A DNA stretch of 64,000 nt from NCBI GenBank assembly GCA_003151515.1, contig PLXS01000025.1, forward strand, positions 124,001-188,000. The letters are read 5' to 3'. This stretch comes from Opitutaceae bacterium. Lineage in GTDB: Bacteria > Verrucomicrobiota > Verrucomicrobiia > Opitutales > Opitutaceae. The notes below the pieces were generated by a model. It was not told the DNA's origin. It did not search any database and worked only from the letters and a program-made list of their open reading frames with translations. Positions 1-64,000 of the stretch are shown here, piece by piece (position 1 is the first letter of the stretch; each line of letters opens with the position of its first letter). A program made the position numbers and the translations under genes.

Positions 1-1
1 G

Positions 2-946
2 ATCCAGGCTTTCCAGGACACCCCGATCTACGCCCGCACGACGGGCTTCATCGCAAAGTGGACAACCGACATCGGCGACCGCGTCAAGGCCGGCCAGGTG
101 ATGGCCGTAATCGACGCCCCCGACCTGGACCAGGAGCTTAACCAGGCGCGCGCGGCCCTAGAGCAGGCGAAGGCGAACCTTGAGATCGCGCGCATAAGCG
201 CGGACCGCTGGAGGGACCTGGGTACCCAGAACGCCGTGGCGCAGCAGGATGTCGACCAGAAGGCCGCCGACTTCGCCGGCGCAAAGGCCGCCGTCGTCGC
301 CGCGCAGGCGAACGTCGAGCGGCTGGCCCAGCTCAAGGACTTCCAGCAGGTGACCGCCCCCTACGACGGCGTTGTCACCGCCCGCAACGTCCAGGTCGGC
401 CAGCTGATAACGGCCAACCTGAGCACCGGCATCGAGCTCTTCCACATCGCCGAGACCGACGTCCTGCGGGTGTTTGTGGACGTTCCCCAGGCCTACGTGC
501 GCTCGGTCAGGGAGGGCCTCGCGGTCGACATCACCGTGCCCGAGTTCCCCGGGCGCGCCTTCACGGGCGCCGTCGCCCGCTACGCCGGGGCGCTCGACAG
601 CGCATCGCGGACGCTGCTGGTGGAGATCCACCTTCCCAACCCCAAGGGCGAGCTCTTCGCGGGCATGTTTGGGCAGGCCCGCTTCAGCATCCCGCCCACC
701 CAGTCGACCATCATTCTGCCCTCCAACGCGGCGATCTTCAATGCGGCCGGCACGCAGGTCGCCGTCGTCGACGACTCGAACCACATCCGGCTTCTCCAGG
801 TCAAGTTCGGCCGCGACTTCGGCACGCAGATCGAGATCATCGAGGGCCTGAAGGCCGGCGCGCACGTGGTGGCCAATCCGAGCGACGCCCTGACGGACGG
901 CCTGGAGGTGTCCCCCGTTCTGCAGCAGGGGGCGCCCAAGAAGTGA
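2..946 (+). CDS. RND efflux periplasmic adaptor (membrane fusion protein), 5' truncated
   Basis: The reading frame is open from base 2, so the start lies upstream of the window. The visible 314 residues begin inside the first lipoyl/barrel half, with a GFIAKW...GDRVKAGQVMA stretch typical of AcrA/MexA-like adaptors. An alpha-helical hairpin follows, then the second lipoyl half (TAPYDGVVTARNVQVGQLI), a beta-barrel and a membrane-proximal domain. Adaptors of this family bridge an inner-membrane RND pump and an outer-membrane channel. The stop overlaps the GTG of the next gene by 4 bp (GTGA), so the two are probably translationally coupled. The RND pump gene itself is not in the window and may lie upstream. 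The substrate cannot be read from the sequence. Confidence 0.9.
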   Translation: MQAFQDTPIYARTTGFIAKWTTDIGDRVKAGQVMAVIDAPDLDQELNQARAALEQAKANLEIARISADRWRDLGTQNAVAQQDVDQKAADFAGAKAAVVAAQANVERLAQLKDFQQVTAPYDGVVTARNVQVGQLITANLSTGIELFHIAETDVLRVFVDVPQAYVRSVREGLAVDITVPEFPGRAFTGAVARYAGALDSASRTLLVEIHLPNPKGELFAGMFGQARFSIPPTQSTIILPSNAAIFNAAGTQVAVVDDSNHIRLLQVKFGRDFGTQIEIIEGLKAGAHVVANPSDALTDGLEVSPVLQQGAPKK

Positions 947-2361
947 GCGCGAGAGCCCAGCGCACGTCCCTTCTCGCAGCGGCTGCGGCGCTCATCCTGG
1001 CGTCGGGCTGCGCGGTCGGCCCGGACTACGAGCGGCCCAAGGCGGAGGCGCCGCAGTCCTTCTCGGAGGCGGGACCCTGGAAGGTCGCCGAACCCAAGGA
1101 CTCCCTGCCGAGGGAGGGCTGGTGGCGGGTCTTCCGCGACCCCGTGCTCGACTCCCTCGAGGCCCGGGCGGTCGGGGCAAGCCCCACCCTTGCGTCGGCG
1201 CTTGCCCGCTACGACCAAGCCCTCGCGGCCGCCCGCGTCTCGGCCGCGAGCCTCTACCCGACGGTCTCCATCCAGGCGAGCGACAACCGACAGCTCTACC
1301 CGCGCAACCGCCAGTCCGAATACCCCTCGACGACGTTCGGCTACACGAGCAACTCCTTCAACCTGCCCCTCGTCCTCGACTACGAGGTCGACGTCTTCGG
1401 CCAGGCCCGCCGCGCCCTGGAAAGCGCACGCGCGTCGGCCCAGGCTCAGGGGGCCCTGTACCAGAATGTCCTCCTCACGCTCGAGTCCGGCGTCGCCCAG
1501 AACTACTTCACGCTGCGCTCGCTGGTGACCCAGCGCGCCCTGCTGCGCGAAAACGTCGTCCTGCTGCGCGATGCCCTGGACCTCGTCCTGAAGCTGAGGC
1601 GCGGGGGCGCGAACAGCGACCTGGACGTCTACCAGGCGCAGGCGCAGCTCGCGACGGTCGAGGCCGGCGAGCTCGCGGCCGAGCAGGCCATCGCCGAGCA
1701 GACGCACGCCCTTGCGGTCCTTGTCGGCGAGAGGCCGGAGGGCTTCGCAATCGAGGAGCGCCCTCTTGACGCGCAGGTGCCGGCGATCCCCGTGGGCCTG
1801 CCGAGCGACCTTCTGGAGCGCCGGCCGGACGTGGCGGCCGCCGAGCGGGCCCTTGCGGGCGCGAACGCGAGGATCGGCGTCGCCAAGGCGGCGTTCTTCC
1901 CTTCGATCGGGCTGACGGCGTTGGCGGGAGCGAACAGCAGCGCCCTGAACAACCTGCTGAGCGGAAACAGCGCACAGTGGGCGGTTGCCCCCTTCGTGTC
2001 GCTGCCCCTTTTCACGGGCGGCGCCAACGTCGCCAACTACCGCGCCGCCCAGGCGGCCTACCGGGGGGCGCTTGCCGACTACCGCGGCCAGGTTCTTGCC
2101 GCCTTCCAGCAGGTCGAGGACGGCCTGTCGGACCTGAGGCTCCTGGAGGGCCAGACGCAGGCCCTCGAGCGCGCCGCGGCCGCCTCGGGCTCCGCCTCCA
2201 GCCTGTCCCTCGTGCGCTACAAGGCGGGGCTCGTCAGCTACATCGAGGTCATCGACAGCCAGCGCACGCAGCTGCAGAGCGAGCTCTCCCTCGCCCAGGC
2301 GAGGGCCAGCCGGCTCTCCGCGACCGTGCTCCTCGTGCGGGCCCTCGGGGGCGGCTGGTAG
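943..2361 (+). CDS. Efflux system outer-membrane lipoprotein, NodT/OprM family
   Basis: This 472-residue protein has a short basic N-terminus, a hydrophobic stretch and a lipobox (LASGC, Cys at about residue 23), followed by the family hallmark AVGPDYERP. It therefore should be a lipidated outer-membrane factor. Two tandem OEP repeats follow, with the characteristic LPSDLLERRPDVAAAERAL segment starting the second half. The GTG start overlaps the adaptor stop by 4 bp. With the upstream adaptor it forms the periplasmic and outer-membrane part of a tripartite RND exporter. Length is normal for the family (about 460-490). Confidence 0.93.
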   Translation: MSARAQRTSLLAAAAALILASGCAVGPDYERPKAEAPQSFSEAGPWKVAEPKDSLPREGWWRVFRDPVLDSLEARAVGASPTLASALARYDQALAAARVSAASLYPTVSIQASDNRQLYPRNRQSEYPSTTFGYTSNSFNLPLVLDYEVDVFGQARRALESARASAQAQGALYQNVLLTLESGVAQNYFTLRSLVTQRALLRENVVLLRDALDLVLKLRRGGANSDLDVYQAQAQLATVEAGELAAEQAIAEQTHALAVLVGERPEGFAIEERPLDAQVPAIPVGLPSDLLERRPDVAAAERALAGANARIGVAKAAFFPSIGLTALAGANSSALNNLLSGNSAQWAVAPFVSLPLFTGGANVANYRAAQAAYRGALADYRGQVLAAFQQVEDGLSDLRLLEGQTQALERAAAASGSASSLSLVRYKAGLVSYIEVIDSQRTQLQSELSLAQARASRLSATVLLVRALGGGW

Positions 2362-2373
2362 GCTTCTGCGCGG

Positions 2374-4554
2374 CTAGGGCGCCCGGGGCAGCTCGAGGGA
2401 GCCCTTCGGCATGAAGTGGGCGGCGAAGCCGATCTTGTCCGCCCATTCGTCGATCACCTTCGAGACCGGGGACGTGCCGCTCGAGCCCCCGTGCCCGGCG
2501 TTCGACTCGATGCGGATGAGGACCGGGCCCGCCCCCGGGACGCTGCCCACGGCGTACTGCATCTCGGCCGCATATTTGAATGAATGAGCCGGGAACACCC
2601 GGTCGTCGTGGTCCCCGGTGGTGATGAGGACCGCCGGATAGCGGACGCCCTCCCTCACCGTCTGCAGCGGAGAATACGCCCGCAGGTACCTGAAGCCGGC
2701 GGGGTCCGCGCTCGAGCCGTAATCCGCGGTCCAGTGGATCCCGCCCGTGAAGTCGTGGAAGCGCAGCATGTCCATGACCCCCACACCCGGGAGCGCCACG
2801 GCGCACAGGTCGGGGCGCTGGTTCAAGACGGCGCCCACGAGGAGCCCGCCGTTCGAGCGGCCCTCGATCAGGAGGCGGTCCCGCGACGTGTAGCCCTGGG
2901 CCACCAGGAAGTCGGCGGCCGCGATGAAGTCGTCGAAGACGTTCTGCTTGCGCTCCTTCGTGCCCGCGAGGTGCCAGTCCTCGCCGTACTCGCCGCCGCC
3001 TCGCAGGCTTGCCTGGGCATAGATCCCGCCCATCTCGACCCAGGCGGCGGGAGGGACCGCGAAGTCGGGCGTTATCGAGATGTTGAAGCCGCCGTAGCCG
3101 TAGAGCCACGCCGGGGACCTGCCGTCAAGCTTCAGGCCGCGCCTGGCCGTTATGAACATCGGAATCCGGGTCCCGTCGCGCGAGGTGTAGAAGATCTCCC
3201 GGGTCTCGAAGCGAGAGGGGTCGAAGCGGCTCTCCGGCCGCTGGAAGACGCTCTCGGCCCCGCTGTCCAGTCTGCGGCTCATGATGACAGCAGGGGTCAA
3301 GAATGAGGAGAACCTGTAGAAGACCTCCGGGTCGGAGGAGCGCCCGCTCAACCCCGTGACGGAGCCGATCCCGGGGAGCGCGATCTCGCCCAGGGGCGCG
3401 CCGTCGGCCCCGTAGAGCGCCAGGCGGCTCTGCACGTCGTGCAGGGTGGACACGACGAACCTCCCGCCGGCGAAGACGGTCTCCTCGATGCTGTCCGGGC
3501 CCTGGGGCACGGGCGTCTTCCAGGACGACGGGGCGGGCGAGCGCGTGTCGACGGAGACGATCCTGCCGCGGGGCGCCCCGAGCGTGGTCATCAGGTGAAG
3601 GACGGGCCCCGTGCTTCCCAAGTAGGAGTATTCCGCGTCAAAGCGGTCCAGGAGCGGAAGAACGGGGCCGTCGATCTTCGGGGCCATGGCGTCCTCCAAG
3701 TCCGTGTAATAGATGGCGTTCTGCACCCTCCCAGTCTGGGAAACGCTGACCACGAGGTAGCGCCCGTCGTCCGAGACCTCGGCGCCGAAGAACCAGTCCG
3801 GGTGCGCCGGCAGATCGTAGACCATCCGGTCGGCGGACTGCTCCGTTCCCAGCCTGTGGTAGCAGAGCTGGCGGCCCGCGAGCAGGCCGAAGAGCTTCTC
3901 GCCCTTCTTCACCTCGGGGTACCGGCAGTAGAAGAACCCCGCCCCGTCGTGGGTCCAGGCGATCCGCGAGAACTTGACCCAGCGCACGATGTCCGGCGAG
4001 TCGGCGCCGGTCCTCGCGTCGCGCACGTGCAGATCCACCCAGTCCGAGCCGGCCACCGCGAGGCCGTAGCCCAGGAGGGCGCCGTCGTCCGACGGCGAGA
4101 CGCCGACGACCGCCACCGTCCCCTCGCCCGAGAGGGCGTTCGGGTCGATGAGAACCCGGGGCTGCGCCCCCGGGGCGTCGACCACGCAGAGGACCGCCTG
4201 GTTCTGCAGGCCGTCGTTCCTCGTGAAGAACATCCGCGCCCCGCGCTTCAGAGGCAGGCCGAAGCGCGGGAAGTTCCAGAGCTGGCGAAGCCGGGGGCGC
4301 ACGGCGTCGCGCTCGGGCATCGCCGAGAACTGCGCGGCCGTGTATGCCCGCTCGGCGGCCACCCAGGCCGCGGTCTCGGGGGAGTCGATCTCCTCCATCC
4401 AGCGGTACGGGTCCGGGACCCTCTCGCCGAAGTAGGCGTCGACGTGGTCGCCCCTGCGCGCCTCGGGGTAGTCGGCGGCCATTGCGCTGCAGGACAATAG
4501 GGGAGAAATAATCGCGCACATCGTCAGGATTCCAAGGCAATTGGAACGATTCAT
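2374..4554 (-). CDS. Prolyl oligopeptidase, S9A family, exported
   Basis: This 726-residue serine peptidase cleaves after proline in short peptides. The N-terminal half is a seven-bladed propeller, with a family-typical start (DPYRWMEE). The C-terminal alpha/beta-hydrolase domain holds the nucleophile in GRSNGG (about Ser567), the Asp in GDHDDRV (about Asp650) and the His in NAGHGGSS (about His688). Their spacing matches known prolyl oligopeptidases. The frame stays open far upstream, but I start at the ATG at 4554 because it gives a signal sequence. A possible lipobox (LLSC) or a signal-peptidase site after AMA means it could be a lipoprotein or a soluble periplasmic enzyme. Only 24 bp separate it from the divergent opgC-like gene. 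Confidence 0.92.
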   Translation of the reverse strand: MNRSNCLGILTMCAIISPLLSCSAMAADYPEARRGDHVDAYFGERVPDPYRWMEEIDSPETAAWVAAERAYTAAQFSAMPERDAVRPRLRQLWNFPRFGLPLKRGARMFFTRNDGLQNQAVLCVVDAPGAQPRVLIDPNALSGEGTVAVVGVSPSDDGALLGYGLAVAGSDWVDLHVRDARTGADSPDIVRWVKFSRIAWTHDGAGFFYCRYPEVKKGEKLFGLLAGRQLCYHRLGTEQSADRMVYDLPAHPDWFFGAEVSDDGRYLVVSVSQTGRVQNAIYYTDLEDAMAPKIDGPVLPLLDRFDAEYSYLGSTGPVLHLMTTLGAPRGRIVSVDTRSPAPSSWKTPVPQGPDSIEETVFAGGRFVVSTLHDVQSRLALYGADGAPLGEIALPGIGSVTGLSGRSSDPEVFYRFSSFLTPAVIMSRRLDSGAESVFQRPESRFDPSRFETREIFYTSRDGTRIPMFITARRGLKLDGRSPAWLYGYGGFNISITPDFAVPPAAWVEMGGIYAQASLRGGGEYGEDWHLAGTKERKQNVFDDFIAAADFLVAQGYTSRDRLLIEGRSNGGLLVGAVLNQRPDLCAVALPGVGVMDMLRFHDFTGGIHWTADYGSSADPAGFRYLRAYSPLQTVREGVRYPAVLITTGDHDDRVFPAHSFKYAAEMQYAVGSVPGAGPVLIRIESNAGHGGSSGTSPVSKVIDEWADKIGFAAHFMPKGSLELPRAP

Positions 4555-4578
4555 GGTACGCAGTGTCGGCAATCCGCC

Positions 4579-5763
4579 GTGGAGTCCAAGCCAGAACCGA
4601 TTCGTGGCCCCCGCGACCTGCGCTTTGACACGCTCAGGGGCCTGCTCCTCGTCTGCATGACCCTGAACCACCTGCCGACGGAGCTTCGGGTCCTCACGGA
4701 CCAGTCCCTGGGGGTCTTCTCCGCCGCGGAGGGCTTCGTCTTCCTCTCGGGCCTCATGGCGGGTTGGATCTACACCCGACGGCTTCGCGAGCAGGGGCGC
4801 GATGCCCTCTGGTCCTCGTGCATGGCCCGCACCAAGTCGATCTACGCCTGGCACGTGGCCTCGTACCTCGGGGCCTTCACCCTTGTGCAGCTCACGTACC
4901 GCACCCTGGGGTTCTGCTCGCTTGCGGCCCCGCGCCTCTTCTTCCAGCACCCCCTGGGCTCGCTCTGGCTGGGGTTCTCGCTCCTCTACCAGCCCGGGCT
5001 CCTCGACCTGCTGCCCATGTACTGCGCCTTCGTGCTGCTCATCCCCGGCGTCATCGCGGGGCTCGAGGCCGGCAGGCGCTGGCCCATCCTGGGGCTGAGC
5101 GCCCTTGTCTGGCTCGCGATGCAGTGGGCGCCGCCGATGGCGGGGGCCGCGGGCCTTTACCCGGTCAACACCGGAGTCTTCAACCTCTTCGCCTGGCAGT
5201 TCATATTCATAACGGGCGTCGCAATCGGACACGCCCGCGCGGGCCGCGAGGACCTGGTCTCGCGGCCCAACCCGTGGGTGGTCTCGGCCGCCCTGGCGGT
5301 CGTCGTGTACGGCATCGGCGTCTGCCACGCGCAGTGGCCGCCCCTCTGGCCCGACCGCCTGTACGGTATACTCCTCAACAAGCCCGCCCTTGGGCTCCTG
5401 CGCCTGGCGGACTTTGCCTGCGTGGCCTTCCTGGTCGCCGTCCTCGCGGACCGCTTCCCGTCCGCCTTCGCCCTGCGCCCGCTGGCCCTCCTCGGGCGCC
5501 ACTCCCTGGCCGTCGTCGCGGCCCAGAGCGTCATCATCGTCACGCTGCTGCAGTTCGCGCCCCTCTTCACAACGGCGGCGGGCAGGACCCTGACTGCGCT
5601 CTTTACCCTTGCGCTCATCTTCGCGGCGGCGGCCGCCCGGGACCGCATGACCGCCCGGGACCGAATGAGGGCGCGCGCCGGCGCCCCAGCCGCGGCGCCA
5701 CTCGGCGCTCGCAACCCTCCCCGGCCTCGCTTACTCCCGACGCATGGAGAACGAGCGGCTTGA
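4579..5763 (+). CDS. opgC: OpgC-family membrane acyltransferase
   Basis: This is a 394-residue polytopic protein with about ten hydrophobic segments. The N-terminal block (RFDTLRGLLLVCMTLNHLP) and AAEGFVFLSGLMAG identify the OpgC family, which in proteobacteria adds succinyl groups to periplasmic glucans. Here the acceptor is unknown; a surface glycan is possible. The start is a GTG at 4579, chosen because the conserved family N-terminus begins directly after it. The last 20 bp overlap the start of the HD hydrolase gene in another frame, and the C-terminal tail (Ala/Arg/Pro-rich) is not conserved-looking. No opgG/opgH partners are in the window. Confidence 0.85.
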   Translation: MESKPEPIRGPRDLRFDTLRGLLLVCMTLNHLPTELRVLTDQSLGVFSAAEGFVFLSGLMAGWIYTRRLREQGRDALWSSCMARTKSIYAWHVASYLGAFTLVQLTYRTLGFCSLAAPRLFFQHPLGSLWLGFSLLYQPGLLDLLPMYCAFVLLIPGVIAGLEAGRRWPILGLSALVWLAMQWAPPMAGAAGLYPVNTGVFNLFAWQFIFITGVAIGHARAGREDLVSRPNPWVVSAALAVVVYGIGVCHAQWPPLWPDRLYGILLNKPALGLLRLADFACVAFLVAVLADRFPSAFALRPLALLGRHSLAVVAAQSVIIVTLLQFAPLFTTAAGRTLTALFTLALIFAAAAARDRMTARDRMRARAGAPAAAPLGARNPPRPRLLPTHGERAA

Positions 5764-6343
5764 GAGGCAGATCCGTTTCATACTCGAGGTCGACAAGCTC
5801 AAGGAGGTCTTCCGGCAGACGGTCTGCACGCAGAGCAGGCGCGCCGAGAACGACGCCGAGCATTCCTGGCACCTGTGCCTGGCCGTGATCGTGCTTGCCG
5901 AGCACGCCAACGCCCCGGGGCTCGACGTGCTGAGGGTGCTGAAGATGCTCATCATCCACGACCTGGTCGAGATAGACGCCGGCGACACGTTCGCGTACGA
6001 CACGGCGCGGCGCGCCGGCCAGCACGCGCGCGAGGCCGTGGCCGCCGACAGGATCTTCGGGATGCTCCCGGCCGACCAGCGCGACGAGTTCCGGGGCCTT
6101 TGGGACGAATTCGAGGACGTGAGGACGCCGGAGGCCAAGTTCGCGGCCGCGATCGACCGGTTCCAGCCGTGCCTGCTCAACTGCAGCACCGAGGGCGCGG
6201 CGTGGAAGCGCCACGGCGTCACCAAGGACAGGGTCATCGCCCGAAATGCGCCTATCGCTGAGGGCTCGGCAGCGCTTTGGGAGGCCACCTCAAGATTGAT
6301 CGACAATGTCGAAAATGCCGGCCACATCCGGCCCGGCCCGTAG
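5744..6343 (+). CDS. HD-domain hydrolase (YfbR/HDDC2-like nucleotidase family)
   Basis: This is a 199-residue soluble protein with the HD metal-binding signature: a His in NDAEHSWH, the doublet in IIHDLVEIDAGD, and a later Asp in ATFxxAIDRFQ-like context (AAAIDRFQP). Relatives dephosphorylate deoxynucleoside monophosphates, but substrate specificity in this group varies, so only a phosphohydrolase role is secure. The start ATG overlaps the end of opgC by 20 bp, which suggests co-transcription. The gene ends 36 bp before the convergent membrane protein gene. Confidence 0.85.
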   Translation: MENERLERQIRFILEVDKLKEVFRQTVCTQSRRAENDAEHSWHLCLAVIVLAEHANAPGLDVLRVLKMLIIHDLVEIDAGDTFAYDTARRAGQHAREAVAADRIFGMLPADQRDEFRGLWDEFEDVRTPEAKFAAAIDRFQPCLLNCSTEGAAWKRHGVTKDRVIARNAPIAEGSAALWEATSRLIDNVENAGHIRPGP

Positions 6344-6379
6344 TCCGGCCGCCTCCGCCACTCCGCCGCCCAAGGTCAT

Positions 6380-8779
6380 CTAGGCGCCCCCTGCGCGCTC
6401 CACGCTGGCCACCTCTGCGCGCCGTGTGCAACGCCAGACGAGCCAGGCCGCGGGCAACAGAAGCCAACCGGCGAAGCTTGTCCAGAAGGACACCCGAAGG
6501 AGCGTGCTTCCGGGATAATCCAGCTGAAGGGTCGAGCTGCCCGCCGGCACCCGGGCCATGACCAGGCCGTCCGGGGAGCGCCCGACCGTCGTGGGCCTGC
6601 CGTCGACGCTCGCGCGATAGCCGCCTATGAATATGCGCGGAGTCTCGAGCCAGCCTCCCGCGGCGGCCCTGGAGCGGATTCGCAATGGGCTGTGCTGGAT
6701 GATGTGCAGGGGAAGGCTGTCCGGGTCGTAGGTCAGCACCGTGAGGCTAGCGAAGGCCGCCATGCGGCCCAGCGACCCGGCAGGCACAAAGCGCATCGTC
6801 AGGCTTCCTCCCCCGGCGTCCGCGACCGTGAAGGAAAGAGTGGATCCCGGGCGGGATCCACCGGCGGAGGACCGCAGCGAAGCCGATTCGGGCAGCGGAT
6901 ACTCCTTAAGGACATTGCCGCCCGAGATGACCAGGGTGCCCGTTGGCGCAACTCCGTCGAACTCAAGCACCAGCAGGCTGTTCCGCCCGAGCGGCAGCAT
7001 GAGGGGTGACTGTAGCTCCGCACTTTGGCCGTCGCCCAACACGACGAATTGGGGGGACGCCAGCCGCTTCCCGCCGGCCGCGCCGTCAAGAAGGCTCTGC
7101 AGGTTGGACTGCAGGACATTGCGGCCGGCCGGATCCAGGAGGCGCAGCCGGACCTCGGCGGCGAGCGGGCGGAAGGAAAAGGACCGGGGACGATTGCCGA
7201 GCATTCCGACCGAGTAGATCGCGTAAACGGCGTTGTCCTCCCGGAGCAATCGGCGGGAAATGTCGGGCGGCAGGGCCACCCGGAAACCGCGGCCCAGGAA
7301 CTTGCTCGCCTCAAAGCCACTCCAGAGGCACCCGAGCGCGAGTGCGAGGACGGCCGTGCGCTGCTGCCAGGCGCGGTCTCGCCGCGTGGTCCCCAGCGCC
7401 AGCAGGCCGACAAAGGGCGCAAAGGCCGACAGGATTGGATAGAAGCGCTGCATCGGCCACTGGTCCGTGATCATGTCCACCCAGGCGGGGGTGAGCGACC
7501 AGATCCGCGGGGCGAGGAACGGGACGGGCGCGAGCAGAATGAACAGGCCGGCTGTGGCGATCAGGAGGACCCGCAGGCCCCATCCGCGAATCCGCCAGGC
7601 CAGGAACCCAGCGACGACGCATGCCCACAGCGGAGCGCTCAGCTGCAGGTCCGCTATGAGGTTCGAGCCGTCCCCGCTCACGGGGCGCAGGAAGCCCACC
7701 CATCCGGCGCGCAGATTGTATAAGAAGTCAGGGCCACGGAAGATCGCAAGCTGCCTGGCGGCAAGCCCGGGAAGGCGAAGCTCCGCGACGGAGACGAATA
7801 CAAATCCCGCCAATACGACGAAGATAAGCAGACTGCCGGAGGCCAGGAGGAGCCCCCGCGGCCAGGGAAGCTGCGGCGTGGCCGCCAGGCGCGCGACGAT
7901 CACGGGCAGCGCTATGAACGACAGCCACATTGCGATCGGCGCATGGATCAGCCAGATGAGCGCCATGACCGCGGCCATTGTGAAGAGGCGGCGGCCGCTC
8001 AAGCCGTTCTCCGCGATCCGAACGAGAAGGAGGGTGTAGAGCGGCAGGTAGGGCAGCGCCAGCCACGAGGGGATCATGTCGCCCGAATAAACCAGGGCGA
8101 GAACCCCCGGACTTGAGATGTAGAGCAGGGCCAGGGCGAGACAGAGCCATTCCCTGCCCTGCGAGAGGCGCCGCAGGCACGCATAGCAGCTGAATGCAGC
8201 CCCGCAAAGGCTGAGGACGATCGCCAGGTTCTGCACGGCATACGCATTAAGGGCGCCCAGCGTCAGGGCGTGCAGCGCCCCGCCCGCGTACTGCAGGTAC
8301 GGAGCGGTGCGCAGAGGGTTGAAGGCTCCGTTGGAAGCGTACCTGCTCTGGCCGACGAGCACCGGGAAGACACCGTGGCGCGCCTGCGCTATGAAGTCGG
8401 CGATGTGCTGCGCGTAATCCTGGGCGTCCCCGGCGCCCACCCTCACCGGCCGGCAATACGGCAGGGTGAGATAGAGAGCCGCCGCGAGAAGAATCGTCCA
8501 GCGGCACGCCTCCCTGCCCTTCTGGCCCGCGCCCAGCCGCGAGAAGGGAATTCGTGCCAACAGCCCGACGAAGGCCAGTTGGCCAAGGAGCGCTGCCAAG
8601 CGAAGCCCGGCGTGATCCGCCCCGACCTCAAACCTCCAAACAAGAAACGCCGTGGCGGCGCACCCGAGGATAAGAGGGAAAAGGGAGCCTGGCGGCCTGG
8701 CGAAACGCAGCGGCAATGAAGCCATCCTTGGCTTAGGCCCTAGCGGGCCGCCGGGATTCGGCCGGCGAAAATGGAGCAT
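6380..8779 (-). CDS. Large YfhO-like polytopic membrane protein
   Basis: This 799-residue protein has an N-terminal body of about 12-13 predicted membrane segments, a periplasmic-type beta-rich region of roughly residues 520-750, and one last membrane helix near the C-terminus. The segment GGYRASVDGRPTTVG...VPAGSSTLQLDYP just before that helix is typical of the YfhO/GT-C group. Members of that group act on lipid-linked sugars or are of unknown function. An Asp-Ala-Gln-Asp motif after the second helix (GDAQDYAQHI) sits where GT-C enzymes carry their first-loop acidic residue. I start at the ATG at 8779; a TTG three bases upstream is the alternative. It has no close partner genes here. Function is inferred only from fold-level resemblance. 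Confidence 0.75.
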   Translation of the reverse strand: MLHFRRPNPGGPLGPKPRMASLPLRFARPPGSLFPLILGCAATAFLVWRFEVGADHAGLRLAALLGQLAFVGLLARIPFSRLGAGQKGREACRWTILLAAALYLTLPYCRPVRVGAGDAQDYAQHIADFIAQARHGVFPVLVGQSRYASNGAFNPLRTAPYLQYAGGALHALTLGALNAYAVQNLAIVLSLCGAAFSCYACLRRLSQGREWLCLALALLYISSPGVLALVYSGDMIPSWLALPYLPLYTLLLVRIAENGLSGRRLFTMAAVMALIWLIHAPIAMWLSFIALPVIVARLAATPQLPWPRGLLLASGSLLIFVVLAGFVFVSVAELRLPGLAARQLAIFRGPDFLYNLRAGWVGFLRPVSGDGSNLIADLQLSAPLWACVVAGFLAWRIRGWGLRVLLIATAGLFILLAPVPFLAPRIWSLTPAWVDMITDQWPMQRFYPILSAFAPFVGLLALGTTRRDRAWQQRTAVLALALGCLWSGFEASKFLGRGFRVALPPDISRRLLREDNAVYAIYSVGMLGNRPRSFSFRPLAAEVRLRLLDPAGRNVLQSNLQSLLDGAAGGKRLASPQFVVLGDGQSAELQSPLMLPLGRNSLLVLEFDGVAPTGTLVISGGNVLKEYPLPESASLRSSAGGSRPGSTLSFTVADAGGGSLTMRFVPAGSLGRMAAFASLTVLTYDPDSLPLHIIQHSPLRIRSRAAAGGWLETPRIFIGGYRASVDGRPTTVGRSPDGLVMARVPAGSSTLQLDYPGSTLLRVSFWTSFAGWLLLPAAWLVWRCTRRAEVASVERAGGA

Positions 8780-8851
8780 CAAGGCTTGGCGATGTCGGCA
8801 GGTCGCAGGCCTCGCGCGAAACCGGGCGGCGCATGCAAAGGGGGCCCATCG

Positions 8852-10120
8852 CTAGCTCAGGTCGCGGAACGACCCGAACTCCGGGTCGAAGATGCGCTTG
8901 TGCGTGCGCACGATCATGCCGTCGGTCAGGCCGGCCAGCCAGTCGCAGATCCGGCGCGCCTTCGCTCGCTTTCCCTTGGCCGCGTCTATGAGGGCGCCCA
9001 CGGCGGGCGGAAGGATGCGCACGACCCTTCTTCCCGTGTCGACGTAGTTGCGCCAGCACGACTCCCACAGGTCGAAGAGCACCTTGCGCGCCTTGTGCTC
9101 CATCTGCTGGAGCTGGGGGCTCTCGAAGATGATGTCGTTGGCCATCTTCTTGTAGAACTGCACCTGGCTCAGGGCATCCGGGGCGACGACGAGCTCGAAG
9201 CGGTACCGCTCGGTGCTCTTGGCCATGAAGTTGTCTCGCTCGCGCAGCCGGCAGGCCGTGATGAATGAGCCGATCCTGTCCGAGAAGATGTTCGGCAGGC
9301 GCTCGGCCCGTATCGCGTCCAGGAGCTCGTCCGCGAGGCGGGAGGCGACCGGCCCGTCGACATTGGAGTCCGCCCAGGCCTCGATCCTGTCGATCGTCAG
9401 GAAGCCCGCCTTGACCCCGTCGGTTATGTCGTTGACCGAGTATGCGGCGTCGTCCGCCCAGTCCATGATCTGGCACTCGACGCTCTTGAAGGCGTTCAGC
9501 GCCTCTCCGGTCCGCAGGCTCCGGGGCACCCTGGCCCCCCCGAACACGAAGGAGCGCACCCCCTCCTGGGTGTCGTAAAGGAAGTGGTTGCTCGGCCTCT
9601 TGGGGAACTCCCCGAAGAGGGTCTTGTACTTGAGGACGCCGTCGAGCAGGGCGCGCGTCGGCTGCATCCCGCGCACCCCCGCGCGCTCCTGGTACATGGT
9701 CTCGATCAGCAGGTGCACGGTCTGTGCGTTGCCCTCGAACCCCCCCCAGCCGAACATCAGCTCCTGGAGCGTGCGCTCGCCCGAGTGGCCGAAGGGCGGG
9801 TGCCCGAGGTCATGCGAGAGGCAGATCGCCTCCACCAGGTCCGGGTCGATGAAGAAGTCGTCGCGAAGCGGGCCCTTGAGCGTCCTGAGGAACTGGCAGA
9901 TCGAGCGGCCGATCTGCGCCACCTCCATCGAGTGCGTGAGCCTCGTGCGGTAGAAGTCGTACTCCCCGGAGAGGAAGACCTGGGTCTTCGACTGGAGCTT
10001 GCGGAACGCGTGCGCGTGGATGATGCGGTCGCGGTCGATCTGGAACGCGTTCCTGTAGTCGGTCTTGCGGGCGCCGCCGAAGGTCTCGCTGTCAAAGGGC
10101 CCGTAGAATCGGTTTGTCAT
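8852..10120 (-). CDS. dgt: Deoxyguanosinetriphosphate triphosphohydrolase (dGTPase-like)
   Basis: This 422-residue HD-superfamily enzyme hydrolyses dNTPs to nucleoside and triphosphate. The metal-binding set is intact: His63 in RTRLTHSMEVAQIGR, His103-Asp104 in SHDLGHPPFGHSGE, and a C-terminal Asp in MDWADDAAYSVND. The N-terminal RDRIIHAHAFRKLQSKTQVF block is also standard for the family. The ATG at 10118-10120 gives the family-typical N-terminus. It appears monocistronic and is divergent from tdh across 118 bp. Confidence 0.93.
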   Translation of the reverse strand: MTNRFYGPFDSETFGGARKTDYRNAFQIDRDRIIHAHAFRKLQSKTQVFLSGEYDFYRTRLTHSMEVAQIGRSICQFLRTLKGPLRDDFFIDPDLVEAICLSHDLGHPPFGHSGERTLQELMFGWGGFEGNAQTVHLLIETMYQERAGVRGMQPTRALLDGVLKYKTLFGEFPKRPSNHFLYDTQEGVRSFVFGGARVPRSLRTGEALNAFKSVECQIMDWADDAAYSVNDITDGVKAGFLTIDRIEAWADSNVDGPVASRLADELLDAIRAERLPNIFSDRIGSFITACRLRERDNFMAKSTERYRFELVVAPDALSQVQFYKKMANDIIFESPQLQQMEHKARKVLFDLWESCWRNYVDTGRRVVRILPPAVGALIDAAKGKRAKARRICDWLAGLTDGMIVRTHKRIFDPEFGSFRDLS

Positions 10121-10238
10121 CGTGAGTCACCGGCCACGACAGCACAGCGGCGCTCGGGTACGCAATCCTTACTCGGCGCCGTGCTTAAGACTCGCTTCGG
10201 GGTTGTTTTGAGCGCCCCGGGCGCCAACACTCGTGCGC

Positions 10239-11279
10239 ATGAGCTCCCGCATGATGAAAGCGCTCTCCAAGGAGAGACCCGGGGTGGGCCTGGACTTGGT
10301 GCAGGTCCCCGTGCCCGTCCCGGGCCCTAACGACGTCCTCATAAGGATCAGGAAGACGTCCATCTGCGGGACCGACGTGCACATCTACAACTGGGACGAC
10401 TGGGCGCAGAAGACGATCAAGACCCCGATGGTGATCGGCCACGAGTTCGTGGGCACCATCGAGGAGGTGGGCTCCGCTGTCCAGAGGTTCCAAAAGGGCG
10501 ATTTGGTCGACGGGGAGGGCCACATCGTCTGCGGCGTCTGCCGCAACTGCCTCGCCGGCCGCAGGCACCTGTGCAAGGACACGAAGGGCGTCGGCGTGAA
10601 CAGGCCGGGCGCCTTCGCCGAGTACCTCTGCATCCCCGCGTCGAACGCCGTGCCGGTCGACCCGGCGATTCCGCTCGACGTCCTGTCCTGCTTCGATCCC
10701 CTGGGCAACGCGACGCACACGACCCTGCAGTTCGACCTCGTGGGCGAGGACGTGCTGGTGACAGGCGCGGGCCCCATCGGGTGCATGGCCGCCGCGATCG
10801 CGAAGCACTGCGGCGCGAGGAAGGTCGTCGTCACCGACGTGAACCCGGCGCGCCTTGAGCTCGCCGCCAGGATGGGGGCGACGCGCGTCGTCGACGTCTC
10901 GAAGGAGCGCCTGCCGGACGTGCAGGCGCAGCTCGGCATGAAGGAGGGCTTCGACGTTGGCCTCGAGATGTCGGGCAACCCGAAGGCGCTCAACGACATG
11001 ATTGACAACATGGCGCACGGCGGCCGGATCGCCCTGCTCGGCATCATGCCCGCGGCGGCCGCCGTCGACTGGAACAAGGTCGTCTTCAACATGCTCACCA
11101 TCCGCGGCATCTACGGGCGCGAGATGTACGACACCTGGTACAAGATGACCGCCATGATCCAGAGCGGCCTCGACATTTCCCCCGTCATCACGCACCGGCT
11201 CCCCTTCGCCGAGTTCCAGCAGGGCTTCGATCTCATGCGCTCCGGCAAGAGCGGCAAGATCGTCCTGACCTGGAGCTAG
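10239..11279 (+). CDS. tdh: L-threonine 3-dehydrogenase
   Basis: A zinc-dependent medium-chain dehydrogenase of 346 residues. It oxidises L-threonine to 2-amino-3-ketobutyrate with NAD. Catalytic zinc ligands are seen at Cys43 (SICGTDVH) and His68-Glu69 (IGHEF). The structural zinc Cys cluster is [15 protein letters not shown] (Cys98, 101, 104, 112). The Rossmann glycine motif is [10 protein letters not shown]. Start choice is ambiguous: GTG 10233, ATG 10239 and ATG 10251/10254 are all in frame, and the last would give the family-typical MKALSK N-terminus. It is followed 38 bp later by kbl, whose product consumes the unstable ketobutyrate, so the pair forms the threonine-to-glycine route. Confidence 0.94.
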
Positions 11280-11317
11280 GCGCCGGCGCGCCCCCCCCTT
11301 TGATCCCAAAGAGAGCC

Positions 11318-12508
<1,191 letters not shown>

Positions 12509-12525
12509 GCGGTCTTTGGCCCCCA

Positions 12526-12948
12526 ATGGCGCGCGTGAAACCGAAGCCCACGGACTCCTCCCTGCGGCGCCTGGAGAGGGCCGCGCGGGGCGCGCTCGCC
12601 CACTCGTACTCGCCCTACTCCAAGTTCAGGGTCGCCGCGGCCGTCCTCGCCGGCTCGGGCAAGGTCTACTCGGGCTGCAACGTCGAGAACGCCTCCTACG
12701 GCCTGTGCAACTGCGCCGAGCGGACGGCCATATTCAGCGCGGTCGCGGCCGGCGAGAGGTCGATCCGGGCCGTCATGGTGTACACGCCGACCCCGCTGCC
12801 CACGGCCCCGTGCGGGGCGTGCCGCCAGGTGATAAACGAGTTCGGCCCCGACGCCCTGGTGATCTGCGTCTGCGACTCGAAGAACACGATCGAGACGACG
12901 CTCCCGTCGTTGCTGCCCGGCGCCTTCGGGCCGGGCGACCTCGCCTAG
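12526..12948 (+). CDS. cdd: Cytidine deaminase
   Basis: This 140-residue enzyme deaminates cytidine/deoxycytidine to uridine/deoxyuridine. The zinc site is complete: Cys63 and Glu65 in CNCAERTA, and Cys96/Cys99 in APCGACRQ. The substrate-binding CNVENASYG block is also present. It is the short homotetrameric type. It begins 17 bp after kbl, so it may share that transcript. Its stop overlaps the convergent hisS stop by 4 bp. Confidence 0.95.
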   Translation: MARVKPKPTDSSLRRLERAARGALAHSYSPYSKFRVAAAVLAGSGKVYSGCNVENASYGLCNCAERTAIFSAVAAGERSIRAVMVYTPTPLPTAPCGACRQVINEFGPDALVICVCDSKNTIETTLPSLLPGAFGPGDLA

Positions 12949-14261
12949 TGCGCCTCGAATAGGCCGCGCACGGCGTCGCCGACCCCGGCGGCCGGGACGT
13001 CCCTCTCGGAGCGCTCAGCCATGTCGCGCACCTTGACCATGCCTCGGGCGAGCTCCTCGGCGCCGTAGATGAGCGCGAGGCGCGCGCCCGAGTCCGCCGC
13101 CGCCTTGAACTGCTTTCCGAAGGCAAGCTCCCTCATGGGGTACTCGACCCGGTAGCCGAGCGCGCGCAGGCGGCGGATGTCCGCGAACGCGGCCCTGCGC
13201 TCCGCGGCGCTCCCGATCACGCAGTAGATGTCCGCGGCCTGCACGACCGCGGGAGAAAGTCCCCGCTCCTCAAGGAGAAGCGCGAACGTCATCTCGCCTA
13301 TCGCGAATCCGACCGCGGGAAGCGGCGTCCCCCCGAGCCTGCCCACGAGGTCGTCGTAGCGGCCTCCGCCGGCCAGCGCCCGCAGCTCGCCCTTGCGGTC
13401 GAACGCCTCGAAGACGAAGCCCGTGTAATAGGCAAGGCCGCGCACGACGCCCAGGTCCACCTGGACAAATCCGGCGAGCCCCATCGCCTCCAGGCCGCCC
13501 AGGAGCGTGCGCCACTGGGCCAGGCGCTGCGCCAGCTCGGCCGAGGCAGCGGCGGCCCCCAGGGCCGCCTCCAGCTGCGCGAACGAGCGGATGGACTGGA
13601 ACGCCAGCACCTTGGCCTTCAGGTCCGCGGGGATCGCCCCGAAGGCCTCCTCATAGGGCTTGAACGCGTCGTCGCCGCCCCGCTCGTGCTTGTCCACCGC
13701 GCCAAGCAGCGCGCGGATGCGCGGCTCATCGAGGCCGAGCGATCCCAGGTAGTGGAACCAGAGGTTGCGGTCGCTCAGCCGCACGAAAAAGTCCTTCTCC
13801 GTGAGCCCGAACACGCGCATGCACTCGACCAGAAGCGCGATGAGCTCGATCTCGGCCTCGGGCCCCGCCTCGCCGAAAATGTCCGCGTTGAACTGGTGGA
13901 AGCAGCGCCCCCGGCCCTTCTGCATGCGCTCGTAGCGGTAGAACTCCGCTATGCTGAACCACTTGATGGGCCGCTTGAGGGCGTTCGCCCGCGCGCCGAC
14001 CAGCCGGCACACGCTGGGCGTCATCTCCGGGCGCAGGGCGACCTCGCGCCCCCCCTTGTCGGCGAAGCTGAAGAGCTGGGCCTCTATCTCGTCGCCGGAC
14101 TTCGCCCGGTAGAGGTCCAGGGGCTCGAGGACCGGCGTGTCGTATTCAGCGAACCCGAAGGCCGCCGCGGTCTGCCGCCACAGGCGGAAGATGTGGGTGC
14201 GCTTTGCCAGGTCCTCTGGGTAAAAGTCGCGGAATCCCGGGAGGCTTTGGAACGTGGCCAT
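12945..14261 (-). CDS. hisS: Histidyl-tRNA synthetase
   Basis: This is a 438-residue class II synthetase. Motif 2 (RYERMQKGRGRCFHQFN), the histidine-specific LDLGVVRGLAYYTGFVFEAF-type HisA block and a C-terminal anticodon-binding domain are all recognisable. It attaches histidine to tRNA-His in the cytoplasm. The start ATG lies at 14259-14261. It lies 67 bp downstream of the HU/IHF gene on the same strand and may be read from the same promoter. No T-box-like leader is visible in the 67 bp between them. Confidence 0.95.
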   Translation of the reverse strand: MATFQSLPGFRDFYPEDLAKRTHIFRLWRQTAAAFGFAEYDTPVLEPLDLYRAKSGDEIEAQLFSFADKGGREVALRPEMTPSVCRLVGARANALKRPIKWFSIAEFYRYERMQKGRGRCFHQFNADIFGEAGPEAEIELIALLVECMRVFGLTEKDFFVRLSDRNLWFHYLGSLGLDEPRIRALLGAVDKHERGGDDAFKPYEEAFGAIPADLKAKVLAFQSIRSFAQLEAALGAAAASAELAQRLAQWRTLLGGLEAMGLAGFVQVDLGVVRGLAYYTGFVFEAFDRKGELRALAGGGRYDDLVGRLGGTPLPAVGFAIGEMTFALLLEERGLSPAVVQAADIYCVIGSAAERRAAFADIRRLRALGYRVEYPMRELAFGKQFKAAADSGARLALIYGAEELARGMVKVRDMAERSERDVPAAGVGDAVRGLFEAH

Positions 14262-14328
14262 CAGTGACGGACACGTTGAGAGTCGTCCATCGCGGGGCGA
14301 ACCTAAAGAGCTCCGGCGCCTGCGGGCT

Positions 14329-14640
14329 TCAGAGGAGCGTGCTGAGGTCGAGCTTCTTTAGCTGCTGCTTCAGTATCTTGCCGGCCTTGAACTTAACGAC
14401 GGCCCGCTGGGGAATGATGACCTCCGCCTCGGGCTTGTTAGGATTGCGGCCTACCCTCTGCTTGCGCACCTGGACCTCCAGAACGCCGAAGTTCCTCAAC
14501 TCGACGTTGCGCCCCTCTGAGAGCGCTTTCTGCACAATGTCGAGGGTCTGCTGGACCGTGTCGACAATCTGTTTCTGGGGAAAGCCGGCCTTCCGGTATA
14601 TCTCTAACACGATCTCGCGTTTTGTGAGGTTCGTGGACAT
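14329..14640 (-). CDS. HU/IHF-family DNA-bending protein
   Basis: A 103-residue histone-like protein with the DNABII fold: N-terminal helices (LTKREIVLEIY), the conserved ELRNFGVLEVQVRKQRVGRNPNKP strand-arm region with the Asn-Pro intercalating tip, and a basic C-terminal helix. The arm sequence (RNFG, VGRNPNKP) resembles IHF alpha more than HU. A Shine-Dalgarno-like AAAGGA lies upstream of the ATG. A good sigma-70 promoter precedes it. It probably acts in nucleoid structure, and as an IHF-like bender it could assist sigma-54 promoters, since rpoN is also in the window. Confidence 0.9.
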   Translation of the reverse strand: MSTNLTKREIVLEIYRKAGFPQKQIVDTVQQTLDIVQKALSEGRNVELRNFGVLEVQVRKQRVGRNPNKPEAEVIIPQRAVVKFKAGKILKQQLKKLDLSTLL

Positions 14641-14681
14641 GAATTGATCCTTTCGGTGTGAGCGTTACCTGAACGTTCTTA

Positions 14682-14710
14682 AATTATTAGTCTGGGATGA
14701 ATTGCGTCAA
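14682..14710 (-). promoter_or_regulatory. Sigma-70-type promoter of the HU/IHF gene
   Basis: Read on the minus strand, TTGACG (14710-14705) is followed by a 17-base spacer and ATAATT (14687-14682), an AT-rich island in GC-rich surroundings. It lies about 42 bp upstream of the HU/IHF start codon. This is the clearest housekeeping promoter I found in the window. Confidence 0.65.
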
Positions 14711-14729
14711 TACTTATCCTTGCTGAGCG

Positions 14730-15428
14730 ATGCCCGACCCAGCCTCAGTGAATTCGATGTTCGGCCGCATAGCGCACCGCTACGACCTGGCGAACAGGGT
14801 CCTGAGCGCGGGTATCGACATCCATTGGCGCACGCGCCTCGTCGGCGCCGTCGCGAAATCAGGCGCCCGGGAGGTCCTGGACTTGGCGACCGGCAGCGGC
14901 GATGTCGCCTTTGCGCTCGCGCGCGGCCTGCCCGCCGGAGCCCGGGTCGTGGGCATGGATTTCTGCGCCCCGATGCTCGAGGTGGCGGAGGCGAAGAGGA
15001 AGGGCCGCGCGGGCGCCGCCGCGCTCGTGGAGTTCCGCGCTGGCGACGGCCTCGCGATCCCCGCGCCGGCGTGCAGCTTCGACGCGGTGACGATCGCGTT
15101 CGGCCTGCGCAACATGGCCGACCGCCCGGCGTGCCTGGCGGAGATTCGGCGCGTCCTTCGGCCCGGCGGGGGCCTCTTCATCCTCGAGTTCTCGCAGCCG
15201 TGGCCCTGGGTGCGCCCGTTCTATTCGTTTTATCTCAGGCGCCTGGTGCCGCGCGTCGCCGGACTGCTCACGGGCGACCCCGACGCGTACAAGTACCTGG
15301 GCGACACGATAGGCGCCTTTCCCGGTCGCGACGCCCTCTCGGCCGAGATCCTCGCAGGCGGATTCTCCCAGGTCGGGGCGTTGGCCATGACCGCGGGCAT
15401 CGTCGCCCTTCACGCCGCGAGGCGCTAG
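14730..15428 (+). CDS. ubiE: Menaquinone/ubiquinone biosynthesis C-methyltransferase UbiE/MenG
   Basis: This is a 232-residue class I SAM methyltransferase. The N-terminal NSMFGRIAHRYDLANRVLS signature, SAM motif VLDLATGSGDVAFALA, and the DAVTIAFGLRNMADRPACL block are diagnostic of UbiE/MenG. It methylates demethylmenaquinone (or the ubiquinone precursor). Given ACIII downstream, which works with menaquinol in several phyla, menaquinone is the likelier product, but this is inference. The ATG follows the divergent HU promoter region by a few bases. Confidence 0.93.
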   Translation: MPDPASVNSMFGRIAHRYDLANRVLSAGIDIHWRTRLVGAVAKSGAREVLDLATGSGDVAFALARGLPAGARVVGMDFCAPMLEVAEAKRKGRAGAAALVEFRAGDGLAIPAPACSFDAVTIAFGLRNMADRPACLAEIRRVLRPGGGLFILEFSQPWPWVRPFYSFYLRRLVPRVAGLLTGDPDAYKYLGDTIGAFPGRDALSAEILAGGFSQVGALAMTAGIVALHAARR

Positions 15429-15444
15429 GGGCCCTGCCGGCGCG

Positions 15445-15765
15445 TCAGTTGAACGACTTGCCGCAGCCGCAGGTCGCCTTTGCGTTCGGGTTGCGGATCT
15501 CGAAGCCCTTGCCGTGCAGGCCGTCGTCAAAGTCGATGGTCGTTCCGTCCAGGTGCGCGAAGCTCTTCGGATCGACGACGATCGCCACGCCCTCGCTCTC
15601 GAACGAGGCGTCGTCGGACTTCGCCTCGTCGAAGGACATGCCGTACTGCATGCCCGAGCAGCCGCCGTTCTCGACGAGCAACCGAAGCCTCCCTGTGGCG
15701 GGAGCGTCGCCGGCGGACCTCATCGCGCGCACCTGCGCCGCAGCCTTTGGCGTGAGAACGATCAT
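15445..15765 (-). CDS. A-type iron-sulfur carrier (ErpA/IscA/HesB family)
   Basis: A 106-residue protein with the three conserved cysteines of A-type carriers: Cys36 in [14 protein letters not shown] and Cys99/Cys101 in the C-terminal TCGCGKSF. These proteins hand Fe-S clusters to target enzymes; this window encodes several Fe-S proteins (ActB, RfbH). The exact subtype (IscA, ErpA, SufA) cannot be assigned from sequence alone. It is convergent with ubiE, with 16 bp between them. Confidence 0.92.
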
Positions 15766-15806
15766 GGCGGCACGTTAGGTGCCTCCGGACGCCTGTCAAA
15801 CGGCGC

Positions 15807-16868
15807 ATGCAGCAGATTTCGCGCCGAATCGGAAATGATTCACTTGCAAGGCCCCAGGGCCGGGATTGGAATCGGCGCGTGGCCGCAGTCAAACAGCTGC
15901 TAAACGAGATCACCTACGAGATGGTCCGCACGATCGCCGAGGGCGGAATGGGCATCGTCTACGAGGCCAATCAGCTCGGGGCGGGCCAGTTCAGGAAGAC
16001 GGTGGCCGTTAAGCTCATCCGCGAGGAGTATTCCGCGATACCGGAGTTCCAGAAGAACTTCATCGGCGAGGCACGGCTGGTCGCGGACCTGATCCACACG
16101 AACATCGTGCAGACCTACCACCTGGGCACGACGGACGTCGGACAGTACTTCATGGTGATGGAGTACGTCGGGGGGCACAACGTGGAGCAGTTCCTGGAGA
16201 AGCACCGCCAGCTCGGGCGCCAGGTTCCGGTCGACCTCGCGGTGTTCATCGTCTCGCGCGTCGCCCGGGGCCTCGCCTACGCGCACCAGAAGCGCGACCG
16301 GGTCGGCAACCACCTCAACATCGTCCACCGCGACATCGGCCCGAAGAACATCATGATGGGCTACGAGGGCGACGTGAAGCTAACGGACTTCGGAATAGCG
16401 AAGGCCTTCAACCTCATGTACAACGAGGAGGGCAAGGTGATCGCCGGCAAGGACGAGTACCTGTCGCCCGAGCAGGCGAGCTACGCGGTGACGGACGCGC
16501 GGGCGGACCTGTTCCCCCTGGGGATCGTTCTGACGGAGATCCTCCTGCTAAAAAACATCTTCCGCAGCCCCGACCGCACGCAGTCGCGCCGAAACATCCT
16601 CTCGATGCCCATCCCCAGGTTCTCGAGCCTGCGGCCCGAGATCGACGAGCGGCTTGAGGCGATCATCCAGAAGTGCCTCAAGCGCGACCGAGACGCGCGC
16701 TATCAGTCGGCCGCCGATGTGCTCCACGAGCTGGAGGTCTACCTCTACAGCGGCGGCTACGGCCCAACCAATGAGAAGCTCGGGGCGTACATGCGCGCAC
16801 TTTTCGAAGTCAAGGAACCGAGAAACCCAGCGATACCCCCGCCGCCCCCGCCCGATCCCAACCCATGA
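15807..16868 (+). CDS. Serine/threonine protein kinase with atypical catalytic loop
   Basis: This is a 353-residue Hanks-type kinase with no transmembrane segment. Seen: a glycine loop ([11 protein letters not shown], 44-54), ATP lysine Lys69 (VAVKLI), alpha-C Glu88, catalytic VHRDIGPKN (His174-Asp176), DFG at 194-196 and a YLSPEQA activation segment end. The lysine two residues after the catalytic Asp (HRDxK) is Gly178 here. Such substitutions occur in some bacterial kinases (for example HRDxS types), so activity is still plausible. The C-terminus ends in a polyproline run. An alternative GTG start lies at 15879. rpoN begins 22 bp downstream, so the two are probably co-transcribed. Confidence 0.88.
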
Positions 16869-16890
16869 GGCCCGGCCCGCCCCAAAGCCC

Positions 16891-18387
16891 ATGAGCGCGG
16901 GAGGATTCAGTCAGGACCTAAGGCAGCGCCAGACGCAGTCGCTGGTGCTCGCCCCGCAGCTGCGCCAGTCGCTCAAGATCCTGCAGGTGGCCGCGCTCGA
17001 CCTGCGCTCCGTCATCCAGGAGGAGCTGCAGAGCAACCCGACGCTGGAGGAGCTTCCCATGGACGGAATGAGCATGGAGAAGGAGGAGCCCTCAAAGGCC
17101 GACGCGGACGCAACGGGCGACGACGGTTCGGCCGAGGCGCCGCACGAGGCGGCGGCCGAGCAGAAGCGCGACGAGATGGATTTCTCAAAGGAGTTCGAGA
17201 TCCTGGGGAAGATTGACGACGACTGGCGCGACTACATGGCGAACGCCGGCGGGTCGCAGCCCTTCACGGCGGACGACGCCGAGCGCCGGCAGCACTTCTT
17301 CGATTCGGTCGCGACCGAGACCTCGCTCCAGGAGCACTTGATGCGCCAGGCCGAGATGACGGACCTTCCCCCGGAGGCGATGGCGGCCATGAACCACCTC
17401 GTGGGCAGCCTGGACGACCGCGGCTTCCTCACCGTGAGCGCGCCCGACGTCGCCCTGCAGACGGGCCTGCCCCTGGCGGCGGTCCAGGAGGCCGTCGGCG
17501 CGCTCAAGTCCTTCGAGCCCCCTGGGATCGGCGCCGAGAACCTCGCCGAGTGCCTCCTGGCTCAGCTGGCCGCGAGGGGCAGGCGCGAATCCCTCGCCTC
17601 GAGGATCATCCGCCACTACTTCGAACTCCTGACCAGGCGCCGGATCCCGGAGCTCGCGCGCAAGCTGGGCGCCGCGTCGGACGACGTGCAGGGCGCGATC
17701 GAGGAGATCGGCAAGTTGGACCCCGCGCCGGGAAGGCGCTTCGCCGATGACCAGAACCGCGTCGTCGTGGCCGACGTGACTGTCGAGCGCGATGGCAGCG
17801 AGTGGAGGATCCACCTGAACAACGACTACATCCCGAGGCTGCGCATTTCCAGCACCTACCGGGACCTGATCGCCAAGGGAACGCTCTCCAAGGACGAGCG
17901 CGACTACCTTCGCGAGCGCATGCGCTCAGGCAAGTTCCTTATCGACTCGATCGAGCAGCGCCAGCGGACAATCGAGCGGATAACGCGCGAGATCCTCAAG
18001 GCCCAGGCCCCGTTCTTCGAGCACGGGGTCTCGCAGCTGAAGCCGCTTACGATGACCCAGATCGCGGAAGTCGTGGGCGTCCACGAGACGACCGTCAGCC
18101 GCGCCATCGCCAACAAGTACATCCGCACGCCCCACGGCGTCTTTGAGTTCAAGTACTTCTTCACCCCGGGCTACCAGAACGACAACGGCGCCTCGGTCTC
18201 CAACACGAGCGTCAAGGAGATGATCGCCGACATGGTTGCCGCGGAGGACAAGGCGTCGCCGTTCAGCGACCAGGAGCTGGTGGCGAAGCTCCAGGAGAAG
18301 GGCATCAATATCGCGAGGCGCACGGTCGCCAAGTACCGCGACGAGCTCGGCATCCTGCCGAGCAACCTGCGCCGCGACTACAAGTAG
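16891..18387 (+). CDS. rpoN: RNA polymerase sigma-54 factor
   Basis: This 498-residue protein has the three RpoN regions. The Gln/Leu-rich activator-interacting region I is at the N-terminus (QTQSLVLAPQLRQSLKILQ). An acidic linker (about residues 50-95) is followed by the core-binding and HTH regions (MTQIAEVVGVHETTVSRAI). The RpoN box (ARRTVAKYR, 475-483) is at the C-terminus. The ATG at 16891 is chosen because region I starts directly after it; an upstream in-frame extension overlaps the kinase gene and is not homologous-looking. It directs transcription from -24/-12 promoters with AAA+ activators, none of which is in the window. Its stop overlaps the convergent tsaD stop by 10 bp. Confidence 0.95.
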   Translation: MSAGGFSQDLRQRQTQSLVLAPQLRQSLKILQVAALDLRSVIQEELQSNPTLEELPMDGMSMEKEEPSKADADATGDDGSAEAPHEAAAEQKRDEMDFSKEFEILGKIDDDWRDYMANAGGSQPFTADDAERRQHFFDSVATETSLQEHLMRQAEMTDLPPEAMAAMNHLVGSLDDRGFLTVSAPDVALQTGLPLAAVQEAVGALKSFEPPGIGAENLAECLLAQLAARGRRESLASRIIRHYFELLTRRRIPELARKLGAASDDVQGAIEEIGKLDPAPGRRFADDQNRVVVADVTVERDGSEWRIHLNNDYIPRLRISSTYRDLIAKGTLSKDERDYLRERMRSGKFLIDSIEQRQRTIERITREILKAQAPFFEHGVSQLKPLTMTQIAEVVGVHETTVSRAIANKYIRTPHGVFEFKYFFTPGYQNDNGASVSNTSVKEMIADMVAAEDKASPFSDQELVAKLQEKGINIARRTVAKYRDELGILPSNLRRDYK

Positions 18388-19406
18388 GCCGAGGGGTCCA
18401 CCCCGAGGCCGCTACCCGAGAATCGGGCGGCGTCCCCCGCATCAGCCCAGGCCGCAAAGGCGATCATGGCCGCGTTGTCTCCCGTGTGGCTTGGGTCCGC
18501 GACCACGAACCGGGCCTTGGCTGCGCCCGCCGCGCGCTCCATCGAAGCGCGAAGAGAGCGGTTGTTCGCGACGCCGCCCGAAAGGCCCACGCTGCGGTAG
18601 GATCCCCGGCCGAGCGCACCCGCGGCCTTGCCCGTGAGGGCGTCGATGACCGCCTCCTGGTAGCTTGCGCAGAGGTCCGGGAGGGCGGAGAGGACCTCGG
18701 GCTCGGGCATCGCCTGGACACGGTACCGCAGGCTCGTCTTGAGCCCCGAGAAGCTGAAGCCCAGGTCCGCGCGCCTGCCGATGCCCCTGGGAAAGTCGAA
18801 GGCGTCGCGCCGGCCGCCGCGGGCCAGGCGCTCGATGGCGGGCCCGCCCGGGTACCCCAGGCCCAGGAGCTTCGCTCCCTTGTCCAGGGCCTCGCCCGCC
18901 GCGTCATCGCGCGTCGTCGAGATCTGCCGCAGGGCGCGGCCCTCGGAGATCGAGAAGAGGATCGTGTTGCCGCCCGAGACGATGAGGCCCAGGTGCGGGA
19001 GGTACCCCTTGAGGGCCTCGCCGAACGAGCCTGGATCTTGCGCGTGAAGCGCGATGAAGGGCGACCACGCGTGCGCCCTGAGGTGGTTGACGCCGACGAC
19101 GGGCAGCCTGAGGGCCCTGGCCACCGCCTTCGCCGCGGCCACGCCGAGCGCGAGGCACGCGGCCAGCCCGGGGCCGCGCGTCACCGCGACCTGGGTCACC
19201 CGGGGCCATGCGGAATTGGCGCGCGCCCGCTCGAGGAGCGGCCCGAAGTGGCGCAGGTGCTCCCGAGTGGCGATGTCCGGAACGACGCCGCCGTGCTCGG
19301 AGTGCAGCTCGATCTGGCTGTTGAGCCACTCGCCCGCGAGGCCCGCCTCGGGGTCGAACAGCGCGAGCGCCGTCTCGTCACAGGAACTCTCGAAGGCGAG
19401 GATCAC
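18378..19406 (-). CDS. tsaD: tRNA N6-adenosine threonylcarbamoyltransferase
   Basis: A 342-residue ASKHA-fold enzyme that transfers threonylcarbamoyl to A37 of ANN-decoding tRNAs, working with TsaB/TsaE. Metal-binding His108 and His112 are present in VNHLRAHAWSP (the family more often reads NHLEGH). Nucleotide-binding motifs (LIVSGGNT, GLSGGVANN, DNAAMIAFA) are intact. The start overlaps the end of ctpA by 4 bp, indicating an operon. Confidence 0.94.
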   Translation of the reverse strand: MILAFESSCDETALALFDPEAGLAGEWLNSQIELHSEHGGVVPDIATREHLRHFGPLLERARANSAWPRVTQVAVTRGPGLAACLALGVAAAKAVARALRLPVVGVNHLRAHAWSPFIALHAQDPGSFGEALKGYLPHLGLIVSGGNTILFSISEGRALRQISTTRDDAAGEALDKGAKLLGLGYPGGPAIERLARGGRRDAFDFPRGIGRRADLGFSFSGLKTSLRYRVQAMPEPEVLSALPDLCASYQEAVIDALTGKAAGALGRGSYRSVGLSGGVANNRSLRASMERAAGAAKARFVVADPSHTGDNAAMIAFAAWADAGDAARFSGSGLGVDPSAYL

Positions 19407-20683
19407 CGCTCAATGAGCCGCGACACGCGAAGGACGTCGAGAGCGGCTTCGAGCTGCCTGTCGCCGATCGGCCGGAAGCCAAAGCGCTCGGAGAAGTCCG
19501 TCGGGTCGGTGACGTCGGGCCGCGAGAGCTGGCTCTCGATCTTGCGGTCGTCCTCGGTGCTCAGGACGACCTCCACATGGGGCGAGACCCCCTTGCCGTG
19601 GATCATGACGCCGCTCGGCGTGAAGTAGTGCGCCGTCGTGAGCCGCAGCCCCTCCCCGTTCTTGAGCTTGAAGATCGACTGCACCGAGCCCTTGCCGTAA
19701 GAGCGCTCGCCCACGATGACGGCGCGGCCGGCGTCCTTGAGGGCGCCGGCCACGATTTCGGCGGCGCTCGCCGTGTCCCCGTTGATCAGGACGGCGACCG
19801 GAATCGCCAGGGGGCTGCCCTCGGTCTCCGAGAGGTAGTTCTCCCTGTCCTCCGAGCTTCGGCCCTGCGTGTACACGATGAGCTCGTCCTTCTTGAAGAA
19901 GGGCTCGGCGACCGCGACCGCCGCTTCCAGGAGCCCGCCCGGGTTGTTGCGAAGGTCGATCACAAGGCTGTCGACGCCCCTCTTGAGGAGGCCGTTGAGC
20001 GCGTCGATGAACTGCTCGCCCGTGTGGTCCGAGAATTCCCGGATCTGGATGTAGCCCGTGTTCCCATCGATCACCTTGGCCCCGCGGACGCTGACGACCT
20101 TGATCACCTCTCGGACGAGGTCGAGGTTCAGGTGCCGTCCGTTCGCCGGGCGCACAAGCTCGACCTTCACGTGGGTGCGCGGCTTGCCGCGAAGGCGGTT
20201 GACGACCGCGTCCATCGGGGTTCCCTGGAGCACGCTCTTGCCGTCGATGCTCACGATTTGGTCGCCGAGGACGATGCCGGCGCGGTCGCCGGGCGAGCCC
20301 GGTATCGGCTCGACCACGGTGAACACGCCCTTGCGCATCTCCACCTCGACGCCGATTCCGCCGTATTCGCCGTCCAAGTCCTCCTCGAGCTCCTCGTTGT
20401 CCTTGGACTCCAGAAACTCCGAGTGCGGGTCCAGCGACTCGACCATGCCGTGAATGGAGAGCCTCGCCAGCGCGTCGTACTTCGAGGCGTCCCCGTCCAC
20501 GTAGTTCTCGTGGACTATCTTGAGGACCTCGCGGACATAGTTCGACGAGCGGTCGAGGTCGCGGTTCGGGAAAAGCGAGAATGACGCCGCGAGCCGCATC
20601 GAGCCCTCGTAGGCTGCGATGCCGACCGCCGCGGCGGCCAAAAGGACAAGAATCCGTTTGAACATGTCCCAAAGTGTGTCCAT
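19403..20683 (-). CDS. ctpA: C-terminal processing (S41) peptidase
   Basis: This 426-residue exported protease has an N-terminal membrane-spanning signal (about 7-25), a PDZ domain (about 105-190), and the S41 catalytic Ser306 in GDTASAAEIVAGAL with Lys331 in SYGKGSVQ. Such proteases trim C-termini of periplasmic proteins. The ATG at 20683 is used; a second Met at residue 7 (20665) would also give a complete signal segment. Only 16 bp separate the start from that of the divergent MidA gene. Confidence 0.93.
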   Translation of the reverse strand: MDTLWDMFKRILVLLAAAAVGIAAYEGSMRLAASFSLFPNRDLDRSSNYVREVLKIVHENYVDGDASKYDALARLSIHGMVESLDPHSEFLESKDNEELEEDLDGEYGGIGVEVEMRKGVFTVVEPIPGSPGDRAGIVLGDQIVSIDGKSVLQGTPMDAVVNRLRGKPRTHVKVELVRPANGRHLNLDLVREVIKVVSVRGAKVIDGNTGYIQIREFSDHTGEQFIDALNGLLKRGVDSLVIDLRNNPGGLLEAAVAVAEPFFKKDELIVYTQGRSSEDRENYLSETEGSPLAIPVAVLINGDTASAAEIVAGALKDAGRAVIVGERSYGKGSVQSIFKLKNGEGLRLTTAHYFTPSGVMIHGKGVSPHVEVVLSTEDDRKIESQLSRPDVTDPTDFSERFGFRPIGDRQLEAALDVLRVSRLIER

Positions 20684-20699
20684 CGGAGCTTCTTTGTAA

Positions 20700-21737
20700 A
20701 TGAAGGCTTCCAGAATGCCCGCGGCCCCGCCCGCGATCCTCGAGGCCCTGCGCCGGCGCGCGGGCGGCGCGGACGCCGTCGGCTTTGCCGACTTTGTCGA
20801 CGTGGCCCTCTACGAGCCCGGATGCGGCTACTACCGCCGGGCGGCGCGCCGGATCGGCCGCACCCCGGGGACGGACTTCTACACGGCAGACTCCTCGCCG
20901 CTATTCGCACGGCTGGTCGTCGAGGCCTGCGCCCAGCTGCTCGGCCCCGAGGCGCCCTCGGCGTTCGACTTCGTGGAGGTGGGGGCCGAGCCGGACGGGG
21001 GCGTCCTGCGCGGCGTCGAGCACCCCTTCCGCTCGGCGCGCGCCGTCTGCCTCGGCGAGCCGCTGCGCCTGGACGGCCCCTGCGTCGTCTTCTCGAACGA
21101 GCTGTTCGACGCGCAGCCCTTCCGGCGCATGCGCTACCGGGGCGGCTCCTGGCGCGAGCTCGGGGTTTCCTTTGGGGACGGGGCGCTGGCGGAGGTGGAG
21201 CTCGGACTCGTGCGGCAACCCGTCCCCGCCCTGCCCGCGCGTGCCGCCGAAGGCTACGTGATAGACGCGCCGCTAGCCTCCGCGGAGCTCGCGGGCCGGA
21301 TCGCCGAGCTCCCCTGGCGGGGCCTCTTCCTCGCGTTCGACTACGGCAAGCCTTGGGAGGAGATCGCGAGCGCGCTGCCGGCGGGCAGCGCGCGCGCCTA
21401 CAGCCGCCACACACAGGCAAACGACTTGCTGGCGTCCCCCGGCGAGCAGGATCTCACCTGCCACGTGTGCTGGGACTGGATTTCGGACGCGCTTAAGCGC
21501 CACGGGTTCGCCGAGCCGGTCGTCGAGTCCCAGGAGGCGTTTCTTGTGCGCCACTGCTCCGGTTACATGGCGCAGGTCGCAGCCCGCGGTGCCGCGCAAC
21601 TCGATCGCGACAAGCTTTCGCTCATGCAGCTGCTGCACCCGGGCAACATGGGCCAGAAGTTTCAGGTGTTGAGGGCCTTGAGGCGCAGCAGTCCGGCCGG
21701 GCAGCGCAAAGAAGCTCAAGTCCGGAAGAAGAATTAG
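20700..21737 (+). CDS. MidA-family SAM-dependent protein methyltransferase
   Basis: This is a 345-residue protein of the COG1565 family (NDUFAF7/MidA), with the family N-terminus (ALYEPGCGYY, then GTDFYTADSSPLFARL), a SAM-binding region (VEVGAEPDGG) that is shorter in glycines than usual, the VVFSNELFDAQPF block and FLAFDYGKPWEE. Mitochondrial relatives methylate a complex I arginine; the bacterial substrate is unknown. A hydrophilic Lys/Arg tail ends it. The frame has an alternative Met at residue 6. Confidence 0.85.
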   Translation: MKASRMPAAPPAILEALRRRAGGADAVGFADFVDVALYEPGCGYYRRAARRIGRTPGTDFYTADSSPLFARLVVEACAQLLGPEAPSAFDFVEVGAEPDGGVLRGVEHPFRSARAVCLGEPLRLDGPCVVFSNELFDAQPFRRMRYRGGSWRELGVSFGDGALAEVELGLVRQPVPALPARAAEGYVIDAPLASAELAGRIAELPWRGLFLAFDYGKPWEEIASALPAGSARAYSRHTQANDLLASPGEQDLTCHVCWDWISDALKRHGFAEPVVESQEAFLVRHCSGYMAQVAARGAAQLDRDKLSLMQLLHPGNMGQKFQVLRALRRSSPAGQRKEAQVRKKN

Positions 21738-21738
21738 A

Positions 21739-21839
21739 GGAAACCCGGCGCCCCGCAGTGCGACATACTGGGCAGTTGCGCGCGGTTTCCCGAGCTCGAC
21801 AAACAACTTCCTGCAGCCGGACGACCCGGCGTTTGCAGG
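21739..21839. other. Strongly folded intergenic segment between midA-like and BON genes
   Basis: Two stems are visible. An outer pair GGAAACC (21739-21745) matches GGTTTCC (21784-21790), with partly complementary GC flanks. It is followed by a hairpin in which CCTGCA+GCCGG (21810-21820) pairs with CCGGC (21826-21830) and TGCAGG (21834-21839) around the loop ACGAC, with a GTT bulge. No T-run follows, so this is not a classical terminator. It could be a structured leader of the BON gene. Confidence 0.4.
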
Positions 21840-21876
21840 CGGGGGGCTGGAGCGCAACCAAGACGGACCTGGATAA

Positions 21877-22194
21877 ATGAATACAAGCAAACAAGTCAGA
21901 ATAGCCGCAGTGGCATGCGTCGTAACGATCGGCTGGTTGGCCGGCTGCGATACTATCAAGGCGACCCAGAGCGCGAGCGCTAAGCCCGATGACGCGACGC
22001 TGAGCGCGACCGTGAAAACCTCCTTTGCGCAGGATCTGTCCCTGCGCGGGGAACCCATCACCGTCTCGGCCAGCGACGGCGTCGTGAGCCTTGGAGGCAG
22101 CGTCTCAAGCCGCGACGAGAAGGACCGCGCGGAGGCCATCGCCCGCTCCGTGCCGGGTGTGGCGTCGGTGTACGACGATCTGGCGGTCAAATGA
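21877..22194 (+). CDS. BON-domain lipoprotein
   Basis: A 105-residue protein with a signal sequence and lipobox (GWLAGC, Cys at about residue 24), followed by a single BON domain (residues about 40-105; DGVVSLGGSVSSRDEKDRAEAIARSVPGV). BON domains bind lipid or other envelope components, and relatives such as OsmY/DolP respond to envelope stress. Preceded by a folded 140 bp intergenic segment. A GC-rich hairpin begins directly at the stop. Confidence 0.9.
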   Translation: MNTSKQVRIAAVACVVTIGWLAGCDTIKATQSASAKPDDATLSATVKTSFAQDLSLRGEPITVSASDGVVSLGGSVSSRDEKDRAEAIARSVPGVASVYDDLAVK

Positions 22195-22210
22195 CCCCGG
22201 AAGGCCGGGG
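22195..22210 (+). terminator. GC-rich hairpin directly after the BON gene
   Basis: CCCCGG-AAGG-CCGGGG begins at the base after the TGA stop: a 6 bp perfect stem with a 4-base loop. There is no U-tract, so termination would be inefficient or the hairpin may just stabilise the mRNA 3' end. Confidence 0.3.
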
Positions 22211-22442
22211 CCGTCGCCGGCCACAGCATCTGCGGTTGGCCTAACAGCCGACTGATCCGCTCCAGTGCATTCGCCCAGCCCGGGGGCGAACAGGCGTTTG
22301 CGCGCACCAAGCGCGCGTGCATCATTCCCTGGCTGGCCGGACCTTTCAGGCGGGCTCGGGGCGCAGCAGCGTCCCCTCGTAAGAATCCCCTTGCGTCACC
22401 GCTTCGCAGACCGGTAACGTCTTCCTTTTAACTCATTCCGCC
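22211..22442 (+). other. Leader region of rpmB with hairpins and a candidate promoter
   Basis: No gene is visible. Two hairpins occur: TTCGCC/GGCGAA (22270-22275 with 22285-22290) and GCGCGC-ACCAA-GCGCGC (22300-22316). A weak promoter candidate, TTGCGT (22391-22396), an 18-base spacer and TAACGT (22415-22420), lies about 22 bp before the rpmB ATG. No Shine-Dalgarno sequence precedes that ATG. Confidence 0.35.
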
Positions 22443-22673
22443 ATGACAAAAATCTGCGTTATCACTGGTCGTCGCCCCGTCAAGGGAAACATCATCAATC
22501 GCAAGGGCCAGACCAAGAAGAGTGGCGGCATCGGCACGCACGTGACGAGCATCACAAAGCGCAAGTTCCGCCCGAATCTCCAGAAAGTCCGCATCCGGCT
22601 CGCCAACGGGGGGACAAAGCGCGTCTGGGTGTCGGTCAAGGCCCTCAAGGCCGGTCTGGTTCAGAAGGCCTAA
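22443..22673 (+). CDS. rpmB: 50S ribosomal protein L28
   Basis: A 76-residue basic protein with the bL28 signature (CVITGRRPVKGNIINRKGQT near the N-terminus, ITKRKFRPNLQKVR in the middle). It is a component of the large ribosomal subunit. It stands alone: rpmG, its usual partner, is not adjacent. The start ATG follows a pyrimidine-rich stretch without a Shine-Dalgarno sequence. Confidence 0.96.
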   Translation: MTKICVITGRRPVKGNIINRKGQTKKSGGIGTHVTSITKRKFRPNLQKVRIRLANGGTKRVWVSVKALKAGLVQKA

Positions 22674-22735
22674 TTCGGCCGCTCGCGCGGACCATAAGGG
22701 CCGACCGATTCCATAGGCCGCTGGCCTTCAGCCAC

Positions 22736-25201
22736 CTAAGGGCTGTACGCCGCGTTCCTGAGAACAAATTCCCGGGCTTCGGAGGGAGAAAAGGGGATCG
22801 GCTCCATGTCCCCGTGGTACTCGGATCCGGCGGTGCTAAAGCCCTGGGAATTGCTTCCAAGACAGGTGTGCGCCTCGAGTGCGTCGAACGGAGCGTGCAG
22901 CGAAGTCTGCCATACGAGCTGGCCGTCGAGCCAAATCCGCAGGCTGCCGGCAAGGCGCTGAAGCCGCTCCGGGTTAATGGCCCCGTCTGTGTTCCAGGAA
23001 TTCGCCGCCAGCGGGCCGACGATGATCTCGAGCAGGTGGATATCACCGGGCCTTGCGAAAATCGGCGCCGACTGGGCTGCTGACGTGGCCCACTCGTCCA
23101 AGCCGAACCGGACCGAGTCCGCAGCCAAAACCTTGAGATAAACGAGCGTGGCCCGGCCTGGCAGCCCCGCCGCGAGGATCGGCTCGCCTGTCCCCGTACT
23201 TACGCGGGGAAACGTGCACTGGATTCGCCAAAGGCCGTGCCGGTCCACGGAAGGCTCCGGCGGCGGGGGCGCCAGGCGCCTCTCGCCGAAGACTCGACCC
23301 GTGAAACCGGTCTTCGCCGGCGTCAAGGTGATATCATTTCTTCCAAACTCGAGCGTCCAGGGCGGCGCGTCGAAGGAGTTCATCCGGCGATTCAAGACCG
23401 CAACGCCGTCCATCTCCACGCGGACACGGCTCTTCATTGCATGTGCCTGGGTCGGGTTGAAACGCTCGAAATAGGGATGATTGAGGGGTGGATAGAAGGC
23501 GCCCATGTCAACCTTGAGCGTGTAGACCCGGCCGGGCTCGATCGGCAGCGGTGCCGTTGCCACGCCCACATCGCCATGGTGGCTAGCAGCGATCTCCACG
23601 AGGCCGCCGGGAGGGAGCAGGTTAGCGTAGATCGCGTCTGTCCTCTCCGGCGTGCCCACGCTCAGCAGGGGCTCCGCCGAGCCGACCTTCTGGCCCTGCG
23701 GGAAAACGACCTTCATCTCGACGGGACCCGTCGGGAGGATTCCTGCCCTTTCGAGCCAGTACGAGGGGTAATTGCCGATCCACTCCAAGCGCCGGTACAG
23801 TCCGGTCCTGACGTACTTGAAGGCCGAGAATTCCTCCAGGGCTGCAAAGAGGTTAAATGCCACGGCGGCTGCAACAAGCAGCCCGAAGGAAAGGCGCCAG
23901 AGCTTGGGCGCACCAGTCGAGGCCGAAACCGCAGCCGCCAGAATGGCTATCGCCAGGACAAGAGGCGGCTGAAAATCAACCATGTAGCGGTCCGCGCGCA
24001 CCCCGATGGAGCACAGGAGCAGGAACGCCGATGCGAACATCCAGCCGAGAATCCCAAGGAAACCGCGCAGCCGCTCCAACCGCAGATTCCCGCGAAGGAG
24101 GATCGCGGCCGCGAAAACGAATGCCGTCAGGGCAAAGACGGGGAACTGTCCGTGGATGGCCTCGCCAGTCACGTACCCGGAAGGGCCGAATGATGCCTGT
24201 TCCGGAAAGACGTATGGGAAAAAGGGGCTCAGGGCGGGGAAAGTGAGGTAGTACCAGCGGAGGTTCGGCCAAAGGTATGCCGCGCTTACAAGCTGGTGAT
24301 GGTTGCCGATGAATTCATTGGCGCTGTAAGCGAGTCCGAATTCGAGGGGGTTGCCGAACCTCTCGAAGTTGTAGACGCCGAGGCCGATGCCCACCGCGCC
24401 GGCCGGAACGAGCGCGCAGGCAACGGCGGACGCAAACGAGCGACCCCAGCGTCCCGTCACCTGATTTCGCAGGGCGATCAGGACTGCTGCGGCCGCCGGG
24501 ATCGGTACGTCGACGATGAGATCCGGCCGGCAGCCGACCGCTAATCCCATACAGAGGCTCGCGAGGGCGAGCGCGGCGCCGGTCGCCCCCCTCCCTGACA
24601 AGGCCCTGTACGTGAAGAAAGCGCCGGCCATCGCCAGGGCGTAGCCCATCGCGATGGGCACCTCGTAGAACATCGAGCGCGTGAGGAGAAGGGGCGCGGC
24701 AGTCGCGAAGGCGAGGGCCAGCGTCGCCAGCGCGTCGAATGCGCCGCCGGCGCGGCCTCCATGGTCCCTCGCTGCCATTCGGAATATCCCCAGCGAGAAC
24801 AGGAATCCCAGCGCCACCGACAGCACCACAATGAAACGCGTGTCCAAGTCCGAGCCGGTCAGGTACGCGTAGGGTAACAGAATAAGTGCGGCGGGAGTGA
24901 CCCCGAAGTAGAGGTAGCAGTGACCCTTGTAATAGCTTGCGTCTAGAAGCGACGCGATGATCCGGCCTGCCGCTGGATCCGGATCCACATCCAGGTACAG
25001 GTGACCCTTTAGGAACCCGTGCACCAGGAGGTTGTAGTACTCGGTCCTCGTCCCGACATAGCTGTAGCGCGCCGTCAGTGTGTCCCAGCCGAGGCCGATC
25101 CAGACGATCACGACGAGGCAGGCCGCGCCCAAAGCGGGCCACACATGAATGCGCCTCCTGGCGCCCGGCCCGCTTGCCCCGGCTTGGTCATCCGCCGTCA
25201 T
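22736..25201 (-). CDS. GT-C-like polytopic membrane protein with two C-terminal beta repeats
   Basis: This 821-residue protein is paralogous to the one encoded at 54296-56656. The N-terminal 450 residues hold about 12 membrane segments. Shared landmarks include LLDASYYKGHCYLYFGVTP, YLTGSDL, VGCRPDLI and YNFERFGNPLEFGL. The C-terminal ~370 residues are soluble and contain two similar beta-rich units, each with a MDGVAVLNRRM or similar strand and TGRVFG. Family function is unknown; the membrane part resembles GT-C glycosyltransferases. The ATG overlaps the stop of the upstream lytic transglycosylase gene by 4 bp, so it is the last gene of the fab operon. Codon usage looks slightly less GC-biased than its neighbours. 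Confidence 0.8.
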   Translation of the reverse strand: MTADDQAGASGPGARRRIHVWPALGAACLVVIVWIGLGWDTLTARYSYVGTRTEYYNLLVHGFLKGHLYLDVDPDPAAGRIIASLLDASYYKGHCYLYFGVTPAALILLPYAYLTGSDLDTRFIVVLSVALGFLFSLGIFRMAARDHGGRAGGAFDALATLALAFATAAPLLLTRSMFYEVPIAMGYALAMAGAFFTYRALSGRGATGAALALASLCMGLAVGCRPDLIVDVPIPAAAAVLIALRNQVTGRWGRSFASAVACALVPAGAVGIGLGVYNFERFGNPLEFGLAYSANEFIGNHHQLVSAAYLWPNLRWYYLTFPALSPFFPYVFPEQASFGPSGYVTGEAIHGQFPVFALTAFVFAAAILLRGNLRLERLRGFLGILGWMFASAFLLLCSIGVRADRYMVDFQPPLVLAIAILAAAVSASTGAPKLWRLSFGLLVAAAVAFNLFAALEEFSAFKYVRTGLYRRLEWIGNYPSYWLERAGILPTGPVEMKVVFPQGQKVGSAEPLLSVGTPERTDAIYANLLPPGGLVEIAASHHGDVGVATAPLPIEPGRVYTLKVDMGAFYPPLNHPYFERFNPTQAHAMKSRVRVEMDGVAVLNRRMNSFDAPPWTLEFGRNDITLTPAKTGFTGRVFGERRLAPPPPEPSVDRHGLWRIQCTFPRVSTGTGEPILAAGLPGRATLVYLKVLAADSVRFGLDEWATSAAQSAPIFARPGDIHLLEIIVGPLAANSWNTDGAINPERLQRLAGSLRIWLDGQLVWQTSLHAPFDALEAHTCLGSNSQGFSTAGSEYHGDMEPIPFSPSEAREFVLRNAAYSP

Positions 25202-25719
25202 TTGGGTGGGCTCACCGGGCGCAGGTCGCCCGAATACAGCTTAAAAGAGATGGGATCCGAAGGGCGCCGGATGCGCTCGATGTCGAAACCGCGCGCCTCG
25301 ACATAGTCGTAGCCGTAGTGGTAGGCCGCCCAAAGGAGACGGTAGGAGAAGTGCCCGTGCGCCGCGATGTTGCCCTTCATGGCCGCCAGGTAGTCGATCC
25401 CGACCTTCAGGTTCATGCGCCAATCCCACACCGCCGGGGCGTAGGGGGCGCCCGACACCGACCTCCAGATGTCGGGCTTCAGCTGCAGGAGCCCCCTCGC
25501 GTCGCCGCTGCGCGCATGCGCGTCGAAGTCCGATTCGATCTTGACCAGCGCATAGACGAAGCCGGGGTCCATCTGCCGCTCGGCCGCAAGCACCCGGATC
25601 TCGGCCCAGATGGCCTGCCGCGCCCGAAGCGTGCCCGGCGCCTCGACCGGCGCATCTCCGGGCCGCGGGGCGCACCCCGCGAGCACGAGGACTGCGACGG
25701 CGGCCCAGGATCGTCTCAC
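25198..25719 (-). CDS. Lytic transglycosylase (SLT-like) lipoprotein
   Basis: A 173-residue protein with a lipobox (VLVLAGC, Cys at about residue 16) and a goose-lysozyme-like SLT domain. The catalytic Glu lies in ALVKIESDFDAHARSGDARGLLQL, followed by the NLKVGIDYLAAM helix. It should cleave peptidoglycan between MurNAc and GlcNAc at the outer membrane. It overlaps fabF by 4 bp upstream and the GT-C gene by 4 bp downstream, so all three are coupled. Confidence 0.9.
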   Translation of the reverse strand: MRRSWAAVAVLVLAGCAPRPGDAPVEAPGTLRARQAIWAEIRVLAAERQMDPGFVYALVKIESDFDAHARSGDARGLLQLKPDIWRSVSGAPYAPAVWDWRMNLKVGIDYLAAMKGNIAAHGHFSYRLLWAAYHYGYDYVEARGFDIERIRRPSDPISFKLYSGDLRPVSPPK

Positions 25720-26966
25720 ATCGCTCGGAAGATGACGGACGCGTTCTGTCCTCCGAATCCGAGGTTGTTGCTCAGCACGGTGCGGACCTTGGCCCTGCGC
25801 GCCGCGTTGGGCACGTAGTCAAGGTCGCAGTCCGGGTCGGGGTCTTCCAGGTTCATGGTCGGGGCGATCACGCCGTTCTCGATCGTCTTGACGCAGATCA
25901 CGGACTCGATCCCGCCCGCGGCCCCGAGGAGGTGCCCCGTCATGGACTTGGTGGAGCTGATGGCCACCCTGCGCGCCGCCTCCCCAAACACCCGCTTGAT
26001 GGCCAGCGTCTCGAACTTGTCATTGTAGGGGGTTGAGGTGCCGTGGGCGTTTATGTAGTCGACGTCGGCGGGCGCCACCTCCGCGCTCGCCATCGCCCTG
26101 CGCATCGCCATCGACAGGCCCTTGCCGTCGGGGTCGGGCTGCGTGATGTGGTAGGCGTCGCAGGTCGCCGCGTAGCCCGCGAGTTCGCAGTAGATGCGCG
26201 CCCCCCTAGCCCGCGCGTGCTCGAGAGACTCCAGGACCAGGATGCCCGCGCCCTCCCCCATGATGAAGCCGTCGCGGTTGCGGTCGAAGGGCCTGCTCGC
26301 GCGCTTGGGCTCGTCATTTCGCGTGCTCATGGCCTTCATCGAGCAGAATGACGCGTACGCAAAGGGCGTTATCGCCGCCTCGCTGCCCCCGGCGAACATG
26401 ACATCGGCGTCGCCGCGCCGGATCGCGTGCGCCGCCTCGCCCAGCGAGTGTGTCCCCGTTGCGCAGGCGGAGACCATCCCGAAGTTGGGGCCGCGCGCGC
26501 CGTACTCGATCGCGACCAGGCCCGAGCACATATTTCCAATGAGCGACGGTATCGTGAAAGGTGATACCTTGCGGGGGCCGCGGTCGTGCAGAATCTGGAG
26601 CTGCGTCTCGTACGTGTGCATCCCGCCGATTCCGGAGCCGATGATGACGCCCACCCTGTCCGGGTCCTCCATCGACATGTCGAGGCCGGAGTCGGCGACT
26701 GCCTGCTTTGCGGCGACGAAGCCGAAGTGCGTGTAGCGGTCGTTGCGGCGGGCCTCCTTGGGGTCCATGTGGGCTGTGACCTCCCAGTCTCGGACCTCGG
26801 CTCCGATCTGGCAGGCGAAGCTGGAGGGATCGAAGAGGGTCACGCGGTCGACGCCGATCCTGCCCGCGACCAGCGAAGCCCAGAACGAAGCGACGTCGTG
26901 GCCAATGGAAGTCACGACACCGAGGCCGGTGATCACGACGCGCCTGTCTGGCATGGGATTCTTCAT
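25716..26966 (-). CDS. fabF: 3-oxoacyl-ACP synthase II
   Basis: A 416-residue condensing enzyme that elongates acyl-ACP with malonyl-ACP. The Cys-His-His triad is Cys168 ([10 protein letters not shown]), His308 ([12 protein letters not shown]) and His345 ([13 protein letters not shown]). The C-terminal glycine-rich [14 protein letters not shown] block is standard. A second Met at residue 5 (26954) is an alternative start. It lies 74 bp downstream of acpP in the minus-strand fab operon. Confidence 0.96.
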
Positions 26967-27040
26967 GGACCCACGATTCTCACGCTCCCCTGCTCCCTAC
27001 TTTGGCAAGCAAGGAGTGCCACGCTGCCGGCGGCCGCGGC

Positions 27041-27304
27041 TCAAGCCTGCCCGGCCTTGCTCTTGATGTAGTCGATGACCTGGCCGACAGTCTGGAGCTT
27101 CTCGGCATCGGACTCGGGGATCTCTCCCTTGATCTCGTCCTTAAACTCCTCCTCAAAGGCCATGATGAGCTCGACCGTGTCGAGTGAGTCAGCGCCAAGG
27201 TCGTCAAGGAAGGATGCGGTCGGTGTGATCTGCTCTTCGTTGACGTTGAGCTGGTTCACGATGATCTCCTTAACACGCTGGTCTATAGTTTTTTGGTCGG
27301 CCAT
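27041..27304 (-). CDS. acpP: Acyl carrier protein
   Basis: An 87-residue acidic protein. Ser40 in [19 protein letters not shown] is the phosphopantetheine site. It carries growing acyl chains for FabG and FabF encoded on either side. It is slightly longer than the E. coli protein (78) owing to both termini. Confidence 0.97.
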
Positions 27305-27332
27305 TTGGGATTAATCCGTGTCACCGCAGGCT

Positions 27333-28082
27333 TCACATTGCCATGCCGCCGTCAACGGTAAAAACTTGTCCCGTCACATAGCCGGCCTCCTCGGAACACA
27401 GGTAGGCGCACATATTGGCTATGTCGGAGGCCTCCCCAAACCGCCTAAGGGGCACGGCCTCGAGGATCTTGGCGGCCACGTCCGCGTTGCCGATCAGGTC
27501 ATGGGTCATGTCGGTCTTGATGAACCCCGGGGCGACCGCGTTCACCGTGACGCTCCGGGAGGCGAACTCCCGGGCCAGGGCCTTGGTGAGCCCTATCATG
27601 CCGGCCTTGGCGGCCGAGTAGTTGGCCTGTCCAGCGTTGCCTAGGATTCCCGAGACGGAAGTCACGTTTACAATGCGCCCCCAGCGGGCCCGCGTCATGG
27701 GCCTTGCCAGGTGCTTTGTCCAGTGGAAGCAGCTCGTCAAGTTGGTCGATATCACGTCGTTCCAGTCTGAATCGCTCATCCTGAAGAGGAGCCCGTCGCG
27801 GGTGATGCCGGCGTTGTTGACGAGGATGTCTATGGCGGGATGCTCGGCCAGGAGCGTCTCAGCAGCCTTGGCGATGGCGGCCCCATCCGAGACGTCAACC
27901 GCAAGGGCACGGGCCTTGCCGCCCGCCTGGGATATCGAGGCGGCCGCGGCCCCGCAGGAATCGGCCGACTTCGAGACGCATATGACCGTGACCCCGTGGC
28001 GCGCCAGGGTCTCGGCAATGGCCTTGCCTATGCCCCTGCCTGCCCCCGTAACCAGCGCGGTGCGGTTGTTGAATGTGATCAT
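27333..28082 (-). CDS. fabG: 3-oxoacyl-ACP reductase
   Basis: A 249-residue short-chain dehydrogenase that reduces 3-oxoacyl-ACP with NADPH. It has a TGAGRGIG cofactor loop, the NNAG motif (residues 89-92), catalytic Ser142, Tyr155 and Lys159 (YSAAK), and a C-terminal VTGQVFTVDGGMAM. It lies 28 bp before acpP and 6 bp after the CysJ-like reductase gene. fabD and fabH are not in the window. Confidence 0.96.
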   Translation of the reverse strand: MITFNNRTALVTGAGRGIGKAIAETLARHGVTVICVSKSADSCGAAAASISQAGGKARALAVDVSDGAAIAKAAETLLAEHPAIDILVNNAGITRDGLLFRMSDSDWNDVISTNLTSCFHWTKHLARPMTRARWGRIVNVTSVSGILGNAGQANYSAAKAGMIGLTKALAREFASRSVTVNAVAPGFIKTDMTHDLIGNADVAAKILEAVPLRRFGEASDIANMCAYLCSEEAGYVTGQVFTVDGGMAM

Positions 28083-28088
28083 GCTGAT

Positions 28089-29252
28089 TTAGTAGACGTC
28101 CTTCTGGTAGCGCTTCTCGCTCTTCATAACTGACACGTAATCAATGGCCTGCGCCTGAGACATGCCTCCCTGGCCGGCGATGACGTCGTGGAGCGCGGCA
28201 TCCACGTCTTTTGCCATGCGCTTGGCGTCGCCGCAAACATAGAAATGCGCCCCCGCTTTGACCCAGTTCCAGAGCTCGGCGGCGTTCTCGCGCATGCGGT
28301 CCTGCACGTAGATCTTGTGGTCCTGGTCGCGGGAGAACGCCGTATCCAGGCGCTGCAGCGTCCCATCCCGCAGGCAGCGCTCCCACTCCCCCTGGTAGAC
28401 GAAATCGCAGTCCCTCTTCTGGTCCCCGAAGAAAACCCAGTTGCGCCCCGTTGCGCCCGCTGCGGTCCTGTCCTGGACAAAGGCCCTGAATGGCGCAATC
28501 CCGGTGCCGGGCCCGACCATTATCGCGTCGCGAGCGCCGTCCTGCGGGGGCGCAAACTTCGAGTGGGAGACGAAGACGGGCATGGGCGTCGTGCCCACGC
28601 CCACGCGGTCGGCGAGATAGGTCGAGCACACGCCCACCCGGTCTCGCCCGTTTGTCTTGTAGCGCACCACGGCCACGGTCAGGTGGGCCTCCTCCGGGTG
28701 CACGCGCTGCGAGGACGCGATCGAGTAGAGCCTGGGGACGAGCCGGCGCATGTGGTCCACGAGCTCCTGGGGGCTCAGGCGCGCGCTCGGGAACTCCTCC
28801 AAAAGGTCCAAGAATTCGCGCTCATGAAGCCACGCCGATAGCGTCTCTTGCGCGCCCGAGGCAAGGAGCGCTGCAAGCTCGCCTTTGTCCGCCGGGGCCG
28901 TCGCCCGTGCGGCGAGGGTTTCGAGCATCCGTCGCGTGGGGCCCGCCAGGGACAGCTTGGCGGTCAGGGCCTCCCTCAGGCCGACGGGTTCCCGGGCCCT
29001 CGGGAGAAGGACCCTTTCGCTCCCCGTGGCGCCCAGGGCAGCGAGGATGGCCTCTACGTCGCACGTGCGGTTGGACGGGAAGATCCCCAGGGAATCCCCG
29101 GGCTTGTAGTGCAGGCCGCTGCCGGCGGTGCTGACGACGAAGTGCCGTGTCTCCTTGGCGCAGCCCGGTGGGTTCAGGAGGCGGTTCTCGGTGACGAGCG
29201 CTGGGAAAGGGTTGTCCTTGGAGTGGGCTGCGGGTGCTGCGGTTTGCGTCAT
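28089..29252 (-). CDS. CysJ-like NADPH/FAD reductase without flavodoxin domain
   Basis: This is a 387-residue flavoprotein of the sulfite reductase alpha/cytochrome P450 reductase group. FAD-binding residues are in RLYSIASS. The NADPH domain shows MVGPGTGIAPFRAFVQDR and YVCGDAKRMAKDVDAALHDVI, and the usual C-terminal aromatic residue is present (Tyr at the end). The N-terminal FMN flavodoxin domain of classical CysJ is absent. The frame extends 21 codons upstream, but the ATG at 29252 is preferred since the extension looks non-conserved. It lies 6 bp before fabG. Its partner electron acceptor is not in the window, so sulfite reduction is possible but unproven. Confidence 0.85.
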   Translation of the reverse strand: MTQTAAPAAHSKDNPFPALVTENRLLNPPGCAKETRHFVVSTAGSGLHYKPGDSLGIFPSNRTCDVEAILAALGATGSERVLLPRAREPVGLREALTAKLSLAGPTRRMLETLAARATAPADKGELAALLASGAQETLSAWLHEREFLDLLEEFPSARLSPQELVDHMRRLVPRLYSIASSQRVHPEEAHLTVAVVRYKTNGRDRVGVCSTYLADRVGVGTTPMPVFVSHSKFAPPQDGARDAIMVGPGTGIAPFRAFVQDRTAAGATGRNWVFFGDQKRDCDFVYQGEWERCLRDGTLQRLDTAFSRDQDHKIYVQDRMRENAAELWNWVKAGAHFYVCGDAKRMAKDVDAALHDVIAGQGGMSQAQAIDYVSVMKSEKRYQKDVY

Positions 29253-29395
29253 CAATCGAGGGCCGCGCACTAAAGGCGCGGCTTCGGCGCCTTGCAAGTC
29301 GCTTCCCGCGGGCAACGCCGTTGGCTTGCGTTGTCCGCCGGCCCGGTCAATCGTCTGCCCCCCCCTTTCTTGCCGGGGAGGCGCTCCCGAAGCAC

Positions 29396-30196
29396 GTGCC
29401 CAACGAACATCCCATCCGCCTGCAGAAATTCATCGCCGACGCGGGCGTCTGCTCGCGCCGTGCGGCGGAGGCGCTGATCGCGGCCGGCGAGGTCTGGGTG
29501 AACGGAAGCCGCGCCGTGGCCGGCCAGAAGGTGTCGCCCGGCGAGGACAAGGTGACTGTCGAGGGCAGGATCGTGCGCACCCGCGCCCAGCCCAGAATCA
29601 CGCTCGCCGTCCACAAGCCCCGGGGCCTCGTGTGCTCGAACGACGACCCGCACAACCCCGACACCGTGTTCTCGCTCCTCCCGCGGGAGTACTCGCGCCT
29701 GCGCTTCTTCTGCGCCGGGCGCCTCGACAAGGACAGCGAGGGGCTCGTCATCCTGACCACCGACGGCGACCTCGCGCACCGCCTCATGCATCCCTCGAGC
29801 GAGGTGGTGAAGCGCTACTTCGTCTCGCTCGAGCGCCCCTTCCCGTCGACCAAGCTTCGCAGGCTGGTGTCGGGCCTGACCATCGAGGGCGAGCGCCTCC
29901 AGGTGGAGCGGGCCGCGATCGTGAACGCGGGCCCCGGGGGGACGGGCACCGACCTTGACATCCATATGCACCACGGCAAGAAGCGCGAGATCCGGCTCCT
30001 CTTCGCGGCGCTCGGCTTTCCCGTGCGGCGCCTGCGCCGCTACCAGATCGGCGCCGTCCGGCTGAAGGGAATCCCGTTGCGCGGGGCGCGACAACTTGCT
30101 TCAAAGGAAATCGAACAGCTGTTCCGTTCGCCCTCCACTCCGGCAGCGGAGTTTCAGGCGACCGCGCAAAGGGCCTCATCCATCCATGAAGATTAA
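29396..30196 (+). CDS. 23S/16S rRNA pseudouridine synthase, RsuA/RluB family
   Basis: This is a 266-residue enzyme with an N-terminal S4 RNA-binding domain (RLQKFIADAGVCSRRAAEALI) and a catalytic domain with the family Asp in CAGRLDKDSEGLVILTTDG. It isomerises uridine in rRNA. The frame is open further upstream to 29234, but I choose the GTG at 29396: it puts the S4 domain at the N-terminus and a GGGGAGG ribosome-binding-like sequence lies about 13 bp upstream. The 143 bp upstream are shared with the divergent CysJ-like gene. Its end overlaps the next gene by 11 bp. Confidence 0.88.
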   Translation: MPNEHPIRLQKFIADAGVCSRRAAEALIAAGEVWVNGSRAVAGQKVSPGEDKVTVEGRIVRTRAQPRITLAVHKPRGLVCSNDDPHNPDTVFSLLPREYSRLRFFCAGRLDKDSEGLVILTTDGDLAHRLMHPSSEVVKRYFVSLERPFPSTKLRRLVSGLTIEGERLQVERAAIVNAGPGGTGTDLDIHMHHGKKREIRLLFAALGFPVRRLRRYQIGAVRLKGIPLRGARQLASKEIEQLFRSPSTPAAEFQATAQRASSIHED

Positions 30197-30971
30197 GACC
30201 ATCGTAACGTCAGCGAGCCTTGCCTGGTGCGCGTCGCTCGGCGCGGCGCCCCTGGGCGTATCAACGGCGGTGCAAAGCCAGCCCGACGCGGCGTCGCCCG
30301 TGATCGCGGTGCTCGCGGCGGGCGCCGAGCAGCCCCCGGCCTCCGCGGCGCAGGCGCCGGCCGGGTGGACCGCGGTCGACCTTCCCGGGCCCTTCACGGG
30401 CTACGTGCACAACAGGGACCTCACGAAGCAGCTGGACGTCGTCCCGGGCACCTCGATCTTCCTCGCCCCCAAGGACGACGCGGGCGTCCTCGCGGTCTAC
30501 GCAAAGGGGGACAAGGCCGAGATCACAGGCCTTCGCGGCGGCTGGACCCAGCTTAGCCTGGAGAAGACGCTGGTTGGCTACATCTCGAGCGCGCCGCCAA
30601 TGCCCGCGGCGGTGGCGGCGTCGGCCCCCGCCTCGCCGGCACCCCTCTCGGCCGCCCCTGGCGTTGCTGCGCCGGCGGCCGTGACCTCCTCGTCCTCCCC
30701 GGCCCCGCAGGGGCAGGCCGTGCCACCCGCCCGCCTCTTCGAGGGCAAGCTCACATCGTCGGAGTCCCTCCTCTACCCGCACCGGCCGTTCAAATGGCAG
30801 CTCTCTGACGCCTCGGGCGCCAGGATCGCCTATGTCAACCTCGAGAGCATCCTGATGACCGACCAGATCGAAAACTACGCCGGCCACACGGTGGTCGTCC
30901 TGGGCTCCCTGCGACCCGTCAAGGAGACGCGAGACCTCGTGATCGACGTCGAGGCCTTCCACCTGAAGTAG
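30186..30971 (+). CDS. Exported protein with SH3-like region and Ala/Pro linker
   Basis: This 261-residue protein begins with a signal peptide (cleavage likely after LGAAP or similar). One SH3b-like segment of about residues 30-140 follows (WTAVDLPGPFTGYVHNRDL, then GGWTQLSLEKTLVGYIS). A low-complexity Ala/Pro/Ser linker (about 140-185) leads to a C-terminal beta-rich segment of about 75 residues. No catalytic motif is seen. SH3b-like modules often bind peptidoglycan, so an envelope role is likely. The gene overlaps the pseudouridine synthase by 11 bp, and its stop abuts the folD ATG directly. Confidence 0.75.
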   Translation: MKIKTIVTSASLAWCASLGAAPLGVSTAVQSQPDAASPVIAVLAAGAEQPPASAAQAPAGWTAVDLPGPFTGYVHNRDLTKQLDVVPGTSIFLAPKDDAGVLAVYAKGDKAEITGLRGGWTQLSLEKTLVGYISSAPPMPAAVAASAPASPAPLSAAPGVAAPAAVTSSSSPAPQGQAVPPARLFEGKLTSSESLLYPHRPFKWQLSDASGARIAYVNLESILMTDQIENYAGHTVVVLGSLRPVKETRDLVIDVEAFHLK

Positions 30972-31847
30972 ATGGAGGTCATCGACGGCAACAGGATCGC
31001 GGCCGACCTGATAGCCGAGCTCAAGGCCGAGGTGGCCAAGATCGCGGGCCGCAGGCCCTGCATCGCCCTCGTACGCGTGGGCGACGACCCGGCCTCGGTC
31101 TCCTACGTGCGAAAGAAGGACAAGACAGCGGCCGAGATTGGGATCGAAAGCCGCGTCATCCTGCCGCCGGAGTCGATCAGCCAGCCCGAGCTCGAGGAGC
31201 TCGTCGGCCGGCTCAACGCGGACCCGTCGGTCGACGGCATCCTGGTGCAGTCCCCCCTGCCCCCCCACCTGGACGAGCGCGCCGTCTTCGGGCGGATCGC
31301 GCCCGGGAAGGACGTGGACGGGGTCAATCCCGTGAACCTGGGCAAGGTGGCCCAGGAGGACGACAGCGGATTCGCCGCCTGCACGCCCAGCGGGATCATG
31401 GAGATCCTGCGCAAGAGCGGCGTCGACCTCGAGGGCAGGCATGTCGTGGTCGTCGGCCGCTCGCTTCTGGTCGGCAGGCCGGCCGCCCTGCTGGCCCTCC
31501 AGAAGAGGGCCGGCGCCAACGCGACCGTCACCGTCTGCCACTCGAGGACCGCGGACCTGCCGTCGATGACGCGCCAGGCCGACGTCCTTATCGTCGCGAT
31601 AGGCAAGGCCGAGTTCGTGACGGCCCCCATGGTGAAGCCCGGCGCCGTGGTGATCGACGTCGGGATGAACCGCGTCCCGGACCCCTCCCGCAAGTCGGGC
31701 TACCGCCTCGTGGGCGACGTTGCCTTCGACTCCGTCGCGCCTGTCGCCTCCAAGATCACGCCCGTTCCCGGAGGCGTCGGCCCGATGACGGTTGCCATGC
31801 TCATGATGAACACGCTCAGGGCGTTCCGGCAGGGGCCAACCCGATGA
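30972..31847 (+). CDS. folD: Bifunctional methylenetetrahydrofolate dehydrogenase/cyclohydrolase
   Basis: A 291-residue enzyme interconverting 5,10-methylene-, methenyl- and 10-formyl-THF. It contains the catalytic Tyr-Lys pair ([16 protein letters not shown]), the [15 protein letters not shown] block, [16 protein letters not shown] cofactor loop and the C-terminal [15 protein letters not shown]. The ATG follows the upstream TAG with no gap. FolD could use one-carbon units derived from the glycine made by Tdh/Kbl, though that link is general metabolism. Confidence 0.96.
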
Positions 31848-31912
31848 TTTGACGCGGCTTGGCTTGCGCCCGCGCCCGGGCCCGGCCATTCTCACCGCCA
31901 AACCAGCGATCC

Positions 31913-33055
31913 ATGTCCAGCGCCAAAATACTGGTGGTAGACGACCAGGCAATCAACGTGCAGCTGCTCAAGCGCAAGCTGGAGCGCGTTGGCATGGAGG
32001 TCATTACGGCGAGCAACGGGCTGGAGGCCCTCGAGCGGGTGAAGGCCCAGACGCCCGACCTGATCCTCCTTGACCTCATGATGCCCGACATGGACGGCAT
32101 CGAGGTCTGCCAGCGCCTGCAGGAGAGGAGCGACACGCGCTCCATCCCGGTCATCTTCGTCACCGCGCGCACGTCAAAGGAGAGCAGGCTCGAGGGGCTG
32201 GCCGTCGGCGCCGTCGACTACATCACCAAGCCCATCGACCTGGACGAGACCGTCGCGCGCGTGCAGACGCAGCTGCGCTTCGCGGCGGTCAACCGCGAGA
32301 ACCTCGAGCTGCAGCGCCGCCTCGAGGAGTCGCGGCGGGCGGCGACAATCGGCGCCGTGGCCCAGGGGATCGCCCACAACCTCAACAACCTCCTGGGCGT
32401 TGTGATCGGCTACCTGGACCTGATAAAGAACGGCTACGAGAAGCCGGCCTTCGTCAAGAAGAACGCCCAGAGCCTGGACGACGCAATCCAGCGCATCGTC
32501 GGTATCGTGCGCCAGCTTAGCTCCCTCGTCGTCAAGTCCCGCCCGGACCTGACCCGCGTCGAGCTGCCCCGGCTGATCGAGGGCGGGATCCACCGCTTCC
32601 ACTCCGACTACAAGCTCACGGCCCCCGTCGACATCGACAATGCCCTCGGCCACGTGGAGATCGACACCAACATAGAGACGTTCGAGGAGGTGCTCTCCAA
32701 GCTGCTCATAAACGCCTGGGAGGCCTACCACGACGCCCCCCCGGAGAACCGCAAGATCACGGTGCGCACCCGCCTCTTCGACAAGCCGCGCGGGGAGAAG
32801 ATGCTCGAGCTGACCGTCGACGACAGCGGCGCCGGGATCGCGGAGGAAATCAAGGACCGCATGTTCGAGCCCTTCGTGAGCTCGAAGCGCACGGTCGGGG
32901 CCGGCATGGGCCTCACGATAGCGAGGCATTCCCTGCGCAGCCTGGGCGGCGAGGTAACGGTTAGCGCCCGCCAAGGGGGCGGGACGAGCGCCGTGCTCGT
33001 GCACCCTGTGCGCGACCCGCGCCTGAGGGACAAGACGGAGGACGAGGCCGAGTAG
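31913..33055 (+). CDS. Response regulator-histidine kinase hybrid, soluble
   Basis: This 380-residue protein has an N-terminal receiver domain (residues 4-120; phospho-acceptor Asp54 in LILLDLMMPDMDG, Lys106 in YITKPID) followed by a coiled linker and a histidine kinase. The kinase H-box is IGAVAQGIAHNLNNLLGVVIG (His155), with LLINAWEAY as N-box (the usual Asn-Ala pair present), VDDSGAGI as G1 and GAGMGLTIARH as G2. There is no membrane segment or sensor domain, so it is probably a cytoplasmic relay whose kinase activity is set by its own receiver. Start at the ATG at 31913 because the receiver begins there. Confidence 0.9.
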   Translation: MSSAKILVVDDQAINVQLLKRKLERVGMEVITASNGLEALERVKAQTPDLILLDLMMPDMDGIEVCQRLQERSDTRSIPVIFVTARTSKESRLEGLAVGAVDYITKPIDLDETVARVQTQLRFAAVNRENLELQRRLEESRRAATIGAVAQGIAHNLNNLLGVVIGYLDLIKNGYEKPAFVKKNAQSLDDAIQRIVGIVRQLSSLVVKSRPDLTRVELPRLIEGGIHRFHSDYKLTAPVDIDNALGHVEIDTNIETFEEVLSKLLINAWEAYHDAPPENRKITVRTRLFDKPRGEKMLELTVDDSGAGIAEEIKDRMFEPFVSSKRTVGAGMGLTIARHSLRSLGGEVTVSARQGGGTSAVLVHPVRDPRLRDKTEDEAE

Positions 33056-33071
33056 GGCCGCCCAAGGAGCC

Positions 33072-33881
33072 GTGCCACCCGCCAGCGAGATCGCCTTCCT
33101 GGGGTCCGGCTCCATGGCCGCAGCCATGGTAGACGGCCTGCTTGCGAAGAAGGCCCTCTCCCCGGCCAGCATGGCGTGCATCGGCGGCTCGGGCACCTCC
33201 GCAATGAAGCTGTCCGAGAGGACGGGCGTGCGCCTTGCGTCCTCGCTGGAGGATCTCCTCGGCTCCGCGGACACCCTGGTCGTGGCCTTCAAGCCGCAGC
33301 ACCTATCCGGCGCCGACCCGCGCCTCGCCCAGCTTACGGTTGGACGCCTTGTCATCTCGGTGCTCGCCGGCAAGAAACTTGCGGACCTGGCCCGCGTGTT
33401 CCCCGGGGCGCGCAACATCGTGCGCAGCATGCCGAACACGCCCAGCCGCATAGGCGCGGGCGTCACGGGCTGGTGCGCCCGCTCGAGCCTTGGCGGCGGC
33501 GACCGCGCGGTCCTTGACTCGCTCTTCGGGGCCCTCGGGCGGCAGATCGAGCTGCCCGAGGCGCAGATGGACGCCTTCACGGCCATTTGCGGCTGCGGCC
33601 CGGCGTACGTCTTCGAGTTCGCCGCGGCGCTTCGCGACGGCGCGCTGCAGATGGGCTTCGACGCCCAGGCGTCCAAGATGTTCGCGGTCGAGACTCTCCT
33701 CGGCGCGGCGCGCCTGCTGGCCGCCCAGGGGGTCGACCCGGAGGTGCTGCGCAGCGAGGTCACCTCGCCCAATGGCGTCACGGCGGCCGGCCTTCGCAGG
33801 ATGGCGGACCTGGGCTTCCGCCACATGATGAGGGACGCCATCCGCGCCGCCGAGGCCCGGGCAACGGAGCTTTCGCTCTAG
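33072..33881 (+). CDS. proC: Pyrroline-5-carboxylate reductase
   Basis: A 269-residue NAD(P)-dependent enzyme for the last step of proline synthesis. It has a Rossmann loop at the N-terminus (AFLGSGSMAAAMV), the SMPNTPSRIGAG block and the signature CGCGPAYVFEFAAALRDGA near residue 175, with a C-terminal TSPNGVTAAGL. The start is a GTG at 33072, 16 bp after the hybrid kinase gene. Confidence 0.94.
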   Translation: MPPASEIAFLGSGSMAAAMVDGLLAKKALSPASMACIGGSGTSAMKLSERTGVRLASSLEDLLGSADTLVVAFKPQHLSGADPRLAQLTVGRLVISVLAGKKLADLARVFPGARNIVRSMPNTPSRIGAGVTGWCARSSLGGGDRAVLDSLFGALGRQIELPEAQMDAFTAICGCGPAYVFEFAAALRDGALQMGFDAQASKMFAVETLLGAARLLAAQGVDPEVLRSEVTSPNGVTAAGLRRMADLGFRHMMRDAIRAAEARATELSL

Positions 33882-33885
33882 ACCC

Positions 33886-34884
33886 ATGCCTGCACTGGGC
33901 GGACGCATCCTTGTCACCGGCGGCGCGGGCTTCATCGGGAGCGCGCTCGTCTGGGCCCTCAACTCGCGCGGCATCGAGGACATCCTGGTCTGCGACGTGC
34001 TCAAGTCCGACGAGAAGTGGCGCAACCTCGTCCCCCTGCGCTACGCCGACTATGTCGAGGGCCCGGTCCTGCGCTCCAGGATCGCGGAGCGCCCCGGCGC
34101 CTTCGGCGCCTTCTCGTGCGTGTTCCACCTGGGGGCCTGCAGCTCGACGACGGAGCGCGACGCGTCGTACCTGGTCGACAACAACACGGCCTTCACCCGC
34201 GAGTTGGCCGCGTGGTCGCTCGCGGCCGGCGCCCGCTTCGTCTACGCTTCCTCCGCCGCGACGTACGGCGACGGCTCCCAGGGGATGAGCGACACGGACC
34301 CGGGGATCGAGCGCCTTCGCCCGCTCAACATGTACGGGTACTCGAAGCACCTCTTCGACCTGTACGCCCGCCGCCAGGGATGGCTCGATCGGATCGTCGG
34401 GATCAAGTACTTCAACGTCTTCGGTCCGAATGAGGAGCACAAGGGCGACATGCGCTCGGTGGTCTCCAAGGCGCACCAGCAGATCCGCGAGTCGGGGACG
34501 ATCGGGCTGTTCAAGAGCTACGACCCGCGCTACAGGGACGGCTGCCAGATGCGCGACTTCCTCTACGTGAAGGACGCTGTGGAGATGACGCTGCACTTCG
34601 CCGAGAAGGGCTCCAAGGCGACCGGGTTGTTCAACCTGGGCTGCGGCCAGGCGAGCACCTGGCTGTCGCTGGCAAGCGCCATCTTCGCGGCGCTGGGGCG
34701 CGAGCCCGCGATCCGGTTCATCGACATGCCGGAGGGCCTGAGGGCCAAGTACCAGTACTACACGCAGGCCGACATCTCCAAGCTGCGCCAGTCCGGCTAC
34801 GCGCCCCCCGTGACGCCGCTAGCGGAGGCCGTGGGCGACTACGTGCGCAATTACCTCGTCCCCGACAAGCGCCTAGGCGACTAG
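33886..34884 (+). CDS. hldD: ADP-L-glycero-D-manno-heptose 6-epimerase
   Basis: This 332-residue extended SDR carries GGAGFIGSALVWALN, the HldD-specific HLGACSSTTERD segment, the catalytic YGYSKHLFD (Tyr-x3-Lys) and KYFNVFGPNEEHKGDMRSV. It makes the heptose precursor of the LPS inner core, which argues for a heptose-containing LPS in this organism. It begins 5 bp after proC. The operon ends here, facing the ACIII operon with 5 bp between stops. Confidence 0.95.
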   Translation: MPALGGRILVTGGAGFIGSALVWALNSRGIEDILVCDVLKSDEKWRNLVPLRYADYVEGPVLRSRIAERPGAFGAFSCVFHLGACSSTTERDASYLVDNNTAFTRELAAWSLAAGARFVYASSAATYGDGSQGMSDTDPGIERLRPLNMYGYSKHLFDLYARRQGWLDRIVGIKYFNVFGPNEEHKGDMRSVVSKAHQQIRESGTIGLFKSYDPRYRDGCQMRDFLYVKDAVEMTLHFAEKGSKATGLFNLGCGQASTWLSLASAIFAALGREPAIRFIDMPEGLRAKYQYYTQADISKLRQSGYAPPVTPLAEAVGDYVRNYLVPDKRLGD

Positions 34885-34889
34885 CCGCC

Positions 34890-35552
34890 CTACTTGACCT
34901 CGAGAAGCTCGGCCTCGGTCATCTCCTTGCGAGCGCCCACGGCCTTGCGAATGGCCGACACCTCGTCGGCCGTGATCGCCGGGGCCTTGTTGCCCCACTC
35001 CTGGCGCACGAAGGTGAGGACGGCGGCGATCTTCTCGTCGCTCCAGTTGTAGGCCGAGCCGGGCACCTGGCCGAAGACAGGCATCGCGGTGGCGCTGAAT
35101 TCCTTGCCCGCGACGTGGACCGGGCCCTTGAGGCCGTATAGGACGATGCGCACCACCCTGTCGGCGGGGCCGTTGGCCCACTCCGAGCCGGCGAGGGGCG
35201 GATAGATCCCGGGAAGGCCGAGGCCGCTCTCCTGGTGGCAGGTGATGCAGACCGCCTTGAACTGGGCCCTTCCCACGGCAAGCGGGTCGACCTTGGGCGC
35301 CATGTTCATGGACGGCTTCGCGTTCTCGTTGAACACGAGGGCGCTGTAGTGGCCCGTGTAGCGGTTCAGGTACGTGCCCGCGAAGAGGACGAGGCCGCTT
35401 AAGACGAACAGGATGCCGATCGGCAGCAGCCTGTAGCGTGCGCCGTCCTCGTGGTGCTGGCGCCCGAGCGCCCTCTCGTGCGCGTCGAGCAGGCCCTCGT
35501 CCGAGATCGCCGCCTGGTCGACGCCGGGATCGCGAAGGGGTTCCCCGCTCAC
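34890..35552 (-). CDS. Membrane-anchored monoheme cytochrome c of the ACIII operon
   Basis: This 220-residue protein has a cytosolic N-terminal ~43 residues, one membrane helix (about 44-62; LLPIGILFVLSGLVLFAG) and a periplasmic c-type heme domain with CITCH as heme site and AMPVFG as the likely distal Met. It sits last in the ACIII operon, overlapping the CcoO-like gene by 4 bp. It may take electrons from ActE or CcoO-like protein and pass them to an oxidase. It is not a CcoP homologue, as only one heme motif is present. Confidence 0.85.
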   Translation of the reverse strand: MSGEPLRDPGVDQAAISDEGLLDAHERALGRQHHEDGARYRLLPIGILFVLSGLVLFAGTYLNRYTGHYSALVFNENAKPSMNMAPKVDPLAVGRAQFKAVCITCHQESGLGLPGIYPPLAGSEWANGPADRVVRIVLYGLKGPVHVAGKEFSATAMPVFGQVPGSAYNWSDEKIAAVLTFVRQEWGNKAPAITADEVSAIRKAVGARKEMTEAELLEVK

Positions 35553-36202
35553 TTCGCACCCCCTCCCGCCTCGGGCTTTGCCGGCGGCAGCGGCACCGCC
35601 TCCGGGTAGTCGTAGGGCGTCTTCCCGTTGAGCAGGTACTTCACAAGGGAGATGGCGCGCTCCGTTGGGACGATCTCCCAGCCCGCCGGCGCCTCGAGGG
35701 CCCCGGTCAGCCTGAGTGCGTTGTCGGAGGGCTGCGCCCCGACACCCACCTGGCGCATCTCAAAGAGGAAGCGGTAGGGCGGCATGCCCTCGGCGCCGGC
35801 GTAGAGAAGCTTGAGGAGGTCGTCCTTGTCCGGTGCGGTCGGCTTGCGCTCCCCGAGGTTCATGAGGTCCGGCCCGATCCGGGAAGCCCCGAGCTGCGGC
35901 GCGGGCTGATAGATGTAGTCGCGGGCGACGCTCTGGCGCTCGCCCCAGCCGCGGGCCTGGTCGGAGCCCAGGCCCGGGCGGCGCACCTGCTGGGTGTGGC
36001 ACGAGGCGCAGCCCAAGTCCCTGTAGACGAGCTGTCCGCGCGCGGCCTCGCCCGGCATCCACTCGGGGAACGCGGTGCTCTGCGTGTCGTCGTAGAACGG
36101 GGCCAGCGCGCCCAGCTCGGCGTTCGAGCCGAGGACGATGGCGGCCCAGGACACGCCGAGGGCCGCGAGGATTCCCAGGAAGAATACGAAGTTGCTCTTC
36201 AC
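35549..36202 (-). CDS. CcoO-like membrane cytochrome c (cbb3 subunit II homologue)
   Basis: This 217-residue protein has an N-terminal membrane anchor (FVFFLGILAALGVSWAAIVLG) and one heme site, LGCASCHTQQVRRPGLG, in the FixO/CcoO context (usually CxxCHSQxxRP). The later TGPDL-like segment (IGPDLMNLGE) and the Met-bearing MPPYRFLFE correspond to CcoO features. The heme ligands therefore look intact, unlike those of the neighbouring CcoN homologue. The start is the GTG at 36202, overlapping the CcoN-like stop by 4 bp; a longer upstream frame overlaps that gene and is not credible. Confidence 0.85.
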   Translation of the reverse strand: MKSNFVFFLGILAALGVSWAAIVLGSNAELGALAPFYDDTQSTAFPEWMPGEAARGQLVYRDLGCASCHTQQVRRPGLGSDQARGWGERQSVARDYIYQPAPQLGASRIGPDLMNLGERKPTAPDKDDLLKLLYAGAEGMPPYRFLFEMRQVGVGAQPSDNALRLTGALEAPAGWEIVPTERAISLVKYLLNGKTPYDYPEAVPLPPAKPEAGGGAK

Positions 36203-37596
36203 GATGCGTGGGTCTCCGCGGCCGCGGGCGCCTCGAACGCGGCCGGCTTCGATAGGTTGAGGATCTCGCACGCCGTTGCGTAGAAGTTGACGAGGAGCGC
36301 GATGTTGCCCGCGAGCAGGATGCCGAGGGCCCCGGTGACGCCCAGAAGCCACGGCCGGGTCTCGCGCGTGATCTGCGCGAAGGGCACCTTGGCGTCCAAG
36401 AGATCGGGGATCTGCACCAACGAGGCGACGACCAGCGAGCCCACGAGGAGCACGACTCCCGCGAAGGTCAGCAGCAGGTGCGCCCGCACCAGCCTGCCAG
36501 AGAGCCAGGCCTTGCCCGTGATGCGCGGCACCGCGAAATAGATGCCGCCGAGGAAGACCGCGGTCGCGGCCCCGTAGAGCGCAAGCTGCCGCAGGGCCTC
36601 GTCAAAGTACGTGAACTCGGTCTTGACCGCGACGCCCAGGAACGAGGTGGCCGCGTCCGCGCCGGCGCCCAGCGCGTAGGCCGCGATCCCGAAGGCGACG
36701 AACTTCGCGGAGACGCCCGGCGCCGTCGCGGCGCCGCGCAGGTTCAGGACGACGACGATCACGTGGAACGAGAGAAGCGCGCTCGACACCACGGCCACGG
36801 CGGAGATCCAGGCGGGCACCGGCCCGCCCACCAGGTGGCGGCCGCCGGTGAGCCCGCCCACGAAGACAAGGCACCAGAAGCCCAGCGCCGCGAACTCGTA
36901 GGACGGGAGCGCCCTGCCGGTCGTCTTGGCGACTACGTAGTACGCAACCGAGAGGAACAGCGGGGCCAGCCACAGGGTCCACGCCCCTTGCGCGTACCAG
37001 CCGGCGGCGATCGCCTGGACCACGCCGCGCGGCGGAAGCGCGAAGAGGACGACGTGAGCCACCGAGAGAAGCCAGGGGAAGAGGAATAGGGCCGCGGCCG
37101 CATACCAGTGCGAGGCGAAGGAGACCCTCCTCAGGCGCCCGGACCACGCGAGGATGCCCGGGAGGGCCACGGCGGCGTACGAGAAGATCATCTCCAGCTG
37201 CACGTACCTGGGAAGCCCGAGCAGCGCGAAGCCCGTCGCGTCGCCCGTCGCGACGCCCGCCAGGGCGACCGCGACCCCGATGTTCCAGAAGGCCGTCCCG
37301 ATCAGGGCCCAGTTCTGGGCCCGCAGGGGCTCCCCGGCCAGCCGGCCGAGGACCCAGAGGGCGAGGCCCAGCCCGGCGTTCGCGAGCCAGCCGTAAACGA
37401 AGGAGGTCTCCGCGAGCGCGCTCACGCGCCCGTGGGTCAACAGCGGGCAGCCCGACAGGAAGACGGGCGTGTGCACCTGGACGGAGGCGATGATGCCGAG
37501 GACCCCGCTCACGACGAGCCACACGCTCCCCGCCAGAAGGAGCATGAGGATCGGCCAGCGCGACGCCGCGTCGTTGGGTGAGTGCTCGCTCGTCAT
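36199..37596 (-). CDS. CcoN-like (cbb3 subunit I) protein lacking heme and CuB ligands
   Basis: A 465-residue protein with about 12 membrane helices and clear colinearity with cbb3 oxidase subunit I: HGRVSAL, SHWYAAAA, WYAQGAW, SYEFAALGFW, GGRHLVGG and FTYFDEALRQLALYG line up with family segments. At the places where active oxidases have His, this protein has Ala62 (family GRLRPLH), Gln203 (family WYGH), Arg253 with only His254 left (family GPHH), and Leu335 and Gln337 (family GHVHAG). Low-spin heme b, heme b3 and CuB therefore cannot be bound in the normal way. It is probably a structural subunit or one with a new role. It overlaps the CcoO-like gene by 4 bp and follows the small membrane protein by 1 bp. 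Confidence 0.8.
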   Translation of the reverse strand: MTSEHSPNDAASRWPILMLLLAGSVWLVVSGVLGIIASVQVHTPVFLSGCPLLTHGRVSALAETSFVYGWLANAGLGLALWVLGRLAGEPLRAQNWALIGTAFWNIGVAVALAGVATGDATGFALLGLPRYVQLEMIFSYAAVALPGILAWSGRLRRVSFASHWYAAAALFLFPWLLSVAHVVLFALPPRGVVQAIAAGWYAQGAWTLWLAPLFLSVAYYVVAKTTGRALPSYEFAALGFWCLVFVGGLTGGRHLVGGPVPAWISAVAVVSSALLSFHVIVVVLNLRGAATAPGVSAKFVAFGIAAYALGAGADAATSFLGVAVKTEFTYFDEALRQLALYGAATAVFLGGIYFAVPRITGKAWLSGRLVRAHLLLTFAGVVLLVGSLVVASLVQIPDLLDAKVPFAQITRETRPWLLGVTGALGILLAGNIALLVNFYATACEILNLSKPAAFEAPAAAETHAS

Positions 37597-37597
37597 G

Positions 37598-37936
37598 TCA
37601 GTGCTTCGCGTTCTCCTGGACCACGAGCTCCATCGCGCGCCCGACCGGAAGCTGCACGATGCCGGCCTTCTGGTCGACCCAGGCGTAGGACACGACCTGC
37701 GTCGCCTGGGCCTTCCTCAGGTCGGCGAGCGCGGCCCTGCGCGCGGCCGGCGTCTGCTTCCAGGCCAGTTCCCTCGGCAGGTTGTCGAAGGCCTCGTTCT
37801 GGGGTGCCGGGGGGTGCCCGGGCACGTAGACGCGCGTCGTGATGGCCCAGAAGAGGCCGAGCAGGATGAATACGCCCGCCGTCGCCAGGAGCGAGACCGG
37901 CCGGGGCCTGGGGGCGGGCGCGGGCGCGTCACTCAT
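37598..37936 (-). CDS. Small single-span membrane protein of the ACIII operon
   Basis: This 112-residue protein has a Pro-rich N-terminus, one membrane helix (about 14-33; VSLLATAGVFILLGLFWA) and a periplasmic domain ending in YAWVDQKAGIVQLPVGRAMELVV. That last motif looks like a conserved element of small proteins in other ACIII or oxidase loci, recalled from general knowledge rather than searched. It overlaps actF by 8 bp. No cofactor motif is visible; it may be an assembly or accessory subunit. Confidence 0.7.
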   Translation of the reverse strand: MSDAPAPAPRPRPVSLLATAGVFILLGLFWAITTRVYVPGHPPAPQNEAFDNLPRELAWKQTPAARRAALADLRKAQATQVVSYAWVDQKAGIVQLPVGRAMELVVQENAKH

Positions 37937-39137
37937 GGTGGCTCAGGCACTCCCCTATCCTCGGGTCGCGGATCGGGATGATCTTGGTCTTGGGCAGGCT
38001 CCTCATGTAGGCCCAGACGCATATGCCGCCCACGCCCGCCACCGAGGTGGCCGACCAGAGGAGGTTGAGGGAGAGGAAGGGCTGCGGGTTGCCCTTCGCG
38101 TCCTGCAGCGCCGGCAGGATGTTGTAGCAGATGTCCACGAAGATGACGAAGAGGATCAGGTACGCTATCCAGCGGATCGCCGCGTGCGTCACCTTGAAGC
38201 GGTACGAGAGGAGCAAGAGGAACGGCAGCAGGAAGTTGCCGAAGACCAGGAACAGGCTCACGTACCACCAGTCGCCGTACTCGCGGATGTTGTACCAGAA
38301 GGTCTCCTCGGGCACGTTCGCGTTCCAGATGAGGAAGTACTGGGAGAACGAGATGTAGGCCCAGAAGACCGTGAAGGTGAGCATGAGCTGCCCGATCGCC
38401 CAGAGGTGGTCGGTCTTGAGTATCCCGCGGTAGTCGCCGCGCCCGTAGAGCCAGAGCATGATGATGACCCCGAGGGCCAGCGCCGCGCGCATGCAGTTCG
38501 CGAAGTACCAGACGCCGTACATGGTCGAGAACCAGTGGTACTCCAGGCTCTTGAACCAGTAGATCGCGGCGCCCGTGAGCGTGAGGGCGACGATCGGGAT
38601 GCCGAAGCCCGAGGTGAAGCCGTTCCGGCGGGTCCACTTGGCGTCCCCGTCCGCATCCTGGGCGAACGACGCGTGGCGCAGGCGCGCCGACACCCATATC
38701 CACAGGGCGAAGAAGCCGATCGAGAGTATCGTGAAGAGCGGCACGTTCAGGAAGGCCGACTTCTTCTCGTAGAGGAGGTCGGTGCGCACGGTGATCGCGC
38801 CGTGGACCTCATGCGCCGGGTTCATCCACGGCCAGACCAGGTCGCCCTTCCCGGCGTAGGAGCCGATGATGAGCGGCAGGAAGAGCAGCAGGAGCCACGG
38901 GAACGCGGCCGTGCCGTGCTCAAACTGCCGGCGCAGCGCCGTCGACCACGAGGCGTCGAAGATGTGGTGGATGAGGATCATCATCAGCATCCCGATGGCC
39001 GCCGCGGTCCAGAAGCCGATGCCCACGAGCCACGCCGTGGCGACCACGTGGGCGCCTGAGACGAGGATGCCCGCGGCCGTGACCGCCGTTGCGGCAAGGC
39101 CCACCGTGAGCGCCTGTGTTGCGGGGAATTTGCTCAT
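37929..39137 (-). CDS. actF: Alternative complex III subunit ActF (NrfD-like membrane protein)
   Basis: A 402-residue polytopic protein with about ten membrane helices. Family landmarks include a WPWMNPAHEVHG-like loop, FWAYISFSQYFLIWNANVPEET and the C-terminal helix before PRIGECLSHHE. It pairs with ActC as a second quinone-module-like subunit; in characterised ACIIIs ActC rather than ActF carries the quinol site. I start at the ATG at 39137, which overlaps actE by 4 bp; the frame's longer upstream extension overlaps actE. Confidence 0.9.
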   Translation of the reverse strand: MSKFPATQALTVGLAATAVTAAGILVSGAHVVATAWLVGIGFWTAAAIGMLMMILIHHIFDASWSTALRRQFEHGTAAFPWLLLLFLPLIIGSYAGKGDLVWPWMNPAHEVHGAITVRTDLLYEKKSAFLNVPLFTILSIGFFALWIWVSARLRHASFAQDADGDAKWTRRNGFTSGFGIPIVALTLTGAAIYWFKSLEYHWFSTMYGVWYFANCMRAALALGVIIMLWLYGRGDYRGILKTDHLWAIGQLMLTFTVFWAYISFSQYFLIWNANVPEETFWYNIREYGDWWYVSLFLVFGNFLLPFLLLLSYRFKVTHAAIRWIAYLILFVIFVDICYNILPALQDAKGNPQPFLSLNLLWSATSVAGVGGICVWAYMRSLPKTKIIPIRDPRIGECLSHHE

Positions 39138-39787
39138 TTGAGTCCGAGCTCCGCGCGGTGGTCCTCCGGTACGTCGGCCACCGTGCCCGTCTGCGCGAGC
39201 TGGAGCGCGCGCACGTAGGCGATCACGGCCCAGCGGTCCCGCGGCGCCAGCTTGTCGCCGTAGGGGTTCATCTGGCCCTTTCCGTTCGTGATCGTGTTGA
39301 AGATCTCCCCCTCGGCCATCTGGCGCAGGCGGTCGTCGTGGTAGGTGGGGACGGCCCCCATGCCGTACTTCTTGGTGATCCCGCCGCCGTCGCCGACGGC
39401 CCCGTGGCACGGCGAGCAGTAGATCGTGAAGCGCTCCCTGCCGCGCTCCATGAACTTCATGTCGAGCGTGAGCGCCGGCGGGAAGCCCCGGGCCCACGAG
39501 CCGTCATGGAGCTTGCCCCGGTAGAGGAAGTCGTCGCTCCTGACGCCCTGGCCCGCGGGGCCGAAGGAGGCGGGCACCGTGTTCGGGGGCGCGGGCCGGT
39601 CGGAGCGGCCGTCCGCGAAGAACGGGCTCTGCTGCTGCTGCGTGAGCTTCGGCTGGTACTTCATCCCGGGGAAGAGCCACTCGGGGAACACGTCCATCGG
39701 GGGCTTCGTGAACGTGCGGTTCCTAAGGCCCAGGATCGAGAACGTGAGCACCACAATGAAGAGGGTCGCTATGTAGGCGTTCCTCAT
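39134..39787 (-). CDS. actE: Alternative complex III subunit ActE (monoheme cytochrome c)
   Basis: This 217-residue protein has an N-terminal membrane or lipid-anchor helix (IATLFIVVLTFSIL), the ACIII-typical FPEWLFPGMKYQP segment, then a cytochrome c domain with CSPCH, a distal Met probably in GQMNPYGD, and a DRWAVIAYVRALQ C-terminal helix. ActE mediates electron exit from the ACIII heme chain. It begins 3 bp after actD and overlaps actF by 4 bp. Confidence 0.92.
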   Translation of the reverse strand: MRNAYIATLFIVVLTFSILGLRNRTFTKPPMDVFPEWLFPGMKYQPKLTQQQQSPFFADGRSDRPAPPNTVPASFGPAGQGVRSDDFLYRGKLHDGSWARGFPPALTLDMKFMERGRERFTIYCSPCHGAVGDGGGITKKYGMGAVPTYHDDRLRQMAEGEIFNTITNGKGQMNPYGDKLAPRDRWAVIAYVRALQLAQTGTVADVPEDHRAELGLK

Positions 39788-39790
39788 GTC

Positions 39791-40324
39791 CTAGGCCTCG
39801 ACCTCCTCGATGTCCGCGCCGCCGACCCTCTCCAGGAGGGCGCGCGTCGCCGCCTCGTCGAAGCGCGGGTCGGCACGCTCGATGACGATCAGGAAGCGGT
39901 TGTCCGTCGCCTTGCGGATGTTCGGGTAGTTGAGCACCGGGTGGTAGTGCATCGGCAGCCCGTTCAGGTAGAACATGCCTCCGATGGTCGCGAATGCCGT
40001 GAAGAGGATCGTCAGCTCGTACGAGATGGGGAACGCGAACAGGGGGCTGAAGAAGGGCTTCCCGCCCACGCTCAGGCGGTAATCGAACCCGTTCATGTAG
40101 AAAATCATGCACATTCCCGTGAAAAATCCCGTGACGCCCCCCGCGAGCGAGAAGCGCGGCACGCGCGAGCGGCCGAGGCCCATCGCCTGGTCGATGCCGT
40201 GGACGGGGAAGGGCGTGATGCAGTCCCACTTGCGGTAGCCCGCGTCGCGCACCTGCACGGCGGCCCTCATGAGGGCCCCCGTGCTGTCGAATGTGGCCAC
40301 CAGGCCGAAGGGTTTCTCAGCCAT
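39791..40324 (-). CDS. actD: Alternative complex III subunit ActD (DUF3341 family)
   Basis: A 177-residue protein with the DUF3341 N-terminal domain ([37 protein letters not shown]), two membrane helices in the middle (about 60-115), and a cytoplasmic C-terminal segment ([22 protein letters not shown]). It has no cofactor and stabilises the complex on the cytoplasmic side. It overlaps actC by 8 bp. Confidence 0.92.
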
Positions 40325-41759
40325 GGCGGTCCCCCCTGTGTTCGCCCGAGTGCGGGTCGGCCTGCGGCGTCACGGCCTTGAGCTCGGCGATGGCCATGAT
40401 CGGCAGGAAGCGTATGAAGAGAAGGAAGAGGACTGAGAAGACCCCGAATGTGCCGAAGAAGGTGAAGATCTCGACGACCGACGGGCTGTAGTAGCCCCAG
40501 CTGGTCGGCAGGAAATCGCGGGCGAGCGAGGTCGCGATGATGACGAACCTCTCGAACCACATGCCGACGTTGACGAAGAGCGCGAGGATCCAGACCAGCG
40601 TCGTGTTCTGGCGCACCGCCTTGAACCAGAAGAACTGCGGCGTGATGACGTTGCAGCTGATCATCAGGAAGTACGCCCACCAGTAGGGGCCGAAGGCGCG
40701 GTTGATGAACGTGAAGCCCTCGTAGGGGTTCGCGCCGTACCACGCGATGAAGAACTCCATCGCGTACGCGTAACCCACCATGGTGCCCGTCGCTAGGATG
40801 ATCTTGCACATGCAGTCGATGTGGTACTGCGTGATCAGGTCCTCGAGGTGGTAGACGGCGCGCAGCGGCAGGGCGAGCGTGAGCACCATGCCGAAGCCCG
40901 AGAAGATCGCGCCCGCGACGAAGTACGGCGGGAAGATGGTCGTGTGCCACCCGGGCAGCAGCGAGACCGCGAAGTCGAAGGAGACGATCGTGTGGACCGA
41001 GAGGACGAGCGGCGTCGATACTCCCGCGAGGATCAGGTACGCCATCTCGTAGTTGCTCCAATGCCGGCTGGAGCCGCGCCAGCCCATCGCGAACAGGCCG
41101 TAGAGCCGCGCCTTGAGGGTCTTGCCGACCGATGCGAAGCGGTCGCGCATGGTCGCGAGGTCCGGGATCATCCCGACGTACCAGAAGAGGACGGAGACCG
41201 TGCCGTACGTCGACACCGCGAAGACGTCCCACTCGAGCGGAGAGCGGTAGTTCTGCCAGATGTAGTTCGAGTTGGGCAGCGGGAAGAGGAACCAGGCGTA
41301 CCAGACGCGGCCCACGTGGAAGACCGGGAAGATGCCGGCGCAGACCACGGCGAAGATGGTCATCGCCTCGGCCGAGCGGTTGATCGAGGTGCGCCACTTC
41401 TGGCGCAGCAGGCAAAGGATGGCCGAGATGAGCGTCCCGGCGTGGCCGATGCCGATCCAGAAGACGAAGTTGACGATGTCCCAGGCCCAGTTGACCGGGC
41501 TCCTGTGGCCCCAGACGCCGACCCCGGTGGCTACCAGGTACGTGATCCCCGCCACCGTGAACGAGGCCACGAGGCACGCGCAGCCGAAGCACCACCACCA
41601 CCACACGGGCGTCTTCTCCTCGGCGATCCCGCAGATCTTCTCCGTTATCCAATTGAAGTCGTGGCCGTGCGCGACCAGCTGCGCGCGCGGCTTTACGGCC
41701 GGCCTTATCTCCTGGAGGATGGCCGGGGCGCCAGCGGTTTGTTCGGCTGCTTGCGACAT
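40317..41759 (-). CDS. actC: Alternative complex III subunit ActC (NrfD-like, quinol-oxidising)
   Basis: A 480-residue NrfD/PsrC-family membrane protein with about ten helices. Landmarks include [41 protein letters not shown] and [21 protein letters not shown]. In characterised ACIIIs this subunit holds the quinol site next to the ActB Fe-S clusters. It starts 3 bp after actB. Confidence 0.94.
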
Positions 41760-41762
41760 GGG

Positions 41763-45034
<3,272 letters not shown>

Positions 45035-45038
<4 letters not shown>

Positions 45039-45685
45039 CGATGGCAGCCCGAGCAGCTGACCGGGGGTTTGATGTTCCAGTCTTTCACGAAGGTGCGGGC
45101 CGCCTCGATGCCCTGCGTCGCGGCGATTGTTCCCGAATCAAGGTTGAACACGTCGGCCTTCTCCCTCACATGCAGCTCCGGGGCCCGGTGGCAGTCCAGG
45201 CAGAATCCCATGCTCATGGGCTTCACCTGGGTGACGACGTCCATCTCGCTCACCTTTCCGTGGCATTCGACGCATCCTATCCCCCGGTTCACGTGGATCG
45301 AGTGGTCAAAGTAGACGAAGCTCGGCATCACGTGAACGTGGACCCACGGCACCGGGTTGCCCGTCTGGTAGCTTTCGCGGATGACGGCCAGCGCGGGGCT
45401 CGCCGCCTTCAGCTGGTTGTGGCAGTTCATGCACGTCTGCGACGTTGGGATCGCGGCCCCGGCCGTGTCGATCGTGCTGTGGCAGTAGCGGCAGTCCAGG
45501 CCCAGCTCGCCGACGTGCTTCGCGTGGCTGTAGGGCACCGGCTGCATCGGCGCGTAGCCGACCCTCGTGTACTTCGGGGTCATGTAGTACTGCGCCGCGG
45601 CCGTCGCTATGCATCCCACGACGCACAGGTAGACGATGATCTGGACGGGAAGCTTGTTCGCCGACTTGGGAAACAGCTTAGCCAT
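45035..45685 (-). CDS. actA: Alternative complex III subunit ActA (pentaheme cytochrome c)
   Basis: This 216-residue protein has one N-terminal membrane helix (IIVYLCVVGCIATAAA) and five heme-binding motifs: CRYCH, CMNCH, CVECH, CLDCH and CSGCH. Pentaheme ActA collects electrons from the ActB clusters and hands them to ActE. It is the first gene of the ten-gene operon, and the promoter should lie in the 349 bp upstream. Confidence 0.94.
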
Positions 45686-46034
45686 GACCCGTGAGCTCTC
45701 GCCTAAGCCCAGCGGCCCGCGACGCCTGCGCCGGGACCGTACCGGAAGGCTGCGGCAGCGCCGCCCGCCTTGGTGTATGATCCGGCCCGAACGGCCGCCG
45801 CTTCCACACCGTGCGTGTCAACGCCCTCGGTTCCTGGACCGGGCGCCCTCGCTGGAATGCTTTTTCGCGGTTGGTCTTGGCTCACGTAGCGTCGTCTTTA
45901 ATGAAAAATCGCCTTCGAAGGAAGGATGCCGCGATTCGGTTGTAAACCATTTTTTCCGGCCGGCGGCCTTTTAGCGCATTAAACCCTTGTATGCGTCCCG
46001 CCCGAGGGCACCGGAGCGCGCAAACCCCGCCCCC
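45686..46034 (-). other. 349 bp upstream region of the ACIII operon
   Basis: No gene is visible. It contains a perfect 10 bp palindrome CCTTCGAAGG (45912-45921) and an AT-rich stretch (45890-45985, including TTTTTT at 45951-45956 region) in otherwise GC-rich sequence. On the minus strand a TTGACA occurs near 45813, but no convincing -10 follows at normal spacing. I found no sigma-54 -24/-12 pair. The ABC ATPase gene ends at its right edge. Confidence 0.5.
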
Positions 46035-46721
46035 TCAGAGGAAAACACCGTCCATCATGGGACGGGTGTAGTCGCACCGGTGAGCGATCTCCGGATTGTG
46101 CGTCACCAGGACCACGGCCTGGCCATGATCCTTCGCCAGCCGGGTAAGGAGGTCAAAGACGATGGTCGCATTCTTGACGTCCAGGTTGCCCGTCGGCTCG
46201 TCCGCGAGGATGATGGTCGGCTGGTTCGCGAGCGCCCGGGCCACCGCGACCCTCTGCTGCTCGCCGCCGGAGAGGTGCGTGCCAAGCCTGTGGAGCTTGT
46301 CGCCCAGGCCCACCGAGTCCAGGAGGCCGGCGGCGCGCTCCTCCATCGCCTTCGGCTGCAGGCGCCCGAGCTTCCTCATGGGCATCATGACGTTCTCGAT
46401 GGCCGTGAACTCGAGCATGAGGAAGTGAAACTGGAATACGAAGCCGATGTGCTCGCCGCGCGCGGCCGTCCGGATTGCGTCCTCGCTGTTCGACATGAGC
46501 CGCTCGTTTATCCAGATCTTCCCGCCATCGGGCTGGTCAAGCAGCCCGAGGAGATAAAGAAGTGTCGACTTCCCGCAGCCCGAGGGCCCCACGATCGCGT
46601 AGACCGAGCCCGCATTGGCCTCGAAGGTGACCCCTTTGAGCACGTGCACCCTGCCCTCGTCCTTTCCGAGATAGCGCTGCAGTCCCTCGCAGCGCAGGGC
46701 GACCTTGGTTTCGGCGGGCAT
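46035..46721 (-). CDS. ABC transporter ATPase, LolD/DevA type
   Basis: A 228-residue ATPase with Walker A GPSGCGKST (45-53), a Q-loop region FVFQFHFLMLEFTAIENVMMP very like LolD, signature LSGGEQQR and Walker B IILADEPTGNLD. I start at the ATG at 46721, since the longer frame overlaps the permease gene. It is the last of a four-gene minus-strand set: TolC, HlyD adaptor, permease, ATPase. Such a set resembles DevBCA-TolC or split MacAB-TolC exporters of glycolipids, lipoproteins or small molecules. Confidence 0.92.
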   Translation of the reverse strand: MPAETKVALRCEGLQRYLGKDEGRVHVLKGVTFEANAGSVYAIVGPSGCGKSTLLYLLGLLDQPDGGKIWINERLMSNSEDAIRTAARGEHIGFVFQFHFLMLEFTAIENVMMPMRKLGRLQPKAMEERAAGLLDSVGLGDKLHRLGTHLSGGEQQRVAVARALANQPTIILADEPTGNLDVKNATIVFDLLTRLAKDHGQAVVLVTHNPEIAHRCDYTRPMMDGVFL

Positions 46722-46723
46722 GG

Positions 46724-47968
46724 CTACTGGGCGGTCCCCCTTATGATGTCGCCAGGCTCCATGCGCGCCGCCCGGCGCGACGGGATGAGGCTCGCCAACA
46801 TGACCATGGCGACGGCGCAAATGACGGCTTCGACGTAGTGCCACCCGTACCATTTGACCAGAAACTTGTGGCTAGTGAAGATTCCCGTGATCGGAAGCGG
46901 CACCTGGGAGACGGCGTAGGTGATTATGGCGCCCAACGCGCACCCGAGCACCGTGCCGATGGCGAGGACGATCGCCGCCTGCCAAAGGAATATCCGGGAG
47001 ATGTCCTGGCGCGAGTAGCCCATCGAGCGCAGGATCGCGATCTCCTTTGTTTTTTCCAAGACGATCATAGCCAATGTGTTAAACATCGCCAGGCCCGCAA
47101 TCAGCGTGAACACACTCACCGTGATCCCCGTCGCAATCCGGAAGGCCTTGAAGACGCCGAGCCACGATTTCTCCCGGTCCTGCCAGGCATCTGACTTGTA
47201 CTGGAGCGAGTTAGTCATCTCGGCCGCGTCCTCCCGCGCGCGGTCCTTGTCGAGCAGACTCACCTGGAGGTAGCTGGCCCCCGTCGGCTTCCTGTAGAGG
47301 GCCCTCGCGTCATCCATCTTGATGTAGACCCGCACGCTGTCGATGTCGGTCACACCGGTCTGGTAGATGGCGCTTACCCTGAAGTGGTGGATCTCGCCCT
47401 TGTATTCGATCTCGAACGTGTCGCCCGTGTCGAGCTGGAGCTTGTCCGCTATCACGCGGCCAACGAGGGCGCCGCCCTGCTCGACCCGGAAATCGTTGAG
47501 CGAACCCTGCACGATCTGCGACGCCAGGTCCGAGACCTTCAGGTGGTCCTCGAGGACTATCCCGTAGGCGTTTCCGCTCTGCTCCCGGAACGAGCTTCGG
47601 ATGGTGACCGTCCCCCGGAGGACCGTCGAAACGCCGGACACGTTGCGGAAGGAGTTGACCCCCTCGGTGAGCAGCGCCGGGTACTCGATCCCCTCGATAT
47701 ACTTCTGGCCCTCCTTCTGGCGGATCTCGGTCCCGGAATTGTATCCGCCTGCCTCAAGGCTCCTCATGGTGGCCTGGAGCCTGTCCTGGATCATGATGGC
47801 GCCGTTCGTCCCGAGGATCGTCTTTACGAAGAAGTCCTCAAAGCCGCTCGTCGTCGCCTGCGTCACCACGAAGAGCCCGACGCCAAGGATGATGCACGAG
47901 AGGCTCATCATCATGGCCCGCTTTTTCGCCGTGAGGAAGCGAAGAGCGATGCGAAAATTCTGCGACAT
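46724..47968 (-). CDS. ABC transporter permease, FtsX/LolCE family
   Basis: A 414-residue permease with the four-helix FtsX topology: one helix near residue 20-40, a large periplasmic MacB-like domain (about 45-275), then three helices (TGITVSVFTLIAGLAM, FLWQAAIVLAIGTVLGCALG, VEAVICAVAMVMLASL). The EKTKEIAILRSMGYSRQDI coupling segment is typical. It uses the ATPase encoded 2 bp downstream and the adaptor encoded 9 bp upstream. No Lol-specific proteins are nearby, so a MacB/DevC-like efflux role is more likely than lipoprotein sorting. Confidence 0.92.
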   Translation of the reverse strand: MSQNFRIALRFLTAKKRAMMMSLSCIILGVGLFVVTQATTSGFEDFFVKTILGTNGAIMIQDRLQATMRSLEAGGYNSGTEIRQKEGQKYIEGIEYPALLTEGVNSFRNVSGVSTVLRGTVTIRSSFREQSGNAYGIVLEDHLKVSDLASQIVQGSLNDFRVEQGGALVGRVIADKLQLDTGDTFEIEYKGEIHHFRVSAIYQTGVTDIDSVRVYIKMDDARALYRKPTGASYLQVSLLDKDRAREDAAEMTNSLQYKSDAWQDREKSWLGVFKAFRIATGITVSVFTLIAGLAMFNTLAMIVLEKTKEIAILRSMGYSRQDISRIFLWQAAIVLAIGTVLGCALGAIITYAVSQVPLPITGIFTSHKFLVKWYGWHYVEAVICAVAMVMLASLIPSRRAARMEPGDIIRGTAQ

Positions 47969-47977
47969 CCTGGAGGG

Positions 47978-49138
47978 CTACTTCTTCTTGCTGAACGCGT
48001 CGGACGGAATCTCCTCCACGCGGACGGAGTCGCCCGCGCGGAAGCTCTCCAGGTCCTCCACGATGACCTGCTCGCCCGGCTCGAGACCGCTAAGGATCTC
48101 GGCCCCGGTCAGCCAGACATAGCCCTTCGTCACGGGGCGAAGCTCCACCTTGCCGTTCCTCACCACGTAGACGCTCTCGTTGATCAGCGCGCGTCGGGGG
48201 ATGATCGCGTTCGCGTGGCGCTCGCCAACCGTTATCGTCACCTCGCCCGTGATCCCCGGGATCAGCTTCTCAGGCGCTATGTCCGTGATGTTCAGGTCCA
48301 CAAGGTGGCGCTGGGTCTCGGGATCGGCCGTCGGCAGGATCTTTGACACCGTGCCGTTGTACACGAAGGCCCCGTACGGGATGAAATGCACGGAAGCGGC
48401 CTGCCCGACCTTGATGTTGGCGATGTCCTCCTCGCTTATCTTCGCCTCAACGATCTTGTCCGTCGTAATGACCGACATGATCGGGGAACCCGGGTCTATG
48501 AGGTCGCCGGGATGGGCGTAGACGACCGAGACTATGCCCTCGAAGGGCGCCCGGATGGTCATCTTCTCGAGCTCATTCTGCTTGGCGCGCAGGGTGTTAA
48601 GGTCGGTCGCCAGGTCCTCCTCGTTCCTCACCTTTTCCAGCGCTATCTGCTGCTTGATGGTCTCAACGGCCCGGCGAGCCTTCTGGTAATCGCTGTCGGA
48701 TACCTGCCCCATTTTGAAGAGGCGCTCGGTGTTCTTGAAATCGGACTGCGCCGTCTCAAGGGTGTAAGTGCTCGAAGAACCCACCGCAATGCGCTGCTTG
48801 GCAGACTCATACTCCGCCTTCGCCTGGTCTATCTCGATCTGGATGTCGCCGGTGTCCAGCTTGACCAGGATGTCGCCCTCCTTCACGTGCAGACCGGGAT
48901 CGAGGTTGTAGCCGTCCTTGAGGACACGGCCCCCTATCGCGCTCTTCATCTGCATCGAGTACATCTCCTTGACCGTGAGGCTGCCGGGCTTCGCGTCCTT
49001 CGCCTCGCCGCTTATGACTGCCTCGACCTTCGCGACCGGCCGCAGCGACAGAACCACTCCCTCAAAAATCGCAACGACGATCGCGACAGCGGCCGCGAGC
49101 TTCAGCCATAGGGGAATGATGCCGGGTTTAGTGGACAT
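47978..49138 (-). CDS. Periplasmic adaptor (HlyD/MacA family) of the ABC exporter
   Basis: A 386-residue membrane fusion protein with an N-terminal membrane helix (LWLKLAAAVAIVVAIFEGVVL), split lipoyl domain (LHVKEGDILVKLD and IRAPFEGIVSVVYAHPGDLI) flanking a coiled-coil hairpin of about 90 residues, then a beta-barrel and a membrane-proximal domain (GLEPGEQVIVEDLESFRAGDSV). It links the FtsX-type permease to TolC. It overlaps the TolC gene by 11 bp. Confidence 0.92.
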   Translation of the reverse strand: MSTKPGIIPLWLKLAAAVAIVVAIFEGVVLSLRPVAKVEAVISGEAKDAKPGSLTVKEMYSMQMKSAIGGRVLKDGYNLDPGLHVKEGDILVKLDTGDIQIEIDQAKAEYESAKQRIAVGSSSTYTLETAQSDFKNTERLFKMGQVSDSDYQKARRAVETIKQQIALEKVRNEEDLATDLNTLRAKQNELEKMTIRAPFEGIVSVVYAHPGDLIDPGSPIMSVITTDKIVEAKISEEDIANIKVGQAASVHFIPYGAFVYNGTVSKILPTADPETQRHLVDLNITDIAPEKLIPGITGEVTITVGERHANAIIPRRALINESVYVVRNGKVELRPVTKGYVWLTGAEILSGLEPGEQVIVEDLESFRAGDSVRVEEIPSDAFSKKK

Positions 49139-50489
49139 AGCGGGGGGAAATGTTGCTTAGGGCGGGGTCGATCCCCGCGAGGGACACGAAATCGGTCCAG
49201 TGGGACAGGTAATCTGCCCGGGCATTCGCCATGAGGAGTTCCGTGGCGTTCAGGGTCAAAATGCTGGAATCGATCACCGCCTTTGAGGCGTACCCGAGCT
49301 GCTGGTCGTCCCTGAACCGCTTGACCTGCGCCGCAAGAAGGGCGTCGTGCACCTCCGCGAGCCCCATTGCCCTGGCTGAAAGGTCCAGCTGGTGGCGCAT
49401 GTAGGTGATCGTGTCGATCGTCGTGTCGACGTAGTTCTTCTTCTGCCACTCGTAGGTGCGCTTGCCCTCCAACGCCGCGAGCTTGGCGCCCCGGGTGGCG
49501 AAGCCGTCGAAGACCGTCCAGTAGCCGCCGACGGAAACCGTTTCCGCCGAGAGACCGATCTGCGATATGCTGTTTGAAGACAGCGACGTGTAGTTCGAAT
49601 AGGTGTAGCCAACGCTCGCGTTGAATTTTGGCAGCAGCCGGACCCTGGCTATCTTGTAATTGAGATCCTGCTGCTTGAGTATCATGTCGTAGACCTGGCT
49701 CTGGAAGGTGCTCTCGATCCCCTCGCCCACAAATCCAGTGAGTATCAGGTCTGCCTTCTGCGGCGGGTACTCCGGATGCGGCACCATGAGGGGGATGGTC
49801 TCGTCGCCCAGGTTGTCTATCCCGACGAGCCTGATGAAAGTCTGCTTGGAGTACGCAAAATCCTCCGCGGCGCGGTCCGAATCCAGCTGGGCCTGCTCGA
49901 CCGCCAGCCTTGCATCCTGCAATTCGGACTGCGAAGACGCCCCGGAGTCGAACCTCGCCTGGGCCGCCTGCATCTGAACGTTGGTGAGATCCAGGGCGAA
50001 ACGCACGTTGCGCAAGGTTATGTTCCTCGCGATTAGCCCCAAATACTGCTCCCGGATGATCGAGGCGAGGAGCCTGTAGGCCTCGGCATACTGCCGCTCG
50101 GCGATCTTGAGGCCCAGCGTTCCCACCGCCACGCTGTTCTTAAGGGCGCCAAACTGGAATAGTGGCTGGCTTACGGACGCGCCGTACACGAAGCCCCTGG
50201 CGGAGCTGGACGAGGTCGAGGACGACTCCTGCTCATAGCTGGACTGGTAGCTGCCGTTCACGCCCACCGACGGCCAGAGCACGGAATCGCTCTGCATCTT
50301 GGACGCCTCCTGCTGGGCAACCGCGATGCTGGCGGCTATCGTGTTTGGGGAGCGCTCCACGGCCATTTGGAGCAGCGGCTTTAGCTGCGGCAGGTAGTCC
50401 TCGGGAAGGGTGCCGTCCACCGAGGGGGCCTCGGCCCAAAGTGAAGCCGCAGTGACCAGGCCCAGTGCTAGGGTTGCGATCGATCTCAT
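49128..50489 (-). CDS. TolC-family outer-membrane channel
   Basis: This 453-residue outer-membrane protein has a classical signal peptide (ATLALGLVTAASLWA, cleavage near residue 19) with no lipobox, unlike the NodT-type channel at 943-2361. Two OEP repeats of long helices follow (SVAVGTLGLKIAERQYAEA; ALEGKRTYEWQKKNYVDTT). It is the first gene of the four-gene exporter operon, so its upstream region should hold the promoter. Confidence 0.92.
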   Translation of the reverse strand: MRSIATLALGLVTAASLWAEAPSVDGTLPEDYLPQLKPLLQMAVERSPNTIAASIAVAQQEASKMQSDSVLWPSVGVNGSYQSSYEQESSSTSSSSARGFVYGASVSQPLFQFGALKNSVAVGTLGLKIAERQYAEAYRLLASIIREQYLGLIARNITLRNVRFALDLTNVQMQAAQARFDSGASSQSELQDARLAVEQAQLDSDRAAEDFAYSKQTFIRLVGIDNLGDETIPLMVPHPEYPPQKADLILTGFVGEGIESTFQSQVYDMILKQQDLNYKIARVRLLPKFNASVGYTYSNYTSLSSNSISQIGLSAETVSVGGYWTVFDGFATRGAKLAALEGKRTYEWQKKNYVDTTIDTITYMRHQLDLSARAMGLAEVHDALLAAQVKRFRDDQQLGYASKAVIDSSILTLNATELLMANARADYLSHWTDFVSLAGIDPALSNISPRYVH

Positions 50490-50532
50490 TCTCTATTCTT
50501 GAGTAATTGTTTAGACCGCGGGAAATTGAAAG

Positions 50533-50557
50533 CCTTGGCAATCACAATTCCCTTGGC
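50533..50557. repeat. Short direct repeat between the tolC and methyltransferase genes
   Basis: CCTTGGC occurs at 50533-50539 and again at 50551-50557, with 18 bp start to start, in the 136 bp divergent region. It could be a regulator site for either gene; chance is also possible for 7-mers. Confidence 0.25.
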
Positions 50558-50625
50558 CAACCGGAGTTTACTTGTGCCCGGGTGGACACTTAAGGCAGCC
50601 TAGACGTTCCCCACTAGCTCAATAA

Positions 50626-51390
50626 ATGAACCCGGGCGAATCGCTGCCACTTTCGCAGCATGACATTGAGATCCAGTCGAACCGGCTGGCTTGGCAGCGC
50701 AAGCCCCAGCTCAGGGCTGTCTATCGAGGATTCCACGAGCTCATCGCCTCCCGCCTGGATCGGGCGGTGCCGGGCCTGATCGTCGAGCTCGGCTCGGGCA
50801 TGGGCTCCATCAAGGAGGTCATTCCCGATTGCATCGCCACGGACTTGTTCCCGAACCCGTGGCTTGACCGCCAGGAGAACGCCTACTGCCTGAGCTTCGC
50901 CGACGGGACCGTCTCCAACCTCATCCTTTTCGATGTGTGGCACCATCTGAGGTACCCGGGCACTGCGCTTCGGGAATTCCGCAGGGTCCTGGCCCCGAGC
51001 GGCCGGCTGATCGTCTTTGATCCTGCGATCAGCTGGACCGGGAAGATCGTGTACGGCCTGTTCCACCACGAACCGGTCGCCATCCGGCTGCCGATCACGT
51101 GGGAGGCGCCCGCGGGATTCAAGCCCGGCGACGCGGATTATTTTGCGGCGCAGGGGGCAGCGACCCGGGTCTTCTGGAGGAGGGAAACGCCAGAGCGGCT
51201 TGAGGGCTGGGATGTCGTGGAGGCCTTCCCCGTGCCCTCCTTCGAGTACTTCGCAACCGGGGGATTCTCCGGGCCGCAGCTAGGAGGTCCGGCGCTGTTT
51301 CGCCTGTGGAGAAGGCTCGATCGCGCGCTCGCCCGCTGGCCGAATCTCTTTGCCGCTCGGCTAATGGTCGTGCTGAAAAGGAAGCCGTGA
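50626..51390 (+). CDS. Class I SAM-dependent methyltransferase
   Basis: A 254-residue protein with the SAM motif LIVELGSGMGSIKEVIP, an acidic follow-on strand (CIATDLF), and the LILFDVWHHLRYPGTALREFRRVLAPSGRLIVFDP block of UbiE/ubiquinone-type methyltransferases. It is the first gene of the plus-strand polysaccharide locus and is coupled by a 4 bp overlap to a methyltransferase-glycosyltransferase fusion. A role in modifying a surface glycan or lipid is inferred from that context. Confidence 0.85.
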   Translation: MNPGESLPLSQHDIEIQSNRLAWQRKPQLRAVYRGFHELIASRLDRAVPGLIVELGSGMGSIKEVIPDCIATDLFPNPWLDRQENAYCLSFADGTVSNLILFDVWHHLRYPGTALREFRRVLAPSGRLIVFDPAISWTGKIVYGLFHHEPVAIRLPITWEAPAGFKPGDADYFAAQGAATRVFWRRETPERLEGWDVVEAFPVPSFEYFATGGFSGPQLGGPALFRLWRRLDRALARWPNLFAARLMVVLKRKP

Positions 51391-52811
51391 CGCCGCGGCC
51401 CACTTCCGAGCTCACCCTCGCTCGCCTGGACCAAGTGCGCGCCTGGTACGACGCCGTCCCGACGAGCCTCAAATGGGCGTCCAGGGGTTACCGCGCGATG
51501 CTGGCCCATTATTATGGGCTCCTCATCCCAGCTGACGCCACCGTTCTCGAGATCGGATGCGGTTCGGGTGAACTCCTCAGGAGGCTGACCGCGAAGCGCA
51601 AGGTCGGCATCGATCTGTCCGAAAATCAGATCGAGGCCGCCAGAGCGCACGCGCCCGAGTGCGAGTTTCATGTACAGGCAGGCGAGAGCCTGGAGCTCGG
51701 CGAGCGCTTTGACTGCATCATCATCTCGGACACCCTGAACTTCGCGGCGGACGTCCAGCAGATATTCGAGCGGCTCCATTCGGTCTCCCACCCGAGAACC
51801 CGCCTCATTGTCAACTTTCCATCAGCCCTCTGGAGGCCGCTGTTCGCGCTAGCGAGCTCTGTCGGGCTAAAGGCCCGCGCTCCCCAGGGAAACTGGCTCA
51901 CGACGGCGGATGTGGCGGCGCTCATGGAGCTCGCGGACTGGAGCGCGCTCACAAGGCAGGCCAGGATCCTGTGCCCGGTCAGGGCCCTCGGACTCGGGGA
52001 CTTTGTCAACCGATGGGCAGCCCCGCTTCTGCCCTTCTTCTGTGTCTCGGTCTTCTGCGTCGCAAGATCCAGGCGCTCGAGCGAGACTGGTCCGCTGACC
52101 GTCTCGGTCGTAATACCCGCAAGGAACGAGGCGGGCAACATCGAGGCGGCCGTCAAGCGCACACCCGACATGGGCGCCGGCACGGAGCTCATTTTCGTGG
52201 AGGGGCATTCCAAGGACAACACCTGGGAGGAGATCGAGCGCGTGGCCCGCGAGTATCCCGGCCGCAGGATCAAAACGCTGCGCCAGCCCGGCCGAGGCAA
52301 GGGCGACGCGGTGCGGGCGGGATTCGCGGTCGCCGAGGGCGACCTATTCATGATCCTCGACGCGGACCTCACGGTTCCGCCGGAGGAGATGCCAAAATTC
52401 TACGAGGCCGTCGCTTCGGGACGCACCGAATTCGCGAACGGCTCGCGCCTTGTCTACCCCATGGAGAAGTCGGCCATGCAGTTCCTGAACATGGTCGCGA
52501 ACAAGGCGTTTGGATTCCTCTTCTCCCACATCTTGGGACAACCCATGAAGGACACGCTTTGCGGCACCAAGGTGCTACGGCGTGCCGATTATGAGCGGAT
52601 AGCTGCGAACCGGGGGTATTTCGGAGAATTTGATCCCTTTGGGGATTTCGACCTTCTATTCGGTGCCGCCAAGCTGAGCCTTAAGATCGTGGATCTCCCG
52701 GTGCGATACAGGGAGCGAACCTACGGATCGACAAATATCCAGCGCTGGCGCCACGGTTGGCTGCTTTTGCGCATGGTGCTTTTTGGCGCGAGGAAGCTGA
52801 AATTTGTCTGA
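51387..52811 (+). CDS. Fused SAM methyltransferase and family 2 glycosyltransferase
   Basis: This is a 474-residue two-domain protein. The methyltransferase covers about 1-215 (SAM motif VLEIGCGSGELLRRL). A GT2 domain covers about 230-474 (VSVVIPARNEAGNIE, DADLTVPPEEMP as the DxD-like site, then TLCGTKVLRRADYERI). The start is the GTG at 51387, overlapping the upstream stop (GTGA). The GT2 half resembles dolichyl-phosphate-sugar/DPM1-type transferases. The fusion suggests methylation and sugar transfer on the same acceptor or lipid carrier. Confidence 0.85.
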   Translation: MTPRPTSELTLARLDQVRAWYDAVPTSLKWASRGYRAMLAHYYGLLIPADATVLEIGCGSGELLRRLTAKRKVGIDLSENQIEAARAHAPECEFHVQAGESLELGERFDCIIISDTLNFAADVQQIFERLHSVSHPRTRLIVNFPSALWRPLFALASSVGLKARAPQGNWLTTADVAALMELADWSALTRQARILCPVRALGLGDFVNRWAAPLLPFFCVSVFCVARSRRSSETGPLTVSVVIPARNEAGNIEAAVKRTPDMGAGTELIFVEGHSKDNTWEEIERVAREYPGRRIKTLRQPGRGKGDAVRAGFAVAEGDLFMILDADLTVPPEEMPKFYEAVASGRTEFANGSRLVYPMEKSAMQFLNMVANKAFGFLFSHILGQPMKDTLCGTKVLRRADYERIAANRGYFGEFDPFGDFDLLFGAAKLSLKIVDLPVRYRERTYGSTNIQRWRHGWLLLRMVLFGARKLKFV

Positions 52812-53244
52812 GCTTCGGTTCGCTTGGCAACACGAGGCCGACATGCCGCACACCGGGCCTCTGCGGCGTGGGTGTGGCGACGTTGGGGCATCTGCCGCGT
52901 CTGCGATGTCGACAAGGATGTTGGTCCCATCCGCCATTCTCAGCAGGTGGCAGTCGGCCGGATACTGCTCCGGCGAAACATCGAGCATGATCCATGTAGT
53001 CGAATCTCCATTGGCCAGAGCTCCAACGGGCAAATGAGGGAATGGGCCGACTGCCGCGGCAAAACGAAGGTGCATGGTTCAGACTTGCGCATTCGTTGGC
53101 TCGTTGCCTGAGAGTCCCCTATTTACCGCGTTGGCAATGCGATGACGCGTTGCCTATCCCAGTACGCGAGGACAGGCACCAGGTTCGCCCGGATCAAAGT
53201 TATCTTGAACTGCTGCGCCCGCACGCGCCATTTTAGCCAACCGC
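52812..53244. other. 433 bp intergenic region within the polysaccharide locus
   Basis: No intact gene is supported. It holds a possible gene remnant on the minus strand (separate entry). The rest shows no promoter, repeat or terminator that I can defend, although the base composition is less GC-rich than in flanking genes. Confidence 0.5.
52885..52998 (-). pseudogene. Possible N-terminal remnant of a metallo-beta-lactamase-fold protein
   Basis: On the minus strand a short run reads WIMLDVSPEQYPADC followed by HLLRMADGTNILVDIAD. This resembles the first two strands of ComEC-type MBL-fold proteins (DVGxGD...LLxxPDGxxxLVD). The reading frame loses any resemblance afterwards, and no HxHxDH motif follows. 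It may be a decayed 5' end; chance cannot be excluded. Confidence 0.25.
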
Positions 53245-54243
53245 ATGATCCTTGTAACCGGCGCGGCCGGCTTTATCGGCTTTCATGTCGCGCAGCGCCT
53301 CCTGCGCGACGGCCACTCCGTGATCGGATTGGACACGCTGAACGACTACTACGACCCGGCCCTCAAGGAGGCCCGTCTGAACCTTCTGAGGGCGAACAAG
53401 GGGTTCTCCTTCCATCGCGTGAGCGTCGCGGACCAAGCCGCGGTCGCCTACCTTTTCTCGAACCATCGGATTGAGGCTGTCGTACACCTGGCCGCCCAGG
53501 CAGGCGTCCGCCTGTCCCTCAAGGACCCCCACGCCTACATTGAAAGCAACGTCTCCGGTTTCCTAAATATCCTCGAAGGATGCAGGGTTCACAAGGTAAG
53601 GCACCTGGTCTACGCCTCATCCAGCTCCGTGTACGGGCTCAACACCAAGGTGCCTTTCAGGGCGGCCGAGGCGGCAGATCATCCCGTGAGCCTTTACGGC
53701 GCAACGAAGCGGACAGGCGAACTCATGGCCCACTGCTACAGCCATCTCTACGGCCTTCCTACGACCGGTCTGCGGTTCTTCACGGTCTACGGCCCCTGGG
53801 GCCGGCCTGACATGGCCTACTACTCCTTCACGAAGGCCATCATCGAGGGCAGCCCGATCGACGTGTACAACGAGGGCAGGATGAAGCGCGACTTCACCTA
53901 CATAGACGACGTGGTCGAGGGGGTCGTGCGCGTGCTCGGCCGGCCCGCCCAGCCCAACCCCCAATGGAACGGAGGGGATTCAGCATCCAGCACGACGCCC
54001 TTCCGCCTCTACAACTTAGGCAACCACTCCCCGGTCGAACTCCTTCATTTCATAGAACTGATCGAGGAATGCCTTGGGAAGAAGGCCGTGAAGCGGCTCC
54101 TGCCGGCGCAGCCGGGGGACGTCATATCGACCGTGGCGGATGTCGCCGACCTGAGCCGGGATATGGGCTTCGAGCCCGCCACGCCGATCGAGGTCGGCAT
54201 CCGGCTCTTCATCGACTGGTACAAGGAATATCATCGTTCCTGA
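53245..54243 (+). CDS. UDP-glucuronate 4-epimerase-like SDR
   Basis: A 332-residue extended short-chain dehydrogenase. It has GAAGFIGFHVAQRLL, the subgroup-specific NDYYDPALKEARL, HLAAQAGVRLSL, YGATKRTGELMAHCYSHL (Tyr-x3-Lys), and FTVYGPWGRPDMAYYSFT. The NDYYD and GPWGRPDMA signatures point to UDP-glucuronate 4-epimerase, giving UDP-galacturonate for surface glycans. It is about 50 bp upstream of the GT-C-like gene. Confidence 0.88.
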   Translation: MILVTGAAGFIGFHVAQRLLRDGHSVIGLDTLNDYYDPALKEARLNLLRANKGFSFHRVSVADQAAVAYLFSNHRIEAVVHLAAQAGVRLSLKDPHAYIESNVSGFLNILEGCRVHKVRHLVYASSSSVYGLNTKVPFRAAEAADHPVSLYGATKRTGELMAHCYSHLYGLPTTGLRFFTVYGPWGRPDMAYYSFTKAIIEGSPIDVYNEGRMKRDFTYIDDVVEGVVRVLGRPAQPNPQWNGGDSASSTTPFRLYNLGNHSPVELLHFIELIEECLGKKAVKRLLPAQPGDVISTVADVADLSRDMGFEPATPIEVGIRLFIDWYKEYHRS

Positions 54244-54295
54244 CCAAGGCCGCGGGATATAAGCTGAGCCTCATCTCTCGGCCCCGGGAGATCCC

Positions 54296-56656
54296 ATGAA
54301 ACGCCACGCAGCCGCATTCCTCCTGGTCCTTGGCGCCGCCCTGCTCTTCCAGGCATGGTTCCTGGGGCTGACGCCAAGCGGCATCGAGATTGGCGACGCA
54401 AGGCTCAGCTCGCCCTACACTGAGGCCCTGGCCCATGGCCAGTCCTACCTGCTCGACAAACCCGATCCGCAGCATCCCCTCCTGGACACCTCCCTTTTCC
54501 ACGGCCACCATTACATCTATTTTGGGATCGTGCCCTTTGCGGTCTTCATGGTTCCGGCGTACCTGGTCACCGGGTGCGCTCCCTCTCCCGAAGCCGCCAT
54601 TTTCCTCTTCTGCGCGGTGGGCTACCTCGCATACGGGGCAACGCTCCTCGTCGCCATCCGGCGGTTGTACCCAAAGGTCCCGATCCTGATTTCCGGGGCT
54701 GCTTTCCTGGTCCTTATCATAGGGAGCGGCACTTGGCCGCTCATGGGACGGCCCGCGATCTACGAGATCGAGAATGCCGCAGCCTATACGTTCCTTGCTC
54801 TGGCCCTACTCTCGCTGGGTGTCTCGGAAATCCGGCAGGCAAGGCGGCTCCCCTGGCTCATGGCCTCGTCGGCCTTTGCCGGGCTCACGATCGGCTGCCG
54901 ACCCAACTACATTGCGGCCGCCGGGGTTATCGCCTTCCTCGTCCTTTGCCGCGCATGCGCGGGGACGGGCCCGCCGATCCCCCGAGCCGCGAGGGCCCTC
55001 GCCCCCCTCCTGCTGGTCTGCCTCGCTCTGGCATCGTGGAATTATCACCGGTTTGGCGATCCGTTCGACTTTGGCCTCAAGCACACCGTTTCGGAGGATC
55101 CGGCGCTTGTGCGCCCCCTTTTGAACCTCGGCAACTTCCCGTACGGCGCCCATCGCTACGTTCTGGGAGCCCCAAGACTCATACGGTACTTCCCCTTCAT
55201 CCAGGGACAGAGAGAGGGCCCTTTTGCGCTCGCGCCGCGCCAGGAGCTGAGCAACCAGGTCTACGGCTTTGTGCTTATCTCCCCGGTCCTCCTTTTTGCC
55301 GCCCTGCTGCTCCGGCGGTCGGCTGCCGCGGCCCTGCGCGGCGCAGGGGCTCTAACCGGGGCGGCCCTCGCCTGCTTTTTGGGGAACTTCCTCTTTCTGG
55401 CCTGCACGACCATCAGTTGCTACCGTTATCCGGCGGACTTCCTGGGCCCTCTTTCCCTTTTGGCGGCCTACGCAATTTTGGGTCTGTGGGACCTCCGCCT
55501 CGGCTGGATACGCCGGACTCTCGCGGTCTTCCTGGCGCCCGCAGTCGCATGGAGCGCCTGCGCCCTGATATTCCAGGTCTTCTCCACGGCCCAGACGACC
55601 GATCTCTTCGATCAGAGAAGGCCTGCGGATTTTGCCGCGGCGGCCCGGCCGTTCAACAAAGCGGTGTATCTCTACGAGAGGCTAATCAACGACGGTCCGA
55701 GGGCTCTGGCCCTCAATATACAGCTGCCCATCAATCGCTTTGGCGCCGTCGAGCCCCTTGTCGTGGACGGCGATCCGGAGGCGCAGGATTTCCTGTACTT
55801 GTATTACATAGCGCCCGGACTCCTGCAGATCGGCTTTGAATCAACGGGCCGCGGAGGCGTCAAGTCGACCCAGTTGAAGGTGGATTACGGCAAGCCCCAC
55901 CGGATCGAGCTGCGTTACGGCTCCTTCCTGCCGCCGGACGACCATCCCCTGCTATCCCACCTTGCGCCTGCGGACGTCGCGCTCGCCCGGCGGATGCTCA
56001 CGGTGCTCCTGGACGGCATTCCGGTGCTAGACGCTCAAGCCGACTTCCACCTTCCACGGGGCAATGTGCTCGTGGGGCGCTCCCCTGACGATGCTGCGTT
56101 CGGCGCGCGTTTCACCGGGCGTGTCCTCGGCGTGGATCGGCCCCTGCTTCCCGCGAAGGCCTCGCCAGCGCGGTGGGATTCCTCGGCCTATGGGCCCCTC
56201 CTCATGACCGCGGAGCTGGTCCCGATGCCGCCGGGCGTGTTCGATCCGCTCGTATCCCTCGGCCTGCCCGGCCAGGGCGCGCAGTTGCTCCTTGAGCACA
56301 TCGACGGGGACCATGTCAGGTTCCTCTGGCTGGACACAGGCGGGCGCAGGGACCCGGGGCCGCCAGTGGCATGGCCGGCCCACGAGCCGCGCAAGGTGGA
56401 AGTGTGGGCGGGAGGCCTGCTCCCTCCCATCGAATCAAGCCTATGGCCCCGCGGCACGTCCCAGGAGGAGCGTGCGAGGGCCAAACGTGGAGTTCGCGTG
56501 GAGCTCGAAGGCCGGGAGGTTCTCCGGGCGGATCTGACTACGCTCGACGTCTCGCCGACAATGGTAGCCCAGGGCCGGGATACGCTGTTTCTTACGGGCG
56601 GGGTGATGCCGTCCGCCTCCGCGACCATCATTGCGGCGGGACGGGGTCCCTGGTGA
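54296..56656 (+). CDS. GT-C-like polytopic membrane protein with two C-terminal beta repeats
   Basis: This 786-residue protein is a paralogue of the one at 22736-25201. About 12 membrane segments occupy residues 5-430, with LLDTSLFHGHHYIYFGIVP, YLVTG, IGCRPNYI and WNYHRFGDPFDFGL in the same order. The C-terminal ~330 residues show two beta-rich units (LDGIPVLDAQADF, then ELEGREVLRADLTTLD) that resemble each other. An acidic residue pair lies in the first large loop (IEIGDARLSSPY), as in GT-C enzymes. Location inside the polysaccharide locus suggests transfer or polymerisation of a lipid-linked sugar, but activity is unproven. Confidence 0.8.
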   Translation: MKRHAAAFLLVLGAALLFQAWFLGLTPSGIEIGDARLSSPYTEALAHGQSYLLDKPDPQHPLLDTSLFHGHHYIYFGIVPFAVFMVPAYLVTGCAPSPEAAIFLFCAVGYLAYGATLLVAIRRLYPKVPILISGAAFLVLIIGSGTWPLMGRPAIYEIENAAAYTFLALALLSLGVSEIRQARRLPWLMASSAFAGLTIGCRPNYIAAAGVIAFLVLCRACAGTGPPIPRAARALAPLLLVCLALASWNYHRFGDPFDFGLKHTVSEDPALVRPLLNLGNFPYGAHRYVLGAPRLIRYFPFIQGQREGPFALAPRQELSNQVYGFVLISPVLLFAALLLRRSAAAALRGAGALTGAALACFLGNFLFLACTTISCYRYPADFLGPLSLLAAYAILGLWDLRLGWIRRTLAVFLAPAVAWSACALIFQVFSTAQTTDLFDQRRPADFAAAARPFNKAVYLYERLINDGPRALALNIQLPINRFGAVEPLVVDGDPEAQDFLYLYYIAPGLLQIGFESTGRGGVKSTQLKVDYGKPHRIELRYGSFLPPDDHPLLSHLAPADVALARRMLTVLLDGIPVLDAQADFHLPRGNVLVGRSPDDAAFGARFTGRVLGVDRPLLPAKASPARWDSSAYGPLLMTAELVPMPPGVFDPLVSLGLPGQGAQLLLEHIDGDHVRFLWLDTGGRRDPGPPVAWPAHEPRKVEVWAGGLLPPIESSLWPRGTSQEERARAKRGVRVELEGREVLRADLTTLDVSPTMVAQGRDTLFLTGGVMPSASATIIAAGRGPW

Positions 56657-57027
56657 CGAAACCCTGACTCCAAGGTGGCTTGCTGGGTACGCCATGTCGG
56701 GCGGGACGATCGAACCCGCGCGCCGAGCCTCCCCTTGGAGGATTGTGGGGCCCCATGCACGACGCGGATAGCGGACTGCCGCATCAGGGGTGTCACCAAA
56801 GGGAACTTCCTTGAACAGGTGATCGTTCCTACCGATGCCAAGGCCGCCTTCCTGGGCCAACCGACGTTGCCGCACCGGGCCACGGACTTGCTTCTCCTCC
56901 GCGAGGTCGCGCGTCCGGAACCGGGCCGATGCGAGGCGCCTTTAGTCTTTACCCTGGTGAGACTTCTTCGCCTTTATTGAGGCTGACTGCCTTCAATCGT
57001 CTTCCCGTACCGAGCCGCACGCCAGCC
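56657..57027. other. 371 bp intergenic region before the HAD phosphatase gene
   Basis: No gene is supported on either strand; open frames here lack any recognisable family pattern. A tRNA T-arm-like string on the minus strand near 56707-56725 does not extend to a full tRNA. I find no clear promoter or terminator. Confidence 0.5.
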
Positions 57028-57666
57028 ATGGCGCACCGAAATTTCCTATTTGATCTCGATGGAACTCTGGTCGATTCCCAGCGGGGAATCGTTGAGGCCG
57101 CCGCGCAGGCCGTCGCGGCCGTTCTTCCCGGCAGGCCCATACCCGACCTGCGCCCCTTCATCGGCCCGCCCATCCGGGAGATCTTCAGGCGGTCCCTGGG
57201 AATCGACGACCCCGTCCTCCTTGCCCGGCTGACGGCACGCTACCGTTCGGCCTACGATGAAGAGGGTTACAAATTCGCAACCCTTTATGATGGGGTCGGT
57301 GCCGTCCTTCGAACGCTGGCGGACCGCCGGCTCAGCTGCTGCATCGTGACCAACAAACCCATCGTGCCGACTGAGCGCATGCTCGTGCACTTGGGCATCC
57401 GAGCCTTCTTTTCCGACGTGGCAGCCCCGGACTCGGAGCAGCCCCACTTTGATAGCAAGGCGCAGATGGTTCGGGCCTTGCTTGAGCGCGCGGGCCTGCT
57501 AAGGGAGGACTCCGTCCTTATCGGCGACTCCGAGGACGACGCCCAGGCGGCATTTGAGACCGGGATCTCCTTCATGGCAGTCGCCTACGGCTACGGAAGT
57601 GCAACGCAAGGCTCGCGTTATCCGTGCATTGCGAAGATCGTCCACATCTCTCAGATCTTGAACTGA
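57028..57666 (+). CDS. HAD-family phosphatase (phosphoglycolate phosphatase-like)
   Basis: A 212-residue HAD hydrolase with motif I FLFDLDGTLVDS, motif II around CCIVTNKP, and motif III/IV DSVLIGDSEDDAQAAFE, plus a helical cap. The ATG at 57028 is chosen because motif I follows directly; the frame is open to 56929. It lies 8 bp before a NeuB-family gene, where a phosphatase could act on a 9-phosphate or similar intermediate of sugar-acid synthesis. Substrate is not determinable from sequence. Confidence 0.85.
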   Translation: MAHRNFLFDLDGTLVDSQRGIVEAAAQAVAAVLPGRPIPDLRPFIGPPIREIFRRSLGIDDPVLLARLTARYRSAYDEEGYKFATLYDGVGAVLRTLADRRLSCCIVTNKPIVPTERMLVHLGIRAFFSDVAAPDSEQPHFDSKAQMVRALLERAGLLREDSVLIGDSEDDAQAAFETGISFMAVAYGYGSATQGSRYPCIAKIVHISQILN

Positions 57667-57674
57667 CACCCATC

Positions 57675-58763
57675 ATGAGTTTCAAAATCTTCGAAAACCT
57701 GTTCGTCCTCGAAATGACCAACAATCATCTCGGCGACGTCGAGCGCGGCCTGCGCATCGTTCACGATCACGCTCGCATCGTGCGGTTCAACAACGTCCGG
57801 GCGGCCATAAAGCTGCAGTTTCGCGACATCGAGTCCTTCATCCACAAAGACTTCCGAAATCGCAGCGACATCCGTTACATTAGGCGGATAACGGAGACCA
57901 AGCTTTCCAAGGCCGACTATGCAAGGTTGGTCGAGGCGGTTACGCGAAACGGATGCATCCCAATGGCGACGCCCTTTGACGAGAGGAGCGTCGATTGGTG
58001 CGTCGAGTTGAACCTGCCGATCATCAAGATCGCGAGCGCGGATAGCAACGACTGGCCGCTGATCGAACGGATCGCCAAGACGCGCAAGCCGGTGATCGTG
58101 TCGGTCGGGGGCACATCGCTCAAAGACATGGACGACATGGTGACCTTCTTCGAGCATCGGGACATCCCGCTTGCCATCAACCACTGCGTGGCGGCCTACC
58201 CCCAGGAGGACGCCGAGTGCGCGCTCAGCCAGATCGACTTCCTGCGGGACCGCTATCCGGACCACACGATTGGCTACTCGAGCCATGAGTCCCACGACTG
58301 GATCACCTCCATCACCATCGCGGTGGCCAAGGGCGCCCGCACGTTCGAGCGGCACATCGACATCAACACCGACGGCCGGGAGATTGCGGCATACTCGTCG
58401 CTCCCGGAGCAGATTGACGTCTGGTTCAAGGCCTTCCAGAAGGCCCATGCCTTCTGCGGAACCGAGGGACGCGAGCGCAAGTCCCCCCTAGCAAAGGAAA
58501 TCGCCTACCTCGACTCCTATATTCGCGGCGTTTACGCCAAGCGGGATCTGCCGGAGGGCAGCCAGCTTTCAGATGACGACATCTACCTGGCCATACCGCT
58601 GCAGAAGGGCCAGATCTCGACGCGCGAGCTCATGCTTGGGAAGTTCGGCCACAGGATCACGTCGCCGTGCAAGGCCGATCAGCCCATCATGATCGACATG
58701 CTTGATACGCCCTATAGCACCAACGAGTCCCTTCGCGCGCTCATCTACCAGCGCGGGCTCTGA
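57675..58763 (+). CDS. NeuB-family (sialic acid synthase-like) enzyme with SAF domain
   Basis: A 362-residue protein with the NeuB TIM barrel: FVLEMTNNHLGDVERGL at the N-terminus (family EIxxNHxG), the KIASADSNDWPLIE strand, VSVGGTS, IGYSSHE and FERHIDI. A C-terminal antifreeze-like SAF domain follows (about 300-362; GVYAKRDLPEGSQLSDDDIYLAIP). NeuB enzymes condense phosphoenolpyruvate with a hexosamine to give sialic, legionaminic or pseudaminic acids. NeuA/NeuC partners are absent here, so the product is open. The ATG at 57675 is used rather than the in-frame one at 57624. Confidence 0.88.
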   Translation: MSFKIFENLFVLEMTNNHLGDVERGLRIVHDHARIVRFNNVRAAIKLQFRDIESFIHKDFRNRSDIRYIRRITETKLSKADYARLVEAVTRNGCIPMATPFDERSVDWCVELNLPIIKIASADSNDWPLIERIAKTRKPVIVSVGGTSLKDMDDMVTFFEHRDIPLAINHCVAAYPQEDAECALSQIDFLRDRYPDHTIGYSSHESHDWITSITIAVAKGARTFERHIDINTDGREIAAYSSLPEQIDVWFKAFQKAHAFCGTEGRERKSPLAKEIAYLDSYIRGVYAKRDLPEGSQLSDDDIYLAIPLQKGQISTRELMLGKFGHRITSPCKADQPIMIDMLDTPYSTNESLRALIYQRGL

Positions 58764-58779
58764 AACCCACGGATCCCAC

Positions 58780-59709
58780 GTGAAAACGATCTCGGTTGTA
58801 AGCGGCTGCTTCAACGAGGAGGCCAACCTGGAGGAGCTGGTCCGGCGGGTGTGGGCGGTCGCCTCCAAGTTCCCGGACTACGATTGGGAGTACATCTTCA
58901 TCGATAACTGCTCGACCGATGGCTCACAGGCGATACTGCGCCGGCTGGCGGCGGGCGACAAGCGCATCAAGGTCATCTTCAACACGCGGAACTTCGGGCA
59001 CATCAGGTCGCCCTATTACGGGATGCTCCAGGCTCACGGCGACGCGCTGATCTACCTGGCATCCGATCTGCAGGACCCGCCGGAGTACATCGAGAAGTTC
59101 ATACCCCAGTGGGAGGCGGGGTTCAAGGTGGTGGCCGCCATTAAGGAGCAGAGCGAGGAGTCGCCGCTCTTCTTCCTGGTCCGCCGGGCCTATTACCATC
59201 TGGTCTCCAGGCTCGCCGACGTCGACCTGCTGAAGAATTTCACGGGATTCGGCCTCTACGACCGCGTGGTGGTAGACCACCTTCGAAACCTGGATGATCC
59301 CTACCCCTACCACAGGGGGATCATCTCCGAGTTGGGTTACCCGGTGGCGAAGATCCCCTTCATTCAGCCTCGGCGCAAGCGCGGCTTCTCCAAGAACAAC
59401 CTCTACACACTCTACGACATGGCGATGCTCGGGTTCACGAACCACACAAAGGTGCCGCTGCGCCTGGCCATGCTTGTGGGGTTTGTCACGGCAATCCTCT
59501 CGTTCCTCACTGGGATGGCCTACTTCGTGCTCAAGCTACTCTACTGGAATAGCTTCGCCATGGGCCAGGCCCCCCTCGTTGTCGGACTCTTCTTTCTGGG
59601 ATCGGTGCAGCTCCTGTTCATCGGGATCCTCGGCGAATATGTCGGCGCCGTTCACACTAAGCTCACGCGGCGGCCGCTCGTGGTCGAACGTGAGCGGCTC
59701 AACTTCTGA
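58780..59709 (+). CDS. Family 2 glycosyltransferase, GtrB/ArnC-like
   Basis: A 309-residue membrane-associated GT2. The catalytic domain shows SVVSGCFNEEANLEELV, DNCSTDGSQAIL, the ASDLQDPPE metal site and QPRRKRGFSKNNLYTLYDMA. Two C-terminal membrane helices follow (VGFVTAILSFLTGMAY; LVVGLFFLGSVQLLFIGILG). Relatives load a sugar on to undecaprenyl phosphate. The GTG at 58780 is chosen because the GT2 fold begins right after it; it lies 16 bp after the NeuB-like gene. Confidence 0.9.
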   Translation: MKTISVVSGCFNEEANLEELVRRVWAVASKFPDYDWEYIFIDNCSTDGSQAILRRLAAGDKRIKVIFNTRNFGHIRSPYYGMLQAHGDALIYLASDLQDPPEYIEKFIPQWEAGFKVVAAIKEQSEESPLFFLVRRAYYHLVSRLADVDLLKNFTGFGLYDRVVVDHLRNLDDPYPYHRGIISELGYPVAKIPFIQPRRKRGFSKNNLYTLYDMAMLGFTNHTKVPLRLAMLVGFVTAILSFLTGMAYFVLKLLYWNSFAMGQAPLVVGLFFLGSVQLLFIGILGEYVGAVHTKLTRRPLVVERERLNF

Positions 59710-59782
59710 CGGCGCCCCGTCCGGGATGCTTCCGGCTGTCCGGACACCCGGCCCCGGAGAGAGGTCCAAGCAAGCACCACAC

Positions 59783-60772
59783 GTGAAACATACCCGCTTC
59801 CTGCTGCGCTTCGCAGCCATGCTCTTGATCCTGCTCTGGATCGGGCTACGCCTCGACTGGCACGGATTTGGAAACGTTTTTGCCCGGGTATCCTGGCTAT
59901 GGTTCGCCGGCGCTGTGCTGCTCGCGCCGTCCCTCGTGTTCATGCTTTCACGCAGGATCCAGATCCTGCTTGGTGCCCAGCAGCTGCACGTGCCGTTCCT
60001 GTCGCTGCTGCGGATGACCTGGGCGGGGCAGTTCTTCAACACCTTCCTTCCCGGGGCGACGGGCGGGGATTTCTTCAAGATGTTCCACATCGGGCAGCTC
60101 ACGCCCCACGCTCATTCGAAGGGGGCCGCCGCGATCGTGCTCGACCGGCTCTCAGCCGTCGTCGGCCTGGCGATCCTAACGGCGGCCGCGTTCACGATCG
60201 AGCCGGAGCCGATCCAGGCCCTGGCCAGAAACTCCTTTGCGTTTTCAGGGGCGGCGGCTGCCGCGTGCGCTGTCCTCCTAGTCGCAGCGGCCGCCCTGTG
60301 GCTCACGAGGTCAGCCTGGATGCGGGGGGGCGGGCGCCTCGCCCGGTGGATCGGCAAGGGCCGGGAGGCGCTCGGCCACCTCTTCGCCGGTCTCGGTAAC
60401 CGGGTAGCCTTCGCCAAGGCCGTGGCGTGGGCCACGGCGACTCATACGCTCAGCTTCAGCGTGGTCTGGGCCCTGTCCCGGGGGCTTCACCTGAACCTCT
60501 CCTATCTGCAGGTGCTCACGATGATGCCGGTCGTCCTCTTTGTGGTCCTGCTTCCGCTGAGCATCAACGGGCACGGGCTTCGCGAGCTCGTCATGATAGG
60601 CTACTTCCGCTTCTTCCGCGTGGGCCCCGATCCCGTACTGGCGGCGGTCGCCCTCTCGCTCACCTATGTCGCGACGGATTTCATCACGGCCCTGCCCGGG
60701 GGGATCATCTATCTCCTGCTCCCAAGGCCGGACCCAAGCCATGAGACCACCAAGCCCAGGGGCATGCCTTAG
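59783..60772 (+). CDS. Flippase-like integral membrane protein (UPF0104/LPG-synthase TM family)
   Basis: A 329-residue protein with about eight membrane helices. The family motif GQFFNTFLPGATGGDFFKMFHI and the later LPLSINGHGLRELVMIGYF fit lysylphosphatidylglycerol synthetase transmembrane/AglD-type proteins, often found next to GtrB-like transferases. It may flip or transfer a lipid-linked sugar. Start is uncertain: GTG 59783 is preferred, in a CACGTGAAA context identical to that of the preceding glycosyltransferase start, with ATG 59726 as alternative. Confidence 0.85.
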   Translation: MKHTRFLLRFAAMLLILLWIGLRLDWHGFGNVFARVSWLWFAGAVLLAPSLVFMLSRRIQILLGAQQLHVPFLSLLRMTWAGQFFNTFLPGATGGDFFKMFHIGQLTPHAHSKGAAAIVLDRLSAVVGLAILTAAAFTIEPEPIQALARNSFAFSGAAAAACAVLLVAAAALWLTRSAWMRGGGRLARWIGKGREALGHLFAGLGNRVAFAKAVAWATATHTLSFSVVWALSRGLHLNLSYLQVLTMMPVVLFVVLLPLSINGHGLRELVMIGYFRFFRVGPDPVLAAVALSLTYVATDFITALPGGIIYLLLPRPDPSHETTKPRGMP

Positions 60773-60913
60773 GTCGGGGCAGAGCTCCCTGCCCTTGCAG
60801 GCCGCGAGTTCCCGGCTCACCGCACGGTGCGCACCGTGGAAGTATTGCGTTGCCGAGACTGGGGCCCAATTACTCAACTCGCGCATGTCACCAAACCCGC
60901 ATTCTCCCGCTCC

Positions 60914-62410
60914 ATGAGTCGCACCGCGGCCGAGATCAGGGACGAGATACTCGCTCTCGTCCGGGACTACTCGAGGCTCGCCCACGCCTCCCACGTCCCG
61001 GCATCCGAGAGCAAGGTTGCCTTTGTCCCCGGCAAGACGCCGATCCCCTATGCGGGCAGGGTATTCACGGGCGACGAGGTGGCGGCCGCAGTCGACTCCT
61101 GCCTCGACTTCTGGCTCACACTAGGCAAGGAGGGCGAGGCCTTCGAGCGGGAGCTGTCCGGATACCTGGGTGTCAAACACTCGATCCTCGTCAACTCCGG
61201 CTCCTCGGCGAACCTGATCGCGCTCTCCCTTCTCACGAGCCACAAGCTGCCGCCCCAAAAGAGGGTCGTCGCGGGAAACGAGGTCATCACGGTCGCCGCG
61301 GGGTTCCCGACGACCGTCGCGCCGATCGTCCAGGTCCGGGCGATCCCCGTCTTCATCGACAGTGACGTCGTCACCGGCAATGCTCTGGTCGCGCAGCTCG
61401 AGGAAGCCTTCGTCGAGGGAAGGACGAAGGCGGTGATGATGGCGCACACGCTGGGCAACCCGTTCGACATCGGTGCCGTGCTTGAGTTCTGCCGCAGGCG
61501 CGACCTGTGGCTCATCGAGGACAACTGCGACTCCCTTGGGAGCCTCTACTCCATGCCGGTCGAGCGGGCGCGCCGTCTGGGCATCCATGAGAATTCCCCG
61601 GGGATTCCGAGCGACGGGACCCACATCACCCGCTACACGGGTACCTGGGGGGACATTTCAACCCAGTCGTTCTATCCCCCCCACCACCTCACACTCGGGG
61701 AGGGGGGCGCGGTCAACATTGTCTCCCGCCCGCCCCTGAAGACCTACGCCGAGAGCTTCAGGGACTGGGGAAGGGACTGCTGGTGCGCCAGCGGCAAGGA
61801 TGACACGTGCGGCAAACGCTTCAGCTGGCAGCTTGGCGACCTGCCCAAGGGATACGACCACAAGTACATCTACAGCCACCTGGGCTACAACCTGAAGCCG
61901 CTGGATATCCAGGCGGCCATCGGCCGCGAGCAGCTCAAGAGGCTTCCCGGCTTCATTCAGGCGCGCAAGGACAACTGGTCGCGCCTGCGCCGGGGGCTGG
62001 GCGACCTGGAGGATGTGTTCAGCTTCTCCCTACCCACCCATGCCTCGGGATGGGGCCCCGGAGGATTTGCGTGGGACGCATCCGGGTGTCGCAGCGACTG
62101 CTCCTGGTTCGGCTTCATGGTCAGTGTCAGGGACGGCGCCCCCTTCACCAACGTGGAGCTGGCGCAGCACCTCAACTCCATGAAGATCGGAAGCCGCATG
62201 CTCTTCGGCGGAAACCTCGTGCGCCAGCCCGCCTTCGTCCAGCTCAGGAAGGACGACCCCTCGGCCTTCCGCGTGGTGGGCGAGCTGCCCGGCGCAGACC
62301 GGCTGTTGTCCTGCGCCCTGTTCCTGGGAACCTATCCCGGCCTCACGTCGCAGATGCTCGACTACGAGATCGAGGTGATCCGGGACTTCGTGGTGCAGCG
62401 CAAGGGTTGA
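60914..62410 (+). CDS. rfbH: CDP-6-deoxy-D-xylo-4-hexulose-3-dehydrase (RfbH/DdhC)
   Basis: A 498-residue PMP-dependent dehydrase of the DegT family. The lysine that normally binds PLP is replaced by His (SFYPPHHLTLGEGG, His257), the hallmark of this E1 dehydrase. Candidate [2Fe-2S] cysteines are Cys205 (EDNCDSLG), Cys289 and Cys291 (GRDCWCASG). With a reductase partner (DdhD) it removes the C3 hydroxyl from CDP-4-keto-6-deoxyglucose, leading to 3,6-dideoxyhexoses. DdhD is not in the window. The ATG at 60914 is chosen over an in-frame upstream one at 60827 because RfbH proteins begin close to it. Confidence 0.93.
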   Translation: MSRTAAEIRDEILALVRDYSRLAHASHVPASESKVAFVPGKTPIPYAGRVFTGDEVAAAVDSCLDFWLTLGKEGEAFERELSGYLGVKHSILVNSGSSANLIALSLLTSHKLPPQKRVVAGNEVITVAAGFPTTVAPIVQVRAIPVFIDSDVVTGNALVAQLEEAFVEGRTKAVMMAHTLGNPFDIGAVLEFCRRRDLWLIEDNCDSLGSLYSMPVERARRLGIHENSPGIPSDGTHITRYTGTWGDISTQSFYPPHHLTLGEGGAVNIVSRPPLKTYAESFRDWGRDCWCASGKDDTCGKRFSWQLGDLPKGYDHKYIYSHLGYNLKPLDIQAAIGREQLKRLPGFIQARKDNWSRLRRGLGDLEDVFSFSLPTHASGWGPGGFAWDASGCRSDCSWFGFMVSVRDGAPFTNVELAQHLNSMKIGSRMLFGGNLVRQPAFVQLRKDDPSAFRVVGELPGADRLLSCALFLGTYPGLTSQMLDYEIEVIRDFVVQRKG

Positions 62411-62422
62411 ACCCAGCCGACG

Positions 62423-63472
62423 ATGCCCGCGCCTGCACCATTGGCCGCGCTGCCCCGCGAGGACCTTGAGCACGTGCTCGAGCACACGGAGGGTGTCTGG
62501 CGGGACCTCGCGGGAGGCAGGCTGTTCCTGACCGGGGGCACGGGCTTCTTCGGCAGATGGATCGTGGAGAGCTTCTGCGCGGCCCGCGACCTCCTCGGCC
62601 TTGACCTTGAGGTGGTGGCGCTGAGCCGGGACCCCGAGCGGTTCGCGAGGTTCGCGCCCGGGCTCGCGTCGCACCCCGCCGTCACTCTTGTGAGGGGGGA
62701 CATACGCACATTCGACATCCCTGAGGGCCGCTTCGACACCGTGATTCACGCGGCGACGGCCGCGAGCGCGCAGCTGAACGACGAGTCGCCCCTGGAGATG
62801 ATCGCGACGATAGTCGACGGCACACGGCGGGCGCTCGAGTTCGCGTCGGCCGCCGGCGCGAGGCGCTTCCTCTTCACGAGTTCAGGCGCCGTCTACGGCG
62901 TCCAGCCTCCAAGCCTCAGCCACGTGGACGAGGCCTATGCGGGCGCCCCGTCCACGGCCTCGCCCGGGTCCGCTTACGGCGAGGCAAAGCGCATGGCCGA
63001 GCTTCTGTGCGCGATCGCGGGCCAGGAATCGAGGCTCGAGGTCGTAATCGCCCGCTGCTTCGCCTTTGTGGGGCCGTACCTTCCTCTGGACGCCCATTTT
63101 GCCATCGGCAATTTCATGCGGGACGCCCTGCAGGGCGGGCCGATCCGCGTAAATGGCGACGGCACCCCCTACAGGTCCTATCTCTACGCCTCGGACCTCG
63201 CGATTTGGCTGTGGACACTCCTGGCGCGCGGCCGTCCGCTAAGCGCGTACAATGTGGGCTCCGAGAGGGCGCTGTCAGTCCTTGAGGTCGCGCGGATCGT
63301 TGCGCATGAGGCCGGTGGCCTGGATGTGCACGTGGCAAAGGCGCCGGCCCCGGGCGTCCCGGCCGACCGATATGTGCCGCTGACTCTGCGCGCCCGCGCC
63401 GAGCTCGGCCTCGAGGAGCGCGTGCCCGTGGAGGACGCCGTGCGAAGGACCCTGCGCTGGCACGCTCGCTGA
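62423..63472 (+). CDS. NAD(P)-dependent sugar epimerase/reductase (CDP-sugar SDR)
   Basis: A 349-residue extended SDR with FLTGGTGFFGRWIVESF, TSSGAVYG and SAYGEAKRMAELL (Tyr-x3-Lys). It is closest in pattern to NAD-dependent epimerases in O-antigen loci such as RfbJ-type CDP-abequose synthases. Its place between rfbH and a TPP enzyme suggests it reduces the keto group of a CDP-3,6-dideoxy sugar or its branched derivative. Exact chemistry is not readable from sequence. Confidence 0.82.
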   Translation: MPAPAPLAALPREDLEHVLEHTEGVWRDLAGGRLFLTGGTGFFGRWIVESFCAARDLLGLDLEVVALSRDPERFARFAPGLASHPAVTLVRGDIRTFDIPEGRFDTVIHAATAASAQLNDESPLEMIATIVDGTRRALEFASAAGARRFLFTSSGAVYGVQPPSLSHVDEAYAGAPSTASPGSAYGEAKRMAELLCAIAGQESRLEVVIARCFAFVGPYLPLDAHFAIGNFMRDALQGGPIRVNGDGTPYRSYLYASDLAIWLWTLLARGRPLSAYNVGSERALSVLEVARIVAHEAGGLDVHVAKAPAPGVPADRYVPLTLRARAELGLEERVPVEDAVRRTLRWHAR

Positions 63473-63493
63473 CGCGAAGCCCCCTTCCCCATC

Positions 63494-64000
63494 ATGAAGC
63501 AACGACTGGCCGACTACGTCGTGCAGACTCTGGCAGCCCACGGAATCCGGGACGTCTTCCTGGTCACGGGCGGGGGCGCCATGCACCTCAACGACGCCCT
63601 GGGCAGATGCCGGGGCCTCAACCTGATCTGCTGCCACCACGAGCAGGCTTGCGCCATCGCCGCCGAAAGCTACTACCGGATCACCAACCGGCTGGCCGCC
63701 GTCAACGTCACAAGCGGACCCGGGGGCACCAACGCCATCACGGGCGTGTACGGGGCTTACGTGGATTCCATTGGCATGATCGTCGTCTCCGGCCAGGTGA
63801 AATGGGAAACGCTGGTGCGAAGCACGAACCTCCCGCTCCGCCAGCTCGGTGACCAGGAGGTCGACATTACCCGGCTGGTCGGGCCCATCACCAAATACGC
63901 CGCCCTGGTCTCAGACCCGAAGACGATCCGGTATCACCTCGAGAGGGCCCTTCACCTCGCGACCCATGGCCGCCCCGGCCCGGTGTGGATCGACATTCCG
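63494..64000 (+). CDS. TPP-dependent acetolactate synthase-like enzyme, 3' truncated
   Basis: The N-terminal 169 residues are visible and the frame runs off the window. They form the Pyr domain of TPP enzymes: FLVTGGGAMHLNDAL, the TPP-activating Glu50 in CHHEQACAIAAESYYRI, NVTSGPGGTNAITGVYGAYVDSIGMIVVSGQV, and the QEVDITRLVGPITKYAALV segment of the acetolactate-synthase group. Next to rfbH it resembles YerE, which adds an acetyl unit from pyruvate to a CDP-3,6-dideoxy-4-ketohexose. The true start is the ATG at 63494, 22 bp after the SDR gene. Confidence 0.85.
   Translation, partial: MKQRLADYVVQTLAAHGIRDVFLVTGGGAMHLNDALGRCRGLNLICCHHEQACAIAAESYYRITNRLAAVNVTSGPGGTNAITGVYGAYVDSIGMIVVSGQVKWETLVRSTNLPLRQLGDQEVDITRLVGPITKYAALVSDPKTIRYHLERALHLATHGRPGPVWIDIP

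Follow-up and report, generated by a model that had tools for sequence, protein, structure and literature searches.

We found that the heme-copper oxidase subunit I homologue (CcoN) encoded in an alternative complex III (ACIII) operon of an Opitutaceae bacterium lacks five of its six His ligands together with the active-site Tyr, and, judging from its sequence, it is a non-catalytic member of the heme-copper oxidase fold. This is a recurrent state of its family. The evidence leans slightly towards an oxidase core that was turned repeatedly (18 or more changes on a tree of ACIII) into a cofactor-free structural subunit, within one bacterial class and within the ACIII operon; what remains would be an ACIII supercomplex that contains a dead heme-copper fold and a further two cytochromes c, and in these lineages the "cbb3" described there for verrucomicrobial methanotrophs and Opitutaceae would not be an oxidase.

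Coordinates below are positions in the window, the whole 64,000-nucleotide stretch of Opitutaceae DNA that was analysed, and residue numbers are those of its CcoN-like protein. The gene (36199..37596, minus strand, as are all features of the operon) encodes 465 amino acids in a frame without an internal stop and lies in a tight operon; the original prediction was correct in its coordinates, strand and intact frame. Ala62 (codon 37411..37413) occupies the column of the low-spin heme b His in GRLRPLH, Gln203 (36988..36990) that of the CuB His in WYGH, and Arg253 that of the first member of the CuB His pair, of which the second, His254, alone remains (36835..36840 for both codons). Leu335 and Gln337, with Arg336 between them (36586..36594), stand in the heme b3 and low-spin heme b His columns of GHVHAG. 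The helix-VII Tyr of the cbb3 active site is also absent, and alignment with relatives places Gly247 (36856..36858) in its column. These ligand columns sit in TM2, TM6, TM7 and TM10 of the predicted model. The assignment of heme ligands to TM2 and TM10, like the numbering of the Tyr, is taken as given. The columns were read from a pairwise HMMER alignment to Pseudomonas stutzeri CcoN and from multiple alignments with six-His relatives, and the five replacements and the lone His254 all fell where they had been proposed; the CuB ligand numbers of P. stutzeri follow an excerpt of PMC3578206. Misalignment was excluded, as the motif columns are gapless in the window clade and against the six-His relatives; gaps occur there in 2 of the 253 rows of the whole family set.

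Six His residues are the hallmark by which heme-copper oxidases are recognised. The window protein agrees with subunit I of the PF00115 heme-copper oxidase superfamily in sequence and in its predicted fold but does not have the six His for low-spin heme, high-spin heme and CuB, and it also lacks the His ligands of heme b, b3 and FeB by which cNOR and qNOR are defined. It scores 61.1 bits with the ccoN equivalog model, below the cut-off of 583.15, and four intact relatives (219–250 bits) are likewise below it. Compared with CcoN of P. stutzeri (PDB 3mk7), five of the six His and the Tyr are missing, whereas intact family relatives (L027, L030, L032, L034 and others) have all seven residues; those four are homologous to the window protein over the full length, with 33–34% identity. 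Canonical O2 reduction by the window protein is almost certainly impossible on these grounds. Since the ligands are missing while the fold, the operon and the partners are those of the family, the protein should not be classed as a cbb3 oxidase.

The window genes form a chain in which neighbours overlap or almost touch. The actABCDEF genes that define ACIII are present in order (37929–45685): ActA with five CXXCH motifs (45035..45685), ActB with a molybdopterin-oxidoreductase-like part and a 4Fe-4S part (41763..45038), the NrfD-like ActC (40317..41759), ActD (39791..40324; Pfam ActD, 208 bits), the mono-heme cytochrome c ActE (39134..39787) and ActF (37929..39137), whose probable start at 39137 was chosen from the overlap with ActE and from homology. 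Between ActF and CcoN lies a small membrane protein of 112 amino acids (37598..37936) with one apparent TM helix read from its sequence and with no match in Pfam or NCBIfam; it recurs at this place in many relatives. In L237, from a genome of family f30, an extra CcoP-like cytochrome (6142-6927) stands before a ligand-less CcoN where the small protein usually is. Downstream of CcoN are a CcoO-like mono-heme cytochrome c (35549..36202; FixO, 38.7 bits, above cut-off), whose presumed GTG start gives a 4-base overlap with the CcoN stop, and a CcoP-like mono-heme cytochrome c (34890..35552; Cytochrom_C, 36.5 bits), each with a CXXCH motif. The CcoO and CcoP c-type cytochromes of a cbb3 operon are present here in diverged forms, both below the ccoO and ccoP equivalog cut-offs. 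The proposal of a CcoN homologue inside an ACIII operon, without a usable ligand set, agrees with all of this.

The original prediction treated the protein as a single oddity; the ligand loss is real but it is family-wide and recurrent. At a threshold of E 1e-40, an alignment of twelve relatives (A1), used as a search query, found matches in 261 of 372 genomes from the order and 180 of 237 from the class; both counts are upper bounds because canonical cbb3 subunits also pass this threshold. At E 1e-70 it matched in 21 of 115 genomes of a phylum sample. From the order and class matches we fetched 140 regions, picked for spread across families and not as a random sample. Six His were found in 54 of these loci, five in 1 and at most three in 85, and the ligand-less form thought to be worth seeking in related ACIII loci is there in quantity (86 non-intact of the 140 fetched, the five-His locus included). 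When the six columns were scored in 253 distinct family sequences, 61 had six His, 1 had five, none had four and 191 had at most three; this set has identical cores removed and nine loci omitted as canonical cbb3 or partial matches, and includes L323 and L324 from another class, possibly members of a neighbouring CcoN subfamily. The Tyr is present in all 61 six-His sequences. Such a distribution suggests that a site, once broken, then loses nearly the whole set. The sole five-His sequence, L210 (HRHHHH/Y), has Arg at the CuB His of WYGH and is otherwise intact; the Arg reflects either incipient loss or a sequencing error. Intact members occur within the same ACIII operon (e.g., L118, L178 and L204), and nine genomes of the window's own family (L118–L127) hold the intact form. 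Ligand-less and intact members exist side by side in this verrucomicrobial family of ACIII-linked CcoN, in which loss has recurred. Five loci with an intact CcoN (L119, L140, L188, L206 and L214) have no Act gene in the fetched stretch, with CcoP-like genes in four of them and CcoO-like genes in some; these represent a free-standing form of the oxidase.

We estimated how often the ligands were lost from two trees. The CcoN tree, with seven trait columns removed, requires a minimum of 5 state changes, and the tree of ActC+D+E+F, from which CcoN is excluded, gives 22, or 18 when only branches with SH-aLRT of at least 99 are kept (shuffled labels on the ACIII tree: about 44 and 39). On the CcoN tree the lost lineages have longer branches and their sequences mostly group in a single clade, perhaps through long-branch attraction or inheritance; the difference between 5 and 22 could be explained by long-branch attraction among the fast lost sequences or by gene replacement within the operon. 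A single ancient loss is contradicted by intact and lost copies within very similar operons. The intact L216 and the lost L226 are 96% identical in ActC, 90% in ActF, 67% in CcoO and 53% in CcoN, compared with 91, 78, 68 and 80% for L210 and L216, which both have an intact-type CcoN bar the one Arg. Among all pairs with ActC identity of at least 80%, the share in which CcoN is better conserved than CcoO was 97% for intact (97 pairs), 9% for lost (247 pairs) and 2% for mixed pairs (250), which points to a constraint lifted mainly from CcoN. The rate of CcoO relative to ActF was somewhat higher in the lost pairs (1.31 vs 0.80).

The partners of CcoN were retained through the loss. Among the 140 fetched loci, ActF is upstream of CcoN in all 86 non-intact ones. 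CcoO was found in 52 and CcoP in 50 of the 54 intact loci, each of the two was found in 85 of the 86 non-intact loci, and every CcoO and CcoP found has at least one CXXCH. These heme-c partners and the gene order point to an electron-transfer module. Our preferred explanation, which we regard as rather probable, is that the retired catalytic core serves as a membrane scaffold for CcoO and CcoP on ACIII and that electrons leave for another oxidase. The ancestral verrucomicrobial ACIII operon would have contained a complete cbb3-like CcoN, CcoO and CcoP directly after ActF. In many lineages, the window's included, CcoN would then have lost the ligands of heme b, heme b3 and CuB and the Tyr, with its fold, gene position, selection and heme-c partners preserved. 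The dead CcoN may hold the single-heme CcoO and CcoP beside the heme wire of ACIII, and electrons would flow from menaquinol through ActB/ActA/ActE to CcoO/CcoP and then to a separate oxidase, presumably of the aa3 type, encoded next door in some lineages and elsewhere in the window genome. The operon would now be a quinol:cytochrome c machine with built-in output cytochromes, with the oxygen chemistry carried out by the other oxidase. Ligand loss, its repetition, partner retention, purifying selection and the (predicted) fold are directly supported; the ACIII-CcoN complex, which gene order and retention suggest, the electron path and the scaffold role are inferred.

On the CcoN tree rooted on the canonical cbb3 of the window genome, the first branches, L140 and L188, are intact. 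Genome G046 (99% complete) has a single COX1 protein, an intact ACIII-linked CcoN, and a search for cytochrome bd found none, so this CcoN is the sole terminal oxidase seen there. A further COX1 protein exists in all 37 genomes with a residue-checked lost copy. The window genome does have separate intact oxidases, namely a canonical cbb3 on contig C30 (ccoN, 632 bits; cut-off 583) and an aa3-type CtaD, subunit I, on contig C5 (703 bits; cut-off 671), and it also has a cytochrome bd. Within the window's order, 0 of 47 non-intact loci and 1 of 37 intact loci had an aa3 motif close to the operon, so the presumed acceptor is not as a rule encoded alongside; in other orders, 14 of 39 non-intact loci had a gene with this motif within the fetched stretch. 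A neighbouring aa3 gene as the cause of the loss was not supported, as intact loci have aa3 neighbours too.

One alternative, unlikely in our view but less so than the others, is that the cluster of Gln203, Arg253, His254 and Gln337 has taken the place of the metal site in the emptied pocket and, coupled to ACIII, conducts protons, ions or quinone. Among 80 named loci, which are the best of 391 found and hence all close to the window, there is no intact member, and Arg253 is kept in 79, Gln203 in 76, Gly247 in 75, His254 in 71 and Gln337 in 69. His278, which is Pro in intact members, is conserved at 90% or more in A2, the alignment behind the predicted model, which takes in 52 of the 80 loci; Tyr219 and Asn285 are retained in both intact and lost forms. 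The near-invariance of Gln203, Gly247, Arg253 and His278 in near relatives exceeds the needs of a plain scaffold, and the conservation of the pocket there leaves room for an added role. However, other lost clades have different residues at the six columns (ANSRRW, HSQKFL, FGASVF, ADAHQT and others), hence no shared new site, and this argues against one shared new catalytic role. As to function, the structural role that the original prediction suggested is the best supported, but we found no evidence for the specific proton or quinone function that it also offered.

A regulatory or assembly role, in which the dead CcoN would modulate how a canonical cbb3 or aa3 core assembles or works by pairing with it or competing against it, is improbable. 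Both kinds of core are encoded in the window genome, on C30 and C5, but this is not so in the methanotroph-type G403, which has a dead CcoN and no ccoN-type protein among its five other COX1 proteins; these are the CtaD of L289, a second CtaD, two weak CtaD/SoxB-like proteins, which are probably ba3, and one without an NCBIfam match at 1e-10. The electron-transfer module indicated by the heme-c partners and gene order also speaks against such a regulatory partner.

Even less probable, in our view very much so, is that a cofactor is still bound via other ligands and that the subunit is redox-active in some other way. His373 shares the conservation of His278 in A2, at 90% or more, and His254 is frequent in the named loci, but in the model His254, His278 and His373 are predicted to be spread over TM7, TM8 and TM11, and His254 is retained in only 99 of the 192 non-intact sequences of the whole family. 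In the aligned six-His rows (duplicates included), position 373 is His in 64 of 66, alongside the full ligand set, and position 278 is Pro in 66 of 66. Position 181, in TM5 of the model, is Gln in 47 of the 66, and His is not among its commonest residues. His181, His278 and His373, which had been named as possible occupants of the ligand sites, are off the ligand helices in the model and were rejected as substitute ligands, the intact relatives also speaking against them.

That the gene is a decaying pseudogene held briefly by its operon position is hardly credible and largely refuted: although the lost branches are longer in the CcoN tree and CcoN diverges faster than CcoO there, median dN/dS of CcoN is 0.127 in 108 lost pairs vs 0.145 in 23 intact pairs, the stops met in eight reference sequences are true gene ends, and of the 115 positions conserved at 95% or more in intact members, 40 keep an identity of at least 85% across the lost set (counts include duplicates). 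These dN/dS values are simple Nei-Gojobori counts over 133 non-independent pairs, a few of which involve one genome fetched twice; the medians of the partners at lost loci are 0.100 for CcoO and 0.086 for CcoP. The lost CcoN is under purifying selection. Both a pseudogene, which the original prediction had also dismissed, and an assembly artefact are rejected on the basis of dN/dS, the open frames and the many independent genomes. A further 38 of the 115 positions (duplicates included) are largely gone in lost members; they include five of the six His, the Tyr, His287, His327 and His431.

The ligand-less form also occurs in methanotroph-type genomes. In family f35, pmoA was found in 12 of 12 genomes searched, and this gene, together with genome size and two ba3-like copies in G403, suggests that the family is of the methanotroph type. 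In ten complete CcoN-like proteins of f35 the six columns read ADAHQ(V/I/T) or SESHFV, without the ligand set, and as far as an eleventh can be read it lacks the ligands too; of the 12 genomes, G397 gave no CcoN-like match and G523 a partial one. ActF is directly upstream in 9 of the 10 complete loci and in the partial locus. In L291 (G419; 11222-18144) ActF is about 7 kb from the small protein and CcoN-O-P, indicating that this module can be split from ACIII. The order in L289, L290 and L292 is ActA-ActF, small protein, CcoN, CcoO, CcoP and an aa3 subunit I, with a CuA-type subunit II beyond; in L289 these two subunits are CtaD and CoxB by best NCBIfam match, both below the equivalog cut-off. 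In G437, another methanotroph-type genome, bd subunit I appears as two short adjoining matches, as if broken (C1:1393761-1394304).

Excerpts of a review (PMC8498564) state that ACIII genes directly adjoin a cbb3-type oxidase in verrucomicrobial methanotrophs and that a C-type oxidase with ACIII occurs only in these and in Opitutaceae, and a genome paper, as excerpted (PMC6688271), describes the same co-location and ties it to high O2 affinity. The system in these excerpts has the same place after ACIII and the same taxa as the window gene but is named a cbb3 oxidase, whereas subunit I is ligand-less in the window lineage and in ten methanotroph-type genomes. By its residues, the C-type core next to ACIII lacks a metal site both in the Opitutaceae lineage of the window and in the methanotroph-type genomes. 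Since the nine genomes of L118–L127 are intact, the excerpted statement of PMC8498564 can hold for those. In another verrucomicrobial isolate, according to an excerpt of PMC13274419, the genes after ActABCDEF are those of a caa3 oxidase and the cbb3 is separate, so the window arrangement is not universal in the phylum. The ACIII-caa3/aa3 supercomplexes of Rhodothermus marinus and Flavobacterium johnsoniae, in the excerpt of PMC5928083, also have ACIII genes followed by oxidase genes, and direct electron transfer from ACIII to the oxidase is reported there for caa3; their linked oxidase is functional, whereas the window operon encodes a dead core and an extra pair of cytochromes c. We found no published description of a ligand-less heme-copper subunit in titles and abstract starts of the open-licence papers that our searches listed, which is weak evidence of absence.

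Genes like the window CcoN are described as cbb3 and read as a sign of high-affinity microaerobic respiration in the excerpt of PMC6688271. If the core is dead, such readings would be wrong for many Verrucomicrobia, probably including cultured methanotrophs, and the ACIII supercomplex would have an architecture for which no published description was found. Intact and lost sister operons, such as L216 and L226, provide a natural experiment in which the active site is lost and the scaffold is still selected.

ActB and ActF are lacking in none of the 47 named relatives for which over 6 kb of upstream sequence was covered. Both are missing from L260 (G000 C41:1-19900; 2922-9421), where a second ligand-less CcoN, 62% identical and reading C R R H Q Q at the six columns, belongs to a reduced ACIII-like cluster of ActA, ActC and ActD apparently in one frame, ActE, the small protein, CcoN, CcoO and CcoP.
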